A stretch of 61,909 bases of DNA from Eggerthia catenaformis OT 569 = DSM 20559 (GTDB taxonomy: Bacteria > Bacillota_I > Bacilli_A > Erysipelotrichales > Coprobacillaceae): contig NZ_KB446650.1 of assembly GCF_000340375.1 (NCBI RefSeq), positions 20,163 to 82,071 of the forward strand. Reading direction: 5' to 3'. Both the position numbers and the translations under genes were made by a program. Position 1 is the first letter of the stretch, and each line of letters begins with the position of its first letter. The notes under the pieces are model-generated. The model did no database searches, was not told the DNA's origin, and worked only from the letters and a program-made list of their open reading frames with translations. Positions 1 through 61,909 of this stretch are shown piece after piece.

Positions 1-229
1 TACATTCCACTTTGGTTATATTCTATATGAGTTTCATTATCTTGTATTTCCTGATAAAGGAATTATTTACATTCCACTTTGGTTATATTCTATATTCAAT
101 TCTCTAGAGTTAGAGAATGTCAAGAGAATTAATTTACATTCCACTTTGGTTATATTCTATATAATGTCTTATGCAATTCTATGCTCTTAACTGAAGGAAT
201 TTACATTCCACTTTGGTTATATTCTATAT
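1..229 (-). CRISPR. CRISPR array, type I-B, partial at the left edge
   Basis: Four copies of a 30-base repeat are visible at 1-28 (first two bases cut off by the window), 66-95, 133-162 and 200-229. On the plus strand the unit begins TTTACATTCC and ends TTCTATAT, and the copies are identical where complete. The three spacers (29-65, 96-132, 163-199) are each exactly 37 bases and unlike each other. The array lies just downstream of cas2, so it is most likely transcribed on the minus strand, with the copy at 200-229 nearest the leader. On that strand the repeat ends in GGAATGTAAA, similar to type I-B repeats, where Cas6 leaves an 8-base 5' handle. The array runs past the window start, so its full length is unknown. 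Confidence 0.97.
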
Positions 230-407
230 GCGTTACCTCTATAACTCAACAATTTCAATACTTTTATCACCTTGTTTTGTCGATATCAAATTTTAGCACT
301 ATTTTACTTTGAAAAATATTCTTTTATACAATTATAATCTCATTTTTTGCCTTTAATTTCAACATTTGTCTAATCTCCATCTTTTATATGACATCTATAG
401 TCGACAA
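230..407 (-). promoter_or_regulatory. CRISPR leader
   Basis: A very AT-rich stretch without an ORF lies between the cas2 stop and the leader-proximal repeat. Leaders sit on the cas side of the array and hold the array promoter and the spacer-integration signal. I assign it by position and composition. I did not identify a specific promoter or integration-host-factor site. Confidence 0.6.
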
Positions 408-683
408 TTATATAAATAACGGATCATCAATCTCTTTCCCCAATATTTCCTTATCTAGCCACCTTTCATGTCTGCTCTTAAAGATAATAACAGAATCTAA
501 TTCGTTGTCAATCTCATTTTCAATCTCTTTTTCCAACTTAAATAGGTTTGCCTTCGTTATCTCTCCTTCAAAAACAGAATTTTGTACATGTACAAGATAC
601 TGCTTACATAATTTAAAAACATTATTCCAACGTTTTCTTCCCATATCTTCCTTAGCAATATCATAAACTAAAATAGCATACAT
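408..683 (-). CDS. cas2: Cas2, CRISPR adaptation nuclease-fold protein
   Basis: Cas2 dimers bridge two Cas1 dimers in the complex that inserts new spacers. The 91-residue protein starts MYAILVYDIA, with the conserved Asp of beta-strand 1 (YDIAKE), and has the ferredoxin-like layout with the VQNSVFEGE strand typical of the family. A longer frame from 725 exists, but the ATG at 683 follows a GGTGG ribosome site and gives the usual Cas2 length. The gene starts one base after the cas1 stop codon, so the two are translationally linked. It is the last cas gene before the leader and array. Confidence 0.95.
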   Translation of the reverse strand: MYAILVYDIAKEDMGRKRWNNVFKLCKQYLVHVQNSVFEGEITKANLFKLEKEIENEIDNELDSVIIFKSRHERWLDKEILGKEIDDPLFI

Positions 684-684
684 A

Positions 685-1689
685 TTACCACCATATAACG
701 AATGACTCGTATTCCTTTTCTCCATATAAATGTTTTATCAGTTTATAACACTCTAATCTTATTAAATATCTGTAACTAACATCCTTATCTAAATCACGAT
801 GATGTATTGTTTGTTTAAGTTTCTTATCAAATTCAGAAAGAACTATTTTTGAGCCTTTTTCTTCTAAATGTAAGTATTCTAAACCTTGTGTAAAATGTTT
901 TTCTTGAATTTGATTTCTATTCAATAGAGAAAAAATCAAACGATCAGCTATTAAAGGTTTGAATATCTCAGAAATATCAAGACTTAATGAAAACCTGCTA
1001 GTACCAGGTTCATGCAGATAACTAATCGTTGGATCTAACTGAGTTTTATATATCTCACTTAATACAGTAGTATAAACCAAACTATTTATAAATGATATTA
1101 ATGTATTAATCATATTATCAGGAGGTCGTTTTACCCTTTTAATAAAATCTATTTCCTGATCAATAAGCACATTCCACGCTTTATAATAAATTTTATGTAT
1201 ATTACCTTCAACACCCATTAGTTGATGTATTTCTTTACATGCATCAATTTGTTTAATTAATTTCTGTACTTCTTTCATTTCTACAGAAACATCTTTACCA
1301 CGTCCATTATAATACCTTAAATTTCTATAAATATTGTTAGCTGCCGAACTAACAAATTGCTTTGCTATTTTCATACGTTTTGTATTGTTCGAGTAATAAG
1401 AAACTTGCTTTACCAATAATTTTCCTGAAATTTTTGATTTTCTTGGAATTAAGCTTGCAGTATAATAGCTATAATAATTGAAAAAATGTAATAAAACATC
1501 ATTTTGGGAAAGAAAATTTACAAGCTTTGAATTAATAATATTCTCCCCAAACAAATAAATCTCTGAAATATTATTAATGGGAATTGCTCTCTTTACTCCT
1601 TCATCATTTATGAATAGCAAAGTATTATCATTTCTTTTTAACTCACCACTCTGGTAAATATATAAACTATTCTTCATACACTTTTCCAT
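685..1689 (-). CDS. cas1: Cas1, CRISPR integrase
   Basis: Cas1 is the metal-dependent integrase that joins protospacers to the leader end of the array. The 334-residue length is normal for type I-B. An N-terminal beta domain (LYIYQSGELKRNDNTLLF) is followed by the helical catalytic domain. The metal ligands are visible: Glu in MGVEGNIHK, His in YLHEPGTSRF and Asp in SLSLDISEIF. It lies between cas4 (3-base gap) and cas2. Nothing suggests damage, so spacer acquisition could still work although cas8b upstream is frameshifted. Confidence 0.97.
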   Translation of the reverse strand: MEKCMKNSLYIYQSGELKRNDNTLLFINDEGVKRAIPINNISEIYLFGENIINSKLVNFLSQNDVLLHFFNYYSYYTASLIPRKSKISGKLLVKQVSYYSNNTKRMKIAKQFVSSAANNIYRNLRYYNGRGKDVSVEMKEVQKLIKQIDACKEIHQLMGVEGNIHKIYYKAWNVLIDQEIDFIKRVKRPPDNMINTLISFINSLVYTTVLSEIYKTQLDPTISYLHEPGTSRFSLSLDISEIFKPLIADRLIFSLLNRNQIQEKHFTQGLEYLHLEEKGSKIVLSEFDKKLKQTIHHRDLDKDVSYRYLIRLECYKLIKHLYGEKEYESFVIWW

Positions 1690-1692
1690 CCT

Positions 1693-2190
1693 TTAAATAA
1701 AGCAAAGATCATAATATGCACAAATTAAGCATTTTTTGCTTTTCTTAATACTAGGAGACAGTTCTTCATTTAAGATCTTTTTTATATTTCCAATAACATC
1801 ATCAAGTTTCATTTCATCCTCCTCAGAAAGAATAATTTCTATATTCTTTTTCAATAGAGGATAATCTATCTTAGCAGTTATTCCATTAACACCTTTTTTC
1901 TTTAAATAATAGAGATAGTATTTTACTTGCCATATGGATGCATCTTCTATCTTTCTACTCTTTTTTATTTCATGTATAATCCCTGACCTCTTTACGAAAT
2001 CCAAATTTATTTCATTATTAATAGAAATATGTTTACGCTCATGAGAATATGTCATCTCGTCTAAAGTCTTTCCTATCTGAACATTTTCATTTTCTGATTC
2101 CATTGATATTCCATTAATAGAAAGCCATAGTTTCTTCTTACAAACAAAATAATAATAAATCATTAATCCAGTAATCTTATCTTCTACCAA
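1693..2190 (-). CDS. cas4: Cas4, PAM-selecting exonuclease
   Basis: Cas4 is a RecB-family nuclease with an iron-sulfur cluster that trims and orients prespacers by their PAM before Cas1-Cas2 integration. At 165 residues it has the expected size. An N-terminal cysteine (FVCKKKLWLS) and a C-terminal cluster (KKCLICAYYDLCFI, three cysteines) would hold the Fe-S cluster. RecB-type residues occur between them (an Asp near GITAKIDYPLLKK). The start overlaps the end of cas3 by 7 bases. Confidence 0.94.
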   Translation of the reverse strand: MVEDKITGLMIYYYFVCKKKLWLSINGISMESENENVQIGKTLDEMTYSHERKHISINNEINLDFVKRSGIIHEIKKSRKIEDASIWQVKYYLYYLKKKGVNGITAKIDYPLLKKNIEIILSEEDEMKLDDVIGNIKKILNEELSPSIKKSKKCLICAYYDLCFI

Positions 2191-4493
2191 AATATTGCTT
2201 CTTCCTCCATACCTTTCTTACAATAAAAACCAATATCACTATTGTACCCATAATCATTTTTTGTTACTTTGATTTTTTCTTTACCGTTTAAAATAAATAA
2301 GTTTCCATCTACTTTATAGGCTTCAACAGGTAAAGTAAAATCTATAATTTGATCCTTTAATTCTATGAGTTTAAGTCTTAACATAGATTTCTCCTTTTTA
2401 CTATCAGATAATCTTAACTTACTATGAATCGCTTTGATTTCATCAATTATCTCCTTAAAAAATTCATATTTTTCGCAATACATTTCATTAGGTATTGCAC
2501 TAACTGACAATATATTTCTAAACTTTTCCTGGAATTCACTATTTTCTAAGTCCATTGGTGTTATATTTGCAAGACGTTTGTATCGCTCATTATAATCATT
2601 TATATATGAAGCATATAATATCCCTTTTTCTATATCTCTAATTCTTTCTGTAGTATAAAATTCATTTATCATAAATACTTTATCATTTTCACTCATATCG
2701 AAGTCTTTGCTGTTTTCTTTCCAATTATGTAATGCTTCTATTCCTAGGCTATATAATGAATTATAAATAAAACCATTTCTTCTTGTTCCTAAGCAAGCTT
2801 TCTTTTTACATAAAAGACTTGGCTCAATCTTTTCATAGACATAAATATTGTAGTCTTTTGCGTATTTTAACCCTTTTCTATTGCATCTACCCATTCTTTG
2901 AAACAATCCGCTCAAGTCAGAAAATTCAGTAAATAAAAAATCAAAATCTATATCCAAACTGGCTTCCACTACCTGAGTTGCAATCCATATAATATGCTTT
3001 TTTAATCCACTATCTCCATCTTTTGAAATTTCTTTTTCAAGTTTTTTACGATCTTTAACCGTAAACTTTGAATGAAGCATTTTTACCTGATCCTTATCTA
3101 TTTCAGATATAATCTGTGAATATATTTTTTGAGCCTTAGTTACTGTATTCACAACAATTAATATTTTAAGGCTATCAGCAAATTCATTTTTGTAATAAAA
3201 ACCAATTATATCCTCTGCATTTAAATAATTATCACACACTTTTACTTTATGTCGAATTCTTTCATTAAGAAATTGTTTTTCCTCTATTGTGATTTCTTTC
3301 TTAATTTTATTCCCTTCATTATCAAGCCCTATATTTAGCCAATCTCTAATTATTGGTGCTAAAGTTGCAGTAGTAATTGCAAATTTTCCTCCAGCATCAT
3401 TTATCACTTGCAAACCATAAATAATTGCGGCAAGTATATCCGGAGAATATGCTTGTATTTCATCCATTATAATCTTAGAATAACTAAATGTTGCCAAATC
3501 TGTTTCATATCCGGGGAATTTAAATACAAACCTAAATATTTGATCCGGTGTACAAATTGTTAAAGGATATGCTTTATTCCTTGTTTTCTCATAGTAATCC
3601 CAGAATGAAGTCATATCATCTAAATTTTTATCTCCAATATAAATACTTTGTGTTTCACCATGTAACAACCCAACATAATCTCTATAGTCATCACAATAAA
3701 AATCGCATCTGATTCTATCATACATAGCATTTATTGCAGTTCTAACAGGTAATACATAAAAGCCTTTGTTATCTCCTTGCCACAATAATGATGCTTCTGT
3801 TTTTCCAAGACCTGTTGATCCAACTAAGATCAGATTACTATTTGTATGCTTTCTAGCAAAATATTGCATATCATTCCATATATAACCTTTTTTATCAAGA
3901 CGTTTTAATAAATTATTATTAGGAATCTCTACGGGCAAATGAGCACTTGCAGCATAATCACATTTATGAAAAAAGCCTTTAAGAATAGCTTCTCTTAACT
4001 CAGGCGTATTACATAATTTTTCTAGATTCTCTCGCTTTCGAGTATTTGGCAATTTACAATTTAAATCAGAATTATTTATAAAAGTATCAGTATACTGTAT
4101 TTGTAGCAGATCTTTTCTTGTCAGTTCAAGAAAGTTATTAACATAATGATGATGATTAAGAACAATATTAAATATCAGATTATGATCAAGCCTATCAGGA
4201 ATCCTATCGATGTTATTGAACACATATAAAAAAGACAAAATATTATGCCCAACTTCTTTCGTATTATCAAACTTGATTCTACCATCACTAATAACTCTTT
4301 GCTGAAAGTTTTTATTCATTTTACCAATATCATGATACACACAACAATACTCAAGAAGCTCAAATTCATCATCACTTAAATAACACCGTAAATCATCCAA
4401 ACAACAAAGCAATTGATATGTATGCTCATATAATGATTCATCTGGCTTTGCTAAAAAATCATTATAATAATCTGGAATTAATTCTTTTTTCAT
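2184..4493 (-). CDS. cas3: Cas3, HD nuclease-helicase of type I CRISPR
   Basis: Cas3 is recruited by target-bound Cascade and degrades the invading DNA. The 769-residue protein has an N-terminal HD nuclease domain (VYHDIGKMNKNF, with upstream YEHTYQ and the later LNHHHY histidines). The superfamily 2 helicase follows: Walker A GSTGLGKTEAS, a DExH-like box MDEIQAYSP and motif VI QRMGRCNRKG. It is in frame over its whole length. The start is 8 bases after the cas5 stop, in the middle of the cas operon. Confidence 0.96.
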   Translation of the reverse strand: MKKELIPDYYNDFLAKPDESLYEHTYQLLCCLDDLRCYLSDDEFELLEYCCVYHDIGKMNKNFQQRVISDGRIKFDNTKEVGHNILSFLYVFNNIDRIPDRLDHNLIFNIVLNHHHYVNNFLELTRKDLLQIQYTDTFINNSDLNCKLPNTRKRENLEKLCNTPELREAILKGFFHKCDYAASAHLPVEIPNNNLLKRLDKKGYIWNDMQYFARKHTNSNLILVGSTGLGKTEASLLWQGDNKGFYVLPVRTAINAMYDRIRCDFYCDDYRDYVGLLHGETQSIYIGDKNLDDMTSFWDYYEKTRNKAYPLTICTPDQIFRFVFKFPGYETDLATFSYSKIIMDEIQAYSPDILAAIIYGLQVINDAGGKFAITTATLAPIIRDWLNIGLDNEGNKIKKEITIEEKQFLNERIRHKVKVCDNYLNAEDIIGFYYKNEFADSLKILIVVNTVTKAQKIYSQIISEIDKDQVKMLHSKFTVKDRKKLEKEISKDGDSGLKKHIIWIATQVVEASLDIDFDFLFTEFSDLSGLFQRMGRCNRKGLKYAKDYNIYVYEKIEPSLLCKKKACLGTRRNGFIYNSLYSLGIEALHNWKENSKDFDMSENDKVFMINEFYTTERIRDIEKGILYASYINDYNERYKRLANITPMDLENSEFQEKFRNILSVSAIPNEMYCEKYEFFKEIIDEIKAIHSKLRLSDSKKEKSMLRLKLIELKDQIIDFTLPVEAYKVDGNLFILNGKEKIKVTKNDYGYNSDIGFYCKKGMEEEAIFW

Positions 4494-4501
4494 ATTTGTA
4501 C

Positions 4502-5605
4502 CTAATTAAAATCCACAAGATATCCACCATCTTGATCAAAACCAATATTTATACTATCACTATCAATCATAAAACTTGAAGAATATAAACAAGGAATTCT
4601 ATTAAATACACGTGCATCATCTTTTATAGAATAATCTTTTGCAATGTAATAAATAGTTCCATCCACATTACTTCCATCAGCATTTATTTCTCTCCTATCT
4701 ATTTCTAAATGCTGGTAAAACTGAGTCTCATTAACTCTGTCAGCATTAATAAACATTGAATAGTTATTGGGGAGCATATGCTCTTCTTTCACGCTATCTA
4801 CTACTTCACAATATTCCATTTCTATTAGTTCAATAAAATCTTCACTTCTTCCTAAAGAGACAAAATCATATTTGTGATACATTATATCATTAAGAACTTT
4901 TTCATCTGACTTAATATGAATCACAAGTTCTACATCATATAATACTTCTTGATATTGGGGGCCTTTAACTAAAATTTTGAAATGATTATACGGATCGTCA
5001 TATTCCTTCTTTTTCTTATCTTCAAAGTCAGATTTAAGCTTTTTGATTTTCTTTTCTCCTTCATCAACTATTGCTTTTACATCATTCCACTGCTCACTAT
5101 TCTTTTCAAATGCCTTTTGTTTGTTCTTTAACTCTTTCTTCTCTAATTTCCATTTTTCTTCAGCAGATTTAATTGTATTCTTGTTAAAATCCTCTAACTC
5201 TTTACCCTTCTTTTTAAGCAGTTTATATAAATCTAACAGTTCCCTGCTTTTAACTTCTATCGTTCGTTCTTCAGAAAAGCTATTACCTGTCGCATTTAAA
5301 CTCTTTGCAACTTCTATATATCCTGTATTTAGTCTATTAGGGTCTTTCAGCCAAATAAGAATTCCCCTATCATCTTCTGTTCGATTCAGTAACCCATGAT
5401 TTACATATATTTCCTTTTGTAATGCACTATATTTCCCCTGAATCGATATTTCCATAGGATGATATTCAGTATAACCACAGGCATTATGTAAAGCTCCAAT
5501 AACTGTAGAATAGTTAGGAAGAGGGTATGTCATTCTATTATTTACCGTTCCCTCACAACTATATGAAGCCTTATTTTGTGTTAATTTAATTCGCAGAGCT
5601 TTCAT
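4502..5605 (-). CDS. cas5: Cas5, type I-B, with a coiled-coil insertion
   Basis: Cas5 caps the 5' handle of the crRNA in the type I-B Cascade. The N-terminus (MKALRIKLTQNKASYSCEG, then MTYPLPNYSTVIGALHNACG) is typical of the Cas5t group, as is a C-terminal RAMP half. At 367 residues it is about 120 longer than usual. The extra length is a Lys/Glu-rich, probably coiled-coil segment at about residues 110-205, rich in KKKGKELEDF- and EKKIKKLKSDFEDK-like sequence. It starts inside the end of cas7 (20-base overlap), so the two are translationally coupled. No frameshift is seen. Confidence 0.92.
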   Translation of the reverse strand: MKALRIKLTQNKASYSCEGTVNNRMTYPLPNYSTVIGALHNACGYTEYHPMEISIQGKYSALQKEIYVNHGLLNRTEDDRGILIWLKDPNRLNTGYIEVAKSLNATGNSFSEERTIEVKSRELLDLYKLLKKKGKELEDFNKNTIKSAEEKWKLEKKELKNKQKAFEKNSEQWNDVKAIVDEGEKKIKKLKSDFEDKKKKEYDDPYNHFKILVKGPQYQEVLYDVELVIHIKSDEKVLNDIMYHKYDFVSLGRSEDFIELIEMEYCEVVDSVKEEHMLPNNYSMFINADRVNETQFYQHLEIDRREINADGSNVDGTIYYIAKDYSIKDDARVFNRIPCLYSSSFMIDSDSINIGFDQDGGYLVDFN

Positions 5606-6479
5606 AATAAGCTCTCACTTCTTTATTTAAATCTTCAAAAAACTGCTCTATAGATACAGGATTTAATTCAGCTTTTATCTCTTCTTCATTTTCAAAATTA
5701 TATCCATCTAACAGTCCTACATGATAGCCTTCATTAATCTTCTTCTTTAAATCATTACCTATTTTAAGACTTAAATTATCCATTTGTACGACATTTTCAA
5801 AATAATGTGTTTTTCGCTTTCCGATACCACCCACAATAAATACTGGTTCTGCATTATCCATATTACCTTTAACTATCAATGATAATGATTTAACTGCGTC
5901 TAGCAATGCCTGTACTCTAAATATTTTTTCCTCTTTATCAGCTTGCTGTTCATAATTCTCATCAACGCCAATCTTATCCAAGTCTATAGTAATACTATAT
6001 CGTTTTAATGATTTATCATATTCATATTGATATGGCATAAGTCCTGCCTCTTTTGCTTTATCCTGTAAATTTATTTTATTTTCTTTTGCATATGCCTGTG
6101 CAAGATACAGGTTATTATGAAAGCGTGTTTCATTAATAAATGAATGAAAGGAAACAGCATCCGTTAAATAGAAAGAACTCTTTCTGATTTTTGTATTATC
6201 AGAAGTATTCATATATCCGCCTTCAAGAGCACGATTAGTGCTTGCATTTATATCCTGAGATACTGCTTTTTGATTTACTGATTTATCTACTTGAACCTTT
6301 AAATCATCATATAATCCACTTTGAACCATAATCGCATTTTTTAAGCTTTCTCTTGACCTAATAGCGTAAGATTTTCCATTACGATAAACTTTCTGTATAC
6401 TCCCAATATTTCCTAATCCTTCTCCGTAATTAGAAGTCATATTCGCAACTACTGTCAATGTTAGTGCCTTATTATTCAT
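5586..6479 (-). CDS. cas7: Cas7, type I-B Cascade backbone (DevR/Cst2 family)
   Basis: Cas7 forms the helical filament that holds the crRNA spacer. The protein reads MNNKALTLTVVANMTSNYGE, then a glycine-rich stretch and an RSRESLKNAIM segment, as in the DevR/Cst2 subgroup of type I-B. A longer frame starts at 6527. The ATG at 6479 is preferred because an AGGAGG site precedes it and it gives a canonical N-terminus of 297 residues. It begins just after the cas8b stop and overlaps cas5. Confidence 0.94.
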   Translation of the reverse strand: MNNKALTLTVVANMTSNYGEGLGNIGSIQKVYRNGKSYAIRSRESLKNAIMVQSGLYDDLKVQVDKSVNQKAVSQDINASTNRALEGGYMNTSDNTKIRKSSFYLTDAVSFHSFINETRFHNNLYLAQAYAKENKINLQDKAKEAGLMPYQYEYDKSLKRYSITIDLDKIGVDENYEQQADKEEKIFRVQALLDAVKSLSLIVKGNMDNAEPVFIVGGIGKRKTHYFENVVQMDNLSLKIGNDLKKKINEGYHVGLLDGYNFENEEEIKAELNPVSIEQFFEDLNKEVRAYYESSAN

Positions 6480-6480
6480 A

Positions 6481-7940
6481 CTACTCTTCCTCCTGATTTT
6501 TTTTAGAATTTTCTTGATTATAATCACCTAATGAGTTGATAAATTCATACGCAAGGTTTTTATTCCCTTCAAAATCTTTTATTAGGTCATGTAAAAAACC
6601 AAAACTCATTTGCGTGTAAGATGATAGCTGTAGCATAATCTCAATAAAGCGATCATAATCCTTTGCAACAATACAGCTCGCTAATTTCTGTCTATAACTG
6701 TTTGTTTTATTAGTCAATTTTTTTGACTTGAAATAACTTGTTACTTCTTTTGCTGATGCATATGCACCTCTTAAGCCTTTTTCATTTACCATGTTTTCCT
6801 CCAAATTCATAATATACTTATATAAGATAATATTTATTCTGATCAGCTGACTTATGCAAAATGCCCATCTTTTACCTTCCCGGTTTGTGCTTTCCTGCTT
6901 AAAAATACTTTCTATTGTGTCGTCCAATAATATATCATTTAAAATTGACTTTGTTACAATTTTTGTCATATCCATATAATAATTGTCAGTTATCCTTATC
7001 CTAATTTTAAGCAATTTTTCTAGATTGCTTAACCATTCAGTCATAATTCTGCCATCGGTAAGTTTCATGAATATTTCTATTGCTTTCTTTCTTATCATCA
7101 CTGTTTCATAATAATCATTGTCAATTCTTTTTAATATTATCTCAACATCTTGTCTAATAAACTTACTGCTTTTTAAGTAAGTATAAAATATCGTATTCCA
7201 AGAAGCACTTTTATCAGCAATATTATCATAATACTCTTTAACTTTATCGTTAGTTTCAATAAGATTTTTTATAGAACTATTATTATTTACAAATATCGCT
7301 TCTTTTCCTTTGGAAAAAGCAAATGGAATAAAATCAAATTCTATATAATCTACCGACACTGCTGCATGCTCATTAAAATTAAAACCGAGAGATCTCGTTT
7401 TTCTTCCTTTATCTACATAAAATCCTAGCAGTCTACATCTTTTTTGATGTTCTTTAGCGAAGTAAGAAATTTGTTCAAACTTACTATAACCATTCTTAGA
7501 ATTGATAAAAGTATTTAATATTATTTCAAAACGATTACTCTCTATTCTTCTTTTTATGTCTTCTAAAGTAAGATTACCATATTTTACACTTTTAAAAACT
7601 TTCTTCATTATACCATTAGCTGTAAATTTTTCATTAATACTTTTTTTATCTTCTTCAGATATTTGAGATTTATTATATAAATCAACTAATTTACAATGAT
7701 GCATCAAATGAACAAACCAATTTTCCACAAACAATAAATATTTTTCTTTTATTTCATCATTCGTTAAATCTATATCTTTAAAGTTATAAAATAATTTTCT
7801 TTTCTCTTTATGATATTCTGTACCATAAAAATCAAAAATCTAATCATGCCTAATGCTGTTGCAGAGAATCGCCAATCGGTTAGTTCTATACAATGATTAT
7901 AGGACTGACCATTTATCTCAAAATCATCTTCATAAATCAT
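6481..7940 (-). pseudogene. cas8b: cas8b (Cascade large subunit), frameshifted
   Basis: Cas8b recognises the PAM and starts target unwinding. The start ATG at 7940 overlaps the cas6 end by 11 bases and opens a frame reading DDFEINGQSYNHC, then LTDWRFSATALGMIRF, typical of Cas8b1/Cst1. That frame runs off into a stop soon after a run of five T (plus-strand AAAAA at 7834-7838). Adding one T restores IRFFDFYGTEYHKEKRKLF and continuity to the 417-residue downstream frame ending at 6481, for about 486 residues in all. It could be a real null, a slippage or phase-variable allele, or a sequencing error. Only about 35 N-terminal residues lie before the shift. Confidence 0.88.
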
Positions 7941-8670
7941 TTAAGGTCACCTCATTTTGAGTAATAATTTCAACCAATCCAAACCCGGAATTTTTCTTTG
8001 ATCCTATTCCGTTTTTCAAAATATGGTTAAGTATTTCTGCATCACCCTTTACTGCAAAAGTTCCTATAGTTGCCGGAATTTTTAATCCATAAGCTCTCAC
8101 TACAATTTTTCTTAAGTCATCAAAATGAAACATTAAACTTTTAATTTTTTCTTCGTGATAAGGTAGATCTTCTATCAATTTCCGCTCTAATTCACAAGCA
8201 AAATCATCATCACCAATGCTTACATACCAATCTTTACTATTATTTATATGCTTTTTTAAACAGATTGGTGACAAAACCTTAAAAATCGCAAAATTATCCT
8301 TTATAATTGTTTCTCTACTCATTTTGATGCTTTTAAGTTGCATTGAATTTCCGAGGCTTAAAGGAAATTCGATATTCTTCATCTCTAATAAACTAGAATA
8401 GTAAATGAGTGCAGTTTCAGGATCTGATATTTTTAATGTTATAACAAAAGTAGTATCATCAAGCTTAATAATATCTTTATTAAATTGAGGATTTTTAAAT
8501 CCAATTGACCACACTAAAGATTTTTTAATAGCTCCATTACTATACAATTCACTATAAAATATTCCATTTTGATATAATGAAATAGATTTTTTAAAAAAAC
8601 TGATAATCGTCCTTCGATAATCACTCTTAAAAACAGCTTCTTTCAACTGCATTTTTATGGTATACTTCAT
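7930..8670 (-). CDS. cas6: Cas6, pre-crRNA endoribonuclease
   Basis: Cas6 cuts the long CRISPR transcript within each repeat to make crRNAs. The 246-residue RAMP protein has the C-terminal glycine-rich loop GIGSKKNSGFGLVEI characteristic of Cas6. The start ATG at 8670 follows a TAGGAGG site. It is the first gene of the cas operon and overlaps cas8b at its end. Cas6 presumably remains functional, because the break is downstream. Confidence 0.95.
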   Translation of the reverse strand: MKYTIKMQLKEAVFKSDYRRTIISFFKKSISLYQNGIFYSELYSNGAIKKSLVWSIGFKNPQFNKDIIKLDDTTFVITLKISDPETALIYYSSLLEMKNIEFPLSLGNSMQLKSIKMSRETIIKDNFAIFKVLSPICLKKHINNSKDWYVSIGDDDFACELERKLIEDLPYHEEKIKSLMFHFDDLRKIVVRAYGLKIPATIGTFAVKGDAEILNHILKNGIGSKKNSGFGLVEIITQNEVTLNDL

Positions 8671-8699
8671 TTATTATCCTCCTAAATTTCTTTCTTATT

Positions 8700-8715
8700 T
8701 GTATATTATATCATA
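8700..8715 (-). promoter_or_regulatory. Likely promoter of the cas operon (extended -10)
   Basis: On the minus strand, 35-40 bases before the cas6 start, the sequence reads TGATATAAT (TATAAT at 8710-8705), an extended -10 box. No convincing -35 hexamer sits 16-18 bases upstream, which an extended -10 can tolerate. The region from here to the dusB terminator (8716-8849) holds no gene that I can support. Confidence 0.5.
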
Positions 8716-8849
8716 ATAGGAATAAAACGATTATTATTCTTTACTCCGATAAACAGCATAATGATATATTGATTATGATTAATTAAATTACATTAATTAT
8801 AACAAATATTTCTATAAATACCAAGCTGTCATAAGTCAGTTCTATTATT

Positions 8850-8874
8850 AAAAAAAGATGCATTATTGTGCATC
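8850..8874 (-). terminator. Rho-independent terminator of dusB, containing its stop codon
   Basis: On the minus strand GATGCA-CAATAA-TGCATC is followed by seven T (8856-8850). The TAA stop codon of dusB lies in the loop, so the last sense codons form part of the stem. Confidence 0.85.
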
Positions 8875-9852
8875 TAAATAGTCATGTATTTCTTGAAGAT
8901 AAGAAAATAAGATTTCTTCCAATTCTTTATATGTACTCATTTGAGTCATTTTATTCTTTATTTTAGCTGCACCATGCATTCCTTTAATATACCATGGTGC
9001 CTGTCCCCTCATTTGTCTAATCGCATTCTTTTCACCATCTTTTATAATAAGTCTTTGTGTATGTTCTAAACACATCATAATTTTTTGATCAAACGATGGC
9101 TCTTGTTCTAGTATACCTGTTTGAAGATAGTCTACAGTCCGTTTAATCAGCCATGGATTTCCCATGGCTCCTCTTCCTATCATTACTGCATCACAACCTG
9201 TTTCATCAATCATTCTTTTAGCATCCTCCGGTGTTCTGATATCTCCATTACCTATAACCGGTATAGAAATATTTTCTTTTACCTGCTTAATATAAGACCA
9301 ATCTGCCTGTCCTTCATAAAACTGACTTTTCGTACGTCCATGTATTGCAAGTGCAGAAACACCAGCTGATTCAAAAAGCTTAGCCATTTCTATGCAATTA
9401 ATAGAATGAGTATCAAATCCTATTCTCATTTTAACTGTTACTGGTATACTGACTGTATCAGTTACTGCTTTTACAATCTCATAAGCTCTTTTAGGATCTC
9501 TTAAATAATCACTTCCTGCTCCCGATTTTAATACTTTATTAACAGGACACCCAGCATTAATATCTATAATATCTGCTGATGTATATTCTTCTATATATTT
9601 GGCCGCCTTTGCCATAGATGCTGCTTCTCCGCCAAATAACTGAAGACTTATAGGATGTTCTCCTTCATCAATTTCAAGCATATCTAAAGTCTTCTGATTT
9701 CTATAAATAATCGCCTTATCACTAATCATTTCAGAAACCGTTAATCCTACACCAAATTCTTTAATTAACTTTCTAAAAGCTATATTAGTGATACCGGCCA
9801 TTGGTGCCATCACTACCTGATTTTCTATTTTAACGTTCCCTATCTTCCACAT
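8863..9852 (-). CDS. dusB: tRNA-dihydrouridine synthase (DusB family)
   Basis: This is a flavin enzyme that reduces uridine to dihydrouridine in the tRNA D-loop. The TIM-barrel frame shows MAPMAGITNIAFRKL at the N-terminus, the catalytic cysteine in DINAGCPVNKVLKSGAGS, and the FMN-binding region PVIGNGDI...GRGAMGNPW. It has 329 residues from the ATG at 9852 (MWKIGNVKIE), with GGGTG six bases upstream. The frame extends to 9897, but that start has no ribosome site. It is monocistronic, divergent from the gene at 9930, with its own terminator. Confidence 0.93.
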   Translation of the reverse strand: MWKIGNVKIENQVVMAPMAGITNIAFRKLIKEFGVGLTVSEMISDKAIIYRNQKTLDMLEIDEGEHPISLQLFGGEAASMAKAAKYIEEYTSADIIDINAGCPVNKVLKSGAGSDYLRDPKRAYEIVKAVTDTVSIPVTVKMRIGFDTHSINCIEMAKLFESAGVSALAIHGRTKSQFYEGQADWSYIKQVKENISIPVIGNGDIRTPEDAKRMIDETGCDAVMIGRGAMGNPWLIKRTVDYLQTGILEQEPSFDQKIMMCLEHTQRLIIKDGEKNAIRQMRGQAPWYIKGMHGAAKIKNKMTQMSTYKELEEILFSYLQEIHDYLDAQ

Positions 9853-9929
9853 TTTTTTCACCCGTTCTACTTTATCAGTTAATCTTAATGAATGCAAATA
9901 TTATGTTATAATAAGACCGGGAGGTCATT

Positions 9930-10370
9930 ATGAACTACTATTATCATAATCATACAATACATTATCCTGATCATTTCATTATCTATAATGAAAAAGAAGA
10001 AGAGTGCTATACTATTGAGACTAAGCTTTCTTGGGGGCATTTCATTGAAATAAGACAGAATGATCGACTTCTTTATACTTTATCAGATAACTTGTCTTCA
10101 TATCTTCCTAAATTCACTATTAAAGAAGATGATAAGGTTCTAGGGAGCGTCAGTCAGATATTTTCCTTTGGTAAAACACAATATGATTTTAATTATTTAG
10201 GATATTATATTAAAGGAGATTTTTTAAGCAATCATTATTCCATTATGTATCAAGGACATGTTATAGGAGATTATTCTATTAAACATAATTTTGTATGTAT
10301 TCAAACCGATTCAGATAAAGTCATAGCTTTTATTATTGCTTTAGAAGCTTTTAAAAGTCTTATTAGATAG
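9930..10370 (+). CDS. LURP-one-related / Tubby-like-fold protein of unknown role
   Basis: A 146-residue protein with alternating beta strands and no membrane segment. It opens NYYYHNHTIHYPDHFIIYNE and contains repeated strand patterns such as KLSWGHFIEIRQNDRLLYTL and HYSIMYQGHVIGDYSIKH. This style fits the LURP-one-related (scramblase/Tubby-like) family common in Bacillota, whose function is unknown. A GGGAGG site precedes the ATG. The assignment rests on overall pattern rather than a diagnostic motif. Confidence 0.6.
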   Translation: MNYYYHNHTIHYPDHFIIYNEKEEECYTIETKLSWGHFIEIRQNDRLLYTLSDNLSSYLPKFTIKEDDKVLGSVSQIFSFGKTQYDFNYLGYYIKGDFLSNHYSIMYQGHVIGDYSIKHNFVCIQTDSDKVIAFIIALEAFKSLIR

Positions 10371-10682
10371 TCAATACCTTTTTGTTCTTAAGTGCAGTAA
10401 TTATCATTGCATAAATTCCATGTTTATATAAGGAATAATTAAAGTGTGGCAATTAATGATAAATTTATAAACCCCATAAATAATATAATAAAATTCGTTA
10501 AATGAAATACATATAAGTATAAGTATTTCATTAGTCCTTAAAAATCTTACTTATTGAAAATTCAAATTTGAATAGATAAAAAGAGGATAACTAAGTTTTC
10601 ATCTAGTTATCCTCTGCCTCTGAAATAGGATATCAATATTATATAGTATATTTCTTATGCATATTGTACATATGGATTAAGC
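10371..10682. other. Intergenic region with a strong minus-strand terminator
   Basis: About 310 bases with no gene. It holds a terminator (listed separately), the short palindrome TTCAAATTTGAA at 10561-10572, and AT-rich sequence. I see nothing else. Confidence 0.6.
10578..10615 (-). terminator. Terminator of the large multidomain gene
   Basis: A 12-base-pair stem AGAGGATAACTA/TAGTTATCCTCT (10582-10593 with 10604-10615) encloses a 10-base loop. On the minus strand it is followed by four T, downstream of the gene ending at 10683. Confidence 0.85.
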
Positions 10683-13600
10683 TTATTTTACTAGAAACTC
10701 TCCTACTATTCTTGAATATAATTTGCCTGATAGTGCATCTTTCTTTTCGATTACTATATCTGACTTTAAATGCTCCCCTGTATATTTCAACGTTATTTCT
10801 TCATTTTTATGTGTAGGTTTAATTGGCATATAAACGTTATTTGAAATATGATTGCTTATATAAGTTCTGTTTAAACCTATAATATTTTGACTGATTCCTT
10901 GGAATAATACGGTTTTTCCGGTAACCCTGTCAATCTGATACTTCGCAAAGGAATCACAATCTACTTTCATAGTCACCTCATCTATCACTCTTAAATTATT
11001 TTTATATCTTTTTTCAGTTCTTTTAATTTTAACATCAGCCTCTCTTTCTGTAGATTTGATACGAATTTCCGGATAATCAGTATCAATATCATTTAATATG
11101 ATGGTACATATACCATTAGCCTGAAGAGTAGATTGAATTTCAATGAACGAATTCAAGGTTTCAATTTGCTGTATAAAGCTTCCTGATTCCTCTCCTTTTA
11201 ATTTCAGTTCATAAGATCTTTCATCGCCTAGAATTAAGTACATACTGCTATTATCCATATTACCGCTAACAAATGACAGTGGTATAATGGATACACCTGA
11301 TTGAATGCATTCAAAAAGAAAAGTCACACCTCTAGGTTCAAACAGACTGAAAAGAGCCAATATAAGTTTACCATTAAATAATGATCTTAAAAAGTATAGG
11401 CTTGGTGTAAGAGGTCTTTCTTTAACAACATTGTAGGGAGTTTCAAACATAAAACCATCCCAATTACCGAGACCCATTGGGTTATCTATAAATAGATGGT
11501 CTGTTGATCTATAATCTGAATCTTTTTTATAACCATTCTCATCCTTATTTGGCTTGAAGTAATGAAAAGTGTCTTTTCGAGGATTAACGCTGATCCAATT
11601 TATAAATTCTTTCTCTTTTTCTCCATTTATATCCACAGACCTGCGACTGCTAAAATTCGGATCCGCTACATAAATTCGCCAATCATCATTACTTACTCTT
11701 TCTGTCTTATATGCTAAAACAGCATGACCTGAAAAACCGCTTGCAATATTCATAAAGGTGATAATAGAAAAGCCATCCTTCTCCACATGTCTTTCAACAC
11801 TTCTAAAGATTCTTGCCGGATGACGAATGTCTCCTCTTGTAATTGCATTAACCATATTTTTTAAGGAATATGCTCCCCATTCATAAAGATGGCAACTTTT
11901 TATAACATCCTTAATCGGCTTTGTAAATTCTGTATCAGATTGTAAGAATTCAGAATCTTCATCATTAGCCTTATATTCTTTTAGCGGAAGTGTATAAGTT
12001 TTATTATCACGTTTTGCTATAGATAGTGCTGCAAGGCACATTCCAAAACAATTTCCTTGTTTTGCACATTTTCTTACTGCGTAATAAAAAATCGAGTCAA
12101 TCGGATTCATAACCTCATCCCACCAATTGCAGACATAATCCATGTCCCGGAATACGGATGCAACATATTGATAAGAAAGTGGCTTATTGGTTTTAAAATT
12201 ATCAAATCTCCACCAGCATTCTGATCGAAATGTATTCTTATTTATTATATATTCACCCTCTGTTAAATCATGTATGGCATAGTTAGTCAATACTGTATCA
12301 TACTTACACAGATATGCATCCTTCCCGTAATGATCCAGTGGTGTTCTGGCATACACCCCATCCAGCTTATTCACAGTACTATCAAAAGTCAGCCCCCACA
12401 GATTTTCAATACTATATGTCCTTTCTAAAGTTCCAAGATATTCTCCATCATTTATCCTATCATAATCGGAATACTTTATCAGAAAATAAATTTTAGTTTC
12501 TCCGGTAATATCCAAAGTTACTTCTTTTCTAATATCTTTTGTTTTTCTTTTTCCTCTAAAATATTTATTTTCACAGTCCTCACTTCCAAACCTTTGACGA
12601 TATCCGCTAGTTGAAAGTGTCAGCCTAAATGATAATTCTGCATTGTAATCTTTTTTGAAAGGGAAAAATTCCCAGCCATCATCAATTTTATATGATATTG
12701 CATCAACTAAATGAAGTGATATTCTGCTTAAAAAATAATATGTTCCATTATATTTTAATAATGTTCCATTCTTGCAGTCACAATACTGTTTATCTGCTGA
12801 AAAGTTTGTTGGCATGCCACATTTTTTATATCCGCCTTTTACATTGTATTCCCGTGCAAATTCTGCTGGCAGGAAAATAGCTTTATAAAGTGCTGAAAGA
12901 GGTGTATAAGTAACAATGTTAGTATTCTGTTCACAGGAAAATGTACAATATAGGTCTCCGTTTTGAAAGGACATTACATAGTGAATACAATAATCTATAG
13001 ATTGGGATGAATCCGTACAATTCTCCTTTCCAAGAAATCTTAGCTCAGATACCGGATATCCATATATACTAAGATTTCTATCAATATTATCTTTAAATGT
13101 ACCACCTCTAATCAAAACTACATTCGTTTCCTCGGAATAATACATATCTGAATATTCTGATCCATTTTGAGAATGCGTAAGAAAACGAGCACGATAGAAA
13201 CCATTATTTAATTCCTCTTTATCGTACAAAGGGTATCCAATAGCTGTTTCTTCAACAGATATATATTTCCTGAGAACATCGCCTGATAATTCATGAGCAC
13301 CAGTTTGTTCGTCATAGTAAATCGCACCATACTCAAAAATCTGTTTATTAAGTGAGCCATCTTTAATAGGATACCCGAGTTTTCCTGCCGGTCCACCAAG
13401 CTCTTGATATCTCTTCAAAATAGGCTTACTGACAACAGCAAACGCTCCAATTCTCCTTGTCCAGTATATAGATACTTCTTTATAATGAGAATATCGTCCA
13501 TTGGGTTTTATTTCTCCAGATGATATTAATTCTTTTGAGAAACTTCTATCATAAATATCTCTATATTTCTTTTCTATTTCATCAGTTCCATTATCAATAG

Positions 13601-14498
13601 CAGACTTAATAATATTTATATGCTCCTTTGAAATCGTACTATTAAATTCAACATCTTCTAAATATCCTTCAAATGGAGCAATTTGTTCTTTTCCTCCATT
13701 TCCAATTATCACATTCCTTGTTTTTCGCATATGCATTGCATCGTTTTTTGGCAAAATATATCGCATTATGTGTGTAGAGTTATTCATGATAACATCCAGC
13801 TCACTGCCTGTATAAATCACGGAAAGAGTATACCAGACATCAGTTTTTAGTGATACTTCTTCCAACTCGCGTACAATGCTTCCTGCACATAAATCAAACT
13901 GAATTACTGGAAAGATTCGAGTTCTTTCGATTGACAAAAAGAGATCTATCGGAATTCCGGCAGCTCCCTGCATTAAAGACATCTGCCTATTCTGATCATT
14001 AGCTGATGATATCTTAAATCTTATAGTTGCCGTAAATTCCGGATAGATATTATCTGAAAGTGGAATGTCAAGCTTCGCATTCGGATCTTTTAATGCAAGA
14101 AGATTCTTTGCTTCTCCCAATTTATCTACACATTCAACAGCATCCGCAAAAAAAATTCCTCGTTCTATTTGCTCCTGCATTTTTTTCTCTGAAAAATAAA
14201 GTTTTTTAGGTACAATCTCAAGTTTTTGCTTCTTTTTAAATTTCTTATACTTAATTTGATAAGTACTTGTTACCCCCGGTATATGTTCCATTTCAGATAT
14301 TTCATTCTGAGTAACGGTATCCCCTTTCTTCAGACGAGATTCATCATAATCAGGCAAGCAATATGCACAGCCATTATATCCGCAATTTAAAGCATCTGAA
14401 ATCGAATGAAATATTCTCTTGTTCTTTTCATACATTCGTTTTCCCTGAGTACAAGCAAGTGTATGAAGTTCCTTTGTTTTCCTATTACCTATAAACAT
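10683..14498 (-). CDS. Very large multidomain protein: Ada-like zinc site, LamG-like, LGFP repeats, papain-like peptidase
   Basis: About 1,271 residues from the ATG at 14498 (GGAGG ten bases upstream; the frame extends to 14564). Residues 1-50 (FIGNRKTKELHTLACTQ, then GYNGCAYCLPDYD) resemble the small Ada-type metal-binding module. Residues about 130-310 look like a concanavalin/LamG jelly roll. LGFP-type repeats follow at about 370-600 (GGPAGKLGYPIKDG, EYGAIYYDEQTGAHEL). Residues about 810-950 carry a papain-like signature: Cys in QGNCFGMCLAAL (about 815), His in SGHAVLAYK (about 924) and Asp in IYVADPNF (about 943). The last 200 residues look beta-rich. No signal peptide or anchor is evident. 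The function is unknown; a surface or toxin-like peptidase is only an inference. Confidence 0.65.
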   Translation of the reverse strand: MFIGNRKTKELHTLACTQGKRMYEKNKRIFHSISDALNCGYNGCAYCLPDYDESRLKKGDTVTQNEISEMEHIPGVTSTYQIKYKKFKKKQKLEIVPKKLYFSEKKMQEQIERGIFFADAVECVDKLGEAKNLLALKDPNAKLDIPLSDNIYPEFTATIRFKISSANDQNRQMSLMQGAAGIPIDLFLSIERTRIFPVIQFDLCAGSIVRELEEVSLKTDVWYTLSVIYTGSELDVIMNNSTHIMRYILPKNDAMHMRKTRNVIIGNGGKEQIAPFEGYLEDVEFNSTISKEHINIIKSAIDNGTDEIEKKYRDIYDRSFSKELISSGEIKPNGRYSHYKEVSIYWTRRIGAFAVVSKPILKRYQELGGPAGKLGYPIKDGSLNKQIFEYGAIYYDEQTGAHELSGDVLRKYISVEETAIGYPLYDKEELNNGFYRARFLTHSQNGSEYSDMYYSEETNVVLIRGGTFKDNIDRNLSIYGYPVSELRFLGKENCTDSSQSIDYCIHYVMSFQNGDLYCTFSCEQNTNIVTYTPLSALYKAIFLPAEFAREYNVKGGYKKCGMPTNFSADKQYCDCKNGTLLKYNGTYYFLSRISLHLVDAISYKIDDGWEFFPFKKDYNAELSFRLTLSTSGYRQRFGSEDCENKYFRGKRKTKDIRKEVTLDITGETKIYFLIKYSDYDRINDGEYLGTLERTYSIENLWGLTFDSTVNKLDGVYARTPLDHYGKDAYLCKYDTVLTNYAIHDLTEGEYIINKNTFRSECWWRFDNFKTNKPLSYQYVASVFRDMDYVCNWWDEVMNPIDSIFYYAVRKCAKQGNCFGMCLAALSIAKRDNKTYTLPLKEYKANDEDSEFLQSDTEFTKPIKDVIKSCHLYEWGAYSLKNMVNAITRGDIRHPARIFRSVERHVEKDGFSIITFMNIASGFSGHAVLAYKTERVSNDDWRIYVADPNFSSRRSVDINGEKEKEFINWISVNPRKDTFHYFKPNKDENGYKKDSDYRSTDHLFIDNPMGLGNWDGFMFETPYNVVKERPLTPSLYFLRSLFNGKLILALFSLFEPRGVTFLFECIQSGVSIIPLSFVSGNMDNSSMYLILGDERSYELKLKGEESGSFIQQIETLNSFIEIQSTLQANGICTIILNDIDTDYPEIRIKSTEREADVKIKRTEKRYKNNLRVIDEVTMKVDCDSFAKYQIDRVTGKTVLFQGISQNIIGLNRTYISNHISNNVYMPIKPTHKNEEITLKYTGEHLKSDIVIEKKDALSGKLYSRIVGEFLVK

Positions 14499-14860
14499 AC
14501 GCATCCTCCCTCCGATATTAATGAGGACATGTATGGAATATGAAATATCACAGACCACTAACAATACAAAATAACTCTATAAACAATAAGGTAAACAAAA
14601 CAAACAGATATATTATATCTTTTGTATCTTTCTCCTATAAACCGATTTAATAAAACTCAAAACTTTCCTATATCTCTTTATTTACATAATCCACAACATT
14701 CCCCATTTATTGTATTTGTACTTAGATTTTAGCATTTAGCAAACAGGAATACAATAAATCCAAATTTATTTTAAAAATTAATCATAATACTCAATCATTA
14801 ATAATTGAGCCTTTATAGAAGATCAGAAAATATTATGAATAATATTTTTTTTCATAATTA
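14499..14860. other. Divergent intergenic region before lon
   Basis: This AT-rich spacer separates the divergent large gene and lon. It contains a hairpin-forming inverted repeat with arms ATTATGAA/TTCATAAT (about 14832-14858). The promoter of the minus-strand gene must lie here, but I could not choose one. No gene is visible. Confidence 0.5.
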
Positions 14861-14888
14861 TTGCATTATTTTCTGATACTTATATAAT
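14861..14888 (+). promoter_or_regulatory. lon promoter (TTGCAT-16-TATAAT)
   Basis: TTGCAT at 14861-14866 and TATAAT at 14883-14888, 16 bases apart, fit a sigma-A promoter. Transcription would begin near 14895, about 40 bases before the CIRCE-like operator. A small hairpin AGGCTTTTAAGCCT lies between. Confidence 0.65.
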
Positions 14889-14934
14889 AGTAATAGAGTG
14901 AAAGGCTTTTAAGCCTTTATTTTATACTCATAGG

Positions 14935-14961
14935 TTAGCACTCTTTTATATATAGTGCTAA
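14935..14961 (+). promoter_or_regulatory. CIRCE operator for HrcA in the lon leader
   Basis: TTAGCACTC (14935-14943), a 9-base spacer and TAGTGCTAA (14953-14961) match the CIRCE consensus TTAGCACTC-N9-GAGTGCTAA with one mismatch. The right arm runs into the AAGGAGG ribosome site of lon (14960-14966). HrcA bound here would block transcript elongation and could also mask translation signals. CIRCE normally controls groESL and dnaK operons. Confidence 0.85.
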
Positions 14962-14973
14962 GGAGGTAATGAT

Positions 14974-17244
14974 ATGACAATTGTACCGGTTTATAATCAG
15001 GTTATTCTTCCTGATAGTAAGATTTATTTCCAAAGAGAAAATTTAATGACTCTATCCAATGAGGAACCGAAAATAAAAGAAGAAGTTATATTCCTGGTTC
15101 TTAGAGAAAATAGGGAAAATGAGCATTTATCATTAAATGACTTTTATCCGATAGGTGTTATTGGAACTATTGAAGAAACAAATAATAACTATGTTTTAAT
15201 CAAGACTCATGATCGTGTAAATATTAAGGAATTAAATACTCTTGAAGATCAGCGTATTGAAGTTATTTATACTGATAGAGCTGATCTGAATGATTTAAGC
15301 GAGGAAGACAATACTGAGAAATTAAAACAGATGAAAAAAGCTATGATTTCTTACTTTTCTCAATTTAGATGGGGTATTATTGCAAGGCAGTATATTAATG
15401 GATGGAAGTCTATGAGTGAGATTATTTGTGCTGTGAATTACTGGCTTAATATGACTCATGAGGAGAAATATGCCTTGCTTGAAACAGATAGTATATCTCA
15501 AAGAATTCAGATGATTGAAACCGACCTTTATGAATTCTTAGAGCTTTCTAAAGTATCTAATGAAGCAGAGAGTGCTCAGGAAGAAGATCATCAGAAAATT
15601 TATCGTGAACAGGCAATTAAGAAGCAGATTGAATATTTACAGAATGAATTAGATCAGATGCATCCGGATGAAGTCTCTGATGTACGTAGTTTAGAAATTA
15701 AGATTAAAAAAGCAGGAATGAGTCAGGAAGCACAAAAAGAAGCTGATAAGGCTTTAAATCGTATGAAACAGGAAGGAAGCAATTCTCCTGAATATGGTAT
15801 GCTTTATAATTATCTTGATTTTATGACTTCTCTTCCTTGGAAGAAAGCACGCAATAAGAAGATTGATTTAAATGAAGCTGAAAAAATTTTGAATAGTGAT
15901 CATTATGGTTTAGATAAAGTAAAGAAAAGAATACTACAGCAGATTGCGGTTATGGAACTTAATAAAAAACAGTCCGGTTCAATATTATTATTTGTCGGGG
16001 CACCGGGTACCGGTAAAACAAGTATTGCCCGATCTATTGCTGATGCCTTAAAAAGAAAATATATTCGCATTGCTTTAGGCGGAGTAAGAGATGAAGCTGA
16101 TATTAGAGGTCATCGCCGTACTTATATTGGTGCGATGCCGGGACGTATTATGGATGGTCTTTCTAAAAGCGGGGCTTCTAATAGCGTAATGGTATTAGAT
16201 GAAATAGATAAGCTTTCTCAATCTTATAATGGTGATCCGGCAGCTGCCTTATTAGAAGTTCTCGATCCTGAGCAAAATAATACCTTTACTGATCATTATA
16301 TGAATGTCCCTTATGATTTAAGTGATATTTTATTTATCTGTACTGCTAATAGTCTTGATTCTATTCCTGAACCTCTATTAAACAGAATGGAAGTAATCAG
16401 CTTTAATGGTTATACTCAACAAGAGAAACTGCAGATTGCTAAAAGACATTTGCTTCCTCAGTCTATGGAGAAGATGGGTATTTCATCTTCTCAGATGAAA
16501 CTTCCTGATCAGCTTTTAAAAACTATTATTGCTGATTATACAATAGAAGCAGGGGTTAGGGGACTAAAAAAGCGTCTTGATACTATCTGTAGAGTAGCAG
16601 CTGTTAATTTAGTAAAAGGAAAAAAAGATTTTAAAGTAACTGCTAAAAAACTTCCGGATATACTGGATATGTCACCATTAAAACATGAACATATTAATGA
16701 AAATAAAAAACCCGGTATTGTTTCCGGTTTAGCATGGACAACTGCCGGAGGAGAAATATTGTTTATTGAGACATTATTAGTTCCCGGTAATAATAAAGTT
16801 ATTATAACCGGTCAGTTAGGTGATGTTATGAAAGAATCTGTATCCATCGCTTTATCTTTAGTAAAAAGCATGTTCCCTAAAGAAGCAGAAGTCTTTAAAG
16901 AGCATGATATTCATATTCATGTTCCGGCCGGAGCAACTCCTAAAGATGGCCCATCAGCAGGTATTACACTGACTACCGCTATTGCTTCATTAATCACAGA
17001 AAAAGCGGTTGACTCATCATTCGCAATGACCGGTGAAGTCTCTTTAAGAGGAGTCGTTATGCCTATAGGAGGTCTTCCTGAAAAGCTGATGGCGGCACAA
17101 AGATCCGGTGTTAAAACTGTCTTTATTCCTAAAGACAATGTAAATGATCTTAAGGATGTCCCTAAAGAAGTCAAAGATAAATTAACAATTATTCCGGTCA
17201 GTCTTGTCAGTGAAGTATTAAAACAAACAAAAATTATAAGTTAA
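14974..17244 (+). CDS. lon: ATP-dependent protease La (Lon)
   Basis: Lon degrades misfolded and regulatory proteins in the cytoplasm. The 756-residue protein has an N-terminal substrate domain, a coiled linker around residues 200-260, and the AAA+ module with Walker A GAPGTGKTSIA and Walker B SVMVLDEIDKL. The C-terminal Ser-Lys protease has the active serine in KDGPSAGITLT and the lysine in GLPEKLMAAQRSG. The ATG follows AAGGAGG. It is monocistronic between a CIRCE-controlled promoter and a terminator, consistent with heat-shock control by HrcA. Confidence 0.97.
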   Translation: MTIVPVYNQVILPDSKIYFQRENLMTLSNEEPKIKEEVIFLVLRENRENEHLSLNDFYPIGVIGTIEETNNNYVLIKTHDRVNIKELNTLEDQRIEVIYTDRADLNDLSEEDNTEKLKQMKKAMISYFSQFRWGIIARQYINGWKSMSEIICAVNYWLNMTHEEKYALLETDSISQRIQMIETDLYEFLELSKVSNEAESAQEEDHQKIYREQAIKKQIEYLQNELDQMHPDEVSDVRSLEIKIKKAGMSQEAQKEADKALNRMKQEGSNSPEYGMLYNYLDFMTSLPWKKARNKKIDLNEAEKILNSDHYGLDKVKKRILQQIAVMELNKKQSGSILLFVGAPGTGKTSIARSIADALKRKYIRIALGGVRDEADIRGHRRTYIGAMPGRIMDGLSKSGASNSVMVLDEIDKLSQSYNGDPAAALLEVLDPEQNNTFTDHYMNVPYDLSDILFICTANSLDSIPEPLLNRMEVISFNGYTQQEKLQIAKRHLLPQSMEKMGISSSQMKLPDQLLKTIIADYTIEAGVRGLKKRLDTICRVAAVNLVKGKKDFKVTAKKLPDILDMSPLKHEHINENKKPGIVSGLAWTTAGGEILFIETLLVPGNNKVIITGQLGDVMKESVSIALSLVKSMFPKEAEVFKEHDIHIHVPAGATPKDGPSAGITLTTAIASLITEKAVDSSFAMTGEVSLRGVVMPIGGLPEKLMAAQRSGVKTVFIPKDNVNDLKDVPKEVKDKLTIIPVSLVSEVLKQTKIIS

Positions 17245-17245
17245 T

Positions 17246-17269
17246 AAAAGGCTCATAATGAGCCTTTTA
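17246..17269. terminator. Bidirectional terminator between lon and the hydrolase
   Basis: AAAAGGCTCAT and ATGAGCCTTTT pair around a short AA loop. T or A runs on both sides let it serve both convergent genes. It overlaps the stop codon of the minus-strand hydrolase. Confidence 0.85.
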
Positions 17270-18076
17270 TAATGTATCTATAAATTCAATAACCTCTTTA
17301 TTAAACTGTTCCGGCTTTTCAAAGAACAGCATATGACTACAATCTTCAAAAACAACTGTCTTTGCATTTTTAATATGTTCGCCTATCCATAAACTGCTTT
17401 GATAGTCAAATACTCGGCTTTCTTTGGCACAGAGAATAAGCGTAGGAATTGTAATATGAGGAATAAAATCACGCCAATCAAGATTTGTATGATCTCTCAT
17501 GATTTCAATTCTTACATATGGATCACACTTATCTATCTCACCTACAAGCATATTCTTATCTTCAGCAGATGGTTCATGCTTTAAGCAAGCTCCAATAAGT
17601 CCCTGTGCTGCTCCATGAGGATCATATTTTGCTGCCGCACATGTTTCTATGAATGTCTCAACATCATAACAGGCTTTCTGACCCCATTGCCAGTCTGACT
17701 TGATATACTGTGCAGGCGACTGATCAATGCAAATGAGACTGTCTATACGATGATTACCAAATAACTCCAGATAACTCCATAAAATAGAAGCTCCCATAGA
17801 CCAGCCCATAGCTGTTACATTTTCAACATCCAAGTAAACTAATAAATCTCTGACATCAGCCGCATATCTGGAAATACGATGTCCATGCATCACTGCTTCA
17901 GACTGTCCATGCCCTCTCATATCCATAAGAATCAGTTGATAATGCTTAGATAATTCTTGGATATTATTTTTCCAGAATTTTGTCGTACATGTCCATCCCG
18001 GCAGCATAAATAAAGGCTTACCTTCGCCAATTACTTCATAATAAATACTGACATGATCATTTGTCTTAAAAAACAT
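17267..18076 (-). CDS. Alpha/beta hydrolase
   Basis: A 269-residue alpha/beta-hydrolase-fold enzyme with substrate unknown. The frame shows the oxyanion region LFMLPGWTCTTKFW, DMRGHGQSEA, and the nucleophile elbow GWSMGASILW (GxSxG). A C-terminal Asp region (TLILCAKESRVFDYQ) and catalytic His (FEDCSHMLFFEKPEQF) complete the triad. It resembles the haloperoxidase/esterase-type group. It stands alone, converging on lon, with an AGGAGGC-type site before the ATG. Confidence 0.88.
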   Translation of the reverse strand: MFFKTNDHVSIYYEVIGEGKPLFMLPGWTCTTKFWKNNIQELSKHYQLILMDMRGHGQSEAVMHGHRISRYAADVRDLLVYLDVENVTAMGWSMGASILWSYLELFGNHRIDSLICIDQSPAQYIKSDWQWGQKACYDVETFIETCAAAKYDPHGAAQGLIGACLKHEPSAEDKNMLVGEIDKCDPYVRIEIMRDHTNLDWRDFIPHITIPTLILCAKESRVFDYQSSLWIGEHIKNAKTVVFEDCSHMLFFEKPEQFNKEVIEFIDTL

Positions 18077-18172
18077 AATAATAGCCTCCTTTCTTTTATT
18101 ATAGCAAACTAAGTAAACGCTTTCTATAACAAATCTTTTAATCTTCTCTTAACCAATATTTCTTTAAAATTA

Positions 18173-18211
18173 AAAGGATTAATCTCTGTATTATCCAGAA
18201 ATTAATCCTTT
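18173..18211 (-). terminator. Terminator downstream of hslO
   Basis: An 11-base-pair stem AAAGGATTAAT/ATTAATCCTTT encloses about 17 bases. On the minus strand it is followed by TTTTAATTTT. It ends the prfA-to-hslO gene string. Confidence 0.75.
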
Positions 18212-18232
18212 ATAAGAATTTTATTTTCGACT

Positions 18233-19117
18233 CTATCTCTGTTGCCTATTCTTATTTTTTATATCAAGAAGCTCCTGTTCATCAAAATGATAATGTCTAT
18301 TACAGAACTGACAAGTAATCTCTGCCCCATGGTCTTCTTTTATCATAGCTTCTAATTCATCATTAGGAACAGTTGCCAATGCTGCTGTCATTTTTTCTTT
18401 TGAGCAGTCACAATAAAATGATAAATCTTGATGATCAAGAATTTCTGCTTCATTTCCAAAAAGCATTTCAATAATATCTTCCGGAGATTTTCCTTCTTTT
18501 ATTAATGCTGAAACCGGAGGAAAATCTTTTATCTTATTTTCTATAAAAGTAATATCTTCTTCTGTTGCTTCGGGAAGAAGCTGAATAATAAAGCCTCCGG
18601 CTGCTTCTACAATACTATCTTCATTGACTAATACACCTAATGATACAACTGATGGAATCTGCTCACTAACCATAAAATAATAAGCAAAATCATCTCCTAT
18701 CTCACCTGTCTGTATAGGAACTGATGAGGTAATAGGCTGCTTTAATCCCATATCTCTAATAACCTGAAGATCTCCCTGTGTTCCCACACATAATCCTACT
18801 GCAAGTTTATTTGTTTTGTTGTAGGTATAATGTACTTCCGGATTAGAGACAAATCCTTTAATTTTTCCATCACTGTTAGAAGTTACCAATAATGTGCCCA
18901 TCGGACCGCCGCCATTCATTGTAACAGTCATTTTCTCATTGTTTTTGTTCATTGCTCCCATCATTAATGTTACAGACATCAAACGTCCTAATGCTGCACT
19001 TGCACATGGCCAGAGATGATGATGTGTTCTGGCATCATTGACTAAATTTGTAGTTCTGCAAGCAAAAACTCTGGCATTTCTTTTATCAATAAGTCCCCTT
19101 ACTAAATAATCTTTCAT
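18233..19117 (-). CDS. hslO: Redox-regulated chaperone Hsp33
   Basis: Hsp33 is a holdase activated by oxidation, which releases a zinc ion held by four cysteines. The 294-residue protein begins DYLVRGLIDKRNARVFACRT and carries the C-terminal zinc motif CDCSKEKM followed by CQFCNRHY, both CxC/CxxC pairs. Length and motifs are canonical. It lies downstream of ftsH and a tiny membrane gene on the same strand; the tiny gene's stop codon overlaps its AGGAG ribosome site. Confidence 0.95.
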   Translation of the reverse strand: MKDYLVRGLIDKRNARVFACRTTNLVNDARTHHHLWPCASAALGRLMSVTLMMGAMNKNNEKMTVTMNGGGPMGTLLVTSNSDGKIKGFVSNPEVHYTYNKTNKLAVGLCVGTQGDLQVIRDMGLKQPITSSVPIQTGEIGDDFAYYFMVSEQIPSVVSLGVLVNEDSIVEAAGGFIIQLLPEATEEDITFIENKIKDFPPVSALIKEGKSPEDIIEMLFGNEAEILDHQDLSFYCDCSKEKMTAALATVPNDELEAMIKEDHGAEITCQFCNRHYHFDEQELLDIKNKNRQQR

Positions 19118-19125
19118 ATAATCTC

Positions 19126-19215
19126 CTAGAATGCAAAATAGCTGATTAATGGAATAATCATGCTTAATATAATAATTGTTACTATAATTTTAATTACTAA
19201 ACGTCTATTTCTCAT
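19126..19215 (-). CDS. 29-residue membrane mini-protein
   Basis: A short frame, MRNRRLVIKIIVTIII and then LSMIIPLISYFAF, sits between ftsH and hslO. It has a basic N-terminus and one hydrophobic helix. A GAGG site lies before the ATG at 19215, and the TAG stop merges with the hslO ribosome site. Small single-helix proteins of this kind (DUF4044-like) occur in similar positions in Bacillota. The function is unknown; an FtsH-associated role is a guess from position. Confidence 0.6.
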   Translation of the reverse strand: MRNRRLVIKIIVTIIILSMIIPLISYFAF

Positions 19216-19250
19216 AATAGCCTCAATTGAAAATGAAATAAGGCAAAGCC

Positions 19251-21197
19251 TTATTTCATCTCATCTAATAAATCATCATCACTATCTATGACCGACTGAA
19301 CAGGTTCAGTTTCAATAATATGATCCTCTTCTACAGCCGGATCAGGCATTTTACCTGTTTCATATAATGATTGTATCTGTTCAGCATTTAATGTTTCATT
19401 ATCTAATAATGCATGGGCAATAGTTTCTAACTTATCCTTATTGGCTTTAATAATCTCAGTCGCCTGATTATGTGCATCATCAATAATCTTTCTTACCTGC
19501 TGATCAATTTCAAAAGCAATCTGACCGGAATGTGTATTAGATAACTGTGAATAATCACGCCCTAAGAATACAGCATTCTGTCCGCTATCATATTTAATAG
19601 GTCCTAAATCAGACATACCTAATTCAGTAACCATTAATCTGGCGATTCTTGTTGCCTGCTCAATATCATTAGCAGCACCTGAAGAAATATCACCAAAGAA
19701 GATTTCTTCAGCTACACGACCACCCATATAGCCGGCAATCGTAGCTAACAGTTGTGATTTTGTCTGGAAATATGTTTCATCTTTAGGTGTCATGAGATTA
19801 TACCCGCCGGCCTGTCCTCTAGGAACAATTGTTACCTTCTGTACCTGATTGGCATCTTCTAAAGTTAAGCCAATAATAGCATGTCCTGATTCATGATAAG
19901 CTACCAATTTTCTCTCATGTTCAGTATATTTTCTAGAATGTTTAGCAGGTCCGCCAATAACCCTGTCAATAGCTTCATCCACATCATCTAATGTAATGGC
20001 TGTATGGTTCCCTCTTACCGCCAGCAAAGCTGCTTCATTTAAGACATTAGCAAGCTCTGCTCCGGAAAAGCCGGGTGTTCTTTGAGCAACATTATCAAAA
20101 TTAACATCTGCTGCAAGTTTCTTGTTTCTGGCATGAACAGCTAAAATTTCAGCTCTTGCTTTTCTATCAGGATTAGTAACCTGAATAGATCTATCAAAAC
20201 GTCCGGGTCTTAAAAGTGCCGGATCCAGAACATCAGCCCTATTTGTAGCAGCCAGAATAATAACTCCTTCACTGCCTTCAAAACCATCCATTTCTACTAA
20301 TAACTGATTTAATGTCTGTTCACGTTCATCATGACCGCCGCCAATACCGGATCCTCTCTGTCTACCGACTGCATCTATCTCATCAATAAAGATAATACAT
20401 GGTGCATTCTTTTTTGCTTCCTTAAACATATCTCTGACACGCCCGGCACCTACACCAACAAACATCTCTACAAATTCAGAACCTGAAATAGAATAGAATG
20501 GAACCTTAGCTTCACCGGCAACAGCTCTGGCAAGCAAAGTCTTACCTGTACCCGGAGGACCTACTAATAAAACACCTCTTGGTATTTTAGCTCCCATATC
20601 AACAAATTTCTTTGGATTCTTTAAGAAATCTACTAATTCAGTTAATTCCTCTTTTTCTTCATCTGCACCGGCAACATCAGTAAACTTAGTATTTTCATTC
20701 TTATTTAATTTTGCTCTTGAATTACCAAACTCAAAAGCCTTATTATTGCCGGCACCGCTGGCATTCATATATCTAAATAAGACATACATACCGCCAAATA
20801 AGAATACATAAGGCAATAACGTAATCACTATATTAAATATAATATTGTTATCGGCACTGTTTTTTACTGTTGTTTTAATCTTCTTTTCCTTTAATAACTG
20901 CATCAAAGAATCAATCTCTTCATCAGTCTTAGGAACAAGAGTCTTAAAATTATAAGTTTTCTTCTCACCTTTTACAGTCTTAGTATAACTTCCTGACACA
21001 TCAACAACATAATTATCAGGTGATACTACAATTTCAGTTACACTACCTTCTTCCACTACTTTTTTAAACTCATTGTAAGTCAATGAAGTAGACGCTCCTG
21101 CTCTATTACCGACCAAAGGAATTAATGTCCCGACCAATACCAGTATCAGTAGCCATGGAAGTATTGTTTTAATTAAACTTTTATTTTTCATAAGCAC
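19251..21197 (-). CDS. ftsH: ATP-dependent zinc metalloprotease FtsH
   Basis: FtsH is a membrane-anchored AAA+ protease for membrane and short-lived proteins. The 648 residues show a first transmembrane helix ([17 protein letters not shown]), an extracytoplasmic domain and a second helix near residue 130 ([17 protein letters not shown]). The AAA module has [18 protein letters not shown] and [15 protein letters not shown], with second region of homology LLRPGRFDR. The zinc site is [12 protein letters not shown]. It lies directly after hpt, the usual Bacillota order. Confidence 0.97.
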
Positions 21198-21200
21198 TCC

Positions 21201-21737
21201 TTACATATATACTTCTTCTTTTAATATTCCTACATAGGGAAGATTTCTATATTTTTCATCATAATCTAAACCATATCCAATCACAAACACATTAGGAATT
21301 TCAAAACCGATATACTCTGCATTAATAGGATATTCTCTTCTCTCCTGTTTATTTAACATCGTTACAATCGTCACGCTGGCAGCTCCCTTTTCTAAAAGCA
21401 TTGCCTTAACAGTATAAAGAGTTTTTCCTGTATCTAAAATATCTTCTATAAGAAGCAAATTCTTTCCTTTAATATCACCTTCAAGATCTTTCTTTACAAG
21501 AACATTGCCCGTAGATTCAGTACCTTCATAACTGGAAACATCCATATAATCAAATTCTACTTCTAAATCAATATATTTAGATAATTCAGCAAGAAAAGGA
21601 ATAGACCCTTTCAATAATCCAATAAATACAAGTTTATCTTTACTTTTATAATCTTTACTGATTTGTGCACCAAGCTCTTTGCATCTCTCAATAATCTGAT
21701 TATCAGTAAATAATATCTCCTTAACATCCTTATGCAT
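21201..21737 (-). CDS. hpt: Hypoxanthine phosphoribosyltransferase
   Basis: This enzyme salvages hypoxanthine and guanine with PRPP to make IMP and GMP. The 178 residues carry the PRPP-binding motif LLLIEDILDTGKTLYTV, the flexible-loop region DYMDVSSYEGTESTGNV, and the purine-site segment FEIPNVFVIGYGLDYDEKYR. It lies 22 bases after tilS and 3 bases before ftsH. Confidence 0.96.
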   Translation of the reverse strand: MHKDVKEILFTDNQIIERCKELGAQISKDYKSKDKLVFIGLLKGSIPFLAELSKYIDLEVEFDYMDVSSYEGTESTGNVLVKKDLEGDIKGKNLLLIEDILDTGKTLYTVKAMLLEKGAASVTIVTMLNKQERREYPINAEYIGFEIPNVFVIGYGLDYDEKYRNLPYVGILKEEVYM

Positions 21738-21759
21738 AGATAATCCTCCTATAATGTTC

Positions 21760-22989
21760 CTATTTTATCACAAATAATGTAGGTTTAAAATACAAATAAT
21801 CTAATTGTTTTGCAAGTCCGGGCACCAAAATAATCTCATTCTTACTATTTAACAAGATAGGCCATGTTTTCCTTAAATAATAAGGGATCTTTTTATTAAT
21901 AAAGAGTCTTGAAATCTTCTTTGTTCCACCGCTGGTCTTAATTCTATCCCCTGCTCTTATATTTCTAACAGTAATAGGATAATCTTCATCCTTTAGATAT
22001 ACTCCATTATTCAATGGACCCTGCTCAGATAGTTTAAAAAACTCACATTCATACCATTCATCCTTATTAAAAGTAAAACTATAATCCTTTATTATTCTAT
22101 TCAAGCGAACAGTTATATTATCATACTCTTTTATGAACAGATAATTAACAGGAAGGTGCATTTTTATTTGTGGTTTTGAATCTATCTGATGAATAATCTC
22201 ATGAATTAAATGATTACTGATTTTTTTCTTTCCTATATATTCTGCTAATAATTCATAAAGAAAAACTGATAATAATTCTCTTTTAATAGAAGTATAAGAA
22301 ATAAAACCATTTTGACGATAGAAAGAAAGATATTCCTGTATGTCTTTGAGATCTTTCTGTTTCTTATCATTAATAGATTCGGCTTTCTTTAACAGCTCTT
22401 CTTTTTGTTTATCAGTATAGGTATTCAATATTGTATTTCTAATACGATCTCTCGTAAAATATGTCTGAAAGTTTGTATAATCATCATGAAAAATAATTTG
22501 ATGAAATAAACAATATTCTCTTAAAGCTTTTTTATTTTTATTTAATAAAGGCCGATAAACTTTCATGCCCTGAATAACAGTTTCTTCTTGAATACCTAAA
22601 TAATCACATTGTGATTTTCTTTCCAGATGCATATAAATAGTTTCTAGCACATCATCCTGATGATGTGCTAGAAGAAGTCCGGCTGCATGGTATTTTAAAT
22701 AAACCTCTTGAAAGAAACTATATCTCATTATTCTTGCCTGAGTCTGAAAATTACCTTGATTATAATCTTTTTTATTAAATTCTTTATATTCAAAGGGAAT
22801 ATTATATTTTAAAGCATATCCTAAAACAGTTTGATAATCTAAAGAAGTATCTTCTCTTAGATTATAATTAATATGTGCAATCACAATATTCATCTTATTA
22901 TTTCTGCACATATCTAAAAGAGCCATTGAATCACAGCCTCCTGATACACCAATAATATAAGTTTTATTCTTATCTAATCTTTCTATCAT
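21760..22989 (-). CDS. tilS: tRNA(Ile)-lysidine synthetase
   Basis: TilS converts C34 of the AUA-reading tRNA-Ile to lysidine, which is essential for decoding AUA. The PP-loop ATP motif GVSGGCDSMALLDM is at the N-terminus and LLAHHQDDVLETIYMHL follows. The C-terminal tRNA-binding domain ends in KISRLFINKKIPYYLRKTWP. At 409 residues the length is normal. It is followed by hpt and ftsH as in Bacillus. Confidence 0.95.
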   Translation of the reverse strand: MIERLDKNKTYIIGVSGGCDSMALLDMCRNNKMNIVIAHINYNLREDTSLDYQTVLGYALKYNIPFEYKEFNKKDYNQGNFQTQARIMRYSFFQEVYLKYHAAGLLLAHHQDDVLETIYMHLERKSQCDYLGIQEETVIQGMKVYRPLLNKNKKALREYCLFHQIIFHDDYTNFQTYFTRDRIRNTILNTYTDKQKEELLKKAESINDKKQKDLKDIQEYLSFYRQNGFISYTSIKRELLSVFLYELLAEYIGKKKISNHLIHEIIHQIDSKPQIKMHLPVNYLFIKEYDNITVRLNRIIKDYSFTFNKDEWYECEFFKLSEQGPLNNGVYLKDEDYPITVRNIRAGDRIKTSGGTKKISRLFINKKIPYYLRKTWPILLNSKNEIILVPGLAKQLDYLYFKPTLFVIK

Positions 22990-22999
22990 AGCAGACTCC

Positions 23000-23497
23000 T
23001 TATAAGTCCTTTAACTCAAGCATATAACCTTCATCTTTATAAAAAAACGATTCATCAAATTTTTTAAATCCTAAATATAATAAAAGATCTCTTGATCTTT
23101 TATTAGCCTTGTAGATATAAGCAATAACCTTAGTATATTCATAATGTGATTTAATATATTTAAGTAATCCCAAAACTGCTTCTCTGGCAAATCCCTGATG
23201 CCAATAAGCACTATCAATAGTATAACCAATAGTAATGGTCGTCTTTGATAACACTTCTATTCTTAAATCTCCTATCATCATATCATGATAAATAATAGAT
23301 AATTGAGTATTATCTTTAATTTCCCCTTTAAAAGAATGAACAATACAGTATTTAATTCTTTTTTGTGCATCCTTTAAAGTAAAATGTTTCCATGACTGAT
23401 ATTTTGCAACTTCTTCCTTATCTCGATAAGATGCAAAAGCATATGCATCATCTTCTTCAATATCTCTTATAATCAATCTATCTGTCTGTATGTACAT
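23000..23497 (-). CDS. GNAT-family N-acetyltransferase (RimJ/RimL-like)
   Basis: A 165-residue acetyltransferase. It starts [18 protein letters not shown], typical of the RimJ/RimL-type GNATs, and contains IGYTIDSAYWHQGFAREAV for acetyl-CoA binding and NKRSRDLLLYLGFKKF at the C-terminus. The substrate cannot be told. It overlaps prmC by 20 bases, so it is likely translated from the same message. Confidence 0.88.
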   Translation of the reverse strand: MYIQTDRLIIRDIEEDDAYAFASYRDKEEVAKYQSWKHFTLKDAQKRIKYCIVHSFKGEIKDNTQLSIIYHDMMIGDLRIEVLSKTTITIGYTIDSAYWHQGFAREAVLGLLKYIKSHYEYTKVIAYIYKANKRSRDLLLYLGFKKFDESFFYKDEGYMLELKDL

Positions 23498-24350
23498 GTT
23501 CTATATTATAATAAATGAAAAGCATTCTATTCTTTCCATTAATATCCTTTATAAATTGATACCGACTATCTTTAAAATAATAATCCAGTGCTTCTTCCAT
23601 AAGTTCTTTTTGATCAAAGCCCATTTCAAAAGCTAATATTGCTTTATCATTTAAAACCTCTTTTACTCTTTCAAAGATCTTTCTATAAAAATAAAGTCCA
23701 TCTTCTCCACCAAATAATGCAACATGAGGCTCATTATTTTTAACTACCGGATCAATATCCTGATGTACCGGTATATAAGGAGGATTAGAGACAAAGAAAT
23801 CAAATTTTAAATGATGATCAATAAGTGGCTGAAGCATATCACCCTGATAAAAAGTAATATGAGCATTTAAGTCTTTAGCATTCTCTTTCGCAACAGCTAA
23901 GGCTTTTTCACTAATATCAGTAGCATAAACATCTAATTTTTCTTCTTCTAATGCGAGTGTGATGGCAATTGCACCGCTCCCTGTTCCGACATCACATAAT
24001 TTAACTGTCTTATAATCCTTAAAGTAATCATCAACATGATATAAGATATTTTCTACTAATTCTTCTGTTTCATAACGAGGAATGAGAACATCTTCATTGA
24101 CTTTAAATTCATAAGCAAAAAAGTATTCTTTACCTTTAATATATTGAACAGGTTCACCTTTTAAATATCTATCAAGATAATTATTATAGATTTCCAATGT
24201 ATCTCTATCGACTTCTTCATCCATCTTTAAATAAAGCTCATGAGGTTCCATATTTGATACATGATAGAATAAGACTTTAGGAACATTGGAATCTTTCTGT
24301 TTCTCATCCATTAATAGTTCAGATGAATGAATAAGCTCTCTAATTGTCAT
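23478..24350 (-). CDS. prmC: Release factor glutamine methyltransferase
   Basis: PrmC methylates the glutamine of the GGQ loop of release factors RF1 and RF2. The SAM site is [16 protein letters not shown] and the catalytic [11 protein letters not shown] motif is present. It has about 290 residues. The ATG at 24350, with AGGTGAAG just upstream, is preferred to the in-frame GTG at 24359. The gene overlaps the end of prfA, its substrate, by 11 bases. Confidence 0.95.
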
Positions 24351-25422
24351 TCTCTTCACCTAATAACTTAAGTCTCTGATCTTCATTGATTAAAGCTGTA
24401 ATAATATCATCTAGTTTGCCATCCATAATTTTGTCTAATTGCTGAATAGAAAGTCCTATCCTATGATCAGTCACTCTATTTTGAGGATAATTATATGTTC
24501 TGATCTTTTCAGAACGATCTCCGCTTCCTACTTTATTCTTTCTTTCATTTCCCAGCTTTTCTTCCTGTTCATCTAAAAAATGCTTATAAATGCGTGCTCT
24601 TAATGATTGCATAGCTTTATCTCTATTATCATGCTGAGAACGTCCATCCTGACTGGTTGCAACAATACCGGTTGGAATATGAGTAATACGAACAGCTGAA
24701 TCAGTTTTATTAATATGCTGTCCTCCGGCTCCACTAGAACGATAAGTATCTATTCTTAAATCTTTTGGATCTATCTGAATATCTACTTCTTCTGCTTCCG
24801 GCATAACTAATACTGTTGCGGTTGAAGTCTGAACACGTCCCTGAGATTCAGTCTTTGGTACTCTTTGTACACGATGTGATCCCGATTCATATTTTAATTT
24901 AGAATAAACGCCATCTCCTTTAACCATAAAAGAAATAAGAGAATAGCCACCGGCTTCACTATCCTGTGCTTCTTCAATATCAATCTTCCATCCTTGACTT
25001 TCAGCATACTTAGAATACATTCTAAATAAATCACCCGCAAAGATATTTCCTTCATCACCGCCGGCAGCACCTCTAATTTCCATAATAACATTCTTGTCAT
25101 CATTAGGATCTTTTGGAATTAATTCAAGCTGTATATCTCTTTCCATAAGAGGCTGTTTTTTAGTTAATTCTTCATATTCTAATTTTGCCATCTCTTTTAT
25201 TTCAGGATCATCTTCTTTCATTAATTCTTCCGCTTCTTTAATACCTTCAAGTAAATTTCTATACTCCTGATATAAGCGATAAGCCTTTTCTAAAGAAGCC
25301 TGCTCTTTAGATGCTTCTGTCATTTTCTTTATATCATTCGCAATAGATGGATCCATAAGAATCTGAGTTAATTCATCATATCTTTTTTCTACTGTTTCTA
25401 ATCTTTGTAATAAACTATTCAT
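24340..25422 (-). CDS. prfA: Peptide chain release factor 1
   Basis: RF1 reads UAA and UAG and triggers peptide release. The GGQ motif is in [19 protein letters not shown], preceded by [19 protein letters not shown]. From the ATG at 25422 ([15 protein letters not shown]) it has 360 residues, the family's length. A GGAGG site lies seven bases upstream, which rules out the longer frame to 25461. It is the first gene of the prfA-prmC-GNAT-tilS-hpt-ftsH-hslO string. Confidence 0.97.
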
Positions 25423-25553
25423 ATTTGTCCTCCAAACCGCCTCTATTATAATATAGAACATTGTTTAAGGCAAAAAGATTATGCTTTTTACATTGTTTTT
25501 TCTTATTTATTTTTAATATATGATATACTACTTTTATCCGGGAGGCATATAAA

Positions 25554-26213
25554 ATGATTAAAGCAGTTATATTTGATATGGATGGATTAATGATTGATAG
25601 TGAAAGAGTAACCTTTGAAAGTTATCAGGAAGTCTTAAAACCTATGGGACTCACAATGAGTGAAGAATTCTATGTAACTCTTCTTGGCAAACCTGTTAAA
25701 GGTATATTTGAAAGATTTTATGATGTCTATGGAAAAGATTTTCCTATTGAAGATGTTATTAGGGAATGTCATAATGTTATGGCTAAAAGATTTGAAACAT
25801 ATGGCGTTCCCATCAAAAAAGGATTAAAAGAACTCTTATATTATTTAAAAAAGAATAATTATAAAACTATTGTTGCAACCAGCTCTAATCGAGATAGAGT
25901 AGATATTATTTTAAAACAGGCCGGGATCACTCAATATTTTGATGATTCAATTTGTGGTGATGAAGTCTCTCATGGCAAACCGGATCCTGAAGTATTCTTA
26001 AAATCATGTCAGAAGCTCAATGTTTCTCCCGATCAGGCTATTGTCTTAGAAGATAGTGAATCAGGTATTACTGCTTCTTATAATGCTCATATTAAAGTTA
26101 TCTGTATACCGGATATGAAATATCCGGAAAAACAATATCAGCAAATGACTTATAAAATTCTAGATAATTTAGAAAATGTTATACCTATTATTAAAGATCT
26201 TAATACAAAGTAA
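25554..26213 (+). CDS. HAD-superfamily phosphatase (beta-phosphoglucomutase-like)
   Basis: A 219-residue HAD hydrolase of subfamily IA. Motif I is VIFDMDGLMIDSE, motif II is IVATSSNR and motif III/IV lies in ICGDEVSHGKPDPEVFL, followed by IVLEDSESGI. This pattern is shared by beta-phosphoglucomutases and small sugar-phosphate phosphatases, so the substrate is open. A GGGAGG site precedes the ATG. The last codons (N-T-K-stop) are part of the 140-base repeat found again at 27150. Confidence 0.9.
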   Translation: MIKAVIFDMDGLMIDSERVTFESYQEVLKPMGLTMSEEFYVTLLGKPVKGIFERFYDVYGKDFPIEDVIRECHNVMAKRFETYGVPIKKGLKELLYYLKKNNYKTIVATSSNRDRVDIILKQAGITQYFDDSICGDEVSHGKPDPEVFLKSCQKLNVSPDQAIVLEDSESGITASYNAHIKVICIPDMKYPEKQYQQMTYKILDNLENVIPIIKDLNTK

Positions 26214-26340
26214 AAGAACCGGATAACCCAGTTCTTTTCTTGTAGATTTTTTCATATTTTAAAGGGAAGGAAAATTATGAAATATATTATCTTAAGTCTA
26301 CGCTAATAATATAACCATATTTTATGAATTCAATATTAAC
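26201..26340 (+). repeat. Direct repeat, copy 1 (140 bases)
   Basis: It matches 27150-27288 in the same direction with scattered substitutions. The unit holds the last codons of the HAD gene, a hairpin terminator (AAAAGAAC...GTTCTTTT, 26213-26239), a ribosome site AAGGGAAGG, a mini-ORF (26277-26306, MKYIILSLR) and an AT-rich tail. In the second copy the mini-ORF reads MKYIILSLHH (27225-27257). The two copies flank the three tiny membrane genes. Confidence 0.9.
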
Positions 26341-26358
26341 AAATAAAATATTTTAATA

Positions 26359-26520
26359 CTATTTCTTGTCTTTCTTTAATCCTATTACAAAAATAATAAT
26401 ACCTATTAGCAAAAATGCTGCTGATAAATTAGCTTCATTTAATTTATCCCATTTCGTTGTATTAATCCATAATGAAATCAATACCAGTAATACACCGATA
26501 TATTTAAGGTTATTTCTCAT
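26359..26520 (-). CDS. 53-residue two-helix membrane protein
   Basis: It reads MRNNLKYIGVLLVLISLWIN then a polar turn and a second hydrophobic helix (AAFLLIGIIIFVIGLKKDKK). An AGGAG site is properly spaced before the ATG at 26520, so the longer frame to 26559 is unlikely. It is a paralogue of the next gene upstream (same N-terminus pattern N-x-x-x-I-x-x-L-L-x-L-I-S-x-W). The function is unknown. Confidence 0.65.
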   Translation of the reverse strand: MRNNLKYIGVLLVLISLWINTTKWDKLNEANLSAAFLLIGIIIFVIGLKKDKK

Positions 26521-26568
26521 TATTCTCCTATTCGTTATCATATTTAATAATATGTGCAATTAATAAAT

Positions 26569-26730
26569 TTATTTATCTTTTATAATCACAAGAAAAAGAC
26601 CAATACTCCCCACTAAGAAACATAAATCTGAAAATAAAGTAACAGCAACTGTTTTCTCTTGATATGCCATAGTATTAAACCAGATAGAAATAAGCATTAA
26701 TAATATGCTAATATTTTTTAATCTCTTCAT
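26569..26730 (-). CDS. 53-residue two-helix membrane protein, paralogue
   Basis: It begins MKRLKNISILLMLISIWFN, then has a short polar region (YQEKT) and a second helix ending FLVIIKDK. It has the same length and layout as the gene at 26359-26520, so tandem duplication is likely. Its ATG overlaps the stop of the upstream mini-gene (ATGA), and AGGAGG lies upstream. The function is unknown. Confidence 0.6.
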   Translation of the reverse strand: MKRLKNISILLMLISIWFNTMAYQEKTVAVTLFSDLCFLVGSIGLFLVIIKDK

Positions 26731-26882
26731 AATTGTTTCCTCCTGTCCATCATAAATTCAGCTATGAAAGAGCTTAAAAACAAAGTCAAGTAAGCTAAAA
26801 CAAACAACATTCCATATGCAAAACTATTAGACATCTGAAACAGTCCGAATGTAAAATACATAATTTCTATTACTCTTTGCAT
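26727..26882 (-). CDS. 51-residue membrane protein
   Basis: It begins MQRVIEIMYFTFGLFQMSN, continues as a hydrophobic helix (FVLAYLTLFLSS) and ends FMMDRRKQL. It is translationally coupled to the next mini-gene by an ATGA overlap. There is no clear ribosome site before its own ATG. A tiny upstream frame (ATG ATA CCC ... TAG) with an AGGTG site ends six bases before it and may feed ribosomes by reinitiation. The function is unknown. Confidence 0.5.
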   Translation of the reverse strand: MQRVIEIMYFTFGLFQMSNSFAYGMLFVLAYLTLFLSSFIAEFMMDRRKQL

Positions 26883-27149
26883 AATACACTAAAAAATGTA
26901 CATGGGTATCATCACCTATTTAATTTTAATTATATTATTATTTCCTATAATTATGATAATAAAGCAAATACTATAAATTATTCGTATTACAAAATGTTCT
27001 ATTTATATATATTATAGCCTTTGCAACAATAAAAAACAATATGAATTACTTAATAACATAATTATTTTTATGGTTATAAGAAAAAATACTATGTTTTCTA
27101 TCAAAAATATAAAATCTTATTTATATTTTCAAAAAAATATCGATTATTA

Positions 27150-27288
27150 TAATACAAAGTAAAAGAACCGGGTTACGGTTCTTTTCTTGTAGATTTTTTT
27201 CATATTTTAAAGGGAAGGGAAATTATGAAATATATTATTTTAAGTCTACATCATTAATATAACTGTGTTTTATGAATTCAATATTAAC
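27150..27288 (+). repeat. Direct repeat, copy 2
   Basis: Matches 26201-26340. The terminator hairpin here is tighter (AAAAGAACCG/CGGTTCTTTT), and the mini-ORF at 27225-27257 keeps its start, ribosome site and first eight codons, with a changed third position in one Ile codon and a different tail (HH instead of R). The HAD stop codon context is copied without the rest of that gene. Confidence 0.9.
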
Positions 27289-27320
27289 TATTTATGTTTT
27301 TAAAAATTTATAGAAAGCAA

Positions 27321-27348
27321 AAGAGATTCTTGGGGAGAATCTCTTTTT
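27321..27348. terminator. Bidirectional hairpin near the end of tdk
   Basis: AGAGATTCT-TGGGG-AGAATCTCT is flanked by A on the left and T on the right, so it can terminate in both directions. It is the best terminator candidate downstream of tdk, although about 100 bases away. A second hairpin, GAAGAGA/TCTCTTC at 27364-27390, shares its arm sequence. Confidence 0.6.
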
Positions 27349-27448
27349 AAGAAGGGGAATATTGAAGAGACTGTTTGGGGGGATCTCTTCATTTATGATA
27401 TTTGTCTTACGACAATAGTTACTATAATAGAGTTATGTGAACTCTACA

Positions 27449-28057
27449 TTAACTTATTTTTATTTTTTTAAATTTATTTGGTTTATCTCCTACTTCATGG
27501 CAGTGTCTGCATCTTGGTTCATAAGCTTCTTTTGCTCCTACTAAGACTACAGGATCTGTAAATGAAGCCGGTTTTCCATTAACCATTCTTTGTGTACGTG
27601 TTGCAGGTGCACCACATTTAGCACATACTGCTGTTAGCTTAGTTACAAATTCTGCTCTTGTTAGAAGATCCGGAAGAACGCCAAACGGTTCTCCTCGGAA
27701 ATCTTTATCTAATCCTGCAACCATGACTCTTAAGCCGCTATCGGCAAGATATTCACAGACATCTACAATATCTTTATCAAAAAATTGTACTTCATCAATC
27801 GCAACAACATCTGTATCTACTTTTATTCTATTTAAGATATCTGATGATTTTTCAACCACAACACAGGAAACTTTAGCTCCTGCATGAGATACAATTTCTG
27901 TAGTTGAATAACGATCATCTACCTTAGGTTTAAAGACAATAATATTCTTTTTTGCGAATGTTAAAACATTTATTCTTCTGATTAATTCTTCAGTCTTACC
28001 GGCAAACATGCACCCACAAATAACTTCCAGCCATCCCTCATTATATTGATTATACAT
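27449..28057 (-). CDS. tdk: Thymidine kinase
   Basis: This enzyme phosphorylates thymidine for the salvage route to dTTP. The P-loop [14 protein letters not shown] is near the N-terminus, the Walker B-like segment is [10 protein letters not shown], and the lasso Zn site uses CAKCG and CRHCHE. It has 202 residues from the ATG at 28057 (MYNQYNEGW), with AGGTGG upstream, rather than the longer frame from 28078. It matches the type II (TK1-like) bacterial family. Confidence 0.95.
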
Positions 28058-28099
28058 AGTTAACCACCTTTCATGCATTCTTTATTATACATGAAAATA

Positions 28100-28115
28100 G
28101 GATGGTTTCCCATCC
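28100..28115 (-). terminator. Probable terminator after dnaB
   Basis: GGATGG-TTTC-CCATCC, followed on the minus strand by TATTTTC, lies 80 bases past the dnaB stop. The stem is short and the T run imperfect. Confidence 0.5.
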
Positions 28116-28196
28116 CAAATTTATTCTCCTTTAGGGTAATATATAAATCAATCAAGAAAACATAAATAGAAAAATAACATCTAATGAATATAAACT

Positions 28197-29570
28197 TTAT
28201 ACTCTAATATCTCTTATTCCCATACCCGGTGTTGGCATTTCTTCTGTTGTATAGTCAGAGAAACGTGAATACTGTTTCTCAAAGACTACCTGTAAATCAG
28301 CTGTTGCACCATTTCTATGCTTAGCTACTATGATTTCTGTTAATCCGTTAATTTCAGCTTCTTTTTCTTTGTTCTGATAATCTTCTCGATGTAAGAATGC
28401 AACAATATCAGCATCCTGTTCAATCGCTCCTGATTCTCTTAAATCGGAAAGCATCGGCTTACCTTTTCTTTGTTCAACTTGTCTTGAAAGCTGAGATAAT
28501 GCAATAACAGGACATTCTAATTCTCTTGCCATCGCTTTTAACTGTCTTGAGATATCTGATACTTCCTGTTGTCTTGATTCTCTAGAATTTGTGGGTCCGC
28601 TAATAAGCTGTAAATAGTCAATAATCACAAGTTTTAATCCGGCTTCTTGTTTTAAGCGTCTGCACTTAGCAGCTATTTCTCCTATTTTTATACCCGGTGT
28701 ATCATCAATGTAAAGATTACATTGTGAGACACGATCAGCAGCAGCATAATACTTATTACTATTTTCTTTTAAGATGAAGCCTGTTTTTAATGCATCATTA
28801 TTAATAGATCCTGCACAACATATGAGTCTTGTAACAAGCTGTTCTGCCGGCATTTCTAAAGAAAAGACAGCAACAGCTTCTTTTTCACTATTAAGAGAAG
28901 AATTATATGCTACATTTAAGGCAAAGGCTGTTTTACCAACTGATGGTCTGGCAGCAAGAATAACAAGATCTCCTTTTTGAAATCCTGATGTCAGTCTATC
29001 CAGATCTCTGTATCCTGTTTTAACACCTGATACTAATCCGCCATTTTTTTGCAGTATTGATAATCTATTTGTAACACTGGCAACAACATCTTCTATTGTT
29101 TTAAATTCGCCGGCATTCCTATCTCTAGTCACATTTAAAAAGTCTTTTTCTATATTATTGATAAAATCATTCATATCTCCTATTTCATCATAGGATTTTC
29201 TAACAATTTCTGTAGACTGCTGAATCAGTCTTCTTAATAATGACTTTTCATTTAATATAGAAAGATAATATTGTGTATGTGCCGTTGTCGGTACTGATTC
29301 ACTAAGCGTTAATAGATATTCTACTCCACCGGCTTTATCTAACAATTTCTTATCTAATAAATAGGTTGTAAGTGTTGTTACATCCACCGGCTTTCTTGAT
29401 TTATGAAGAAATACCATACCTTCAAAGATCATCTTATGATTATCATAATAAAAATCCTGAGGAATTGCTATGTTGATAACTTCACTACAAGCATCTTTAT
29501 CTATCAGCATTGCCCCCAGCAATGCTCTTTCAGCTCCTAAATCATGAGGAAGTTCTCTTACATTATCCAT
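28197..29570 (-). CDS. dnaB: Replicative DNA helicase DnaB (Bacillus DnaC)
   Basis: The hexameric helicase of the replication fork. The N-terminal domain starts RELPHDLGAERALLGAMLID. The RecA-like domain has ARPSVGKTAFALNVA, the Walker B region LVIIDYLQLI, and SDLRESGAIEQDADIV near the C-terminus. It has 457 residues with no intein. It follows rplI by two bases in the conserved gdpP-rplI-dnaB order. Confidence 0.96.
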   Translation of the reverse strand: MDNVRELPHDLGAERALLGAMLIDKDACSEVINIAIPQDFYYDNHKMIFEGMVFLHKSRKPVDVTTLTTYLLDKKLLDKAGGVEYLLTLSESVPTTAHTQYYLSILNEKSLLRRLIQQSTEIVRKSYDEIGDMNDFINNIEKDFLNVTRDRNAGEFKTIEDVVASVTNRLSILQKNGGLVSGVKTGYRDLDRLTSGFQKGDLVILAARPSVGKTAFALNVAYNSSLNSEKEAVAVFSLEMPAEQLVTRLICCAGSINNDALKTGFILKENSNKYYAAADRVSQCNLYIDDTPGIKIGEIAAKCRRLKQEAGLKLVIIDYLQLISGPTNSRESRQQEVSDISRQLKAMARELECPVIALSQLSRQVEQRKGKPMLSDLRESGAIEQDADIVAFLHREDYQNKEKEAEINGLTEIIVAKHRNGATADLQVVFEKQYSRFSDYTTEEMPTPGMGIRDIRV

Positions 29571-29572
29571 AA

Positions 29573-30025
29573 TTATCCTTGTTTTGGTGATAAATGTATA
29601 TTAATTGAAGCCATAACTCCTTTAAATAATTCTATTTCCATTTTTGTATCACCAAAGGCTCCAATAGAATGCGGATTCACAAACTTCCTTTTATCCACCC
29701 TAATATCATATTTCTCTCTTAATTCTTTAACAATCTGTTTAGTAGAAACCTGTGATGTTGCCAACCCATCTTTTCCTACCGGTGAAACAAATTTTAAGAT
29801 TATCGTTTCCAGTCTTTTAGACAATTCTATAGCATTCTGTTTTTCCAGTTCAAGCTCTTTCGCTTTTTCTTCATTCTGCTTGGCTAATATTTTTCTTTCA
29901 TGAGCATTCGCCATAACAGCTTTCTGATTCTTAATTAAGAAATTCTGTCCATAGCCATCTGCAACAGTAACTATTTCTCCTTTTTTACCTACTTTTTTAA
30001 CATCTTCTAATAATATAACTTTCAT
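29573..30025 (-). CDS. rplI: 50S ribosomal protein L9
   Basis: L9 binds 23S rRNA through its N-terminal domain (MKVILLEDVKKVGKKGEIVT, then DGYGQNFLI), followed by a long connecting helix and a C-terminal domain containing GKDGLATSQVS. It has 150 residues, the usual length. It sits between gdpP and dnaB, two bases from the former's end. Confidence 0.96.
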   Translation of the reverse strand: MKVILLEDVKKVGKKGEIVTVADGYGQNFLIKNQKAVMANAHERKILAKQNEEKAKELELEKQNAIELSKRLETIILKFVSPVGKDGLATSQVSTKQIVKELREKYDIRVDKRKFVNPHSIGAFGDTKMEIELFKGVMASINIHLSPKQG

Positions 30026-30026
30026 A

Positions 30027-31985
30027 TTAATCTCCTCTTTCTAAGAAATACTGATCAATAGCTTCTTTTAATAATACAGAAACTTCTTCCGGTTCTTTAT
30101 TTTCTATCTGACAGGCAGCCATTGTAAAATGACCGCCACCACCCATCTTTTCCATAATCATCTGTACATTAATATCTCTTGAACTTCTAGCACTGATAGC
30201 GGTCAGATTTTTAGATATTTTTCCTATTGAAAAACTTGCCATAACATCTGATACTTCCAGCAATTTATTTGATGATTTAGCCAGTGATGTTGATGATACT
30301 TCATAACTATTATCACATACAGCAATAAGTATATGTTCACGATAAGGCTGCGCTGTTTTAGTAATGTTGGTAATTTCAATTGTTTTTTCATAGGAATCTT
30401 CTAATAATTCATAGGCCTTAACAACATCCGCATTCAATTCTTTTAATGTAGCTGCACTCTGGAATGTTCTTACTCCAACTCTTTGCTTAAATGAATTAGT
30501 ATCTACAAGAATACCCGCATACATAATAGTCGCATCTAAATCATTATATTCAACATCTACATTCTGATAATTATAAAGTTCTACTATTAATTCTACTGTA
30601 GAAGAAGCGGATGGTTCCAAATAAGTTAATATTGGCGTATCAATAAATTCTTCACCTCGTCTATGGTGATCAATGATAATCTTATTCTTCACTGTTTCTA
30701 ATAATCCATTAGAAATTGCTAATGAAGGCTTATGATTATCAACCACAATTAACAATGTATCTCTACCGACCCTTTCCATAGCTTCAACGGCACTACAGAT
30801 AAGACCGTCATATCGTTTATCCTTAACCATTATCTGAGCTACATTGGCAGTTTTTTCTTCTAAGGAATTAAAATCAAGAATAATATTACATCGCACATTA
30901 TAAGCCTGAACAATACGTGCCATAGCTACTGAAGCACCCAGAGAATCTAAATCTGAAAACTTATGTCCCATGATAAAAACATTTGAGCTTCTCTTAATAA
31001 TACCTGCCATACTTTGAGCAATAACACGTGCTCTAACCTTAGATGATTTCTCAAAGACATCCGTTGTTCCGCCAAAAAACCTGACATTATCTTTACCGCT
31101 CTTAATAACAACCTGATCTCCTCCTCGAGAATAAGTAAGCTGTAAAGCGGAAGCAGCCAATTCTTCTAATTCTCTTAAGACTCTTGTTCCCCTTCCAATA
31201 CCTATGCTTAAAGTCAGAACTTCATCTAATTCTAAGCATTTCTTTTTAAATGAATCAAGAATTCCAAACTTATTTTCCACCTGTTTGCGATAAATACGTT
31301 CATTAAAAACAGCTACATATCCGCCGGTTTTATATCGTCTAATAATCATGCCATTTTCTACTGCCCAGTCTATAATAGTCTGTCTGGCTATTGACTGAAC
31401 CTTAGCAGCTGTTGATTCATTTAAGTTTTCTAATGTTTCATCAAAGTTATCTACCGTAATATAAGCTACACATATCTGCTGATCTTCATAATCCTGTTGT
31501 AATGATATATATTCACTGACATCTTTTAAATAGAGCATATGCGTATCTTCGTTATTATATGCTTCAAACTTCTTTCCTTTTATATCAATCAGTTTAACCT
31601 CTTCATTTTCAAATAATCCCGCTAATGTCGGTTGCCAGTCCAATACCTTTAAGCCAATAATCTTAACCTTATTCGCAATAAATAAATCTGACACCCAGGT
31701 AATATTTCTATTATCATCATATTGTAATAAGGCTATTCCGCCATATATAAGTGAGTTCTTCGCATCTTCATCTAATGCATCTGCGACACTTAAAGCATTA
31801 TTATCCAAGATGTAAGAAAGATATATTAAAGCAACCACTAATATAATATTCTTAATAGATGCATAGATAAGAACGGAAAATATCCTTACTAAAGGAAAAA
31901 ATAAATATATAACCGCAATAATAATAGGTTCTAATATTAATAATAATATTACAAGATTTCTTAATTGTGTCAGTTTTCTAGTCAT
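30027..31985 (-). CDS. gdpP: Cyclic-di-AMP phosphodiesterase GdpP
   Basis: GdpP hydrolyses c-di-AMP and so controls potassium and cell-wall homeostasis. The 652 residues hold two transmembrane helices at the N-terminus, a PAS-like domain (about 80-150), a degenerate GGDEF domain (about 170-300) and the catalytic DHH (GHKFSDLDSLGASVAMA, IIIDHHRRGEEF) and DHHA1 (MGGGGHFTMAACQ) domains. It overlaps the upstream DUF2232 gene by 8 bases. Confidence 0.95.
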   Translation of the reverse strand: MTRKLTQLRNLVILLLILEPIIIAVIYLFFPLVRIFSVLIYASIKNIILVVALIYLSYILDNNALSVADALDEDAKNSLIYGGIALLQYDDNRNITWVSDLFIANKVKIIGLKVLDWQPTLAGLFENEEVKLIDIKGKKFEAYNNEDTHMLYLKDVSEYISLQQDYEDQQICVAYITVDNFDETLENLNESTAAKVQSIARQTIIDWAVENGMIIRRYKTGGYVAVFNERIYRKQVENKFGILDSFKKKCLELDEVLTLSIGIGRGTRVLRELEELAASALQLTYSRGGDQVVIKSGKDNVRFFGGTTDVFEKSSKVRARVIAQSMAGIIKRSSNVFIMGHKFSDLDSLGASVAMARIVQAYNVRCNIILDFNSLEEKTANVAQIMVKDKRYDGLICSAVEAMERVGRDTLLIVVDNHKPSLAISNGLLETVKNKIIIDHHRRGEEFIDTPILTYLEPSASSTVELIVELYNYQNVDVEYNDLDATIMYAGILVDTNSFKQRVGVRTFQSAATLKELNADVVKAYELLEDSYEKTIEITNITKTAQPYREHILIAVCDNSYEVSSTSLAKSSNKLLEVSDVMASFSIGKISKNLTAISARSSRDINVQMIMEKMGGGGHFTMAACQIENKEPEEVSVLLKEAIDQYFLERGD

Positions 31986-32880
31986 AACTTGTACCTCGGT
32001 ATTTATTATACATTATTTTTCTTCTTAAATCACTGATAATGTCTATTATCCCTAATCCTATAAGTCCAATATTGATAACAGGTACTGCCATTAATACAAG
32101 CCCCGTACTATTAAGATGAGGCTTAGAAATATAAATAAAGTATAAAGATATTAAGGATATACCATTAATCATTAATATAAAGATACTTAATGATAAGATA
32201 TAGTGAATAATCCGGTAATTAAAATAATGCTCTAAGATAAAAGATATTATGAATATTCCAATGGTTATATATCCGATCTTTTTATCCAAATAAAATGTAC
32301 TTATATGATAATTCTTATGAAATGGAATCTTTAATCTCGTAAAGATAAACTGAATCATTAATAAGATAAGATAACTTTCAAAAAAAGATATAAAAACTAC
32401 AAAGAAAGATAATAAATCTATTGATTGATATATCATACCTGCATAAGGAATATTTACTAATAAAGATTTTAATTTTAATAATTCAGTTATATCCTGATTC
32501 CATGATATTCCTAATAAAACACCTAATAATTCAAATAATAAAATATTATAAATAATAGAGATAATAAAAGATCCCAATATTATTTTTGTTTTAGCCGATT
32601 CTTCCTTTAATGCTTCTCCAATAAAACATCCTAAGATACATGAATAGACTACAATAGTAAAAAAATAAGGCATTCCCTGCATAAGAGTAATAGCTGCCGA
32701 TGCAAAAGAAACTATCATATTATTCTTAAGGCCATACTGATAACCATACCATGTTAGCGGTATAACCATAACATAGCCTATTAATGAATCAAAGAAAGTT
32801 CCTGTCATTACATTGAGTATTCCCATAACCCCAAATAAAGCTACAATCATTGCTCCCTGGACCAGTTTTTTTGTATTCAT
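31978..32880 (-). CDS. DUF2232 (YybS-like) integral membrane protein
   Basis: A 300-residue protein with about eight hydrophobic segments, starting MNTKKLVQGAMIVALFGVMG. The order DUF2232-gdpP-rplI-dnaB matches the yybS-yybT-rplI-dnaC cluster of Bacillus, so the assignment leans on context. YybS proteins resemble ECF S-components, but their role is unsettled. Confidence 0.8.
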   Translation of the reverse strand: MNTKKLVQGAMIVALFGVMGILNVMTGTFFDSLIGYVMVIPLTWYGYQYGLKNNMIVSFASAAITLMQGMPYFFTIVVYSCILGCFIGEALKEESAKTKIILGSFIISIIYNILLFELLGVLLGISWNQDITELLKLKSLLVNIPYAGMIYQSIDLLSFFVVFISFFESYLILLMIQFIFTRLKIPFHKNYHISTFYLDKKIGYITIGIFIISFILEHYFNYRIIHYILSLSIFILMINGISLISLYFIYISKPHLNSTGLVLMAVPVINIGLIGLGIIDIISDLRRKIMYNKYRGTSYD

Positions 32881-33101
32881 ATTCTTACTCCATATTATTC
32901 ATTATTTGAGAAACATTATTAAAAGTCAACAAGATATTAAAAAGCGAATTTAATAATCCATTTTCTAAATATTAATCTTTTATACTGTAATCAGACTTTT
33001 AATCTAATATTTTTTCTTATTATAGCCGATACTTTATCGCTATTTATTCATTTAATAAATCCTTTAATATCATAAATAAATTATCTAATAATCAAAAAGA
33101 A

Positions 33102-33125
33102 AAAACCCTGAATAATCAAGGTTTT
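33102..33125 (-). terminator. Terminator of the rpsF-ssb-rpsR operon
   Basis: AAAACC and GGTTTT arms enclose a loop in which CTGA/TCA can pair further, followed on the minus strand by a T-rich run. It lies 10 bases past the rpsR stop. Confidence 0.7.
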
Positions 33126-33134
33126 CATCATCTA

Positions 33135-33365
33135 CTATTCACCGACATATGGTAATAAAGCCATTTGTCTAGCTCTCTTGATAGCTCTGGCAAGCTGTCT
33201 CTGGTATTTTGCTGAAGTGCCGGTAACACGTCTTGGAATAATCTTACCATTAGCTGAAACAAATCTCTTTAATAACTCTATATCCTTATAATCGATATAG
33301 TCAATATGGTTCTTTGTAAAATAGCAGACTTTCTTTCTGCCCATTCTCTGTTTTCTGAATGCCAT
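33135..33365 (-). CDS. rpsR: 30S ribosomal protein S18
   Basis: S18 pairs with S6 in the platform of the small subunit. The 76 residues include [20 protein letters not shown] and [20 protein letters not shown], the hallmark of the family. It is the last gene of rpsF-ssb-rpsR. Confidence 0.97.
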
Positions 33366-33382
33366 AATAATTTCCTCCTAAA

Positions 33383-33847
33383 TTAGAATTGAAGATCATC
33401 TTCCATGATATCAAATGTATTAACAGATTCATCAAAATCATTTTCTAAATCTACCGATTTCATATCATAGAAATTATCTTGCTGTCCAGGCTGCATCTGT
33501 GGCTGTGATGGAGCACTTCCGAGTCTTGCATTTTTGCTTTCTAAAAATCTGACTCTATCGGCTAATACTTCAACCACGAAAACTCTTTGTCCTTGATTGT
33601 TGTCATAGCTTCTAGAACGAAGGCTTCCATCCACTCCTACAAGTGAACCTTTCTGACAGTATTGAGCAACTGATTCAGCAGCTTTATTCCATACAACAAC
33701 AGGAATAAAATCAGCTGACTGACCATCCTGTGTAGTAAAGCCACGATCAAGTGCTAATGAAAAACTGGTTACTGCTTTCCCTGAACCGGTTCTTCTTAAT
33801 TCCGGGTCTCTTGTCATACGACCCACTAAAACGACACGATTAATCAT
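33383..33847 (-). CDS. ssb: Single-stranded DNA-binding protein
   Basis: It coats single-stranded DNA at replication forks and recruits partner proteins by its acidic tail. The OB fold begins MINRVVLVGRMTRDPELR. A Gln/Pro-rich linker follows, and the tail is IMEDDLQF, the conserved D-D-L-x-F tip. It has 154 residues, between rpsF and rpsR in the standard Bacillota order. Confidence 0.97.
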   Translation of the reverse strand: MINRVVLVGRMTRDPELRRTGSGKAVTSFSLALDRGFTTQDGQSADFIPVVVWNKAAESVAQYCQKGSLVGVDGSLRSRSYDNNQGQRVFVVEVLADRVRFLESKNARLGSAPSQPQMQPGQQDNFYDMKSVDLENDFDESVNTFDIMEDDLQF

Positions 33848-33859
33848 TGTATCTGCCTC

Positions 33860-34147
33860 TTAATCTCTACGAAGAGTTAAATGACGTAATACATTAGCAT
33901 TAATTCTTGATAAACGTTCAAATTCAGCAATTTCATCAGGGTTTACATGAACATCAAGCACTACATAATAACCTTTAGTATAATCTTTGATTTCATAAGC
34001 TAAATCTCTCATACCCATTTCTTCAGAAACGTTATCAATGATGCCGCCATTAGAAGTTAAAATACCTTTTAAGCCTTCTAAGACTTCATTTCTAGTGTTT
34101 TCTTCTAAATCAGGTTTGAAAATCATCATAATTTCATACTTATTCAT
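33860..34147 (-). CDS. rpsF: 30S ribosomal protein S6
   Basis: S6 (95 residues) begins MNKYEIMMIFKPDLEENTR and ends RINANVLRHLTLRRD. The ATG at 34147 follows AAAGGAGG. The frame is open to 34219, but the upstream part is the S6:S18-binding leader, not protein. The S6:S18 complex is known to repress this operon through such leaders. Confidence 0.96.
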   Translation of the reverse strand: MNKYEIMMIFKPDLEENTRNEVLEGLKGILTSNGGIIDNVSEEMGMRDLAYEIKDYTKGYYVVLDVHVNPDEIAEFERLSRINANVLRHLTLRRD

Positions 34148-34159
34148 TCTTTTTACCTC

Positions 34160-34212
34160 CTTTGGTCTATACGGTCCTATTAAGGACAGGCAAGTAAACT
34201 TGCTCAAACATA
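34160..34212 (-). promoter_or_regulatory. Putative S6:S18-binding leader RNA of rpsF
   Basis: On the minus strand the leader has a small hairpin (AAGTTTACTT) and then GTCC-TTAATA-GGAC followed at once by CG and TAGACC. A CCG next to a short stem just before the ribosome site is the conserved feature of the known rpsF leader motif bound by the S6:S18 dimer. The match is by eye; pairing outside the GTCC/GGAC stem is uncertain. Confidence 0.55.
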
Positions 34213-34246
34213 ATAACATGCATTTCTTTAAAAAGCAATCTATTAA

Positions 34247-35905
34247 TCAAGAAACACGGTCAGTATTCATTTTTACTACTTTATCAGCAATACTCATAGT
34301 AGAATTTCTATGTGATACTAAAATTACAGTACGAGAAACTGTTTCTTCTTTTAATGTTTTTAAAATAATACCTTCATTTAATGAATCAAGATTAGATGTC
34401 GGTTCATCTAGAAGAAGTAAATCTGATTGATGTAAGAAAGCACGAGCTATTCCTATTCTCTGTCTTTCTCCGCCTGAAAGAGTATCTCCTAGTTCACCAA
34501 CATTGGTTGAATATCCTTGTGGAAGAGACATAATAAAATCATGAATATTCGCTTTCTTGGCAGCTTCTTCTATTTCTTCCTGAGTTGCTTTTAGATTTCC
34601 AACCTGAATATTTTTAGCAATTGTATCATGGAAAAGCCATGTTTCTTGAGTAACATAAGCTTCCATTGCTCTTAGATTTCTAGTCTGAATCTCTTTGATA
34701 TCGGTATCTGATATAGTAATACTCCCACTATTAACATCCCAGAATCTCATTAATAATTTTAAGATTGTTGATTTCCCGGAACCGCTAGGTCCATGAATAC
34801 CAATTGTTTTTCCTTTAGAAAAAGACATAGAAAAATCTTCAAGAATATTCTGATGATCATAAGAGAATGTCACATCATTCAATAGTACATCATCAAACTT
34901 TACCTGTTTCCCTTCTTCTATTTCATCTACTACAGGTCTTTCTTCTAAGATAGATAAAACTCTTTCACCACTTGCCAGTGTCTGATGAAGATTATTAGAT
35001 AATGAAGATAACGCCACAACCGGACCAAATGATCCCATCATAGCAATAATACATAAAATCATATTTTCAAATAATATAGTATGCATACTATATTGCATTA
35101 ACATAACAAATATCATTAACCATGAAAAGAACTGAATCGCAAGATTTGTAGCTGCTCTCTGAGTCCCTTCATAGTAATAAAGATTAAGCTGAAGCTTTGA
35201 TAAATCCAATGAGTGTCTGTTTATCTGCTTTGCTCTTTCTATTCCTTTATCATATTGCATAATCTCATCTAGACCATACATAGAATCTAAAATAAAGCTG
35301 TTGAGATTCCCCAACTCATTTCTAAACTCCATACCTGCTTTACCGGTACGTTTTCCATTCCATAAAGGAATCATAACACCAATACATAAATAAGCAATAA
35401 AAGCAATAATTCCGGCAATTATATTTAATGAAGCAATATAAATAATCATAATCAATGATACAATAACAGCAATCGCAATTGGTGAAATAGTATGAGCATA
35501 AAACACTTCTAATAGTTCTATATCGCTGGTAATAATAGAAATAAGATTACCTTTATCCTTGCCTTCTAATTTAGCCGGACATAATTTTCTTAAAGCTGCA
35601 AATACTTTATGTCTAATCATTGCTAATAATCTAAAAGCAATATAATGATTACAATACTGTTCAAAATAATGAAGTATCCCTCTAGATAAAGCTATCACAA
35701 TCATCATAGTTATCATCATAGTCAAACCGGATGTTTGGTGTGATAATATCATGACAATTGACTTTCCGGCCAGAATAGTTAAAAAGATAGCACAGAGAAA
35801 ACCAATAACTCCAAAAAATATAGCTAAAAGCATGATAGGTACCAATGGCTTGATTAATCCGATCAATTGTTTCATGATGGTTAATCCTGAGCGTCTATTC
35901 TCCAT
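34247..35905 (-). CDS. ABC exporter half, CydC-like
   Basis: A 552-residue permease-ATPase fusion. About six membrane helices fill the first 300 residues. The ATPase has Walker A GIHGPSGSGKSTILKLL, signature LSGGERQRIGIARA and Walker B LLLLDEPTSNLD. The sequence is in the CydC group, the partner of the gene immediately upstream, with which it overlaps by 11 bases. CydDC pairs export thiols to the cell surface in other bacteria; that substrate is not shown here. Confidence 0.82.
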   Translation of the reverse strand: MENRRSGLTIMKQLIGLIKPLVPIMLLAIFFGVIGFLCAIFLTILAGKSIVMILSHQTSGLTMMITMMIVIALSRGILHYFEQYCNHYIAFRLLAMIRHKVFAALRKLCPAKLEGKDKGNLISIITSDIELLEVFYAHTISPIAIAVIVSLIMIIYIASLNIIAGIIAFIAYLCIGVMIPLWNGKRTGKAGMEFRNELGNLNSFILDSMYGLDEIMQYDKGIERAKQINRHSLDLSKLQLNLYYYEGTQRAATNLAIQFFSWLMIFVMLMQYSMHTILFENMILCIIAMMGSFGPVVALSSLSNNLHQTLASGERVLSILEERPVVDEIEEGKQVKFDDVLLNDVTFSYDHQNILEDFSMSFSKGKTIGIHGPSGSGKSTILKLLMRFWDVNSGSITISDTDIKEIQTRNLRAMEAYVTQETWLFHDTIAKNIQVGNLKATQEEIEEAAKKANIHDFIMSLPQGYSTNVGELGDTLSGGERQRIGIARAFLHQSDLLLLDEPTSNLDSLNEGIILKTLKEETVSRTVILVSHRNSTMSIADKVVKMNTDRVS

Positions 35906-37640
35906 GATTTTCTCCTTTCTTACTATAGCTTTCTAATTCTTTCTGCTCACTATATAATGCATAGTAGGCACTCTTATGATTCATCAGCTGTTCATGTGTT
36001 CCTTCTTCATAAATAACGCCATCTTTTAACATATAAATATAATCACTATTAACTACATTAGCTAATCTATGTGATATCAGAATCACTGTTTTCTTTTTAG
36101 CAAGTTCTCTAATAACATGCATAATCATCTCTTCAGATTCCATATCTATATTTGATGTAGCTTCATCAAACAAATAAATCTCCGAATCATGTAATAAAGC
36201 TCTTGCAAGGGCAAGTCTTTGTCTTTGACCTCCTGATAAATTACTTGCATCAGCAAGAAGCTTAGTATCAAGAGAATCCTGAGAACAGATAAAATCATAA
36301 AGATTTACTTGCTTTAAAGCTTCCATCATCTGTGAATCAGTAGCCTCAGGATTTCCCATTAAAAGATTATCTCTAATAGTGCCTTTAAATAAATAACTTG
36401 CAAAAGAAACCATCGTTATATGTTTTAATAATGATTCTTCTTTAATATTTAATAAAGAAATATCATTAATTTTAATATCCCCCTGATATGTTTTATTTTG
36501 TCCTATTAATATCTTAGCAATCGTACTTTTACCACTGCCACTGACTCCGACAATAGAAACAAATGTTTGAGGCTTAATATTCATAGAAATATTTTTTAAT
36601 ACCTCTGTTTTCTTATTATAAGAGAAAGACATATGACTAATATCAATGGATAATTCCTGATCATCTAACTCTAAATCTCCACGATTTGCTTCCGGCAGAT
36701 CCAAAAAGGCAAAAATACGATCACTGGCTTTTATCCCATTCATACCAATATGGAAGAATGAACCTAATAAACGCATTGGCAGGAAGAATTCTGCCGCTAA
36801 AAGAATAATAAGAATCGTTCCTTTAAGACTAACAGCTCCATGATAATACTCCATTAAAGCTACTGCCATTCCCACAGCAGCTCCTCCATAAGCAACAATA
36901 TCCATAACAGCTGTACTATTTAACTGCATCATAAGAACTTTCATTGTAATCTTTCTAAATTGTTCAGATTCCTGATCCATTTCTAATGCTGCCTGCTCAT
37001 CTGCTCCATAAATCTTTAATGTTGTCATACCATGAAGTTTTTCTAAAAAAGTGTCTCCTAATCCATAATAAATAGTAAAATACTTATCCAGCAGTTTTTT
37101 AGCTACTTTCATAACAATCATAATCACAATAGGAATTAATGGAACAGCCGCCAGTAAAATAAGGCTTGCTTTAAAATCTACTCTCAATAAACAAATAAAT
37201 AGAGTTAACGGAGCCAATAATGCATAAAAGAACTGACTGAGATATCTACCAAAATAAACTTCTAACTGTTCTACCCCTTCTCCTGCCATCTGCATAACTT
37301 CTGAAGACTTTATTTTTTCTCTATACGATGTTCCCAGTCTTAACAATTTACTATAAATTTTATTTCTTAATACTCTTTTAACATCACTGCTTGCTTTAAA
37401 GCTTGATTTAGCATATAAAATATCCAATCCATATCTTAATAAAATACCGCCTAAAACAAGTAATCCATATAATAAAGTATCTGATAATGTAAGTGTCTTT
37501 ATAACTGCCTGAGAGATTAAGACAGAGGCACTATAAATGATAACTATCTGACATAATAAAGACAGCCATTGCTCCGCTATCTGATAAATAATATATTTTT
37601 TAGAATCACTCAATAATCTAATCAGTCTTATCTTAATCAT
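35895..37640 (-). CDS. ABC exporter half, CydD-like
   Basis: A 581-residue permease-ATPase fusion from the ATG at 37640 (MIKIRLIRLLSDSKKYIIYQ). The extra frame to 37820 overlaps the upstream gene and lacks a good start. The membrane domain has EFFLPMRLLGSFFHIGMNG, a CydD-like segment. The ATPase has GVSGSGKSTIAKIL, LSGGQRQRLALARAL and LFDEATSN. It forms a likely heterodimer with the next gene. Confidence 0.82.
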   Translation of the reverse strand: MIKIRLIRLLSDSKKYIIYQIAEQWLSLLCQIVIIYSASVLISQAVIKTLTLSDTLLYGLLVLGGILLRYGLDILYAKSSFKASSDVKRVLRNKIYSKLLRLGTSYREKIKSSEVMQMAGEGVEQLEVYFGRYLSQFFYALLAPLTLFICLLRVDFKASLILLAAVPLIPIVIMIVMKVAKKLLDKYFTIYYGLGDTFLEKLHGMTTLKIYGADEQAALEMDQESEQFRKITMKVLMMQLNSTAVMDIVAYGGAAVGMAVALMEYYHGAVSLKGTILIILLAAEFFLPMRLLGSFFHIGMNGIKASDRIFAFLDLPEANRGDLELDDQELSIDISHMSFSYNKKTEVLKNISMNIKPQTFVSIVGVSGSGKSTIAKILIGQNKTYQGDIKINDISLLNIKEESLLKHITMVSFASYLFKGTIRDNLLMGNPEATDSQMMEALKQVNLYDFICSQDSLDTKLLADASNLSGGQRQRLALARALLHDSEIYLFDEATSNIDMESEEMIMHVIRELAKKKTVILISHRLANVVNSDYIYMLKDGVIYEEGTHEQLMNHKSAYYALYSEQKELESYSKKGENHGE

Positions 37641-37969
37641 TTTCTCCTCCTCTTTCCTAATATCGTGACAAATCCATGATTTATTGTCATCAACGGATGA
37701 TAAAACAACAGTCTTGGTCCTGAATATCTCATTACCTTTCTGATCATTTCTTTTTGTTTCATTTGATAACAATGTACCTGACATTGACTGCAAAATGTTT
37801 TGGTTTCCATAAAAGGACAATGTTCAATACGTTCTTTTGCATATTCAAATAGTAAACGATATTCCTCAGACATTACTCCATAACAATAATCATCATGTCT
37901 CCGACAATAGAGTTTGATCATTTCTTCAACAACCCTAATCTCTCTTTTTCTTTTTTTCTCTATATTCAT
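37637..37969 (-). CDS. Nitrous-oxide-stimulated-promoter family protein
   Basis: A 110-residue protein rich in Cys, His and basic residues: MIKLYCRRHDDYC, CPFMETKTFCSQCQVHCY, then MRYSGPRLLFYHPLM. This pattern is that of the family named from a nitrous-oxide-stimulated promoter (PF11756); its function is not established. The cysteines suggest metal or redox binding. Its TGA overlaps the start of the CydD-like gene, so the three form one operon. Confidence 0.8.
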   Translation of the reverse strand: MNIEKKRKREIRVVEEMIKLYCRRHDDYCYGVMSEEYRLLFEYAKERIEHCPFMETKTFCSQCQVHCYQMKQKEMIRKVMRYSGPRLLFYHPLMTINHGFVTILGKRRRK

Positions 37970-38090
37970 TAATACTCCTTAATATATTAACAGGCTTAAA
38001 TCTATATAGTTTATTATATACTTATTCTTTTTAATAAGAAAGTTATAACTAACTTTCTATGATTTTTCATTCAGCTCTATAAAACAAAAT

Positions 38091-38112
38091 GATAGCCTTT
38101 AATAAGGCTATC
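38091..38112 (-). terminator. Terminator downstream of the rhodanese gene
   Basis: GATAGCCTT-TAAT-AAGGCTATC makes a 9-base-pair stem, followed on the minus strand by ATTTTGTTTT. Confidence 0.8.
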
Positions 38113-38168
38113 ATAAATTTCTGATAAAAAATCACTGCTTTTTCACTTAATATGTACTTACAATATGT

Positions 38169-38489
38169 TTAGATTATTTTTCCTTTATATTTAGAAATAC
38201 CTCCTATGTTTTTAACATGACTATAGCCATTCTTTTTTAAATAAAAACAGGCTCTTTGACTTCTTCCTCCACCTAAGCAATAAATATATAAAGGCTTATC
38301 TTTATCTTTTACTTCCTTAAAAATCATTTGATTAAATACAGATAACGGTATATTAATACTATCAGGTATATGTCCTTCTTGATGTTCATCCTTTTCTCTG
38401 ACATCAATGAGTAAAGCATCTTGAGTATGCTGATACTCTTCTACCCCTTGATTAATATCATATCTTTTAAATAAACTAAATAATCCCAT
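38169..38489 (-). CDS. Rhodanese-like domain protein
   Basis: A 106-residue single-domain rhodanese: ALLIDVREKDEHQEGHIPDSI, then the active-site loop YIYCLGGGRSQRAC with the catalytic cysteine. Such proteins carry sulfur as a persulfide. It is a stand-alone gene with its own terminator. Confidence 0.88.
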   Translation of the reverse strand: MGLFSLFKRYDINQGVEEYQHTQDALLIDVREKDEHQEGHIPDSINIPLSVFNQMIFKEVKDKDKPLYIYCLGGGRSQRACFYLKKNGYSHVKNIGGISKYKGKII

Positions 38490-38670
38490 TGTATATACCT
38501 CTCTTTAATCTTAGTATACACTAAAACATGAAAGGAATATTCTTAATATGATTTGAAATATAAATAAACTTATCAGAGTATAGTTTTGTAAATACTTTTC
38601 TAAAAACACAAAAATATATCCTGATAATAATTCTATACATGATAGAATTATTAAACCTAGCAAATATATC

Positions 38671-38980
38671 TTATGAAAATAATAATAAGAATAATAGAAT
38701 ATGTATTAGTGTAAAGATACATATAAATATTATTGATTTCATAAATATAAGTTTATAAAAATATGAATAGTCTTTTCTTAAAATAACTTGTTCCTGTATT
38801 TCAAAATACTGACTAATCATCAGATAACTTACTTTTAGGTTTAAATAATTTAAAAATAAACTTATAAATATATATATTACTCTTTTAGGAAATGTATAGA
38901 GTATTTTAATGGCATCTTCATAATTAATCTCAAAAACAAACAAGCAGATAAATAACCCTATTATAAAAAAACAGAATACT
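38671..38980 (-). pseudogene. Remnant of an ABC-transporter membrane protein
   Basis: The open part (from about 38943) encodes about 90 residues with two hydrophobic segments and ends in LLFLLLFS. Reading upstream, a frame MKWYKSILFF lines up with it after a shift in a run of seven T (plus strand near 38965-38972), so the start is out of frame. It directly follows the ATPase fragment, as in bacteriocin-type ABC operons. It is short and frameshifted, so it is probably dead. Confidence 0.5.
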
Positions 38981-38981
38981 C

Positions 38982-39096
38982 TTATACCATTTCATCTTTG
39001 ATTAAATGTCCATCACTTAATGTATATTGACTTGTAAAATGAATATCTTCCAAGTAATCATGAGAAGCTATTATAAGAAGATTGTCTATTACATAT
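38982..39096 (-). pseudogene. C-terminal fragment of an ABC-transporter ATPase
   Basis: A minus-strand frame reads DNLLIIASHDYLEDIHF, then TLSDGHLIKDEMV and stop. ASHD is the H-loop that follows Walker B in ABC ATPases, and the DGxLIK ending is typical. The fragment stops abruptly at about 39097, next to a sensor-kinase fragment on the opposite strand. Confidence 0.65.
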
Positions 39097-39097
39097 T

Positions 39098-39307
39098 ATG
39101 ATTAAAAATACTTGTATTACGGATCCTCTAATTAGCAACATTTCATTACAATCTACAAAACAAGATAAAGATAGCCATGGCTATGGTATAAAAACTATTA
39201 AAAATATTGTTGATAAATATCATGGAACAATGCACTATGAGTATTCTATTTATTATTTTACTTGTATATTTATTTATTCAATCAAATTTAAAGAGGAATA
39301 TATATGA
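39098..39307 (+). pseudogene. C-terminal fragment of a GHKL sensor histidine kinase
   Basis: The frame includes LQSTKQDKDSHGYGIKTI, then VDKYHGTM. H-G-Y-G-I/L-K is the G-box of AgrC/ComD-type GHKL kinases. Only about the last 65 residues remain and there is no proper start. Such kinases normally regulate bacteriocin or peptide ABC transporters, like the fragment beside it. Downstream to 39477 I see nothing. Confidence 0.65.
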
Positions 39308-39477
39308 TATGTACCCTCTTTATGAATAATTTATGTTATTGATTAATAAATTCCCATTTCTTATCCCTAATAATAAAAGTAATACATATCATATAAATTA
39401 TTATTTTCAATATTTTGTAATACAAAGAATAAATTTTACAAAAATCATCTTAAAAGCAGCACATTAGTTAAATAGTA

Positions 39478-39508
39478 AAAAGAACTTCTCAATTTGAGAA
39501 GCTCTTTT
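39478..39508 (-). terminator. Terminator of the truncated beta-glucosidase gene
   Basis: CTTCTCAA-TTTGAGAAG extended by AAAAGA/TCTTTT gives a long stem next to the stop codon; on the minus strand it is followed by a T run. Confidence 0.75.
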
Positions 39509-39511
39509 AGT

Positions 39512-40875
<1,364 letters not shown>

Positions 40876-40893
40876 TAGAAATGGAGGGTATTT

Positions 40894-41175
40894 ATGAGAT
40901 GGATATTAAAAATAATCTTATTTCCAATTAGATTGCTGTTAAGTATCCTCACTGCATTTCTGACATTCCTGCTCGGCATAGGAACAACTATTCTATATTT
41001 CTTGATGCTGATGTGTATCGTTGCTGCAATAGGATCATTTATACAAAAAGATATATCACTTGGAATTGAGGCGTTGGTATTAGGATTTTTGTTAAGTCCA
41101 TATGGAATACCCATGGTCGGAGCAACCGTTATAGCCTTTCTTAAAGGTATAAACGAAGTAATAAAATCAATTTGA
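40894..41175 (+). CDS. CD1845-family ICE membrane protein
   Basis: A 93-residue protein with three or so hydrophobic helices: WILKIILFPIRLLLSILTA, then GIGTTILYFLMLMCI and SPYGIPMVGATVIAFLKG. It is typical of the CD1845 family found at the left end of CTn5-like ICEs. An ATGGAGGG site precedes the ATG. The function is unknown. Confidence 0.8.
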   Translation: MRWILKIILFPIRLLLSILTAFLTFLLGIGTTILYFLMLMCIVAAIGSFIQKDISLGIEALVLGFLLSPYGIPMVGATVIAFLKGINEVIKSI

Positions 41176-41198
41176 AAAATTTCATAAAAATGGTTACC

Positions 41199-41232
41199 AA
41201 AGACGATAGAGAAAAAAACTATCGTCTTTTTC
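41199..41232 (+). terminator. Terminator after the CD1845-family gene
   Basis: AAAGACGATAG/CTATCGTCTTT, an 11-base-pair stem, followed by a T-rich run. The downstream rep operon must start after it or by antitermination. Confidence 0.8.
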
Positions 41233-41264
41233 TTTGTAAAATTTTAAGGAAAGGAGGTGAAGCG

Positions 41265-42044
41265 ATGGACTTTGACTATTTCTATAACAGAGAAGCGGAA
41301 AGATTTAATTTCTTAAAAGTTCCGGAGATATTGGTTGATGGAGAAGAATTTAAGGGATTATCTGCCGAAGCAATTATCCTTTATTCCATGCTTTTGAAAC
41401 GAACAGGAATGTCCTTTAAGAATAACTGGATAGACAAGGAAGGTAGAGTATTTATCTATTTCACAGTCGAGGAAATTATGAAAAGAAGAAATATTTCAAA
41501 GCCTACTGCCATAAAAACATTAGATGAGTTAGATAGCAAAAAAGGGATAGGACTGATTGAAAGAGTAAGGCTTGGACTTGGTAAACCGAATATCATATAT
41601 GTCAAAGATTTCATGAGTGTATTTCAGGTAAAAGAAAATGACTTTCAGAAGTTAAAAAACTTTACTTCAGAAGTAAAAGATGTTGACCTCAGAAGTAAAG
41701 AAAATGAACTTCAAGAGGTTAAAAATGTTGACCGTAACTATATAGAGAATAATAAGAGTAAGTATAGTAAGAGAGAATATAGTTTTGGTGTAAACGGACT
41801 TGGAACATTTCAAAATGTATTTTTAGCTGCTGAAGATATATCCGATTTACAAATCATAATGAACTCACAGCTTGATAATTACATTGAAAGGCTATCTGCA
41901 TATATCAAAAGCACCGGAAAGACCTATAAAGACCATAAAGCGACAATCCTTTCTTGGTTTTATAAAGATCAGGGAAGAAGTAAAGAAGTGAAAACATCAA
42001 ATATCCCGACATGGGAAGAATATGATAAAGGAGAACACCTATGA
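41265..42044 (+). CDS. ICE replication initiator RepA (DnaD-like)
   Basis: 259 residues from the ATG at 41265 (MDFDYFYNREAERFNFLKVP), preceded by AAAGGAGGTG. The frame upstream to 41172 runs through the terminator. The N-terminal replication-initiator-A domain has winged-helix features (FYTVEEIMKRRNISKPTAIK-like segment). The C-terminal DnaD-like helix region has TYKDHKATILSWF. It is followed without a gap by the DnaC-like loader, as in Tn1549-type ICEs that replicate autonomously. Confidence 0.85.
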   Translation: MDFDYFYNREAERFNFLKVPEILVDGEEFKGLSAEAIILYSMLLKRTGMSFKNNWIDKEGRVFIYFTVEEIMKRRNISKPTAIKTLDELDSKKGIGLIERVRLGLGKPNIIYVKDFMSVFQVKENDFQKLKNFTSEVKDVDLRSKENELQEVKNVDRNYIENNKSKYSKREYSFGVNGLGTFQNVFLAAEDISDLQIIMNSQLDNYIERLSAYIKSTGKTYKDHKATILSWFYKDQGRSKEVKTSNIPTWEEYDKGEHL

Positions 42045-42892
42045 TGAAAGAATTAGAAAAAGTAATGATAGAAGATGTAGAGTATTCTTACGATCCTGAA
42101 AAAGAATATATCAAGAATGGACACGCATTTTGTAAAGTTTGTCATGAAAGAAAAGACGGAAAAGTGATGGAGTTCTTTGATAACAAGATGATATTTAAGA
42201 CTGCTTGTAAATGCGATAGAAATAGAGAAGCAAAAGAAAAAGAAAGACAAAAGCAGCTGGAGATTGAACGATTAAAGAGTAGCTGCTTTAACTCTATTAT
42301 TCAGTGGTCATACACATTTGAAAATTATCAGGGAGAAGAAAATCAAAGCCTTATCATTGCAAAGAACTTTGTAAAAGACTATGAGGAAATGAAAAAGGAA
42401 AATATAGGAATTTTGTTTTATGGTTCGGTAGGTAGTGGAAAGACATACCTTGCTTGTTCTATCGCCAATGCTCTAATTGAACAATATCAGGTAGGGGTTA
42501 AGATAAGAAATTTTGCACAGATTATCAATGAGCTGCAAAAGGGAGGATTTGATTTTGACAAGAACGCATATATTGAATCTCTTGTAAATATTTCCGTTCT
42601 TATCTTGGATGATTTAGGAATTGAAAGAGATACAAGCTATGCTAAAGAGCAGGTATATAACATTGTTAATAACAGGTACTTAAAACAAAAACCGACTATT
42701 TTCACCACAAACCTTTCTTACGACACAATTGTAAATTGTACAGAAAGTGTGGAGTATCAGAGGATTTATTCACGAATTATAGAGATGTGTATTCCTGTTA
42801 TGGTTGTAGGAGAAGATTTTAGAAAGGCTATTCAAAAGGATAAGCTGGCTCGTAATAAAGAGAGGTTACTGAACGGAGGTGAGAGAACTTGA
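42041..42892 (+). CDS. DnaC-like helicase-loader ATPase
   Basis: 283 residues with an N-terminal cysteine cluster (FCKVCHERKDG, TACKCDRN) and an AAA+ core: Walker A LFYGSVGSGKTYLACSIAN, Walker B LILDDLGIERDT, sensor region FTTNLSYDT. It probably loads the host helicase at the ICE origin. Its start overlaps the repA stop. Confidence 0.9.
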   Translation: MMKELEKVMIEDVEYSYDPEKEYIKNGHAFCKVCHERKDGKVMEFFDNKMIFKTACKCDRNREAKEKERQKQLEIERLKSSCFNSIIQWSYTFENYQGEENQSLIIAKNFVKDYEEMKKENIGILFYGSVGSGKTYLACSIANALIEQYQVGVKIRNFAQIINELQKGGFDFDKNAYIESLVNISVLILDDLGIERDTSYAKEQVYNIVNNRYLKQKPTIFTTNLSYDTIVNCTESVEYQRIYSRIIEMCIPVMVVGEDFRKAIQKDKLARNKERLLNGGERT

Positions 42893-43374
42893 TCAATGAA
42901 GAAATAGCAAGAAAAACGCTGAATATGGAAGTAAGAGCTGCTAAAGTAACAGGAAAGCTAATTCTGAACTTATTAAAGAAACTGATGAAAGAAGCAGAAA
43001 AGCTTGGAGGACTTGAAAAACTTGTAAATAGCAACGGAAATGAAGTAAAGCTAAAAGATATGGTAAAAAAAGGACAGCTTGAAGAAATTCCGGTTGAAGA
43101 AACGGAGCTGAAAGAACTGAAAAAAGAGCTAAATAGATACGGTGTTAAGTTTTCGGTGATAAAAGATAAGGAAACGGGTAAATTCTCAGTATTTTTCCAA
43201 GCCAAAGATATGAAAGTAATGGACAAAGCATTTAAGCACGCTCTTTCCGAATCAGAAAAGAAAACGGAAAGAAAGGAGTCCATTCATAAGAATATTGAAA
43301 AGTTCAAGGAAATGGCAAAGAACTCTGTTTCTAAGGATAAAGTTAAGAATAAACAGAAGGAGCAGAGCCTATGA
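42889..43374 (+). CDS. PcfB-family conjugation protein (DUF3801)
   Basis: 161 residues, TTG start at 42889 after CGGAGG, overlapping the ATPase gene. The protein is rich in Lys/Glu and contains LKELKKELNRYGVKFSVIKD, then FSVFFQAKDMKVMDKAFK, typical of PcfB/DUF3801. PcfB links the relaxosome to the VirD4-type coupling protein encoded just downstream. Confidence 0.85.
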   Translation: MINEEIARKTLNMEVRAAKVTGKLILNLLKKLMKEAEKLGGLEKLVNSNGNEVKLKDMVKKGQLEEIPVEETELKELKKELNRYGVKFSVIKDKETGKFSVFFQAKDMKVMDKAFKHALSESEKKTERKESIHKNIEKFKEMAKNSVSKDKVKNKQKEQSL

Positions 43375-44354
43375 TAGATAAGATATTAAAGGACATCAAA
43401 GGCTTATTTAAGGTGCAAGATAAGGTAAAGTTTCTAAAGCAGAACATTCCCTATCTTGCATTTTTCTATATAGGTAATATCTTTTCACATCATGTAAGAG
43501 CCTATATAGGTGGCGATATTATTGACAAAATTTTTCAAGGGATATTAGAGATTAATACGATGAGCTTTCTTCCAAGCCTTCATCCTACGGATATTATAAT
43601 GGGCGTGGTAGTAGCTGTTTTAATCAAAATTATCGTATATACCAAAGGGAAAAATGCTAAAAAGTTTAGACAGGGGAAAGAGTATGGCTCAGCAAGATGG
43701 GGAACGAAAAAAGATATAGAGCCATATATGGATGAAAAGTTTCAAAATAATATTTTGCTTACTCAAACTGAGCGATTAACAATGAATGGTAGACCATCTA
43801 ATCCTAAGTATGCAAGAAATAAGAATGTTCTTGTCATCGGTGGATCAGGAAGTGGAAAAACGAGATTTTATGTAAAACCGAATCTTATGCAGATGCACTC
43901 GTCATATTGTGTAACCGATCCTAAAGGAACGATAGTCCTTGAGTGCGGTAAGATGCTTGAAGATAACGGATATGAGATAAAAATCTTAAATACAATTAAC
44001 TTCAAAAAGAGCATGAAGTACAATCCATTCGCTTATCTCAGAAGTGAAAAAGATATACTCAAATTAGTACAGACAATCATCGCAAACACCAAGGGAGAGG
44101 GCGAAAAAGCAGGTGAAGATTTTTGGGTCAAAGCTGAAAAGCTCTACTATACAGCCCTTATCGGCTACATCTTCTATGAAGCTCCAAAAGAAGAAAAGAA
44201 CTTTGCAACACTTCTCGATATGATAGACGCTTCAGAAGTTAGAGAAGATGATGAAACCTATATGAATCCGATAGACAGACTCTTTGAAGCACTGGAAAGG
44301 AAAGAGCCTACACACTTTGCAGTGAAGCAATATAAAAAATACAAATTGGCTGCT

Positions 44355-44357
44355 GGA
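44355..44357. other. Left attachment core (GGA) of the nested element
   Basis: GGA ends the upstream host homology and recurs at 61757-61759. The split coupling-protein gene fixes the junction to these bases. TnpX/TndX-type recombinases cross over at a GA dinucleotide. Confidence 0.9.
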
Positions 44358-44361
44358 GTAA

Positions 44362-44367
44362 TAGAAT
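44362..44367 (+). promoter_or_regulatory. Left half of the circle-junction promoter (-10 TAGAAT)
   Basis: TAGAAT is four bases inside the left end. In the integrated state the position 17 bases upstream is ATACAA (44339-44344), a poor -35. In the circular form the right-end TTGACA is placed exactly 17 bases upstream, so the promoter for tnpX exists only after excision. Confidence 0.8.
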
Positions 44368-44429
44368 TAAGGAGAACACTTAATCACTATTTTAGTGAAA
44401 TATGTACTTCTTAATTCTTTTTTTATTGA

Positions 44430-46283
<1,854 letters not shown>

Positions 46284-46316
46284 TATTCATATTAAGACGG
46301 TAGTTATTATCATGAA

Positions 46317-46350
46317 GTTAGTTGACATTAACTAACAAGAGGAGTATAAT
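46317..46350 (+). promoter_or_regulatory. Promoter of the tetR-ECF-MATE operon with overlapping operator
   Basis: A perfect inverted repeat, GTTAGTT-N6-AACTAAC (46317-46336), covers the -35 box TTGACA (46322-46327). TATAAT follows at 46345-46350, exactly 17 bases downstream. A regulator bound to the palindrome would exclude polymerase. A small hairpin CGACA-GTAG-TGTCG with a T run lies at the expected transcript start (46357-46376). Confidence 0.88.
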
Positions 46351-46403
46351 AAAATTCGACAGTAGTGTCGGTTTTTATTACGATATGAAAAGAGGTCTTT
46401 ATT

Positions 46404-46994
46404 TTGAAAGAAGAAAAACAAAAAGTTGGACAAATTAGAAAAAAAGAGATTCGAGAAGCTGCAAAGAAATGCTTTCTAAATAAAGGGTTTCAACTTACAA
46501 CAATGGAAGATGTTATCACAGAGGTAGGAATGAGTAGAGGGGGTGTTTATCATCATTATGCAAGTACAAATGAAATGCTTAAAGACTTAATGCTTGATGG
46601 TAATGATTATAGAAACAACTTGATAAATGAGTATTTAAAAAACAATCGAGGAAAAGATAAATATCAGCAAATGGGTGATATTTTGGTTGATAAGTCGCTG
46701 GCTGATACAGAATTGATGAGATTGTATACACTCCTTTTACAAGCAAAAAAATATAATCAGGATTTGGAAAAATTGTATCAAGAATTGAAACTTAATACGA
46801 CTAATGAGCTAAGTTTAATCGCCAAGCAGCTTGGAATTAAGGCGGATATATTTGGTGACGGTTTTTTAGTGAATTATATCAATGGATTGATATTAAGTTC
46901 TGAAGTTCTCTGTGCAAGAAATTCTTTTTCACAACATAAAAAATACATAAAAGAAACAATGGTAAATTACATTGTTGATATTGACAAGAGATAG
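46404..46994 (+). CDS. TetR-family transcriptional regulator
   Basis: 196 residues, TTG start after an AGAGG site. The N-terminal helix-turn-helix reads REAAKKCFLNKGFQLTTMED then VGMSRGGVYHHYASTNEM, standard for TetR. The C-terminal ligand domain is unlike any I recognise. It is the first gene after the palindromic promoter, so autoregulation is likely, and a related palindrome precedes the hydrolase operon at 51906. Downstream genes code for transport proteins, as is common for TetR repressors that sense an exported compound. Confidence 0.92.
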   Translation: MKEEKQKVGQIRKKEIREAAKKCFLNKGFQLTTMEDVITEVGMSRGGVYHHYASTNEMLKDLMLDGNDYRNNLINEYLKNNRGKDKYQQMGDILVDKSLADTELMRLYTLLLQAKKYNQDLEKLYQELKLNTTNELSLIAKQLGIKADIFGDGFLVNYINGLILSSEVLCARNSFSQHKKYIKETMVNYIVDIDKR

Positions 46995-47005
46995 GGAGGT
47001 TTAAA

Positions 47006-47593
47006 ATGAGTAAACGATTAGAAGTAAAGGATTTAATCAATATAGGATTATTTTCCGTATTAGGTTTTGTATTTATGATGATAGGATCATTTTTAGCAAT
47101 GGTTCCAGTTTTAATGCCGGTTGTTCCATTGGCACAAGGTATTTTGGTAGGACCGGTAAATATGTTGTATTCTACTAAAATTAAGAAAAGAGGAATGGTA
47201 TTTATTCAATCATTACTTATTGCATTAGTATATGTTGCTATGGGACATGGACCTTGGGCATTATTAACTGCTGTTATTGCAGGTGTTATTGCTGAAGTTA
47301 TTTTGAAATCAGGAGAATATACGGATGTTAATAAGGCAAGATTAGCATTTTCTATTGCTCCACTTTGCACAATAGGAAATTGGTTGCCAATTTTTATATC
47401 AAGAAATGAATATGTCAAGCAGATGTTAGAGCAAGGATATAATCAAGAATTTATTGATAAGATGCTTAGTGTAATGCCGAATTGGATTATTGTCGTAATG
47501 GCAATAGGTGGAATTATAGGAGCATATATTGGTTGTAGTATAGGAATGGCTTTCCTGAAAAAACATTTTAAAAAGGCTGGTATGGAAAAATAA
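47006..47593 (+). CDS. ECF transporter S component, MptD family
   Basis: 195 residues with about five membrane helices. It starts KRLEVKDLINIGLFSVLGF and contains AMVPVLMPVVPLAQGILVGP, then GHGPWALLTAVIAG, matching the MptD-type S components. S components bind the substrate inside the membrane; this one's ligand is unknown. It is 11 bases after tetR and directly upstream of the T and A components. Confidence 0.85.
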   Translation: MSKRLEVKDLINIGLFSVLGFVFMMIGSFLAMVPVLMPVVPLAQGILVGPVNMLYSTKIKKRGMVFIQSLLIALVYVAMGHGPWALLTAVIAGVIAEVILKSGEYTDVNKARLAFSIAPLCTIGNWLPIFISRNEYVKQMLEQGYNQEFIDKMLSVMPNWIIVVMAIGGIIGAYIGCSIGMAFLKKHFKKAGMEK

Positions 47594-47613
47594 GGATTCA
47601 TAAGGAGTTAAGG

Positions 47614-48315
47614 ATGACAATCAAACTTGATTTTCGTACAAAACTTTTTATGACAATAGTTCTTTCATATGTGATGGTTTTGGGCAATATTCAAGTAAAG
47701 TATTTCTTGCAAGCCCTTATAATATCCGTAATTCCGATAGTGCTTTTAATAAATACAAAACATACAAGAGTAGCTATTATTGGGATGGCTACTCTTGTGT
47801 TCGTTTATGGTGCTGATAGATTTTTAATGAAATTAGAATACAGTCCCTTGGTAGCGATTTTACTGATATTAGTAATGGTTGTTAAGAAAATACTTCCCGC
47901 ATTTTTAATGGGGAAATATACCATACTCACATCAAATGTAGGGGAAAGTATTTATTCATTGAAAAAAATGAAATGTCCCGATGAAATAGCAATACCATTG
48001 ACTGTGATGGTTCGTTTCTTTTATGCCGCAAGGATTGATTATAGCCAGATAAAAAAAGCCATGCGTTTGAGAGGACTAACGCTTAAAAAGTTAATAAAAA
48101 ATCCAATTCTATTATTTGAATATAGATTAGTGCCACTATTGATGTGTTTGTCTAAGACGGCAGATGATTTAACAGTATCCGCAATGACAAAAGGGTTAGC
48201 TGTTAATCAAAAGCGAACAAGTATTAGTGAATCTCGCATTGGTGGCATTGATTGCATATTTTTTGTGATAATGGTATGGGCAATCTATTTATATATAAGG
48301 GGTAAGTATGCTTAG
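47614..48315 (+). CDS. ECF transporter T component (CbiQ/EcfT type)
   Basis: 233 residues: MTIKLDFRTKLFMTIVLSYV, several membrane helices, and the two coupling motifs near the cytoplasmic helices, AMRLRGLTLKK and DLTVSAMTKGLA. Such T components join the S component to the ATPases. It overlaps the ATPase gene by 8 bases. Confidence 0.88.
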   Translation: MTIKLDFRTKLFMTIVLSYVMVLGNIQVKYFLQALIISVIPIVLLINTKHTRVAIIGMATLVFVYGADRFLMKLEYSPLVAILLILVMVVKKILPAFLMGKYTILTSNVGESIYSLKKMKCPDEIAIPLTVMVRFFYAARIDYSQIKKAMRLRGLTLKKLIKNPILLFEYRLVPLLMCLSKTADDLTVSAMTKGLAVNQKRTSISESRIGGIDCIFFVIMVWAIYLYIRGKYA

Positions 48316-49705
48316 TTTACAAAATTTAGTATTAAAGTTTGATGGAGAAAGCATATTAGAAAATATAAATCTAAATTTCAAACCCGGAGAGGTAACTGTT
48401 ATAACGGGACACTCAGGTACGGGGAAAAGTAGTTTGTTAAAAGTAATAAACGGCATTATTCCCGAATATGATTGTGGAGATGTAAAAGGAGATGTTTTAT
48501 ACAAGGACAAATCTTTATTAGGGATGAGTATATTAGAACGATCCAAGTTTATATCTACAGTGTTTCAAAATCCTAAAACACAATTTTATTGTATCAATTC
48601 TACAGATGAATTAGCTTTTCAATTAGAAAATAGGTGTATAGAAAGAAATTTAATTTTAGATAAAATACACTATTATTCAGATGTTTTAGGTAGTAAAGAT
48701 TTGTTGGACAAGAATATTTTTGAACTATCCGGTGGAGAAAAGCAGCTAATTGCTATAACTGCCAGTGGAATTTCAGAAAATGAAATTATTCTTTTAGATG
48801 AACCGTCCTCATCTTTGGATTATGAATCAATTAAGAACTTAAAAAGAGCTATTATTGAGCTAAAAAAAAGAAATAAAATCATAATCCTTGTCGAGCATAG
48901 ATTATTTTATTTGAAAGACATTGTAGACAAGCTGTGTGTAATAGAAAACAAAACTTTTAAAGAATACACGAAAGAATATTTTAGTGATGATTTTTTTGAA
49001 AGAGTTTCAGAAAAACATAATTTGAGAAATTTTAATGAAATTTTCAAGAGTGATTTCTTAAATAGACAATATGAAAAAGTAGATATGTTACAAAAAAATA
49101 CTCCATCAAACTTTGCTAATAGGTCAATAACATGTCTACATTTCAAAAAAACATATGATAAGAATACAATTTTTGATTTTAGTGTTTCTTTTAATACCGG
49201 GATAAATTTCATTATTGGACAAAACGGTGTTGGGAAAAGTACTTTTATCAATTTACTTATGGGAACTATGAAAGGCAAGGGAGAAGTTTTTTATAAGGGA
49301 GAAAAGCTCAAAAAACGGTACGAGAATATCTTTGCAGTCATGCAAGATGTTAATTATCAACTTTTCACAGAATCTGTATGGCAGGAACTTGGAACAGTTA
49401 CAAAACAGGATGATTTGAAAAATGAAGCCTTAAGAAAGGTACATTTATTTAATAAAAAAGAAATGCACCCAAGTTCGTTATCGGGTGGAGAAAAACAGAG
49501 ATTGTTGCTTGCTATGTCTATGGTAAGTCGAAAACCAATCATAGTGTTTGATGAGCCAACGAGTGGACTTTGCAAAATGCAAATGGATATTTTGATTGGA
49601 TTTTTAAACCAAATGGTAGAGCAAGGAAAAACTATTATTATAATCACGCATGATTTTGAATTTATAAAACAGTGCGATGGTGCAATATATGAATTTACAA
49701 AATAA
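48308..49705 (+). CDS. ECF transporter duplicated ATPase
   Basis: 465 residues with two ABC domains in one chain. Domain 1 has GHSGTGKSSLLKVINGI, LSGGEKQLIAITA and EIILLDEPSSSLD. Domain 2 has GQNGVGKSTFINLLMG, LSGGEKQRLLLA and IIVFDEPTSG. All motors of an ECF importer are therefore supplied without EcfA1/A2 genes. The domain pair and the adjacent S and T genes make the unit self-contained. Confidence 0.92.
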   Translation: MLSLQNLVLKFDGESILENINLNFKPGEVTVITGHSGTGKSSLLKVINGIIPEYDCGDVKGDVLYKDKSLLGMSILERSKFISTVFQNPKTQFYCINSTDELAFQLENRCIERNLILDKIHYYSDVLGSKDLLDKNIFELSGGEKQLIAITASGISENEIILLDEPSSSLDYESIKNLKRAIIELKKRNKIIILVEHRLFYLKDIVDKLCVIENKTFKEYTKEYFSDDFFERVSEKHNLRNFNEIFKSDFLNRQYEKVDMLQKNTPSNFANRSITCLHFKKTYDKNTIFDFSVSFNTGINFIIGQNGVGKSTFINLLMGTMKGKGEVFYKGEKLKKRYENIFAVMQDVNYQLFTESVWQELGTVTKQDDLKNEALRKVHLFNKKEMHPSSLSGGEKQRLLLAMSMVSRKPIIVFDEPTSGLCKMQMDILIGFLNQMVEQGKTIIIITHDFEFIKQCDGAIYEFTK

Positions 49706-49729
49706 ATATAAGTAAAGGAGAGCAATACG

Positions 49730-51085
49730 ATGAAAGAAGATATGAAAACACAACTTTTAACAAAAAGTCCTAAAGACTTGTTGTTTCAATTAGCTATTCC
49801 GGGAATTATAGGAATGGTTGTTATAGGACTTTATCCATTTATGGATGGAATATTTGCTGGGTGGATTATAGGGGATTATGCTATGTCTGCCATTAGTATA
49901 TCAATGTCTTTAACAATAATAAATGGTGGTATATCAGCACTTATTGGAGTTGGTAGTGCGTCAATATTATCAAGGGCTATTGGAAAGGGAGATAAAGAAA
50001 CAACGGATAAAATATTTGGAAATTTTTGTTATTGGGTAATTTTATTCTCTATAGTAATCACCGTATTAGGCTTGGTATTTGCACCTAATTTTCTTGACTT
50101 GGTAGGAGCAAAAGGGAATATTAAAGAACTGGGAGTTAGATATTTAAGAGTAGTTTTCTTTGGTTCAATATTTGTGAATTTTGCTCAAGCAGGTAATATG
50201 ACAATGCGTGGTGAAGGTGCATTGAAGCAATCTATGATGATTATGGGAGTAGGTGCTTTATTAAATATTATTTTAGATCCTATTTTTATGAAGTTAATGG
50301 GAGAGTATGCAATTGAGGGGGCAGCTATTGCAACTGTAATATCTCAAATTGTACAGGCGATATTAACATTTCACTACTTTTCAAAGAAAAGTGCTTTTGT
50401 TGGTATCCATAAAATTCAAAAGAGCAAGGCAATTTACAGTGAAATGTTTAGTATAGGAAGTTCGGCTATGATGATGCAAATTTTATTTGCAGTACAACAA
50501 ACATTTTTGTTCAAACAGGCTTTCGCTTATGGTGGAGATAATTGGGGAATTCTAATGTCTGCCACAATGAGACTTTATATGTTCTCATTTATTCCATTGT
50601 GGGGAATGAGTCAAGGTTTACAGCCTGTTATAGGAGCTAATTTTGGAGCAAAACAATATCAAAGAGTAAAAGATACTATGAAGATTTTCATGTATGGGGC
50701 AACAATACTTGCTGCTATTTCTTGGATACCATCCATGTTTTTCTCTGAAAAATTATTGTCATTGTTTAATGTGAGAAGTGAAATAATTGAAGCTGGAGTT
50801 ATGAACTTTAAATTGTTCTACTCTACTTTCATCTTGTATGGAATTATGATTATGACTCTTACATTTTTCCAATCTATTGGAGATGGGAAAAAAGCGAGCA
50901 TGATTGTAATGCTTAGACAACTGATTTTATTTATTCCGGCGATATTGCTATTGCCAAAGGTATTTGGAGGATTAGCAGTTTGGTGGGCTGAACCTATTGT
51001 AGATTTTAGTATGATTTTGCTCGGCTTGTTTTTTATGCTTAGCAGAATTAGAAAAATGGGAAAAGAAGAAGCGATAAATTGTTAA
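49730..51085 (+). CDS. MATE-family efflux transporter
   Basis: 451 residues, twelve predicted helices. It begins DMKTQLLTKSPKDLLFQLAI, then GMVVIGLYPFMDGIFAG and SALIGVGSASILSRAIGKGD, which is typical of DinF/NorM-type MATE exporters. It is the last gene of the TetR operon, ahead of a terminator. It would export a small molecule with sodium or proton flow; the ligand is unknown. An AAAGGAGAG site precedes the ATG. Confidence 0.92.
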   Translation: MKEDMKTQLLTKSPKDLLFQLAIPGIIGMVVIGLYPFMDGIFAGWIIGDYAMSAISISMSLTIINGGISALIGVGSASILSRAIGKGDKETTDKIFGNFCYWVILFSIVITVLGLVFAPNFLDLVGAKGNIKELGVRYLRVVFFGSIFVNFAQAGNMTMRGEGALKQSMMIMGVGALLNIILDPIFMKLMGEYAIEGAAIATVISQIVQAILTFHYFSKKSAFVGIHKIQKSKAIYSEMFSIGSSAMMMQILFAVQQTFLFKQAFAYGGDNWGILMSATMRLYMFSFIPLWGMSQGLQPVIGANFGAKQYQRVKDTMKIFMYGATILAAISWIPSMFFSEKLLSLFNVRSEIIEAGVMNFKLFYSTFILYGIMIMTLTFFQSIGDGKKASMIVMLRQLILFIPAILLLPKVFGGLAVWWAEPIVDFSMILLGLFFMLSRIRKMGKEEAINC

Positions 51086-51171
51086 GTATCTTATTATCCA
51101 AAGGTGAAAATAAACTATTAGAAAGGTTTGATATATGAATATTAGTTAGATGTAAGAAATGGGGGAGTAAG

Positions 51172-51264
51172 ATGAAAAATCTTTTTCATATAGAAGAAAG
51201 AAATAACAAAAAAATCTTCTCGCTTTATAGTTTCTTATTATCTCAAGCAACTAAATATATCTAA
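51172..51264 (+). CDS. 30-residue ORF after the MATE gene
   Basis: It encodes MKNLFHIEERNNKKIFSLYS and then FLLSQATKYI, after GGGGGAG. It lies between the MATE stop and the operon terminator. It may be the start of a lost gene or a genuine small peptide. The length gives no statistical support. Confidence 0.35.
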   Translation: MKNLFHIEERNNKKIFSLYSFLLSQATKYI

Positions 51265-51289
51265 GGAAAAGATAGATTCATTTCTTTTT

Positions 51290-51330
51290 GGAGGACTTTT
51301 TACGCCAAAGTGTAGAAGTCCTCCTTTTTT
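51290..51330 (+). terminator. Terminator of the TetR-ECF-MATE operon
   Basis: GGAGGACTT and AAGTCCTCC form a 9-base-pair stem with a long loop, followed by six T. Confidence 0.88.
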
Positions 51331-51374
51331 ATTCTCAAAAACAAAACAGAGAACTTAAAAAGGAGGATAACACG

Positions 51375-51791
51375 ATGGATAAGAAAGAATATTACCTTTA
51401 TGTAAAAGGCAAATCCGTACTTGTAAGTGAAAAAGTCTACAAAGCCTACTGGAAGATAACAGAGCATGAAAAGTATCTCCAAAGAAAAGATTGGAAGCAT
51501 AATGTTATGTCATTTTCAGCACTGGATCATGACGGACATTTTGTAGATAACATCATAGATGAAAAAATAGACTTAGAAAAAATTGTAGAAGTAAAAATGC
51601 AAATTGAAGAACTTCATAAAGCATTAAATACTCTCACAAAAGAAGAACGAGAGTTAATGGAAGCCATCTTCTACAAAGAAGAAAGTCTAAGGTCAATCAG
51701 CAGAAGAGAGAAAGTTACACATCAAGCAATCAGCGGGAGGAGGGATAGGATTTTAGAAAAACTGAGAAAGATTTTAGAAGATAAAATCTAA
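51375..51791 (+). CDS. Sigma-70 region-4-like regulator of mobile elements
   Basis: 138 residues from the ATG at 51375 (AAAAGGAGG upstream; the frame to 51288 overlaps the terminator). It starts KKEYYLYVKGKSVLVSEKVY and ends with a helix-turn-helix, SLRSISRREKVTHQAISGRR. Such small sigma-like proteins are frequent in conjugative and mobilizable elements of Bacillota. The target promoter is unknown. A terminator follows 10 bases later. Confidence 0.8.
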   Translation: MDKKEYYLYVKGKSVLVSEKVYKAYWKITEHEKYLQRKDWKHNVMSFSALDHDGHFVDNIIDEKIDLEKIVEVKMQIEELHKALNTLTKEERELMEAIFYKEESLRSISRREKVTHQAISGRRDRILEKLRKILEDKI

Positions 51792-51800
51792 AAAAATTTG

Positions 51801-51836
51801 GAAAGGTTAAGTATCAAAAAAGGTGCTTAACCTTTC
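51801..51836 (+). terminator. Terminator after the sigma-like gene
   Basis: GAAAGGTTAAG/CTTAACCTTTC, an 11-base-pair stem, followed by TTTG. Confidence 0.8.
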
Positions 51837-51905
51837 TTTGTAAAATACTGTTATGTAACACAAAAAACCGATATAGAAAAAATGGTGTGAAAATGATAAA
51901 ATATT

Positions 51906-51925
51906 ATTAGTTAATATAGACTAAC
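51906..51925 (+). promoter_or_regulatory. Second TetR-type operator, upstream of the hydrolase operon
   Basis: ATTAGTT-N6-GACTAAC has the same 7-6-7 layout as the palindrome at 46317 and differs from it at one position per arm. It lies 23 bases before the ATG at 51948, beside AT-rich -10-like sequence (TAAAAT/TATTAT at 51897-51907). Binding by the same TetR protein is inferred. Confidence 0.65.
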
Positions 51926-51947
51926 TCATGCTTGTGAGGTGTCCAAA

Positions 51948-52694
51948 ATGGAGTATATTGATATAAATAAAGACAAGAAAAGAATGGTTTTGCTCATACA
52001 TCCAATGCTTGCTTCTGCTGAGGGAATGAAAAAGTTAATTGCCGATAACATTGGAAATGAGTATAGATACATTATTCCAAATTTGTCTGCTCATGGTAGA
52101 TTGATTGATAAAAAGTATTTATCTGCAAGACAAGAAAGTGAAAATTTACATAATTATCTTAAAGAGAATGACATTAGAGAAATTTCTTTAGCCTTTGGAG
52201 CATCAATAGGCGGTGTAGTGTTACTAGAATTGTTAAAATACAAGGATATAAAGATAGTTAAAGCCTTATTTGAGGGCTGTAGTTTATGTCAAAATGCGAG
52301 TGTTTTAGAGTTTATCATAAGAAATATTGTTCTATATGAACGAAAAAAAGCTATTAAAAATAGTGACTCAGCTAATAGAAAAATTATAAGCATATATGGA
52401 GAAACAATGGGACGAATGATGGCTGAAAATCTAATCAGAATAGATAAACAAAGCATTAAAAATATCTGCCATGATTGTGCATTTGTAGATCTTCCCAAGT
52501 TATCAGAAGCAGAACAAAAGAGGTGCATATTCTGTTATGGATCTAAAGAAGTTAATTTAAAATATGCAAAGAGAGTTATTTCAAAAGAATATCCATATGC
52601 AGCGTTAAGAATATGGAAGGGACAAAACCATTGTACAAAGATAACAACGAATGTAGAAGGGTATTGCAAAATGATAAAAGCTGAGATTGATTAA
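51948..52694 (+). CDS. Alpha/beta hydrolase, first gene of the cargo operon
   Basis: About 248 residues from the ATG at 51948, preceded by GAGGTG; a GTG nine bases earlier is possible. The fold signs are VLLIHPMLASAEGMKKLI, the nucleophile elbow AFGASIGGVVLL (GxSxG) and the C-terminal His in WKGQNHCTKITT. It resembles the hydrolase at 53372 in overall layout. The substrate is unknown. Confidence 0.82.
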   Translation: MEYIDINKDKKRMVLLIHPMLASAEGMKKLIADNIGNEYRYIIPNLSAHGRLIDKKYLSARQESENLHNYLKENDIREISLAFGASIGGVVLLELLKYKDIKIVKALFEGCSLCQNASVLEFIIRNIVLYERKKAIKNSDSANRKIISIYGETMGRMMAENLIRIDKQSIKNICHDCAFVDLPKLSEAEQKRCIFCYGSKEVNLKYAKRVISKEYPYAALRIWKGQNHCTKITTNVEGYCKMIKAEID

Positions 52695-52723
52695 AACATA
52701 TTGTTGAAAAGAGGGTGTTAGCA

Positions 52724-53341
52724 GTGAATGATAAAAGCAATAAAAAGTTTTGGAATAAATTCGCCAAGCTGTACGCTCCTTTTATGAAGAAGGATAAAGG
52801 AGTTTATGATAATGTTTGTGAGTATATTCGTCCTTACTTGAATAGAAATATGAACGTACTTGAACTTGCTTGCGGTTCAGGTCAGTTATCATTTAATCTT
52901 TCAAAATATGCTAAAAATTGGATTGGGACAGATTTTTCGGAACAGATGATTTTAGAAGCAAGGAAGCGTGGAGAAAACGAAAACCTTACCTTTGAGGTAG
53001 CTGACGCAACCTCATTATCTTTTTCTGATGGTGAATTTAATTGCGTTGTAATTGCTAATGCACTTCATATTATGCCGGAGCCGGATGAGGCAATGAGAGA
53101 AATATACAGAGTATTAAAACCTAATGGCATTTTGTCTGCTCCTACTTTTCTATGGAAAGAAGGGACCCAAAGTAAATTCAAAAAATGGATAATGTCCGTT
53201 GTGGGATTTAAGATGTATCAAGAATGGAATAAAAAACAATTTAAAGATTTTATTGAGAAGCATGGATTTTCAGTAGTTGAAATGAATTTGATACATGGAG
53301 GGCTTGCACCCATCGGCGTTATGATTGCTTATAAAAAGTAA
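52724..53341 (+). CDS. Class I SAM-dependent methyltransferase
   Basis: About 205 residues from the GTG at 52724 after GAGGGTG. The SAM motifs are NVLELACGSGQLSFNLS (motif I), WIGTDFSEQMIL (motif II) and CVVIANALHIMPEPDEAMRE. This is the UbiE/Coq5-like fold used for small-molecule methylation. It is 29 bases downstream of the first hydrolase in the same operon. Confidence 0.88.
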   Translation: MNDKSNKKFWNKFAKLYAPFMKKDKGVYDNVCEYIRPYLNRNMNVLELACGSGQLSFNLSKYAKNWIGTDFSEQMILEARKRGENENLTFEVADATSLSFSDGEFNCVVIANALHIMPEPDEAMREIYRVLKPNGILSAPTFLWKEGTQSKFKKWIMSVVGFKMYQEWNKKQFKDFIEKHGFSVVEMNLIHGGLAPIGVMIAYKK

Positions 53342-53371
53342 TATTAAAATTGGGATTTTGGAGGAGAGTTA

Positions 53372-54139
53372 GTGAACATACATGAGTTTGGAGCTGATAA
53401 AAATAAAATAATTGTGTTGATTCATCCTTCATTAGTCATGTGGGACTATTTTGAATACATTTTATCTATACTTAAAGAAGAGTATCATATTATTGTTCCT
53501 GCACTTCCCGGATATGATGAGGAAAATCCAAACGAAAATTTTACAAGTGTAGAAGAAATTGCAGATAATTTATTAGGATGGCTGAAAGAACATAAAATTG
53601 AGAAAGTTGATCTTTTGTATGGTTGCTCTATGGGCGGTTCTATCGCTTTAAAAATGTTCTCCAATCACGGAATTAAAATAAGGAACATTATTTGCGATGG
53701 AGCAATAACACCATATCAGCTTCCTTGGATTGTTACAAGAATGATTGCCATAAGAGATTTTCTTATGATTTCTATAGGTAAAATTGGAGGACTAAAGCTT
53801 CTTGAAAAATCATTTTCTACAGATGAATACAGCGAAGAGGAATTGAAGTATGTTGCTAAAGTCCTTAATTTTATTAGTTATAAAACGATATGGAGAACAT
53901 TTGAATCTTGCAACAACTATGTTATGCCAAAGAACGTGTCAGAACATAGCGGTCGTATTCAATATTGGTATGGTGATAAAGAGTCTAAAGCCCGTGCATG
54001 GGATATCAAATATATGAAAACTTATTTTCCAAATACTGAGTTTATTAAATTTGAAAACATGGGTCATGGCAGCATGGCAAGTCTTTATCCTGTGAAAATG
54101 GCTAATCAATTCAGAGATTTAATGGAAGTTAAGAAATAA
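53372..54139 (+). CDS. Alpha/beta hydrolase, second of the cargo operon
   Basis: 255 residues, GTG start after GGAGGAG. It shows IVLIHPSLVMWDYFEYIL, LPGYDEENP, the elbow LLYGCSMGGSIALK (GxSxG) and the His in FENMGHGSMASLYP. It is distinct in detail from its neighbours, so not a recent duplicate. Role unknown. Confidence 0.85.
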   Translation: MNIHEFGADKNKIIVLIHPSLVMWDYFEYILSILKEEYHIIVPALPGYDEENPNENFTSVEEIADNLLGWLKEHKIEKVDLLYGCSMGGSIALKMFSNHGIKIRNIICDGAITPYQLPWIVTRMIAIRDFLMISIGKIGGLKLLEKSFSTDEYSEEELKYVAKVLNFISYKTIWRTFESCNNYVMPKNVSEHSGRIQYWYGDKESKARAWDIKYMKTYFPNTEFIKFENMGHGSMASLYPVKMANQFRDLMEVKK

Positions 54140-54177
54140 AATAATTTGTCATTTTTGGAATTAAGGAGGTATGCATT

Positions 54178-55116
54178 GTGAGTGTTAAATATAAATTAAC
54201 GGAATTTTTATTTCGTCATACTGTAAAACCTATGATGAAAAAAGCAATAAAAAATCCGGATGAATATTTTGCTAAACAAGAAAAGAAACAGAAATCTAAA
54301 CTCCCTCTTGAAAAACTTCATAAATCTTATGATTTTGAAGAAAAGTGTACAAGCGGAACTTTGTATTATGCCGTCAAACCAGAAGGTAAAGTGGCAAATA
54401 GGCTTGTGTTATATTTCTTTGGTGGAGGATATACCATTCCGGGAGATTCCGGTGATTTTGAGTTTGCCCAAGATATGGCTAATCAAAGTCAGGCTGAAGT
54501 GTGGCTTGTATGGTATCCACTTTTTCCAAAAGCAACCGGCTTGCAAATTATTGAAGCAGGTCTAAACGTTTATAGCGAGGCACTTAAGGTGTTTAATGCA
54601 GATGATATTATATTTTTTGGTTTATCAAGTGGAGCAAGCCTTGCACAAAATATATGTTTGCATATTCTTGAAAACGACATGAGATTATCAATGCCAAAAA
54701 GATTGATTATGCACTCGCCAACCTTTCGTATTCCTCCGACTAAAGAACAGATGAAAGAGATGGAGAGACTTGATAAGTTTGATTGCATTATTCCGGCTTG
54801 CTACATGAAAGAACAAGATCAAGTAATGCAAAGAATAAATTTAAATAATGTGGAATATATGAAATCGCCAATTGAGTACTCATGGAAAGGGCTACCTGAC
54901 ATGTATATCATTTATGGTTCTTATGAAGTGTTGATAGCAGAGCTGCCGGAGGCAAAAGAAAAAGCTAAAATGGATGGCGTGGTTATGAAAACATATATAG
55001 GAGAGAGAATGATGCATACTTGGGCGGCGGCAGGATTTTTACCTGAGGCAAAGGAAGTAAGAAGCAACATATATGCCGTAATACGAGGAGATAAAGATGA
55101 TAGCTTTCTCTTGTAA
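54178..55116 (+). CDS. Alpha/beta hydrolase / esterase of the HSL type
   Basis: 312 residues, GTG start after AAGGAGG. Oxyanion-hole region VLYFFGGGYTIPGD (a variant of HGGG, with Phe in place of His), the nucleophile elbow FFGLSSGASLAQNI, an Asp region near DMYIIYGSYEVLIAE, and the His in RMMHTWAAAGFLPE. The HSL-like layout suggests ester or lactone hydrolysis. It is the third hydrolase in a row. Confidence 0.82.
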   Translation: MSVKYKLTEFLFRHTVKPMMKKAIKNPDEYFAKQEKKQKSKLPLEKLHKSYDFEEKCTSGTLYYAVKPEGKVANRLVLYFFGGGYTIPGDSGDFEFAQDMANQSQAEVWLVWYPLFPKATGLQIIEAGLNVYSEALKVFNADDIIFFGLSSGASLAQNICLHILENDMRLSMPKRLIMHSPTFRIPPTKEQMKEMERLDKFDCIIPACYMKEQDQVMQRINLNNVEYMKSPIEYSWKGLPDMYIIYGSYEVLIAELPEAKEKAKMDGVVMKTYIGERMMHTWAAAGFLPEAKEVRSNIYAVIRGDKDDSFLL

Positions 55117-55171
55117 TATTCTACAGGTAGCTTTCAGAAGAAAAGTGGATATTGTGGGGTGATTGATAATT

Positions 55172-55669
55172 ATGTATATGACGATACTGCTTGCAGTTAT
55201 TATGATGATTGGATTGTTCTTATTGCTGTGGGCAGGAGTTGGATTTATTCAAAACAAAGACTTCTTTTCTTCGTGTCCTAAAGAAGTGTTTGATGTTATT
55301 GAGCAAAAGGAAAAACGCTTTCGTGGTCAGAGTTTAGTTGGATGGATATTAGCTATTATTGCAATACTATTCATGGGGAGTTCAATTATCGTTGGTGCAG
55401 TGGATGGTGTTCAAAATAACTTTACTTACATTCAGTTTTTCATTAGATTTCTGATGATACTTCTTTTGCTGAAAGCCTTTGATATTGTATTTTTTGATTG
55501 GATACTTTTGTGCAATCGAGGTTTTAGTTTTTTTGAACATTATTATCCGGAAGTGGTAGATAAGCTTAGTCCTAAACTCTTTGGATATAACAAAAAGGAA
55601 CACATTATTCAAGTGTTATTTATGATTATCGGATCGTTAGTCATTGCATGGATATGTACATTATTTTAA
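55172..55669 (+). CDS. Integral membrane protein of the cargo operon
   Basis: About 165 residues with four hydrophobic helices (near residues 5-25, 55-80, 90-115 and 145-165). A polar loop before the second helix reads CPKEVFDVIEQKEKRFRGQS. The start could also be TTG at 55163. I do not recognise the family. Its place between an esterase and a methyltransferase suggests a membrane partner of that pathway. Confidence 0.65.
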   Translation: MYMTILLAVIMMIGLFLLLWAGVGFIQNKDFFSSCPKEVFDVIEQKEKRFRGQSLVGWILAIIAILFMGSSIIVGAVDGVQNNFTYIQFFIRFLMILLLLKAFDIVFFDWILLCNRGFSFFEHYYPEVVDKLSPKLFGYNKKEHIIQVLFMIIGSLVIAWICTLF

Positions 55670-55703
55670 AAACTAAATTAAAATTAGTAGGAGGTGTTTA
55701 TAC

Positions 55704-56522
55704 TTGAAAGAAATAGAAATGCAAGAAAAAATAAAACCCATTTTGAATGGTGCTGCGGAAACGATGCTTCAGAGTTTTTATGCAAGAGCACAATATTCCA
55801 AGAGCAAAAGACATAAATTTTATGATGCCAAAGCGGTGGAATTGGTTGAAAAAATTGATTACGATTTTACTGTCGCCACAAATGATTCCCTTATGAGTTA
55901 TGGCGTGATTGCAAGAACGCTTGTATTTGATGAACTGGTAAAAGAGTTTATTGACGAAAATCCAACCTGTACAGTCGTAAATATTGCTTGTGGACTTGAC
56001 ACGAGATTTTATCGAATGGATAACGGACAAATCACATGGTACAATGTGGATCTGCCTGAAACCATTGAAGTAAGAAATCAGATTTTTGCAGAATCCGGCA
56101 GAGTTTCAAACATCGGTATTTCAGCAACGAATTCGGCGTGGGCAAAAGAAATAAAAGCAGATGGGAACATTCTGTTTATCATTGAGGGATTGTCAATGTA
56201 CTTGACACGGGAAGACAACGCCCAAATGCTCCGAATTATTCGAGAGAATTTTGACAATGCGTATGTTCTTATGGAGTGCCTGTCAAAAAGGTGGGTAGCG
56301 AAAGAAAATGTTGAAAAGTCCATACAAAAAACCGGAGCAAAATTCATATTTGGAGCGGATTCCTTTGATGATATTACGGATATTGCAAGAGGTTTCCGTA
56401 GTGTAAAGGATGATGATATTACAAGGGGGATGTCTGCTTTATTTCCTGTGCTTAAGCTTATTAACTGGTTGCCGATTGCTCACAAACTATCACAGAAAAT
56501 ATTGATATTTGAGAAGGTGTGA
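55704..56522 (+). CDS. Class I SAM methyltransferase, leucine-carboxyl-methyltransferase-like (PF04072)
   Basis: 272 residues, TTG start with TAGGAGGTG upstream. It shows MLQSFYARAQYSKSKRHKFY, the SAM site CTVVNIACGLDTRFYRMDNG and WYNVDLPETIEVR, then FIIEGLSMYLT. This is the PF04072 pattern of O- or carboxyl-methyltransferases that act on small molecules. It is the last gene of the operon. It is unrelated to the first methyltransferase beyond the fold. Confidence 0.88.
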   Translation: MKEIEMQEKIKPILNGAAETMLQSFYARAQYSKSKRHKFYDAKAVELVEKIDYDFTVATNDSLMSYGVIARTLVFDELVKEFIDENPTCTVVNIACGLDTRFYRMDNGQITWYNVDLPETIEVRNQIFAESGRVSNIGISATNSAWAKEIKADGNILFIIEGLSMYLTREDNAQMLRIIRENFDNAYVLMECLSKRWVAKENVEKSIQKTGAKFIFGADSFDDITDIARGFRSVKDDDITRGMSALFPVLKLINWLPIAHKLSQKILIFEKV

Positions 56523-56613
56523 TGTTACCATCATGATTGTCATCAAGAAGTACACACTGCGATAGGCAAATCACAGCTTATATAACTAACAATTAAATAA
56601 CAACTAATATAAA

Positions 56614-56648
56614 AACAGTAAATTGAAAGGAACAGTTTACTGTTTTTT
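56614..56648 (+). terminator. Terminator of the hydrolase/methyltransferase operon
   Basis: AACAGTAAA/TTTACTGTT with about 13 bases between, followed by TTTT. It lies 90 bases past the last gene. Confidence 0.75.
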
Positions 56649-56680
56649 ATTTGAGAAAAATTGAAACGGAGGAATGAAAA

Positions 56681-57010
56681 ATGAAGAAAGAAAACACATT
56701 ACAGGAAGTACAGGAACAAATTTCTGAACTACAGGAAGAAAGAGAAAAGTGCGATGTAAAGCTGAAACAATTACAAAATCAAGGCAAGAAATTAGAAAAG
56801 CTGGCAAATGAAAAGGAACGAAAAAGAAGAAATCACAGGCTCATACAAAGGGGATTGATGGTAGAAAGGGTCATTAAAAATCCTCTAATATTTACCAATG
56901 AGGAGATAGAAGAATTACTTAAAGTTGTTACTCACACAGAAGAATACAGACAAGCCTATGAAGAAATGATAAATGGGAAAGATATGGAAGATGAAACAAT
57001 CATCGAGTAG
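56681..57010 (+). CDS. DUF3847 relaxase-associated protein
   Basis: 109 residues, mostly coiled coil at the N-terminus (LQEVQEQISELQEEREKCDV), then RNHRLIQRGLMVERVIKNP and FTNEEIEELL. DUF3847 proteins sit just before MobA/MobL relaxase genes in mobile elements, as here. A part in relaxosome assembly is inferred. Confidence 0.8.
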   Translation: MKKENTLQEVQEQISELQEEREKCDVKLKQLQNQGKKLEKLANEKERKRRNHRLIQRGLMVERVIKNPLIFTNEEIEELLKVVTHTEEYRQAYEEMINGKDMEDETIIE

Positions 57011-57074
57011 ACAGAATAAAAAAACTTAGTTTTTTCAGAAGCTCCCTGCAAGGGCAAAAAGCTCCGCAGGACGC

Positions 57075-57122
57075 AAAGCACCCTTTAGGGTGTATAATTG
57101 CGCCCTTAGTAAACTAAGGGAT
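57075..57122 (+). other. Origin of transfer (oriT) with RSF1010-like nic site
   Basis: TAATTGCGCCCTTAG (57095-57109) differs at one base from the RSF1010/pTF1-type core TAAGTGCGCCCTT, where the MobQ relaxases cut after the GCG. By analogy the nick is between 57102 and 57103. It is flanked by the palindrome CACCCTTTAGGGTG (57079-57092) and the hairpin CCCTTAG-TAAA-CTAAGGG (57103-57120). The relaxase gene follows at once. Confidence 0.85.
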
Positions 57123-57254
57123 TTTAGCAAGTCTTTGAAAATCCAAAACTTTATAAAAACATACGGATAAAGCAGATAGGAAAAGATACAAAAAATAGCC
57201 TGTCTGCTTTTTCCTTTACCTGAAAACAAACAAAAAAATGAAAGGAGCTTAAAA

Positions 57255-58889
57255 GTGGCAGAAACATTTCACTTTAATATTTCCATGATAAGCAGAGGGA
57301 AAAGTAAATCGGCAGTTGCAAGTGCAGCATATATCTCTTGTGAGAAAATCAAAAATGAATGGGATGGAGAAGTTCATGACTATCATAATAAAAAAGGACT
57401 TTTACATTCAGAAATCTTCTTGCCGGAGAATGTCCCTATAGCATTAAAAGATAGAACTACTTTATGGAATAGCGTTGAACTAAATGAGAAAGCAAGCAAC
57501 GCACAGCTTGCAAGAAACTTTATTATAGCCTTACCGAAAGAATTATCTTTTGAAGAAAACAAGAAACTCATTACCGACTTTATACAGGAAAATTTTGTAT
57601 CAAAAGGAATGATAGCAGACCTTGCCATTCATGATGAGAGTGATGAAGAAAATAACAATATCCATGCACATATTATGACTACCCTTAGACCAATCAATGA
57701 AAAAGGAGAGTGGCAAGCAAAGTCAAAAAAAGAATATATTCTTGATAAAAACGGAGAAAAGATAAAACTAAAAAGCGGAAACTACAGAACAAGAAAAGTA
57801 GAACTGACAGACTGGAACAACAAAGAAAATGCGGAGAAATGGAGAGAACATTTTGCAAGCCTTTGTAATCAGTATTTAGAAAAAAATCATCAGGAAAAGA
57901 GAGTGGATCATCGCTCCTACAAAAGGCAAGGGATAGAAGAAATTCCAACCATTCATTTAGGAGCAAGTGCCAGTGCCTTAGAGAAAAAAGGAATCGAAAC
58001 CGACAAAGGAAATATCAACCGAGAAATCAAAAAGCATAATTCCTTAGTAAAAGCCATCAAGAACAAGATAAAAGAAATCACCTCTTGGATAGACTCTTTA
58101 CTTGGAAATCTGCAAGCAAAATACGATGAGTATAAACAGACCAAGAAAGATGAACTGGAGAACAAAGCAGAACTCTTTAACCTTTATGAATATATTTCTA
58201 TCTACAACGAAATACAGGGAGAAAAAACAAAAAATCTATCCTACTATGGACAGATAAAAAAGGGAAATGCAGACCTAAAGAGATTTGTAAAAGCAATCTA
58301 CTATTTGAAAGATAATCATCTTCAAACCATAGCAGACTTACAAGAAAAAGTCTTTGAACTGGCAAAGCAAAGTAAAAAGATAAGTGGTGATATTCAAGAA
58401 AAGACACAAAGAATAAAAGACCTAAACCAATGTGTAAGTTGCATAGACGCTATCAGAGAAAATAAAGAAATTTATCAGGAATATAAAAATAAAACACTAT
58501 TTAAAGACAGCTTTTATAATTCTCATAAAAAGGAAATAGACAAGTACCTAAGAGCAAGAAAGACCATAGAAAAATTCACCGGGACATCAGCTATAAAATT
58601 AAGTGATTGGCAAAAAGAAATATCAAGCCTTGAAAATCAGATACAAGAGCTAACCGAATATAAAGCTAAAGTACAAGATGAATTTAAGCAGATAGACCAT
58701 ATCAAATATGCAGTAAAGATTGTCAATGATGAGTATGGAATAGATTTATCCATAGAGATAGACAAGGCAATTAAGAGAGGAGATAAACCAAGTGTAATTG
58801 CACAACTGAAAAAATTTCAAGAGCAAGAGGAAAGAAAGGAGCAGTACAAACAAAAGGCAAAAGAAAAATATACAAAACAAGAAAGATGA
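57255..58889 (+). CDS. MobA/MobL relaxase (MobQ type)
   Basis: 544 residues, GTG start after AAAGGAG. The relaxase domain starts ETFHFNISMISRGKSKSAVA and has the histidine metal motif ENNNIHAHIMTTLRPINE. The C-terminal half is a long charged coiled coil. This protein nicks the oriT just upstream and pilots the strand. The element has no conjugation channel genes, so it depends on a helper, which may be the ICE it has invaded. Confidence 0.92.
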   Translation: MAETFHFNISMISRGKSKSAVASAAYISCEKIKNEWDGEVHDYHNKKGLLHSEIFLPENVPIALKDRTTLWNSVELNEKASNAQLARNFIIALPKELSFEENKKLITDFIQENFVSKGMIADLAIHDESDEENNNIHAHIMTTLRPINEKGEWQAKSKKEYILDKNGEKIKLKSGNYRTRKVELTDWNNKENAEKWREHFASLCNQYLEKNHQEKRVDHRSYKRQGIEEIPTIHLGASASALEKKGIETDKGNINREIKKHNSLVKAIKNKIKEITSWIDSLLGNLQAKYDEYKQTKKDELENKAELFNLYEYISIYNEIQGEKTKNLSYYGQIKKGNADLKRFVKAIYYLKDNHLQTIADLQEKVFELAKQSKKISGDIQEKTQRIKDLNQCVSCIDAIRENKEIYQEYKNKTLFKDSFYNSHKKEIDKYLRARKTIEKFTGTSAIKLSDWQKEISSLENQIQELTEYKAKVQDEFKQIDHIKYAVKIVNDEYGIDLSIEIDKAIKRGDKPSVIAQLKKFQEQEERKEQYKQKAKEKYTKQER

Positions 58890-58922
58890 AATCCTAAAAT
58901 AGGACAACATAAAAAACAAAAG

Positions 58923-58947
58923 CTGACGGAACAAATCGTTCTGTCAG
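58923..58947 (+). other. Hairpin after the relaxase gene
   Basis: CTGACGGAAC-AAATC-GTTCTGTCAG pairs with one bulge-like mismatch and has no T run, so it is probably structural rather than a terminator. Confidence 0.6.
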
Positions 58948-58959
58948 ATCAATAGGTAA

Positions 58960-59115
58960 GGTCTGCGTACCCATTTTGGGAACGAAGATATAAGGATGAA
59001 TCCATGTTTTAGGGAAGCATATAGTTGGTGTCGTGAATCACGATGTCAGATTTATAAGGATGCCCTGTTTTGGGGCGTGCTTACTATCAAGGGTGTCGTA
59101 AATCACGGCTTCCTT
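58960..59115 (+). repeat. Tandem structured repeats before the nested element's repA
   Basis: Two degenerate units of about 64 bases start at 58989 and 59053. Each has TATAAGGATG, a hairpin with a TTTT loop, then GGTGTCGT-A-ATCACG, itself an inverted repeat. A third TTTT-loop hairpin (CCCATTTTGGG, 58970-58980) stands in front. They may be iterons of a replication origin or a structured leader. Not in any family I can name. Confidence 0.6.
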
Positions 59116-59177
59116 AAAAACTAAGAGGTGGTAATGATTTGTTACTTCCTTTTGCAAGAAAAAGAGAGGAGAGAAAA

Positions 59178-59930
59178 ATGGCAGATAACAGAAGATATTA
59201 TTGGTTAAAGTTAAAAGAAGATTTTTTTACAGATAAGAGAATAAAAAGGCTAAGAAAAATATCAGGAGGAGATACCTATACAATCATTTACCTCAAATTG
59301 CTTTTGCTTAGCTTAAAAGACAGTGGGAAACTGTATTATGACGGAGTAGAAACAGACTTTATCAAGGAGCTTGCATTAACGATTGATGAAACGGAAGATG
59401 ATGTAATGGTTACAGTAAATTATCTTGTAGCACAAGGATTGATGGAGATAATCACAGAAAATGACGAGTATTTTTTAACAGAAATTCCAAGTCTAATAGG
59501 TTCAGAAACAGCTTCTACAAGGCGTTCAAGGAAATCAAGAGGACAAAAAGCGTTGCAATGCAACACTGATGCAACATCTTGCAACCTTTTGCAACAAAAC
59601 TGCAACGGAGAGATAGAGATAGAGAAAGAGATAGATATAGAATTAGAGAAAGAGGGGGAGATAGAAAAAATATCCCCCTCCTTTTACGGAGAATATAAAA
59701 ATGTTTCCTTAACCGATGAAGAATATGGAAAGTTAAAGGATAAAATGCAAGGGCATAGGGAAGAAATGATAGAGAAGCTGTCAACCTATATGCAAAGTAC
59801 AGGAAGAAACTATAAAGACCATTATGCAACCTTAGTTCATTGGTACGAGCAAGACAAAGGGAAATTAAAGGAGAGCAGTAAATCAAAAGTATATACCTTT
59901 GAAGATTATGACAAGGGTGAACACTTGTAG
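59178..59930 (+). CDS. Replication initiator of the nested element (replisome organizer N-terminus)
   Basis: 250 residues from the ATG at 59178 (NRRYYWLKLKEDFFTDKRIK), with GAGAGGAGAG before it; the frame to 59139 lacks a ribosome site at its start. The N-terminal domain is that of phage replisome organizers. A basic RRSRKSRGQKA stretch and a Glu-rich linker follow. The C-terminus (STGRNYKDHYATLVHWYEQD, EDYDKGEHL) is like that of the ICE RepA at 41265. Confidence 0.85.
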   Translation: MADNRRYYWLKLKEDFFTDKRIKRLRKISGGDTYTIIYLKLLLLSLKDSGKLYYDGVETDFIKELALTIDETEDDVMVTVNYLVAQGLMEIITENDEYFLTEIPSLIGSETASTRRSRKSRGQKALQCNTDATSCNLLQQNCNGEIEIEKEIDIELEKEGEIEKISPSFYGEYKNVSLTDEEYGKLKDKMQGHREEMIEKLSTYMQSTGRNYKDHYATLVHWYEQDKGKLKESSKSKVYTFEDYDKGEHL

Positions 59931-60103
59931 ACTTCGCATAAGACGGTGGAAAGGTGTTTTTAGAGCGTTAATGATAAAATAGGTATCAGACTATAGCTAA
60001 GTGTAAAATAGGGCTTAAAATTGCAGTATGGAAAAAATATCGTATTTATGATAAAATGATAATGATATGGTAATAAACTCAGTTATAAGGAGAGGATATA
60101 TAA

Positions 60104-60427
60104 ATGCGAATTCAATTTACTGTAACCGATGAAGAACTTGAAATTTTAACTAAAAAAGCAATAGAGGGAGGTTTCCCAAGCGTTACTGAATATTGTAAGT
60201 GTAGCAGTTTACAAGAAAATACAAGCTATGCTGACCTATATACTACCTTATTAAACAAAATTAGCTCTTTACCGAAAGGCAAAGAATTTGTTTTGAGAGA
60301 GTTAATCGCAACACCGCCGGCATTGATTGGCAGATGGTTTTATGAAAATGTAAATAAGAGACTTGTAAAAAATGTGGAACACATCGGAAAAGCTGAAGGC
60401 GGAGTAGAAAAATATAAAAGAATTTAG
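60104..60427 (+). CDS. DUF1413-like small protein
   Basis: 107 residues: RIQFTVTDEELEILTKKAIE, then FPSVTEYCKCSSL and FVLRELIATPPALIGRWFYEN. This is the DUF1413 pattern of mobile elements. The N-terminus looks like a ribbon-helix-helix-type strand. The function is unknown. An AAGGAGAGG site precedes the ATG. The preceding 170 bases (59931-60103) hold no gene that I can see. Confidence 0.75.
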   Translation: MRIQFTVTDEELEILTKKAIEGGFPSVTEYCKCSSLQENTSYADLYTTLLNKISSLPKGKEFVLRELIATPPALIGRWFYENVNKRLVKNVEHIGKAEGGVEKYKRI

Positions 60428-60448
60428 ATAATGTTGGAGGTGCATTTC

Positions 60449-61438
60449 ATGGCAGAAGAAAATAAAGAGATAGTTATTGTAGATGATAAAACTATACAAG
60501 AAAAAATATATCTTATTCGTGGGCAAAAAGTAATGCTTGATGCAGATTTAGCTGAAATATATGGTTATGAAACAAAAAACTTTAATAGACAGGTAAAAAA
60601 CAATATTGAGAAGTTTGAAGGCGAAGATTTTATGTTTCAACTGACCGAGAATGAATTTGAAAACTTGAGGTGCAAAAATTTCACCTCAAGTTGGGGCGGT
60701 TCAAGATACTTACCAAATGCCTTTACAGAACAAGGTATTTATATGCTTATGACGGTATTAAGAGGTGAACTTGCGATTAGGCAAAGTAGAGCCTTAATTA
60801 GAACATTTAAGCAGATGAAAGACTTTATAATCGAAAATCAAGATTTTATTAGCTCAAAAGAATTGGTACAAATAGCAGTACAGACAAATCAAAACACAAA
60901 GGATATAGCTGAAATAAAGTCGCAAATGGCTACAAAAGAAGATTTGAAAAAGGTTATGGATAATTTTATAGATCCGGACACATACAAGCATTTCCTTTTA
61001 ATGAACGGAGATAAGATTGAAGCAGATGTTGCCTATACCAAAATATATAAGTCTGCAAAGAAAAGTATTTATGTGATAGACAACTATATAGGCTTGAAAA
61101 CCTTAGAATTATTAAGGGCTGCAAAAGACAATGTTGAAATTATAGTCTTTAGCGACAATGTGAAAAACAAGGATATGCTGACAAAAAATATCCTAAACGA
61201 TTTTAGAAAAGATTACCCTAATATCAATCTTAAGATGAAAGTTGCAGGAAAAAAATATCACGATAGATATATTTCTATTGACTATGGAACAGAAAATGAA
61301 GACTTTTATCTTTGCGGAGCGTCATCAAAGGACGCAGGAAATAAAATATCAACGATTTCAAAGATAGAGGAATCCTCTAAGGATATGTATCATACAATGT
61401 TTGGCGGAATGCTGAGCAATAAGGATTTGAAAATTTAA
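60449..61438 (+). CDS. ORF6N-domain protein with a PLD-like C-terminal domain
   Basis: 329 residues, with the ATG at 60449 after TTGGAGG. The N-terminal ORF6N DNA-binding domain (about 15-105) reads KIYLIRGQKVMLDADLAEIY, then FNRQVKNNIEKFEGEDFMF and NAFTEQGIYMLMTVLRG. A linker helix follows. The C-terminal part (about 200-300) has SIYVIDNYIGLKTLELL, then KYHDRYISIDYG, an HxRx4D variant of the PLD HxKx4D motif, and YLCGASSKDAGNK. It may cut nucleic acid or be a non-catalytic relative. The role is unknown. Confidence 0.75.
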   Translation: MAEENKEIVIVDDKTIQEKIYLIRGQKVMLDADLAEIYGYETKNFNRQVKNNIEKFEGEDFMFQLTENEFENLRCKNFTSSWGGSRYLPNAFTEQGIYMLMTVLRGELAIRQSRALIRTFKQMKDFIIENQDFISSKELVQIAVQTNQNTKDIAEIKSQMATKEDLKKVMDNFIDPDTYKHFLLMNGDKIEADVAYTKIYKSAKKSIYVIDNYIGLKTLELLRAAKDNVEIIVFSDNVKNKDMLTKNILNDFRKDYPNINLKMKVAGKKYHDRYISIDYGTENEDFYLCGASSKDAGNKISTISKIEESSKDMYHTMFGGMLSNKDLKI

Positions 61439-61488
61439 TATGTAAATGCTAAAGCGTTATTCAATGAATAGCTATAAGACTTGCGAAA

Positions 61489-61520
61489 GGCGGTAGAAAT
61501 AAAACTCTATCGTCTTTTTT
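61489..61520 (+). terminator. Terminator after the ORF6N gene
   Basis: GGCGGTAGA/TCTATCGTC pair with two G-T pairs, followed by six T. Confidence 0.7.
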
Positions 61521-61547
61521 AATTGCAACTAATAGGAGGAAAATAAT

Positions 61548-61733
61548 ATGCACGAAAACAGAAATGAACAAAATACTGGAACAAAGACCATAAAGAAGAT
61601 AGGAAAGGCAACTTACGAGGTTGTAGTCCATTTTAATGAAAATGCGACTGAAACTATGCAAGATAAATTGAAAAGGATAATGCTTAGAGAAATGGAGCGA
61701 GAAAAAGATAAAAAACCTCATAAAAATGATTAG
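61548..61733 (+). CDS. tnpW: TnpW, transposon-encoded small protein
   Basis: 61 residues: NTGTKTIKKIGKATYEVVVH then a Glu/Lys-rich helix (KLKRIMLREMEREKDKK). This matches TnpW, a small protein of Tn4451-type elements of unknown function. An AGGAGG site precedes the ATG. It lies 25 bases from the right end of the element. Confidence 0.82.
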   Translation: MHENRNEQNTGTKTIKKIGKATYEVVVHFNENATETMQDKLKRIMLREMEREKDKKPHKND

Positions 61734-61740
61734 AAAGTCC

Positions 61741-61746
61741 TTGACA
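61741..61746 (+). promoter_or_regulatory. Right half of the circle-junction promoter (-35 TTGACA)
   Basis: A perfect -35 hexamer 13 bases from the core end. With the four left-end bases 44358-44361 it forms a 17-base spacer to TAGAAT in the excised circle, driving tnpX. In the integrated state the matching downstream position is CGGCAA, which is not a -10. Confidence 0.8.
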
Positions 61747-61756
61747 AGTTGTTACA

Positions 61757-61759
61757 GGA
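61757..61759. other. Right attachment core (GGA) of the nested element
   Basis: GGA repeats the core at 44355-44357. From here the frame of the coupling protein continues. Confidence 0.9.
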
Positions 61760-61909
61760 AAAACGGCAAAATCTATTCTTATCTCTTGTGGTGCAAGGCT
61801 TGCTCCATTTGATATTAGGGAACTTAGGGACTTGATGAGTGAAGATGAACTTGAGCTTGATACACTCGGAGATAGAAAAACGGCACTCTTTGTTATTATC
61901 TCTGATACT
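61757..61909 (+). pseudogene. VirD4-type coupling protein, 3' part, continues past the window
   Basis: From the GGA codon the frame reads GKTAKSILISCGARLAPFD, then RELRDLMSEDELELDTLGD and TALFVIISDT at the window edge. It follows on residue for residue from YKKYKLAA at 44354 in coupling proteins of this type. It has no start of its own. Confidence 0.95.

Follow-up and report, generated by a model that had tools for sequence, protein, structure and literature searches.

The mobile element in Eggerthia catenaformis OT 569 = DSM 20559 that is considered here carries two cargo operons, each preceded by a copy of nearly the same palindrome, which raises the question of which regulator reads these sites and to which signal it responds. 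An earlier note on this DNA had taken the TetR-family regulator of the first operon to control both, and to coordinate how a single ligand is imported, exported, and chemically modified. In the following, the window is the whole stretch of 61,909 nucleotides that was analysed, and all genes and sites of the two operons lie on its forward strand.

The first operon encodes the TetR-family regulator, with a TTG start (46404..46994; PF00440, 3e-11), the S component of an ECF transporter, which belongs to the Trep_Strep/MptD family and is an EqbH homologue (47006..47593; PF09605, 4e-61), a CbiQ-family T component homologous to EqbI (47614..48315), a fused double ECF ATPase homologous to EqbJ (48308..49705; 1e-80), and a MATE efflux transporter (49730..51085). 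The second operon encodes alpha/beta hydrolase 1 (hyd1; 51939..52694; MenH-like by a weak match), a SAM methyltransferase (mt1; 52715..53341), alpha/beta hydrolase 2 (hyd2; 53372..54139), alpha/beta hydrolase 3 of the Abhydrolase_3 type, which is steryl-acetyl-hydrolase-like (hyd3; 54178..55116), a membrane-like protein without Pfam match that recurs in hydrolase clusters (mem1; 55163..55669), and an LCM-family methyltransferase (mt2; 55704..56522; PF04072, 1e-18). Between both operons lies the gene for a small protein of the mobile element with sigma-70 region 4 (51288..51791). Elsewhere in the window (408-8670), translations judged by eye resemble Cas2, Cas1, Cas4, Cas3, and Cascade-type CRISPR proteins, encoded in one operon.

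Both palindromes of the earlier note, GTTAGTT-N6-AACTAAC at 46317-46336 and ATTAGTT-N6-GACTAAC at 51906-51925, were found exactly at these positions. The putative iron-type box 1 (GTTAGTTGACATTAACTAAC; 46317..46336) is a perfect dyad with 7-bp arms and, as had been proposed, covers the -35 of the tetR-ECF-MATE promoter (46322..46350), in which TTGACA (46322-46327) and TATAAT (46345-46350) are separated by 17 bp and agree with the consensus hexamers at 12 of 12 positions. The putative iron-type box 2 (ATTAGTTAATATAGACTAAC; 51906..51925) is indeed a copy with one base changed per arm and, taken alone, a poor palindrome with unpaired outer bases. It starts 3 bp past the extended -10 (TGaTAAAAT) of the hydrolase operon promoter (TAGAAA-17-TAAAAT; 51874..51902) and ends 13 bp 5' of the first hydrolase ORF. 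At zero mismatches, RTTAGTTN6RACTAAY matches the window at these two boxes only, and no match was present in 100 dinucleotide-shuffled windows, whereas at two mismatches the pattern is close to background (16 matches vs 7.7 expected). The latter count is what would be expected if two AT-rich dyads resembled each other by chance; the shuffles at zero mismatches speak against this, and conservation of the box before homologues of both operons, described below, refutes it and leaves a coincidence with practically no probability.

The host genome (G000; 1.94 Mb) contains exactly three copies of the 20-bp operator, i.e., the two in the window and ATTAGTTAATTTAGACTAAC at C5:5749-5768 (-) (L008), which precedes another hydrolase operon. 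On this other element of the same contig, it is flanked by a serine recombinase and a hydrolase pair. In that element, the hydrolase pair behind the third copy is followed by two membrane-like genes, and a strict GTTAG-N6-CTAAC box occurs at L008:5330-5345, 53 bp 5' of the hydrolase. Because the promoters of the window hydrolase operon, L008, and its counterpart in genome G045 have approximately 50 bp in common, a duplicated promoter that travels with the hydrolases was considered; this explanation holds locally, but distant hydrolase promoters have only the box in common. The 20-bp register was likewise dropped as the functional form, because relatives of the TetR and homologues of hyd1 keep a shorter register, GTTAG-N6-CTAAC; the 20-bp form is one variant of it. 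In this N6 register each window site deviates from the core by one mismatch (box 2 reads GTTAA-N6-CTAAC at 51910-51925), and the core is strict in relatives of both operons. Besides, GTTAATTAATATAGACTAAT, one mismatch away from the hydrolase operator, was encountered at L013:5676-5695 in another element, where it separates mobA from the recombinase and no hydrolase was apparent, and degenerate ATTAGTTA-type dyads that possibly represent a relic box lie 3' of the MATE gene and 5' of the sigma-like gene (window 51141-51160, L019:13738, and L020:6821).

Nine relatives of the window TetR (86-97% identical), encountered in Streptococcus, Peptostreptococcus, Anaerococcus, Criibacterium, Eubacterium, Oribacterium, Fusobacterium naviforme, and two Clostridiales, each head a homologous tetR-ECF-MATE operon. 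Box 1 is kept over the -35 in all nine loci, even where the DNA further upstream differs. Loci that reach far enough continue with a sigma-like gene and then mobilisation genes, and no hydrolase operon was seen in any of the nine. The hydrolase operon recurs at 90% identity in G045, another genome of the taxonomic order of the host, with TAAAATGTTATTAGTTAATGTAGACTAAC upstream; it adjoins a different TetR-ECF module there, and a 43% paralogue of the window TetR is encoded elsewhere in that genome. Among 16 distant hyd1 homologues (25-54% identity), ten carry the box 18-36 bp 5' of the start codon, six in strict form and four with one outer base changed, compared with 0 strict and on average 0.02 relaxed boxes in shuffles. 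A TetR is encoded in just one of these neighbourhoods. The search for the palindrome before homologues of both operons, which the earlier note had suggested as a check, was thereby run, and the nine tetR-ECF-MATE loci as well as the 90% identical hydrolase operon of G045 keep it; therefore, one regulator very probably coordinates both operons. Viral contigs contained no relative of the window TetR, none of hyd1, and no exact copy of the 28-bp operator, and a plasmid search with the window TetR returned distant, partial matches over at most 40% of its length.

The distribution of the box in the host genome bears on the nature of this regulator. All ten strict boxes are located 1-107 bp before an ORF, and their targets are two ABC exporter-type transporters, an ABC ATPase, a DUF3793 protein, a ZnuA-type lipoprotein, a Trep_Strep ECF-S component, NrdI, an Fe-containing alcohol dehydrogenase (Fe-ADH), a small ORF, and the hydrolase of the third element (hydA). 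Moreover, the divergent feoA/dtxR promoter is filled by three one-mismatch boxes. The box is thus common to the window sites and to iron-homeostasis genes of the same genome (feoA/dtxR at one mismatch, nrdI, ZnuA, DUF3793, and Fe-ADH). Since the relaxed form, RTTAG-N6-CTAAY, is near chance genome-wide (25 occurrences vs 19 in a reversed control), mainly strict boxes were counted. The literature on Trep_Strep and DUF3793 yielded nothing useful. A weight matrix derived from 33 iron-type promoter sites, none of them a tetR or hydrolase-operon site, ranks 51910 first and 46317 second among all window positions. The score of box 1 (12.7) is low relative to the training minimum of 15.2, and chance alone would yield approximately 0.8 scores above 12 per window; moreover, the training sites were picked by the GTTAG-N6-CTAAC motif, which renders the matrix not fully independent as a test. 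The argument for box 1 is therefore carried by rank and conservation, and not by the unexceptional score.

The same core is the target of EqbA, the DtxR-family repressor of the equibactin siderophore locus on ICESe2 of Streptococcus equi, which binds the box in vitro (PMC3672683). The target of EqbA, AACTATTATTGTTAGATGTATCTAACAATAATAGTT with palindrome centre GTTAGATGTATCTAAC, equals GTTAG-N6-CTAAC and has been described at a single promoter; the gel shift requires the palindrome and responds to Fe2+, Zn2+, and Mn2+, the protein is without SH3 domain, and the position of its metal-site Cys has been discussed (PMC3672683). Siderophore-dependent iron uptake in S. equi requires eqbHIJ (PMC3672683). 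The window tetR-ecfS-T-A-MATE operon is homologous to eqbHIJ-KL-MATE (ATPase, 1e-80; S component, 2e-14; MATE, 1e-114) and has the equibactin-type order of Trep_Strep S, T, and fused double ATPase, then MATE. The EqbKL (YbtPQ-like) pair between ATPase and MATE is absent in the window and present in L012 and L014, and an EqbKL-like pair still occupies this place in the counterparts of the window operon from S. pseudoporcinus and Anaerococcus degeneri. Genome G614 has an eqb locus (eqbB promoter 95% identical) in which eqbA adjoins the box and the genes downstream match the window operon in order, i.e., TetR, Trep_Strep S, T, double ATPase, EqbKL pair, and MATE. The MATE gene of this locus consists of two separated open pieces (L156:6692-9495) and may therefore be interrupted. 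The host contains a second complete module (L172:3767-12184; G000 C6) that closely resembles the S. equi eqb importer block; it consists of TetR, ECF S-T-A, an EqbKL-like pair, and MATE, and ATAACTWAGTTAT palindromes precede tetR as well as ecfS. As far as sequence can tell, a ferric siderophore would be the likeliest ligand of the window importer, which presumably transports it.

A candidate repressor is encoded in the host by a DtxR-family gene (G000 C1:29987-30358; 124 residues) that is divergent from feoA. Its product contains the Fe_dep_repress and Fe_dep_repr_C domains and retains the Met and Cys positions characteristic of the iron-type metal site of DtxR (EMYL, ACRxEH), of which the Cys is common to EqbA. 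A strict box is present in 6 of the 27 promoters of feoA-linked DtxR orthologues, vs 0 in 200 shuffles, and the closest orthologues all have strict or near boxes; that it is missing from the other 21 counts against the iron reading. S. pseudoporcinus has box 1, yet a single DtxR-family protein (~220 aa) and no EqbA-like match, which counts against this reading too.

For the TetR itself, a different site is available. A second conserved dyad, TCGAC-N6-GTCGG at approximately +1 of the tetR-ECF-MATE promoter (46356..46371) and followed by T5, is a candidate for either a TetR operator or an attenuator hairpin. Among 13 promoters from the window TetR clade (down to 33% identity), none has lost either the box or YYGAC-N6-GTCRR at approximately +1, and because both are always present, conservation within the clade alone cannot say which of them the TetR binds. 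At zero mismatches the +1 dyad occurs once in the window (46357-46370), and none precedes the hydrolase operon. It could be an attenuator hairpin or terminator, given its predicted fold of -9 kcal/mol (z -2.9) and its T5 tail, but L062 is without a T run behind the dyad and in L067 both arms change together, which argue against a pure terminator. More plausibly, the TetR would use this separate CGAC-N6-GTCG dyad. Two further clades of TetRs associated with such modules have clearly different candidate operators of their own, i.e., TATACC-N3-GGTATA, in a clade where the box lies 3' of tetR and 5' of ecfS, and ATAACTWAGTTAT, in a clade where this palindrome precedes both tetR and ecfS. The box is not confined to the window TetR clade: it is found in hydrolase and feoA loci without TetR and before TetR genes of unrelated clades that are approximately 15% identical to that of the window. 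To explain this pattern, one common iron repressor is a simpler assumption than the convergence of many TetRs on a single operator.

We consider it likely that both palindromes are operators of a DtxR-family iron repressor of the EqbA type. The model of the earlier note, in which both palindromes are bound by the element's TetR so that import and export of its own ligand are coupled to the modification of that ligand, draws on the position of box 1 over the tetR operon promoter, its retention in all 13 clade promoters, and the near copy on the same element. We regard it as unlikely, since the box also precedes feoA/dtxR, nrdI, ZnuA, tetR-less hydrolase clusters, and TetRs with just 15% identity, the G045 hydrolase operon with its box 2 adjoins a different TetR (despite the 43% paralogue elsewhere), the window TetR clade has its own second dyad, and the known binder of the core, EqbA, is not a TetR. 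Hence, of the original claim, the common regulator is retained and its identification with the TetR is given up. That the products of both operons import, export, and chemically modify one ligand is a reasonable guess; the transporter's ligand as the signal finds no support.

Dual occupancy appears improbable to the same degree. In this case, box 1 would accommodate a DtxR-type repressor as well as the TetR on overlapping segments, and box 2 would be recognised by either or both of these proteins. The 20-bp form of box 1 does contain two overlapping N6 registers and GTTAG boxes recur beside many TetR genes, but no case was found of the box tracking TetR identity, and separate TetR-type dyads exist. 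A slightly lower probability still is assigned to a manganese-type (MntR) DtxR-family protein as the reader of the box. Boxes before the ZnuA-type lipoprotein and nrdI, and a second DtxR-family protein in the host (C3:232835), would suit such a protein, but feoA, Fe-ADH, the equibactin homology, and the Met/Cys metal ligands indicate iron, and induction of nrdI is compatible with iron starvation as well.

For the preferred iron repressor we infer the following scheme, which includes binding by the DtxR-like protein, the response to iron, the place of TetR action, and the substrate of the enzymes. When iron is plentiful, an Fe2+-loaded dimer would occupy the -35 of the tetR-ECF-MATE promoter and a position just 3' of the -10 of the hydrolase promoter, blocking both operons; when iron is scarce, both would be open. 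Iron boxes read by a DtxR-type repressor imply that both cargo operons probably switch on together at low iron. The first would supply an equibactin-type ECF importer and a MATE exporter. The three alpha/beta hydrolases, two methyltransferases, and membrane protein of the second might plausibly process the imported ferric siderophore, a role weakly suggested by the common box, co-location, and distant enzyme clusters that include ATC-hydrolase (thiazoline-ring) family proteins and ABC partners. The repressor is probably the host feoA-linked DtxR-like protein, and the mobile element would therefore plug into the host iron regulon, while the element's TetR would add a second, separate layer for the first operon only, most likely at the +1 dyad.

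The box probably belongs to the known DtxR/EqbA kind of iron box, with a regulon that appears broader and more mobile than described. What looked like a private TetR circuit would thereby become one branch of an iron regulon extending over chromosomes and mobile elements in the order of the window host and several Clostridia. The EqbA-type box was seen in front of genes for iron uptake, many ECF modules, and a family of enzyme clusters with no assigned function, for which it offers a testable role in iron starvation and a motif for finding more of them. Tentatively, and with a probability that we place below even, the element could be a mobile siderophore-piracy package induced by iron starvation. 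It would combine the ECF importer with an independent cargo of hydrolases and methyltransferases for the breakdown or remodelling of imported siderophores, possibly of the thiazoline type; as the same box would place both under the DtxR-type repressor of the recipient, they would join the host iron regulon on arrival.

Among known systems, LhaSTA is an iron-regulated ECF importer with a Fur box and heme as substrate (PMC7299338). The window module likewise combines an ECF S-T-A importer with, as proposed here, iron control; it differs in the box and in the presumed substrate. In autoregulated transporter operons of the QacR/AcrR type, tetR is the first gene and a dyad lies at the promoter. The window tetR similarly heads a transporter operon with a dyad at its promoter, but this dyad is common to a second operon and not specific to the window TetR, for which the different dyad is the better operator. 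The DtxR/IdeR iron box, TTAGGTTAG-S-CTAACCTAA, resembles the present box in its TTAG...CTAA half-sites, its overlapping dyads, and its iron-dependent repressor, whereas the spacer is 1 in the former and 6 (or 10) in the latter, and the present regulator is without SH3-like domain. In the equibactin locus, it is the NRPS genes that the box regulates, and a separate TetR with ATAACTWAGTTAT palindromes belongs to the eqbHIJ block. In the window, by contrast, the box is situated on the importer operon itself and on the hydrolase operon, the element showed no genes for siderophore synthesis, and the repressor would be host-encoded. The two systems nevertheless share the GTTAG-N6-CTAAC core, an SH3-less DtxR-family repressor, a mobile element as carrier, and the combination of ECF (EqbHIJ), MATE, and TetR genes in one locus, which in the equibactin case includes EqbKL.

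Follow-up and report, generated by a model that had tools for sequence, protein, structure and literature searches.

In Streptococcus equi, the equibactin locus of ICESe2 carries eqbHIJ, which are required for equibactin-dependent 55Fe uptake, secretion being intact without them, according to the available part of the original report (PMC3672683). EqbH-J are annotated as an ECF S component, a T component and a duplicated ATPase in the accessible text of PMC8754150. The ICE 023_CTn1 of Clostridioides difficile clade 3 has a cargo with an ECF T, a membrane protein, ABC genes and a thiazolinyl imide reductase; an AraC regulator is listed, and no MATE appears in its partial description (PMC6814731). 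LhaSTA, by which a Gram-positive imports iron through a dedicated ECF system, is presented with neither MATE nor ABC pair in the available description (PMC7299338). In methanobactin operons the MATE MbnM, paired with an importer, has been proposed as the methanobactin exporter; this is a copper peptide system of Gram-negatives with a TonB importer, as far as the source is available (PMC3621798).

The window, i.e. the whole stretch of 61,909 nucleotides of Eggerthia catenaformis analysed here, carries an operon similar to eqbHIJKL, with a TIGR02185 S component, a T component and a duplicated ATPase in a row as cargo of a mobile element (PMC3672683, available part). In contrast to eqbHIJKL, it includes neither the ABC pair eqbKL nor biosynthesis genes and has a MATE in addition, and its S protein is about 30% identical to EqbH. 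The regulator is a TetR and not, as with EqbA in the equibactin locus, of the iron-dependent DtxR-like type of equibactin-type systems. The importer role of eqbHIJKL was demonstrated in S. equi by deletion (same source). A search of the open-access literature for MptD, MATE and ECF together found no account of this operon. The Bifidobacterium sifABCDE operon was ruled out as the same system, its permeases being of the FtsX type.

Gene content and control of the operon

The operon is a tight run of five genes (46404-51085, all on the + strand), in the order TetR, ECF S, T, fused double ATPase and MATE:

46320-46372, + strand: promoter (TTGACA-17-TATAAT) and likely operator; the -35 falls in GTTAGTTGACATTAACTAAC, a palindrome, and a hairpin (CGACA-n4-TGTCG) lies where transcription starts
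46404-46994, + strand: TetR family regulator, TTG start (PF00440, 43.3 bits)
47006-47593, + strand: MptD-type ECF S component (TIGR02185, 137.3 bits; PF09605, 206.7 bits)
47614-48315, + strand: ECF T component, EcfT/CbiQ-like (CbiQ PF02361, 33.2 bits, cut-off 25; RGL and KGL motifs)
48308-49705, + strand: fused double ATPase of the ECF module (two ABC_tran stretches)
49706-49729, + strand: junction, where a YbtPQ-like ABC pair is found instead in loci L024, L025 and L031
49730-51085, + strand: MATE exporter of an MptD-associated subfamily (PF01554, 133.1 bits, cut-off 24.9, two stretches)

The intergenic gaps of 11, 20, -8 and 24 bases and the shared strand are consistent with a single predicted transcript for the five genes, in line with the claim of an earlier note that the MATE follows the importer under one TetR. 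A sigma-70 site with 12 of 12 matching positions (46322-46350) lies just 5' of TetR. When 11 copies of the upstream region are aligned, the spacer diverges, but 10 of them preserve both the hairpin and the -35 along with its flanking bases; the exception, L031, has a different upstream sequence. This region would include the TetR operator. An attenuator role of the 5' hairpin was rejected, as its folding energy is ordinary (z -1.30). The only terminator-like hairpin on the + strand, a weak one, is located inside the T gene (47762-47800).

S, T and two ATPase domains are encoded together, as in dedicated (group I-like) ECF systems. The S protein belongs to the MptD family, its TIGR02185 match covering model positions 1-188 of 188 (cut-off 76.45), and the ATPase has intact motifs in both halves (Walker A, 34 and 304; signature, 140 and 391; Walker B, 160 and 411). 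The AlphaFold2 model of S (mean pLDDT 95.7) was compared by VIA with the S component 5edl (Z 10.7, 4.0 A over 167 residues), with ThiT (4tkr, 8.2; 3rlb, 8.0), with 4hzu_S and with PanT (both 7.9). Since unrelated helical proteins reach Z 8.1 and a Foldseek search against PDB gave no significant match, fold and sequence family have to be counted jointly. On this modelled basis, S is predicted to fold like known S components. The importer thus appears complete and self-contained, as had been claimed from the letters. The suggestion that this ECF might be an exporter-like relative was not upheld, as the S fold, the T and the two ATPase sites are those of a usual ECF transporter, and an importer role is reported for the related EqbHIJ (PMC3672683, in the part available).

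Cassette copies, mobile backbone and siderophore clusters

Ten named bacteria hold copies of the cassette with S 92-98% identical, usually within the same mobile backbone, which shows horizontal spread. In the window this backbone is represented by:

43371-44414, + strand: VirD4/TraG-type coupling gene with its C-terminal part missing, ending just 5' of the recombinase (PF02534, positions 40-232 of 468)
44454-46283, + strand: large serine recombinase of the carrying element (PF00239, PF07508, PF13408, PF14287)
51288-51791, + strand: sigma-70-like gene (PF04545, 24.4 bits)
57255-58889, + strand: MobA/MobL relaxase (PF03389, 310 bits)

TetR, which in the window ends 11 bases ahead of S, is present in all ten close copies. 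The window arrangement is found in seven of these loci, the sigma-70-like gene coming after the cassette in six of the seven; the remaining three insert two ABC genes between ATPase and MATE. Conservation of the arrangement across such loci argues against chance. Where computable, dN/dS was 0.06-0.14, showing purifying selection on the cassette genes (TetR versus L031 was too diverged). The operon had no near DNA match on plasmids. By protein, four plasmid records (about 27%) and two phage records (about 34%) were retrieved; the one plasmid record inspected carries S-T-AA-ABC-ABC with no listed MATE.

The YbtPQ-like fused ABC pair absent from the window operon is carried by 44 of the 47 importer groups surveyed. 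The best half-size solved matches of ABC1 and ABC2 of the longer cassette are YbtP and YbtQ, by small score margins, and no NCBIfam family exceeded its cut-off for the pair among the matches shown. A recent loss of the pair was rejected. Clades of about 97% and about 83% share the ABC-less junction, and copies with the pair exist both in the nearer clade and in L031; the two forms therefore seem to be of old date and to have recombined. Another ABC pair, at 34-38 kb in the window, is chromosomal (rpsF, ssb, gdpP and dnaB adjoin) and unrelated to the operon.

The richest context was observed in Ezakiella coagulans (L244/L245), where the same cassette lies downstream of a yersiniabactin/equibactin-type biosynthesis cluster in the order DtxR-thioesterase-PPTase-AMP ligase-NRPS 1865-NRPS 1443-thiazoline reductase (TIGR01761, 280.5 bits, cut-off 188.8). 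These genes run co-directionally into TetR, S, T, AA, ABC, ABC and MATE. The transport part closely resembles that of the window (S 93%, T 85%, AA 77% and MATE 92% identical) but, unlike it, keeps the ABC pair and follows biosynthesis genes, with a TetR only 58% identical. Thiazoline reductase, NRPS and MptD transport genes also cluster in G465 (L206/L178), G041 (L247) and G047 (L139), and the G465 and G041 clusters terminate in the same MATE subfamily. Among 247 Streptococcus genomes, matches to thiazoline reductase occurred in two, one of them in pieces and scoring below the cut-off, with an MptD S in both clusters; the EqbH counterpart in G569 (TIGR02185, 123.4 bits) belongs to the same S family as that of the window. 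Around the 47 dedicated S groups, the stretches fetched contained NRPS-like genes in four, DtxR-like in six and FecCD-like in three, counted without a background control; L150/L162 gave putative NRPS-like matches.

No biosynthesis genes were seen to adjoin the cassette in the window or in nine of the ten close copies, within flanks that reach at most 7 kb and in some cases end with a short contig. Neither the ten proteins encoded in 46404-55113 nor the neighbouring genes that were inspected include an NRPS, a salicylate-type AMP ligase or a thiazoline reductase, and the host genome had no TIGR01761 match. For these surveys, L040 was dropped as its S gene was not recovered in the stretch, the partial TIGR02185 matches G080 and G199 and the weak S match G046:C1:272449 were left out, and 40 of the 89 Streptococcus S entries other than those of G042 were taken in.

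A dedicated but exchangeable MATE subfamily

The best solved relative of the MATE is BH2163 (205 bits). The MATE of the window scored 145.8 against a cut-off of 147.4 for the general model TIGR00797, and below the multidrug equivalog cut-offs of MepA (118.7 of 850 bits) and FepA (134.8 of 900 bits). Among 25 subfamily members of at least 44% identity, an S gene lies within 12 kb in 23, versus 1 of 35 other MATEs, and MptD/ABC genes adjoin in all 25, in several gene orders; of the other two, one is beside a T-ATPase-ABC-ABC set cut by the contig end and one beside an ABC pair. No free-standing member was found in 98 Streptococcus genomes, 395 genomes of the same class and the carrier genomes. 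The association is one-sided, since only 9 of the 47 dedicated S groups have a MATE, a count which retains L167/L168, whose MATE is of another subfamily (24% at best). The question raised earlier, whether the two transporters occur apart in most genomes, thus receives a split answer: usually apart as seen from the importer, together as seen from this MATE.

Operons with just 16-40% identity in their remaining transport proteins have MATE proteins that are 86-99% identical, a sequence pattern suggesting that the MATE is a swapped module. Over 54 loci (excluding those with an incomplete T/fused ATPase/two ABC set or two S genes), S divergence followed that of T (Pearson r 0.93) and AA (0.89), but MATE reached only r 0.33 with S (91 pairs). 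Since MATE divergence does not track S, the MATE does not seem tuned to one ligand. A Mantel test on 16 loci gave r 0.42 (p 0.0002), a signal which we read as coming mainly from near-identical cassettes, the wider comparison showing no tuning. MATE pieces under 380 aa, including the IS-cut L178 MATE, were left out of both comparisons.

Proposed role and alternatives

Given the same cassette in the E. coagulans cluster, and the shared architecture of EqbH-J with an EqbH counterpart of the same S family, the operon is probably the transport half of a metallophore system of the equibactin/yersiniabactin type, mobile and devoid of biosynthesis genes. Import together with export is then expected and not odd, and the label 'resistance operon' used in the earlier note is misleading, siderophore biosynthesis being the best-linked context. 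We infer the ligand class, the metal, the direction and substrate of the MATE and the sensing by TetR as follows. Outside the membrane, S would bind a thiazoline siderophore that a neighbour has produced and that carries its metal; T and the fused ATPase would then power its release from S into the cell. The MATE, as an ion-driven exporter, would return the metal-free chelator or a related by-product to the outside, a task for which other loci may rely on the ABC pair or on a different exporter. TetR would repress the whole run until released by ligand. The earlier idea of an importer for a ligand and an exporter for its product is kept in this altered form, as secretion or recycling of the metal-free chelator.

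More tentatively, and with somewhat less than even confidence, Gram-positive anaerobes may share a two-way siderophore cassette, in which an MptD ECF importer is joined by a MATE from a subfamily specialised for the export of thiazoline metallophores. The MATE would serve as a general export unit in operons that differ widely in their importers, and non-makers would be able to import, use and return a chelator common to all. If true, this would point to a likely ligand class for the large family known only as 'MptD family putative ECF transporter S component'. Oral and gut anaerobes would have a mobile vehicle for iron piracy, and the short list of exporters proposed for metallophores would gain a MATE. 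TetR and MATE cargo should then not be read as drug resistance.

Other readings were weighed against the transport-half reading. ECF S components of known ligand bind mostly vitamins or trace metals. This range, described in part in the accessible text of PMC7299338, would suit an importer of a vitamin or micronutrient, with the MATE a multidrug pump hitchhiking in the same mobile element and sharing TetR by accident. Independent movement of MATE and S in a mobile cargo fits such hitchhiking, but we regard it as unlikely given that S relatives occur in siderophore clusters and that the MATE subfamily, in the genomes surveyed, is found only beside MptD/ABC genes. Similarly improbable is a heme or porphyrin system, in which the ECF would import heme like the proven heme importer LhaSTA of Staphylococcus lugdunensis (PMC7299338, available part) and the MATE would remove excess heme or porphyrin. 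An anaerobic, host-associated setting would suit heme, with a need for uptake and relief; nevertheless, none of the genes next to the operon was recognised as heme-related, and the cassette copy of richest context sits in a thiazoline-siderophore cluster.

Still less probable is a counter-measure cassette, in which import would serve sensing, or the ECF be idle, while the MATE, with the ABC pair in those copies that have one, expels a toxic natural product of neighbours. TetR control, MATE and ABC pair do resemble a resistance set, in L242 a MATE (54%) is accompanied by TetR and an ABC pair with ECF genes absent, and in Klebsiella the siderophore importer YbtPQ lowers antimicrobial susceptibility (PMC7876324, as partly available). 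Against this, the MATE is far under the MepA and FepA cut-offs, and S, T and ATPase are selected about as strongly as the MATE, suggesting that import is in use.

Organization and control region of the operon

The earlier note had proposed S and T components, a fused double ATPase and a MATE gene under one TetR. This arrangement was recovered as a head-to-tail run of five genes on the + strand (TetR to MATE, 46404-51085), each with a Pfam match over the cut-off:

46322-46350, +, perfect sigma-70 promoter, -35 inside a palindrome
46404-46994, +, TetR
47006-47593, +, S, an MptD-family ECF S component (family name from NCBIfam)
47614-48315, +, T
48308-49705, +, fused double ATPase (AA)
49730-51085, +, MATE

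The -35/palindrome part and a short hairpin are conserved in 10 of 11 aligned copies; the promoter spacer is not. Best structural matches of the predicted S structure (mean pLDDT 95.7) were ECF S components (5edl, Z 10.7; ThiT, 4hzu_S and PanT, Z 7.9-8.2). Both ATPase sites are intact, and comparison with locus L028 indicated purifying selection on all five genes (dN/dS 0.06-0.14).

Carrying element and distribution

The operon is preceded by RepA_N, IstB-like ATPase, DUF3801 and a VirD4-type gene stopping at a large serine recombinase, and is followed by a sigma-like gene, DUF3847 and a MobA/L relaxase. A scan with one genome per species gave eleven loci, ten of them with S identities of 92-98%: Criibacterium, Anaerococcus, Streptococcus pseudoporcinus, Peptostreptococcus, Oribacterium, 'Fusobacterium naviforme', Ezakiella, [Eubacterium] infirmum and two Clostridiales strains. 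Gene order in these ten is TetR-S-T-AA-MATE (7/10) or TetR-S-T-AA-ABC-ABC-MATE (3/10). When the host was compared with 20 relatives, only the host genome carried the whole cassette.

At 43371-46283, the VirD4-type coupling gene lacks its C-terminal part and is followed by the recombinase, an order also found in loci L023, L028 and L029; the contig ends with the window. The 51846-56655 block (alpha/beta hydrolases, methyltransferases, an esterase-like gene) is an insertion into the carrying element, since it is missing from L023, L026 and L029, which pass directly from about 51845 to about 56656.

MptD importers and siderophore clusters

The 107 family S genes in the fetched stretches form 59 groups at 80% identity. 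S is accompanied by T and ATPase in 47 groups, in 44 of which the run includes either a single ABC half-transporter or two. The best half-size solved relatives of the longer-form ABC proteins are YbtP (6p6i_A, E 5.8e-80) and YbtQ (6p6i_B, E 1.2e-77), with small margins over other exporters. A Corynebacterium plasmid also carries the S-T-AA-ABC-ABC set. Streptococcus TIGR02185 S genes (L175-L198) nearly all lack an adjoining T or ATPase, L178 being the exception, and may use a shared ECF module. The host genome has six S genes of the family. At two places in it (G000:C2:50478 and G000:C1:264327) the ATPase gene has the same match at the DNA level, which suggests that part of an MptD operon is duplicated.

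The Ezakiella coagulans copy of the cassette (S 93%, MATE 92%) lies downstream of co-directional genes for a DtxR-like regulator, a thioesterase, a phosphopantetheinyl transferase, an AMP ligase, a pair of NRPSs and a thiazoline reductase. Of 13 genomes searched, most of which were picked for carrying S genes, four (G046, G041, G047, G465) had the reductase over cut-off, each time with an MptD S in the same cluster. Among 247 Streptococcus genomes not picked for S, two matched (G465, G569), both with S; none of 395 same-class genomes had a reductase over cut-off. G569, which we infer to be S. equi, shows the published gene order of eqbA-N. According to PMC3672683, deletion of eqbHIJ abolished most equibactin-dependent iron accumulation and left secretion unaffected, and efflux is a possible role of eqbKL.

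S-T-AA is followed by a FecCD/binding-protein set in locus L124 and by a DtxR-like gene in L154. Neighbours of ~325 residues were AraC regulators in all five cases tested; yersiniabactin is controlled by an AraC-type regulator. Another siderophore-like cluster (L139 and G047:C1:344245) reads T-S-ABC-ABC, SDR-like gene, AMP-binding/PCP protein and thiazoline reductase, with no fused ATPase in the run.

Rival readings have the operon serve heme or vitamins, or act as an antibiotic counter-measure. Import combined with export is puzzling in a resistance operon but normal in a siderophore system. In our reading, the window operon is a siderophore system's transport half, with the biosynthesis genes and ABC pair left behind; carrier cells could then use chelators produced by others, and MATE would send the emptied chelator back out or remove a by-product from the cell. 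Ligand, metal, MATE direction and TetR sensing are what we infer.

The MATE subfamily

The expected co-occurrence of MptD-type S and MATE failed from the importer side (MATE in 9 of the 47 S-T-ATPase groups) but held from the MATE side. Among 60 MATE rows in nine genomes, not independent and from genomes chosen for S carriage, 23 of the 25 with at least 44% identity have an S gene no more than 12 kb away, against 1 of the remaining 35. Of the two exceptions, one adjoins T-AA-ABC-ABC where a contig ends, the other an ABC pair. MATEs at E <= 1e-75 occurred in 2/98 Streptococcus and 2/395 same-class genomes (best four candidates per genome scored in the latter), all near an S gene, T-AA-ABC-ABC or an ABC pair.

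In 23 locus pairs, MATE identity is 86-99% versus 16-33% for S, 33-38% for ATPase and 34-40% for ABC. By these identities, MATE does not follow its own operon and is a module passed between importer operons; its substrate may accordingly be broad or shared. A metallophore precedent for MATE export is MbnM, for which such a role is proposed (PMC3621798). Remnants of MptD-associated MATEs, in pieces 56-65% identical and some with stops, lie beside MptD operons at G044:C1:176806-177141 and G043:C13:37379, so the gene has also been lost again.
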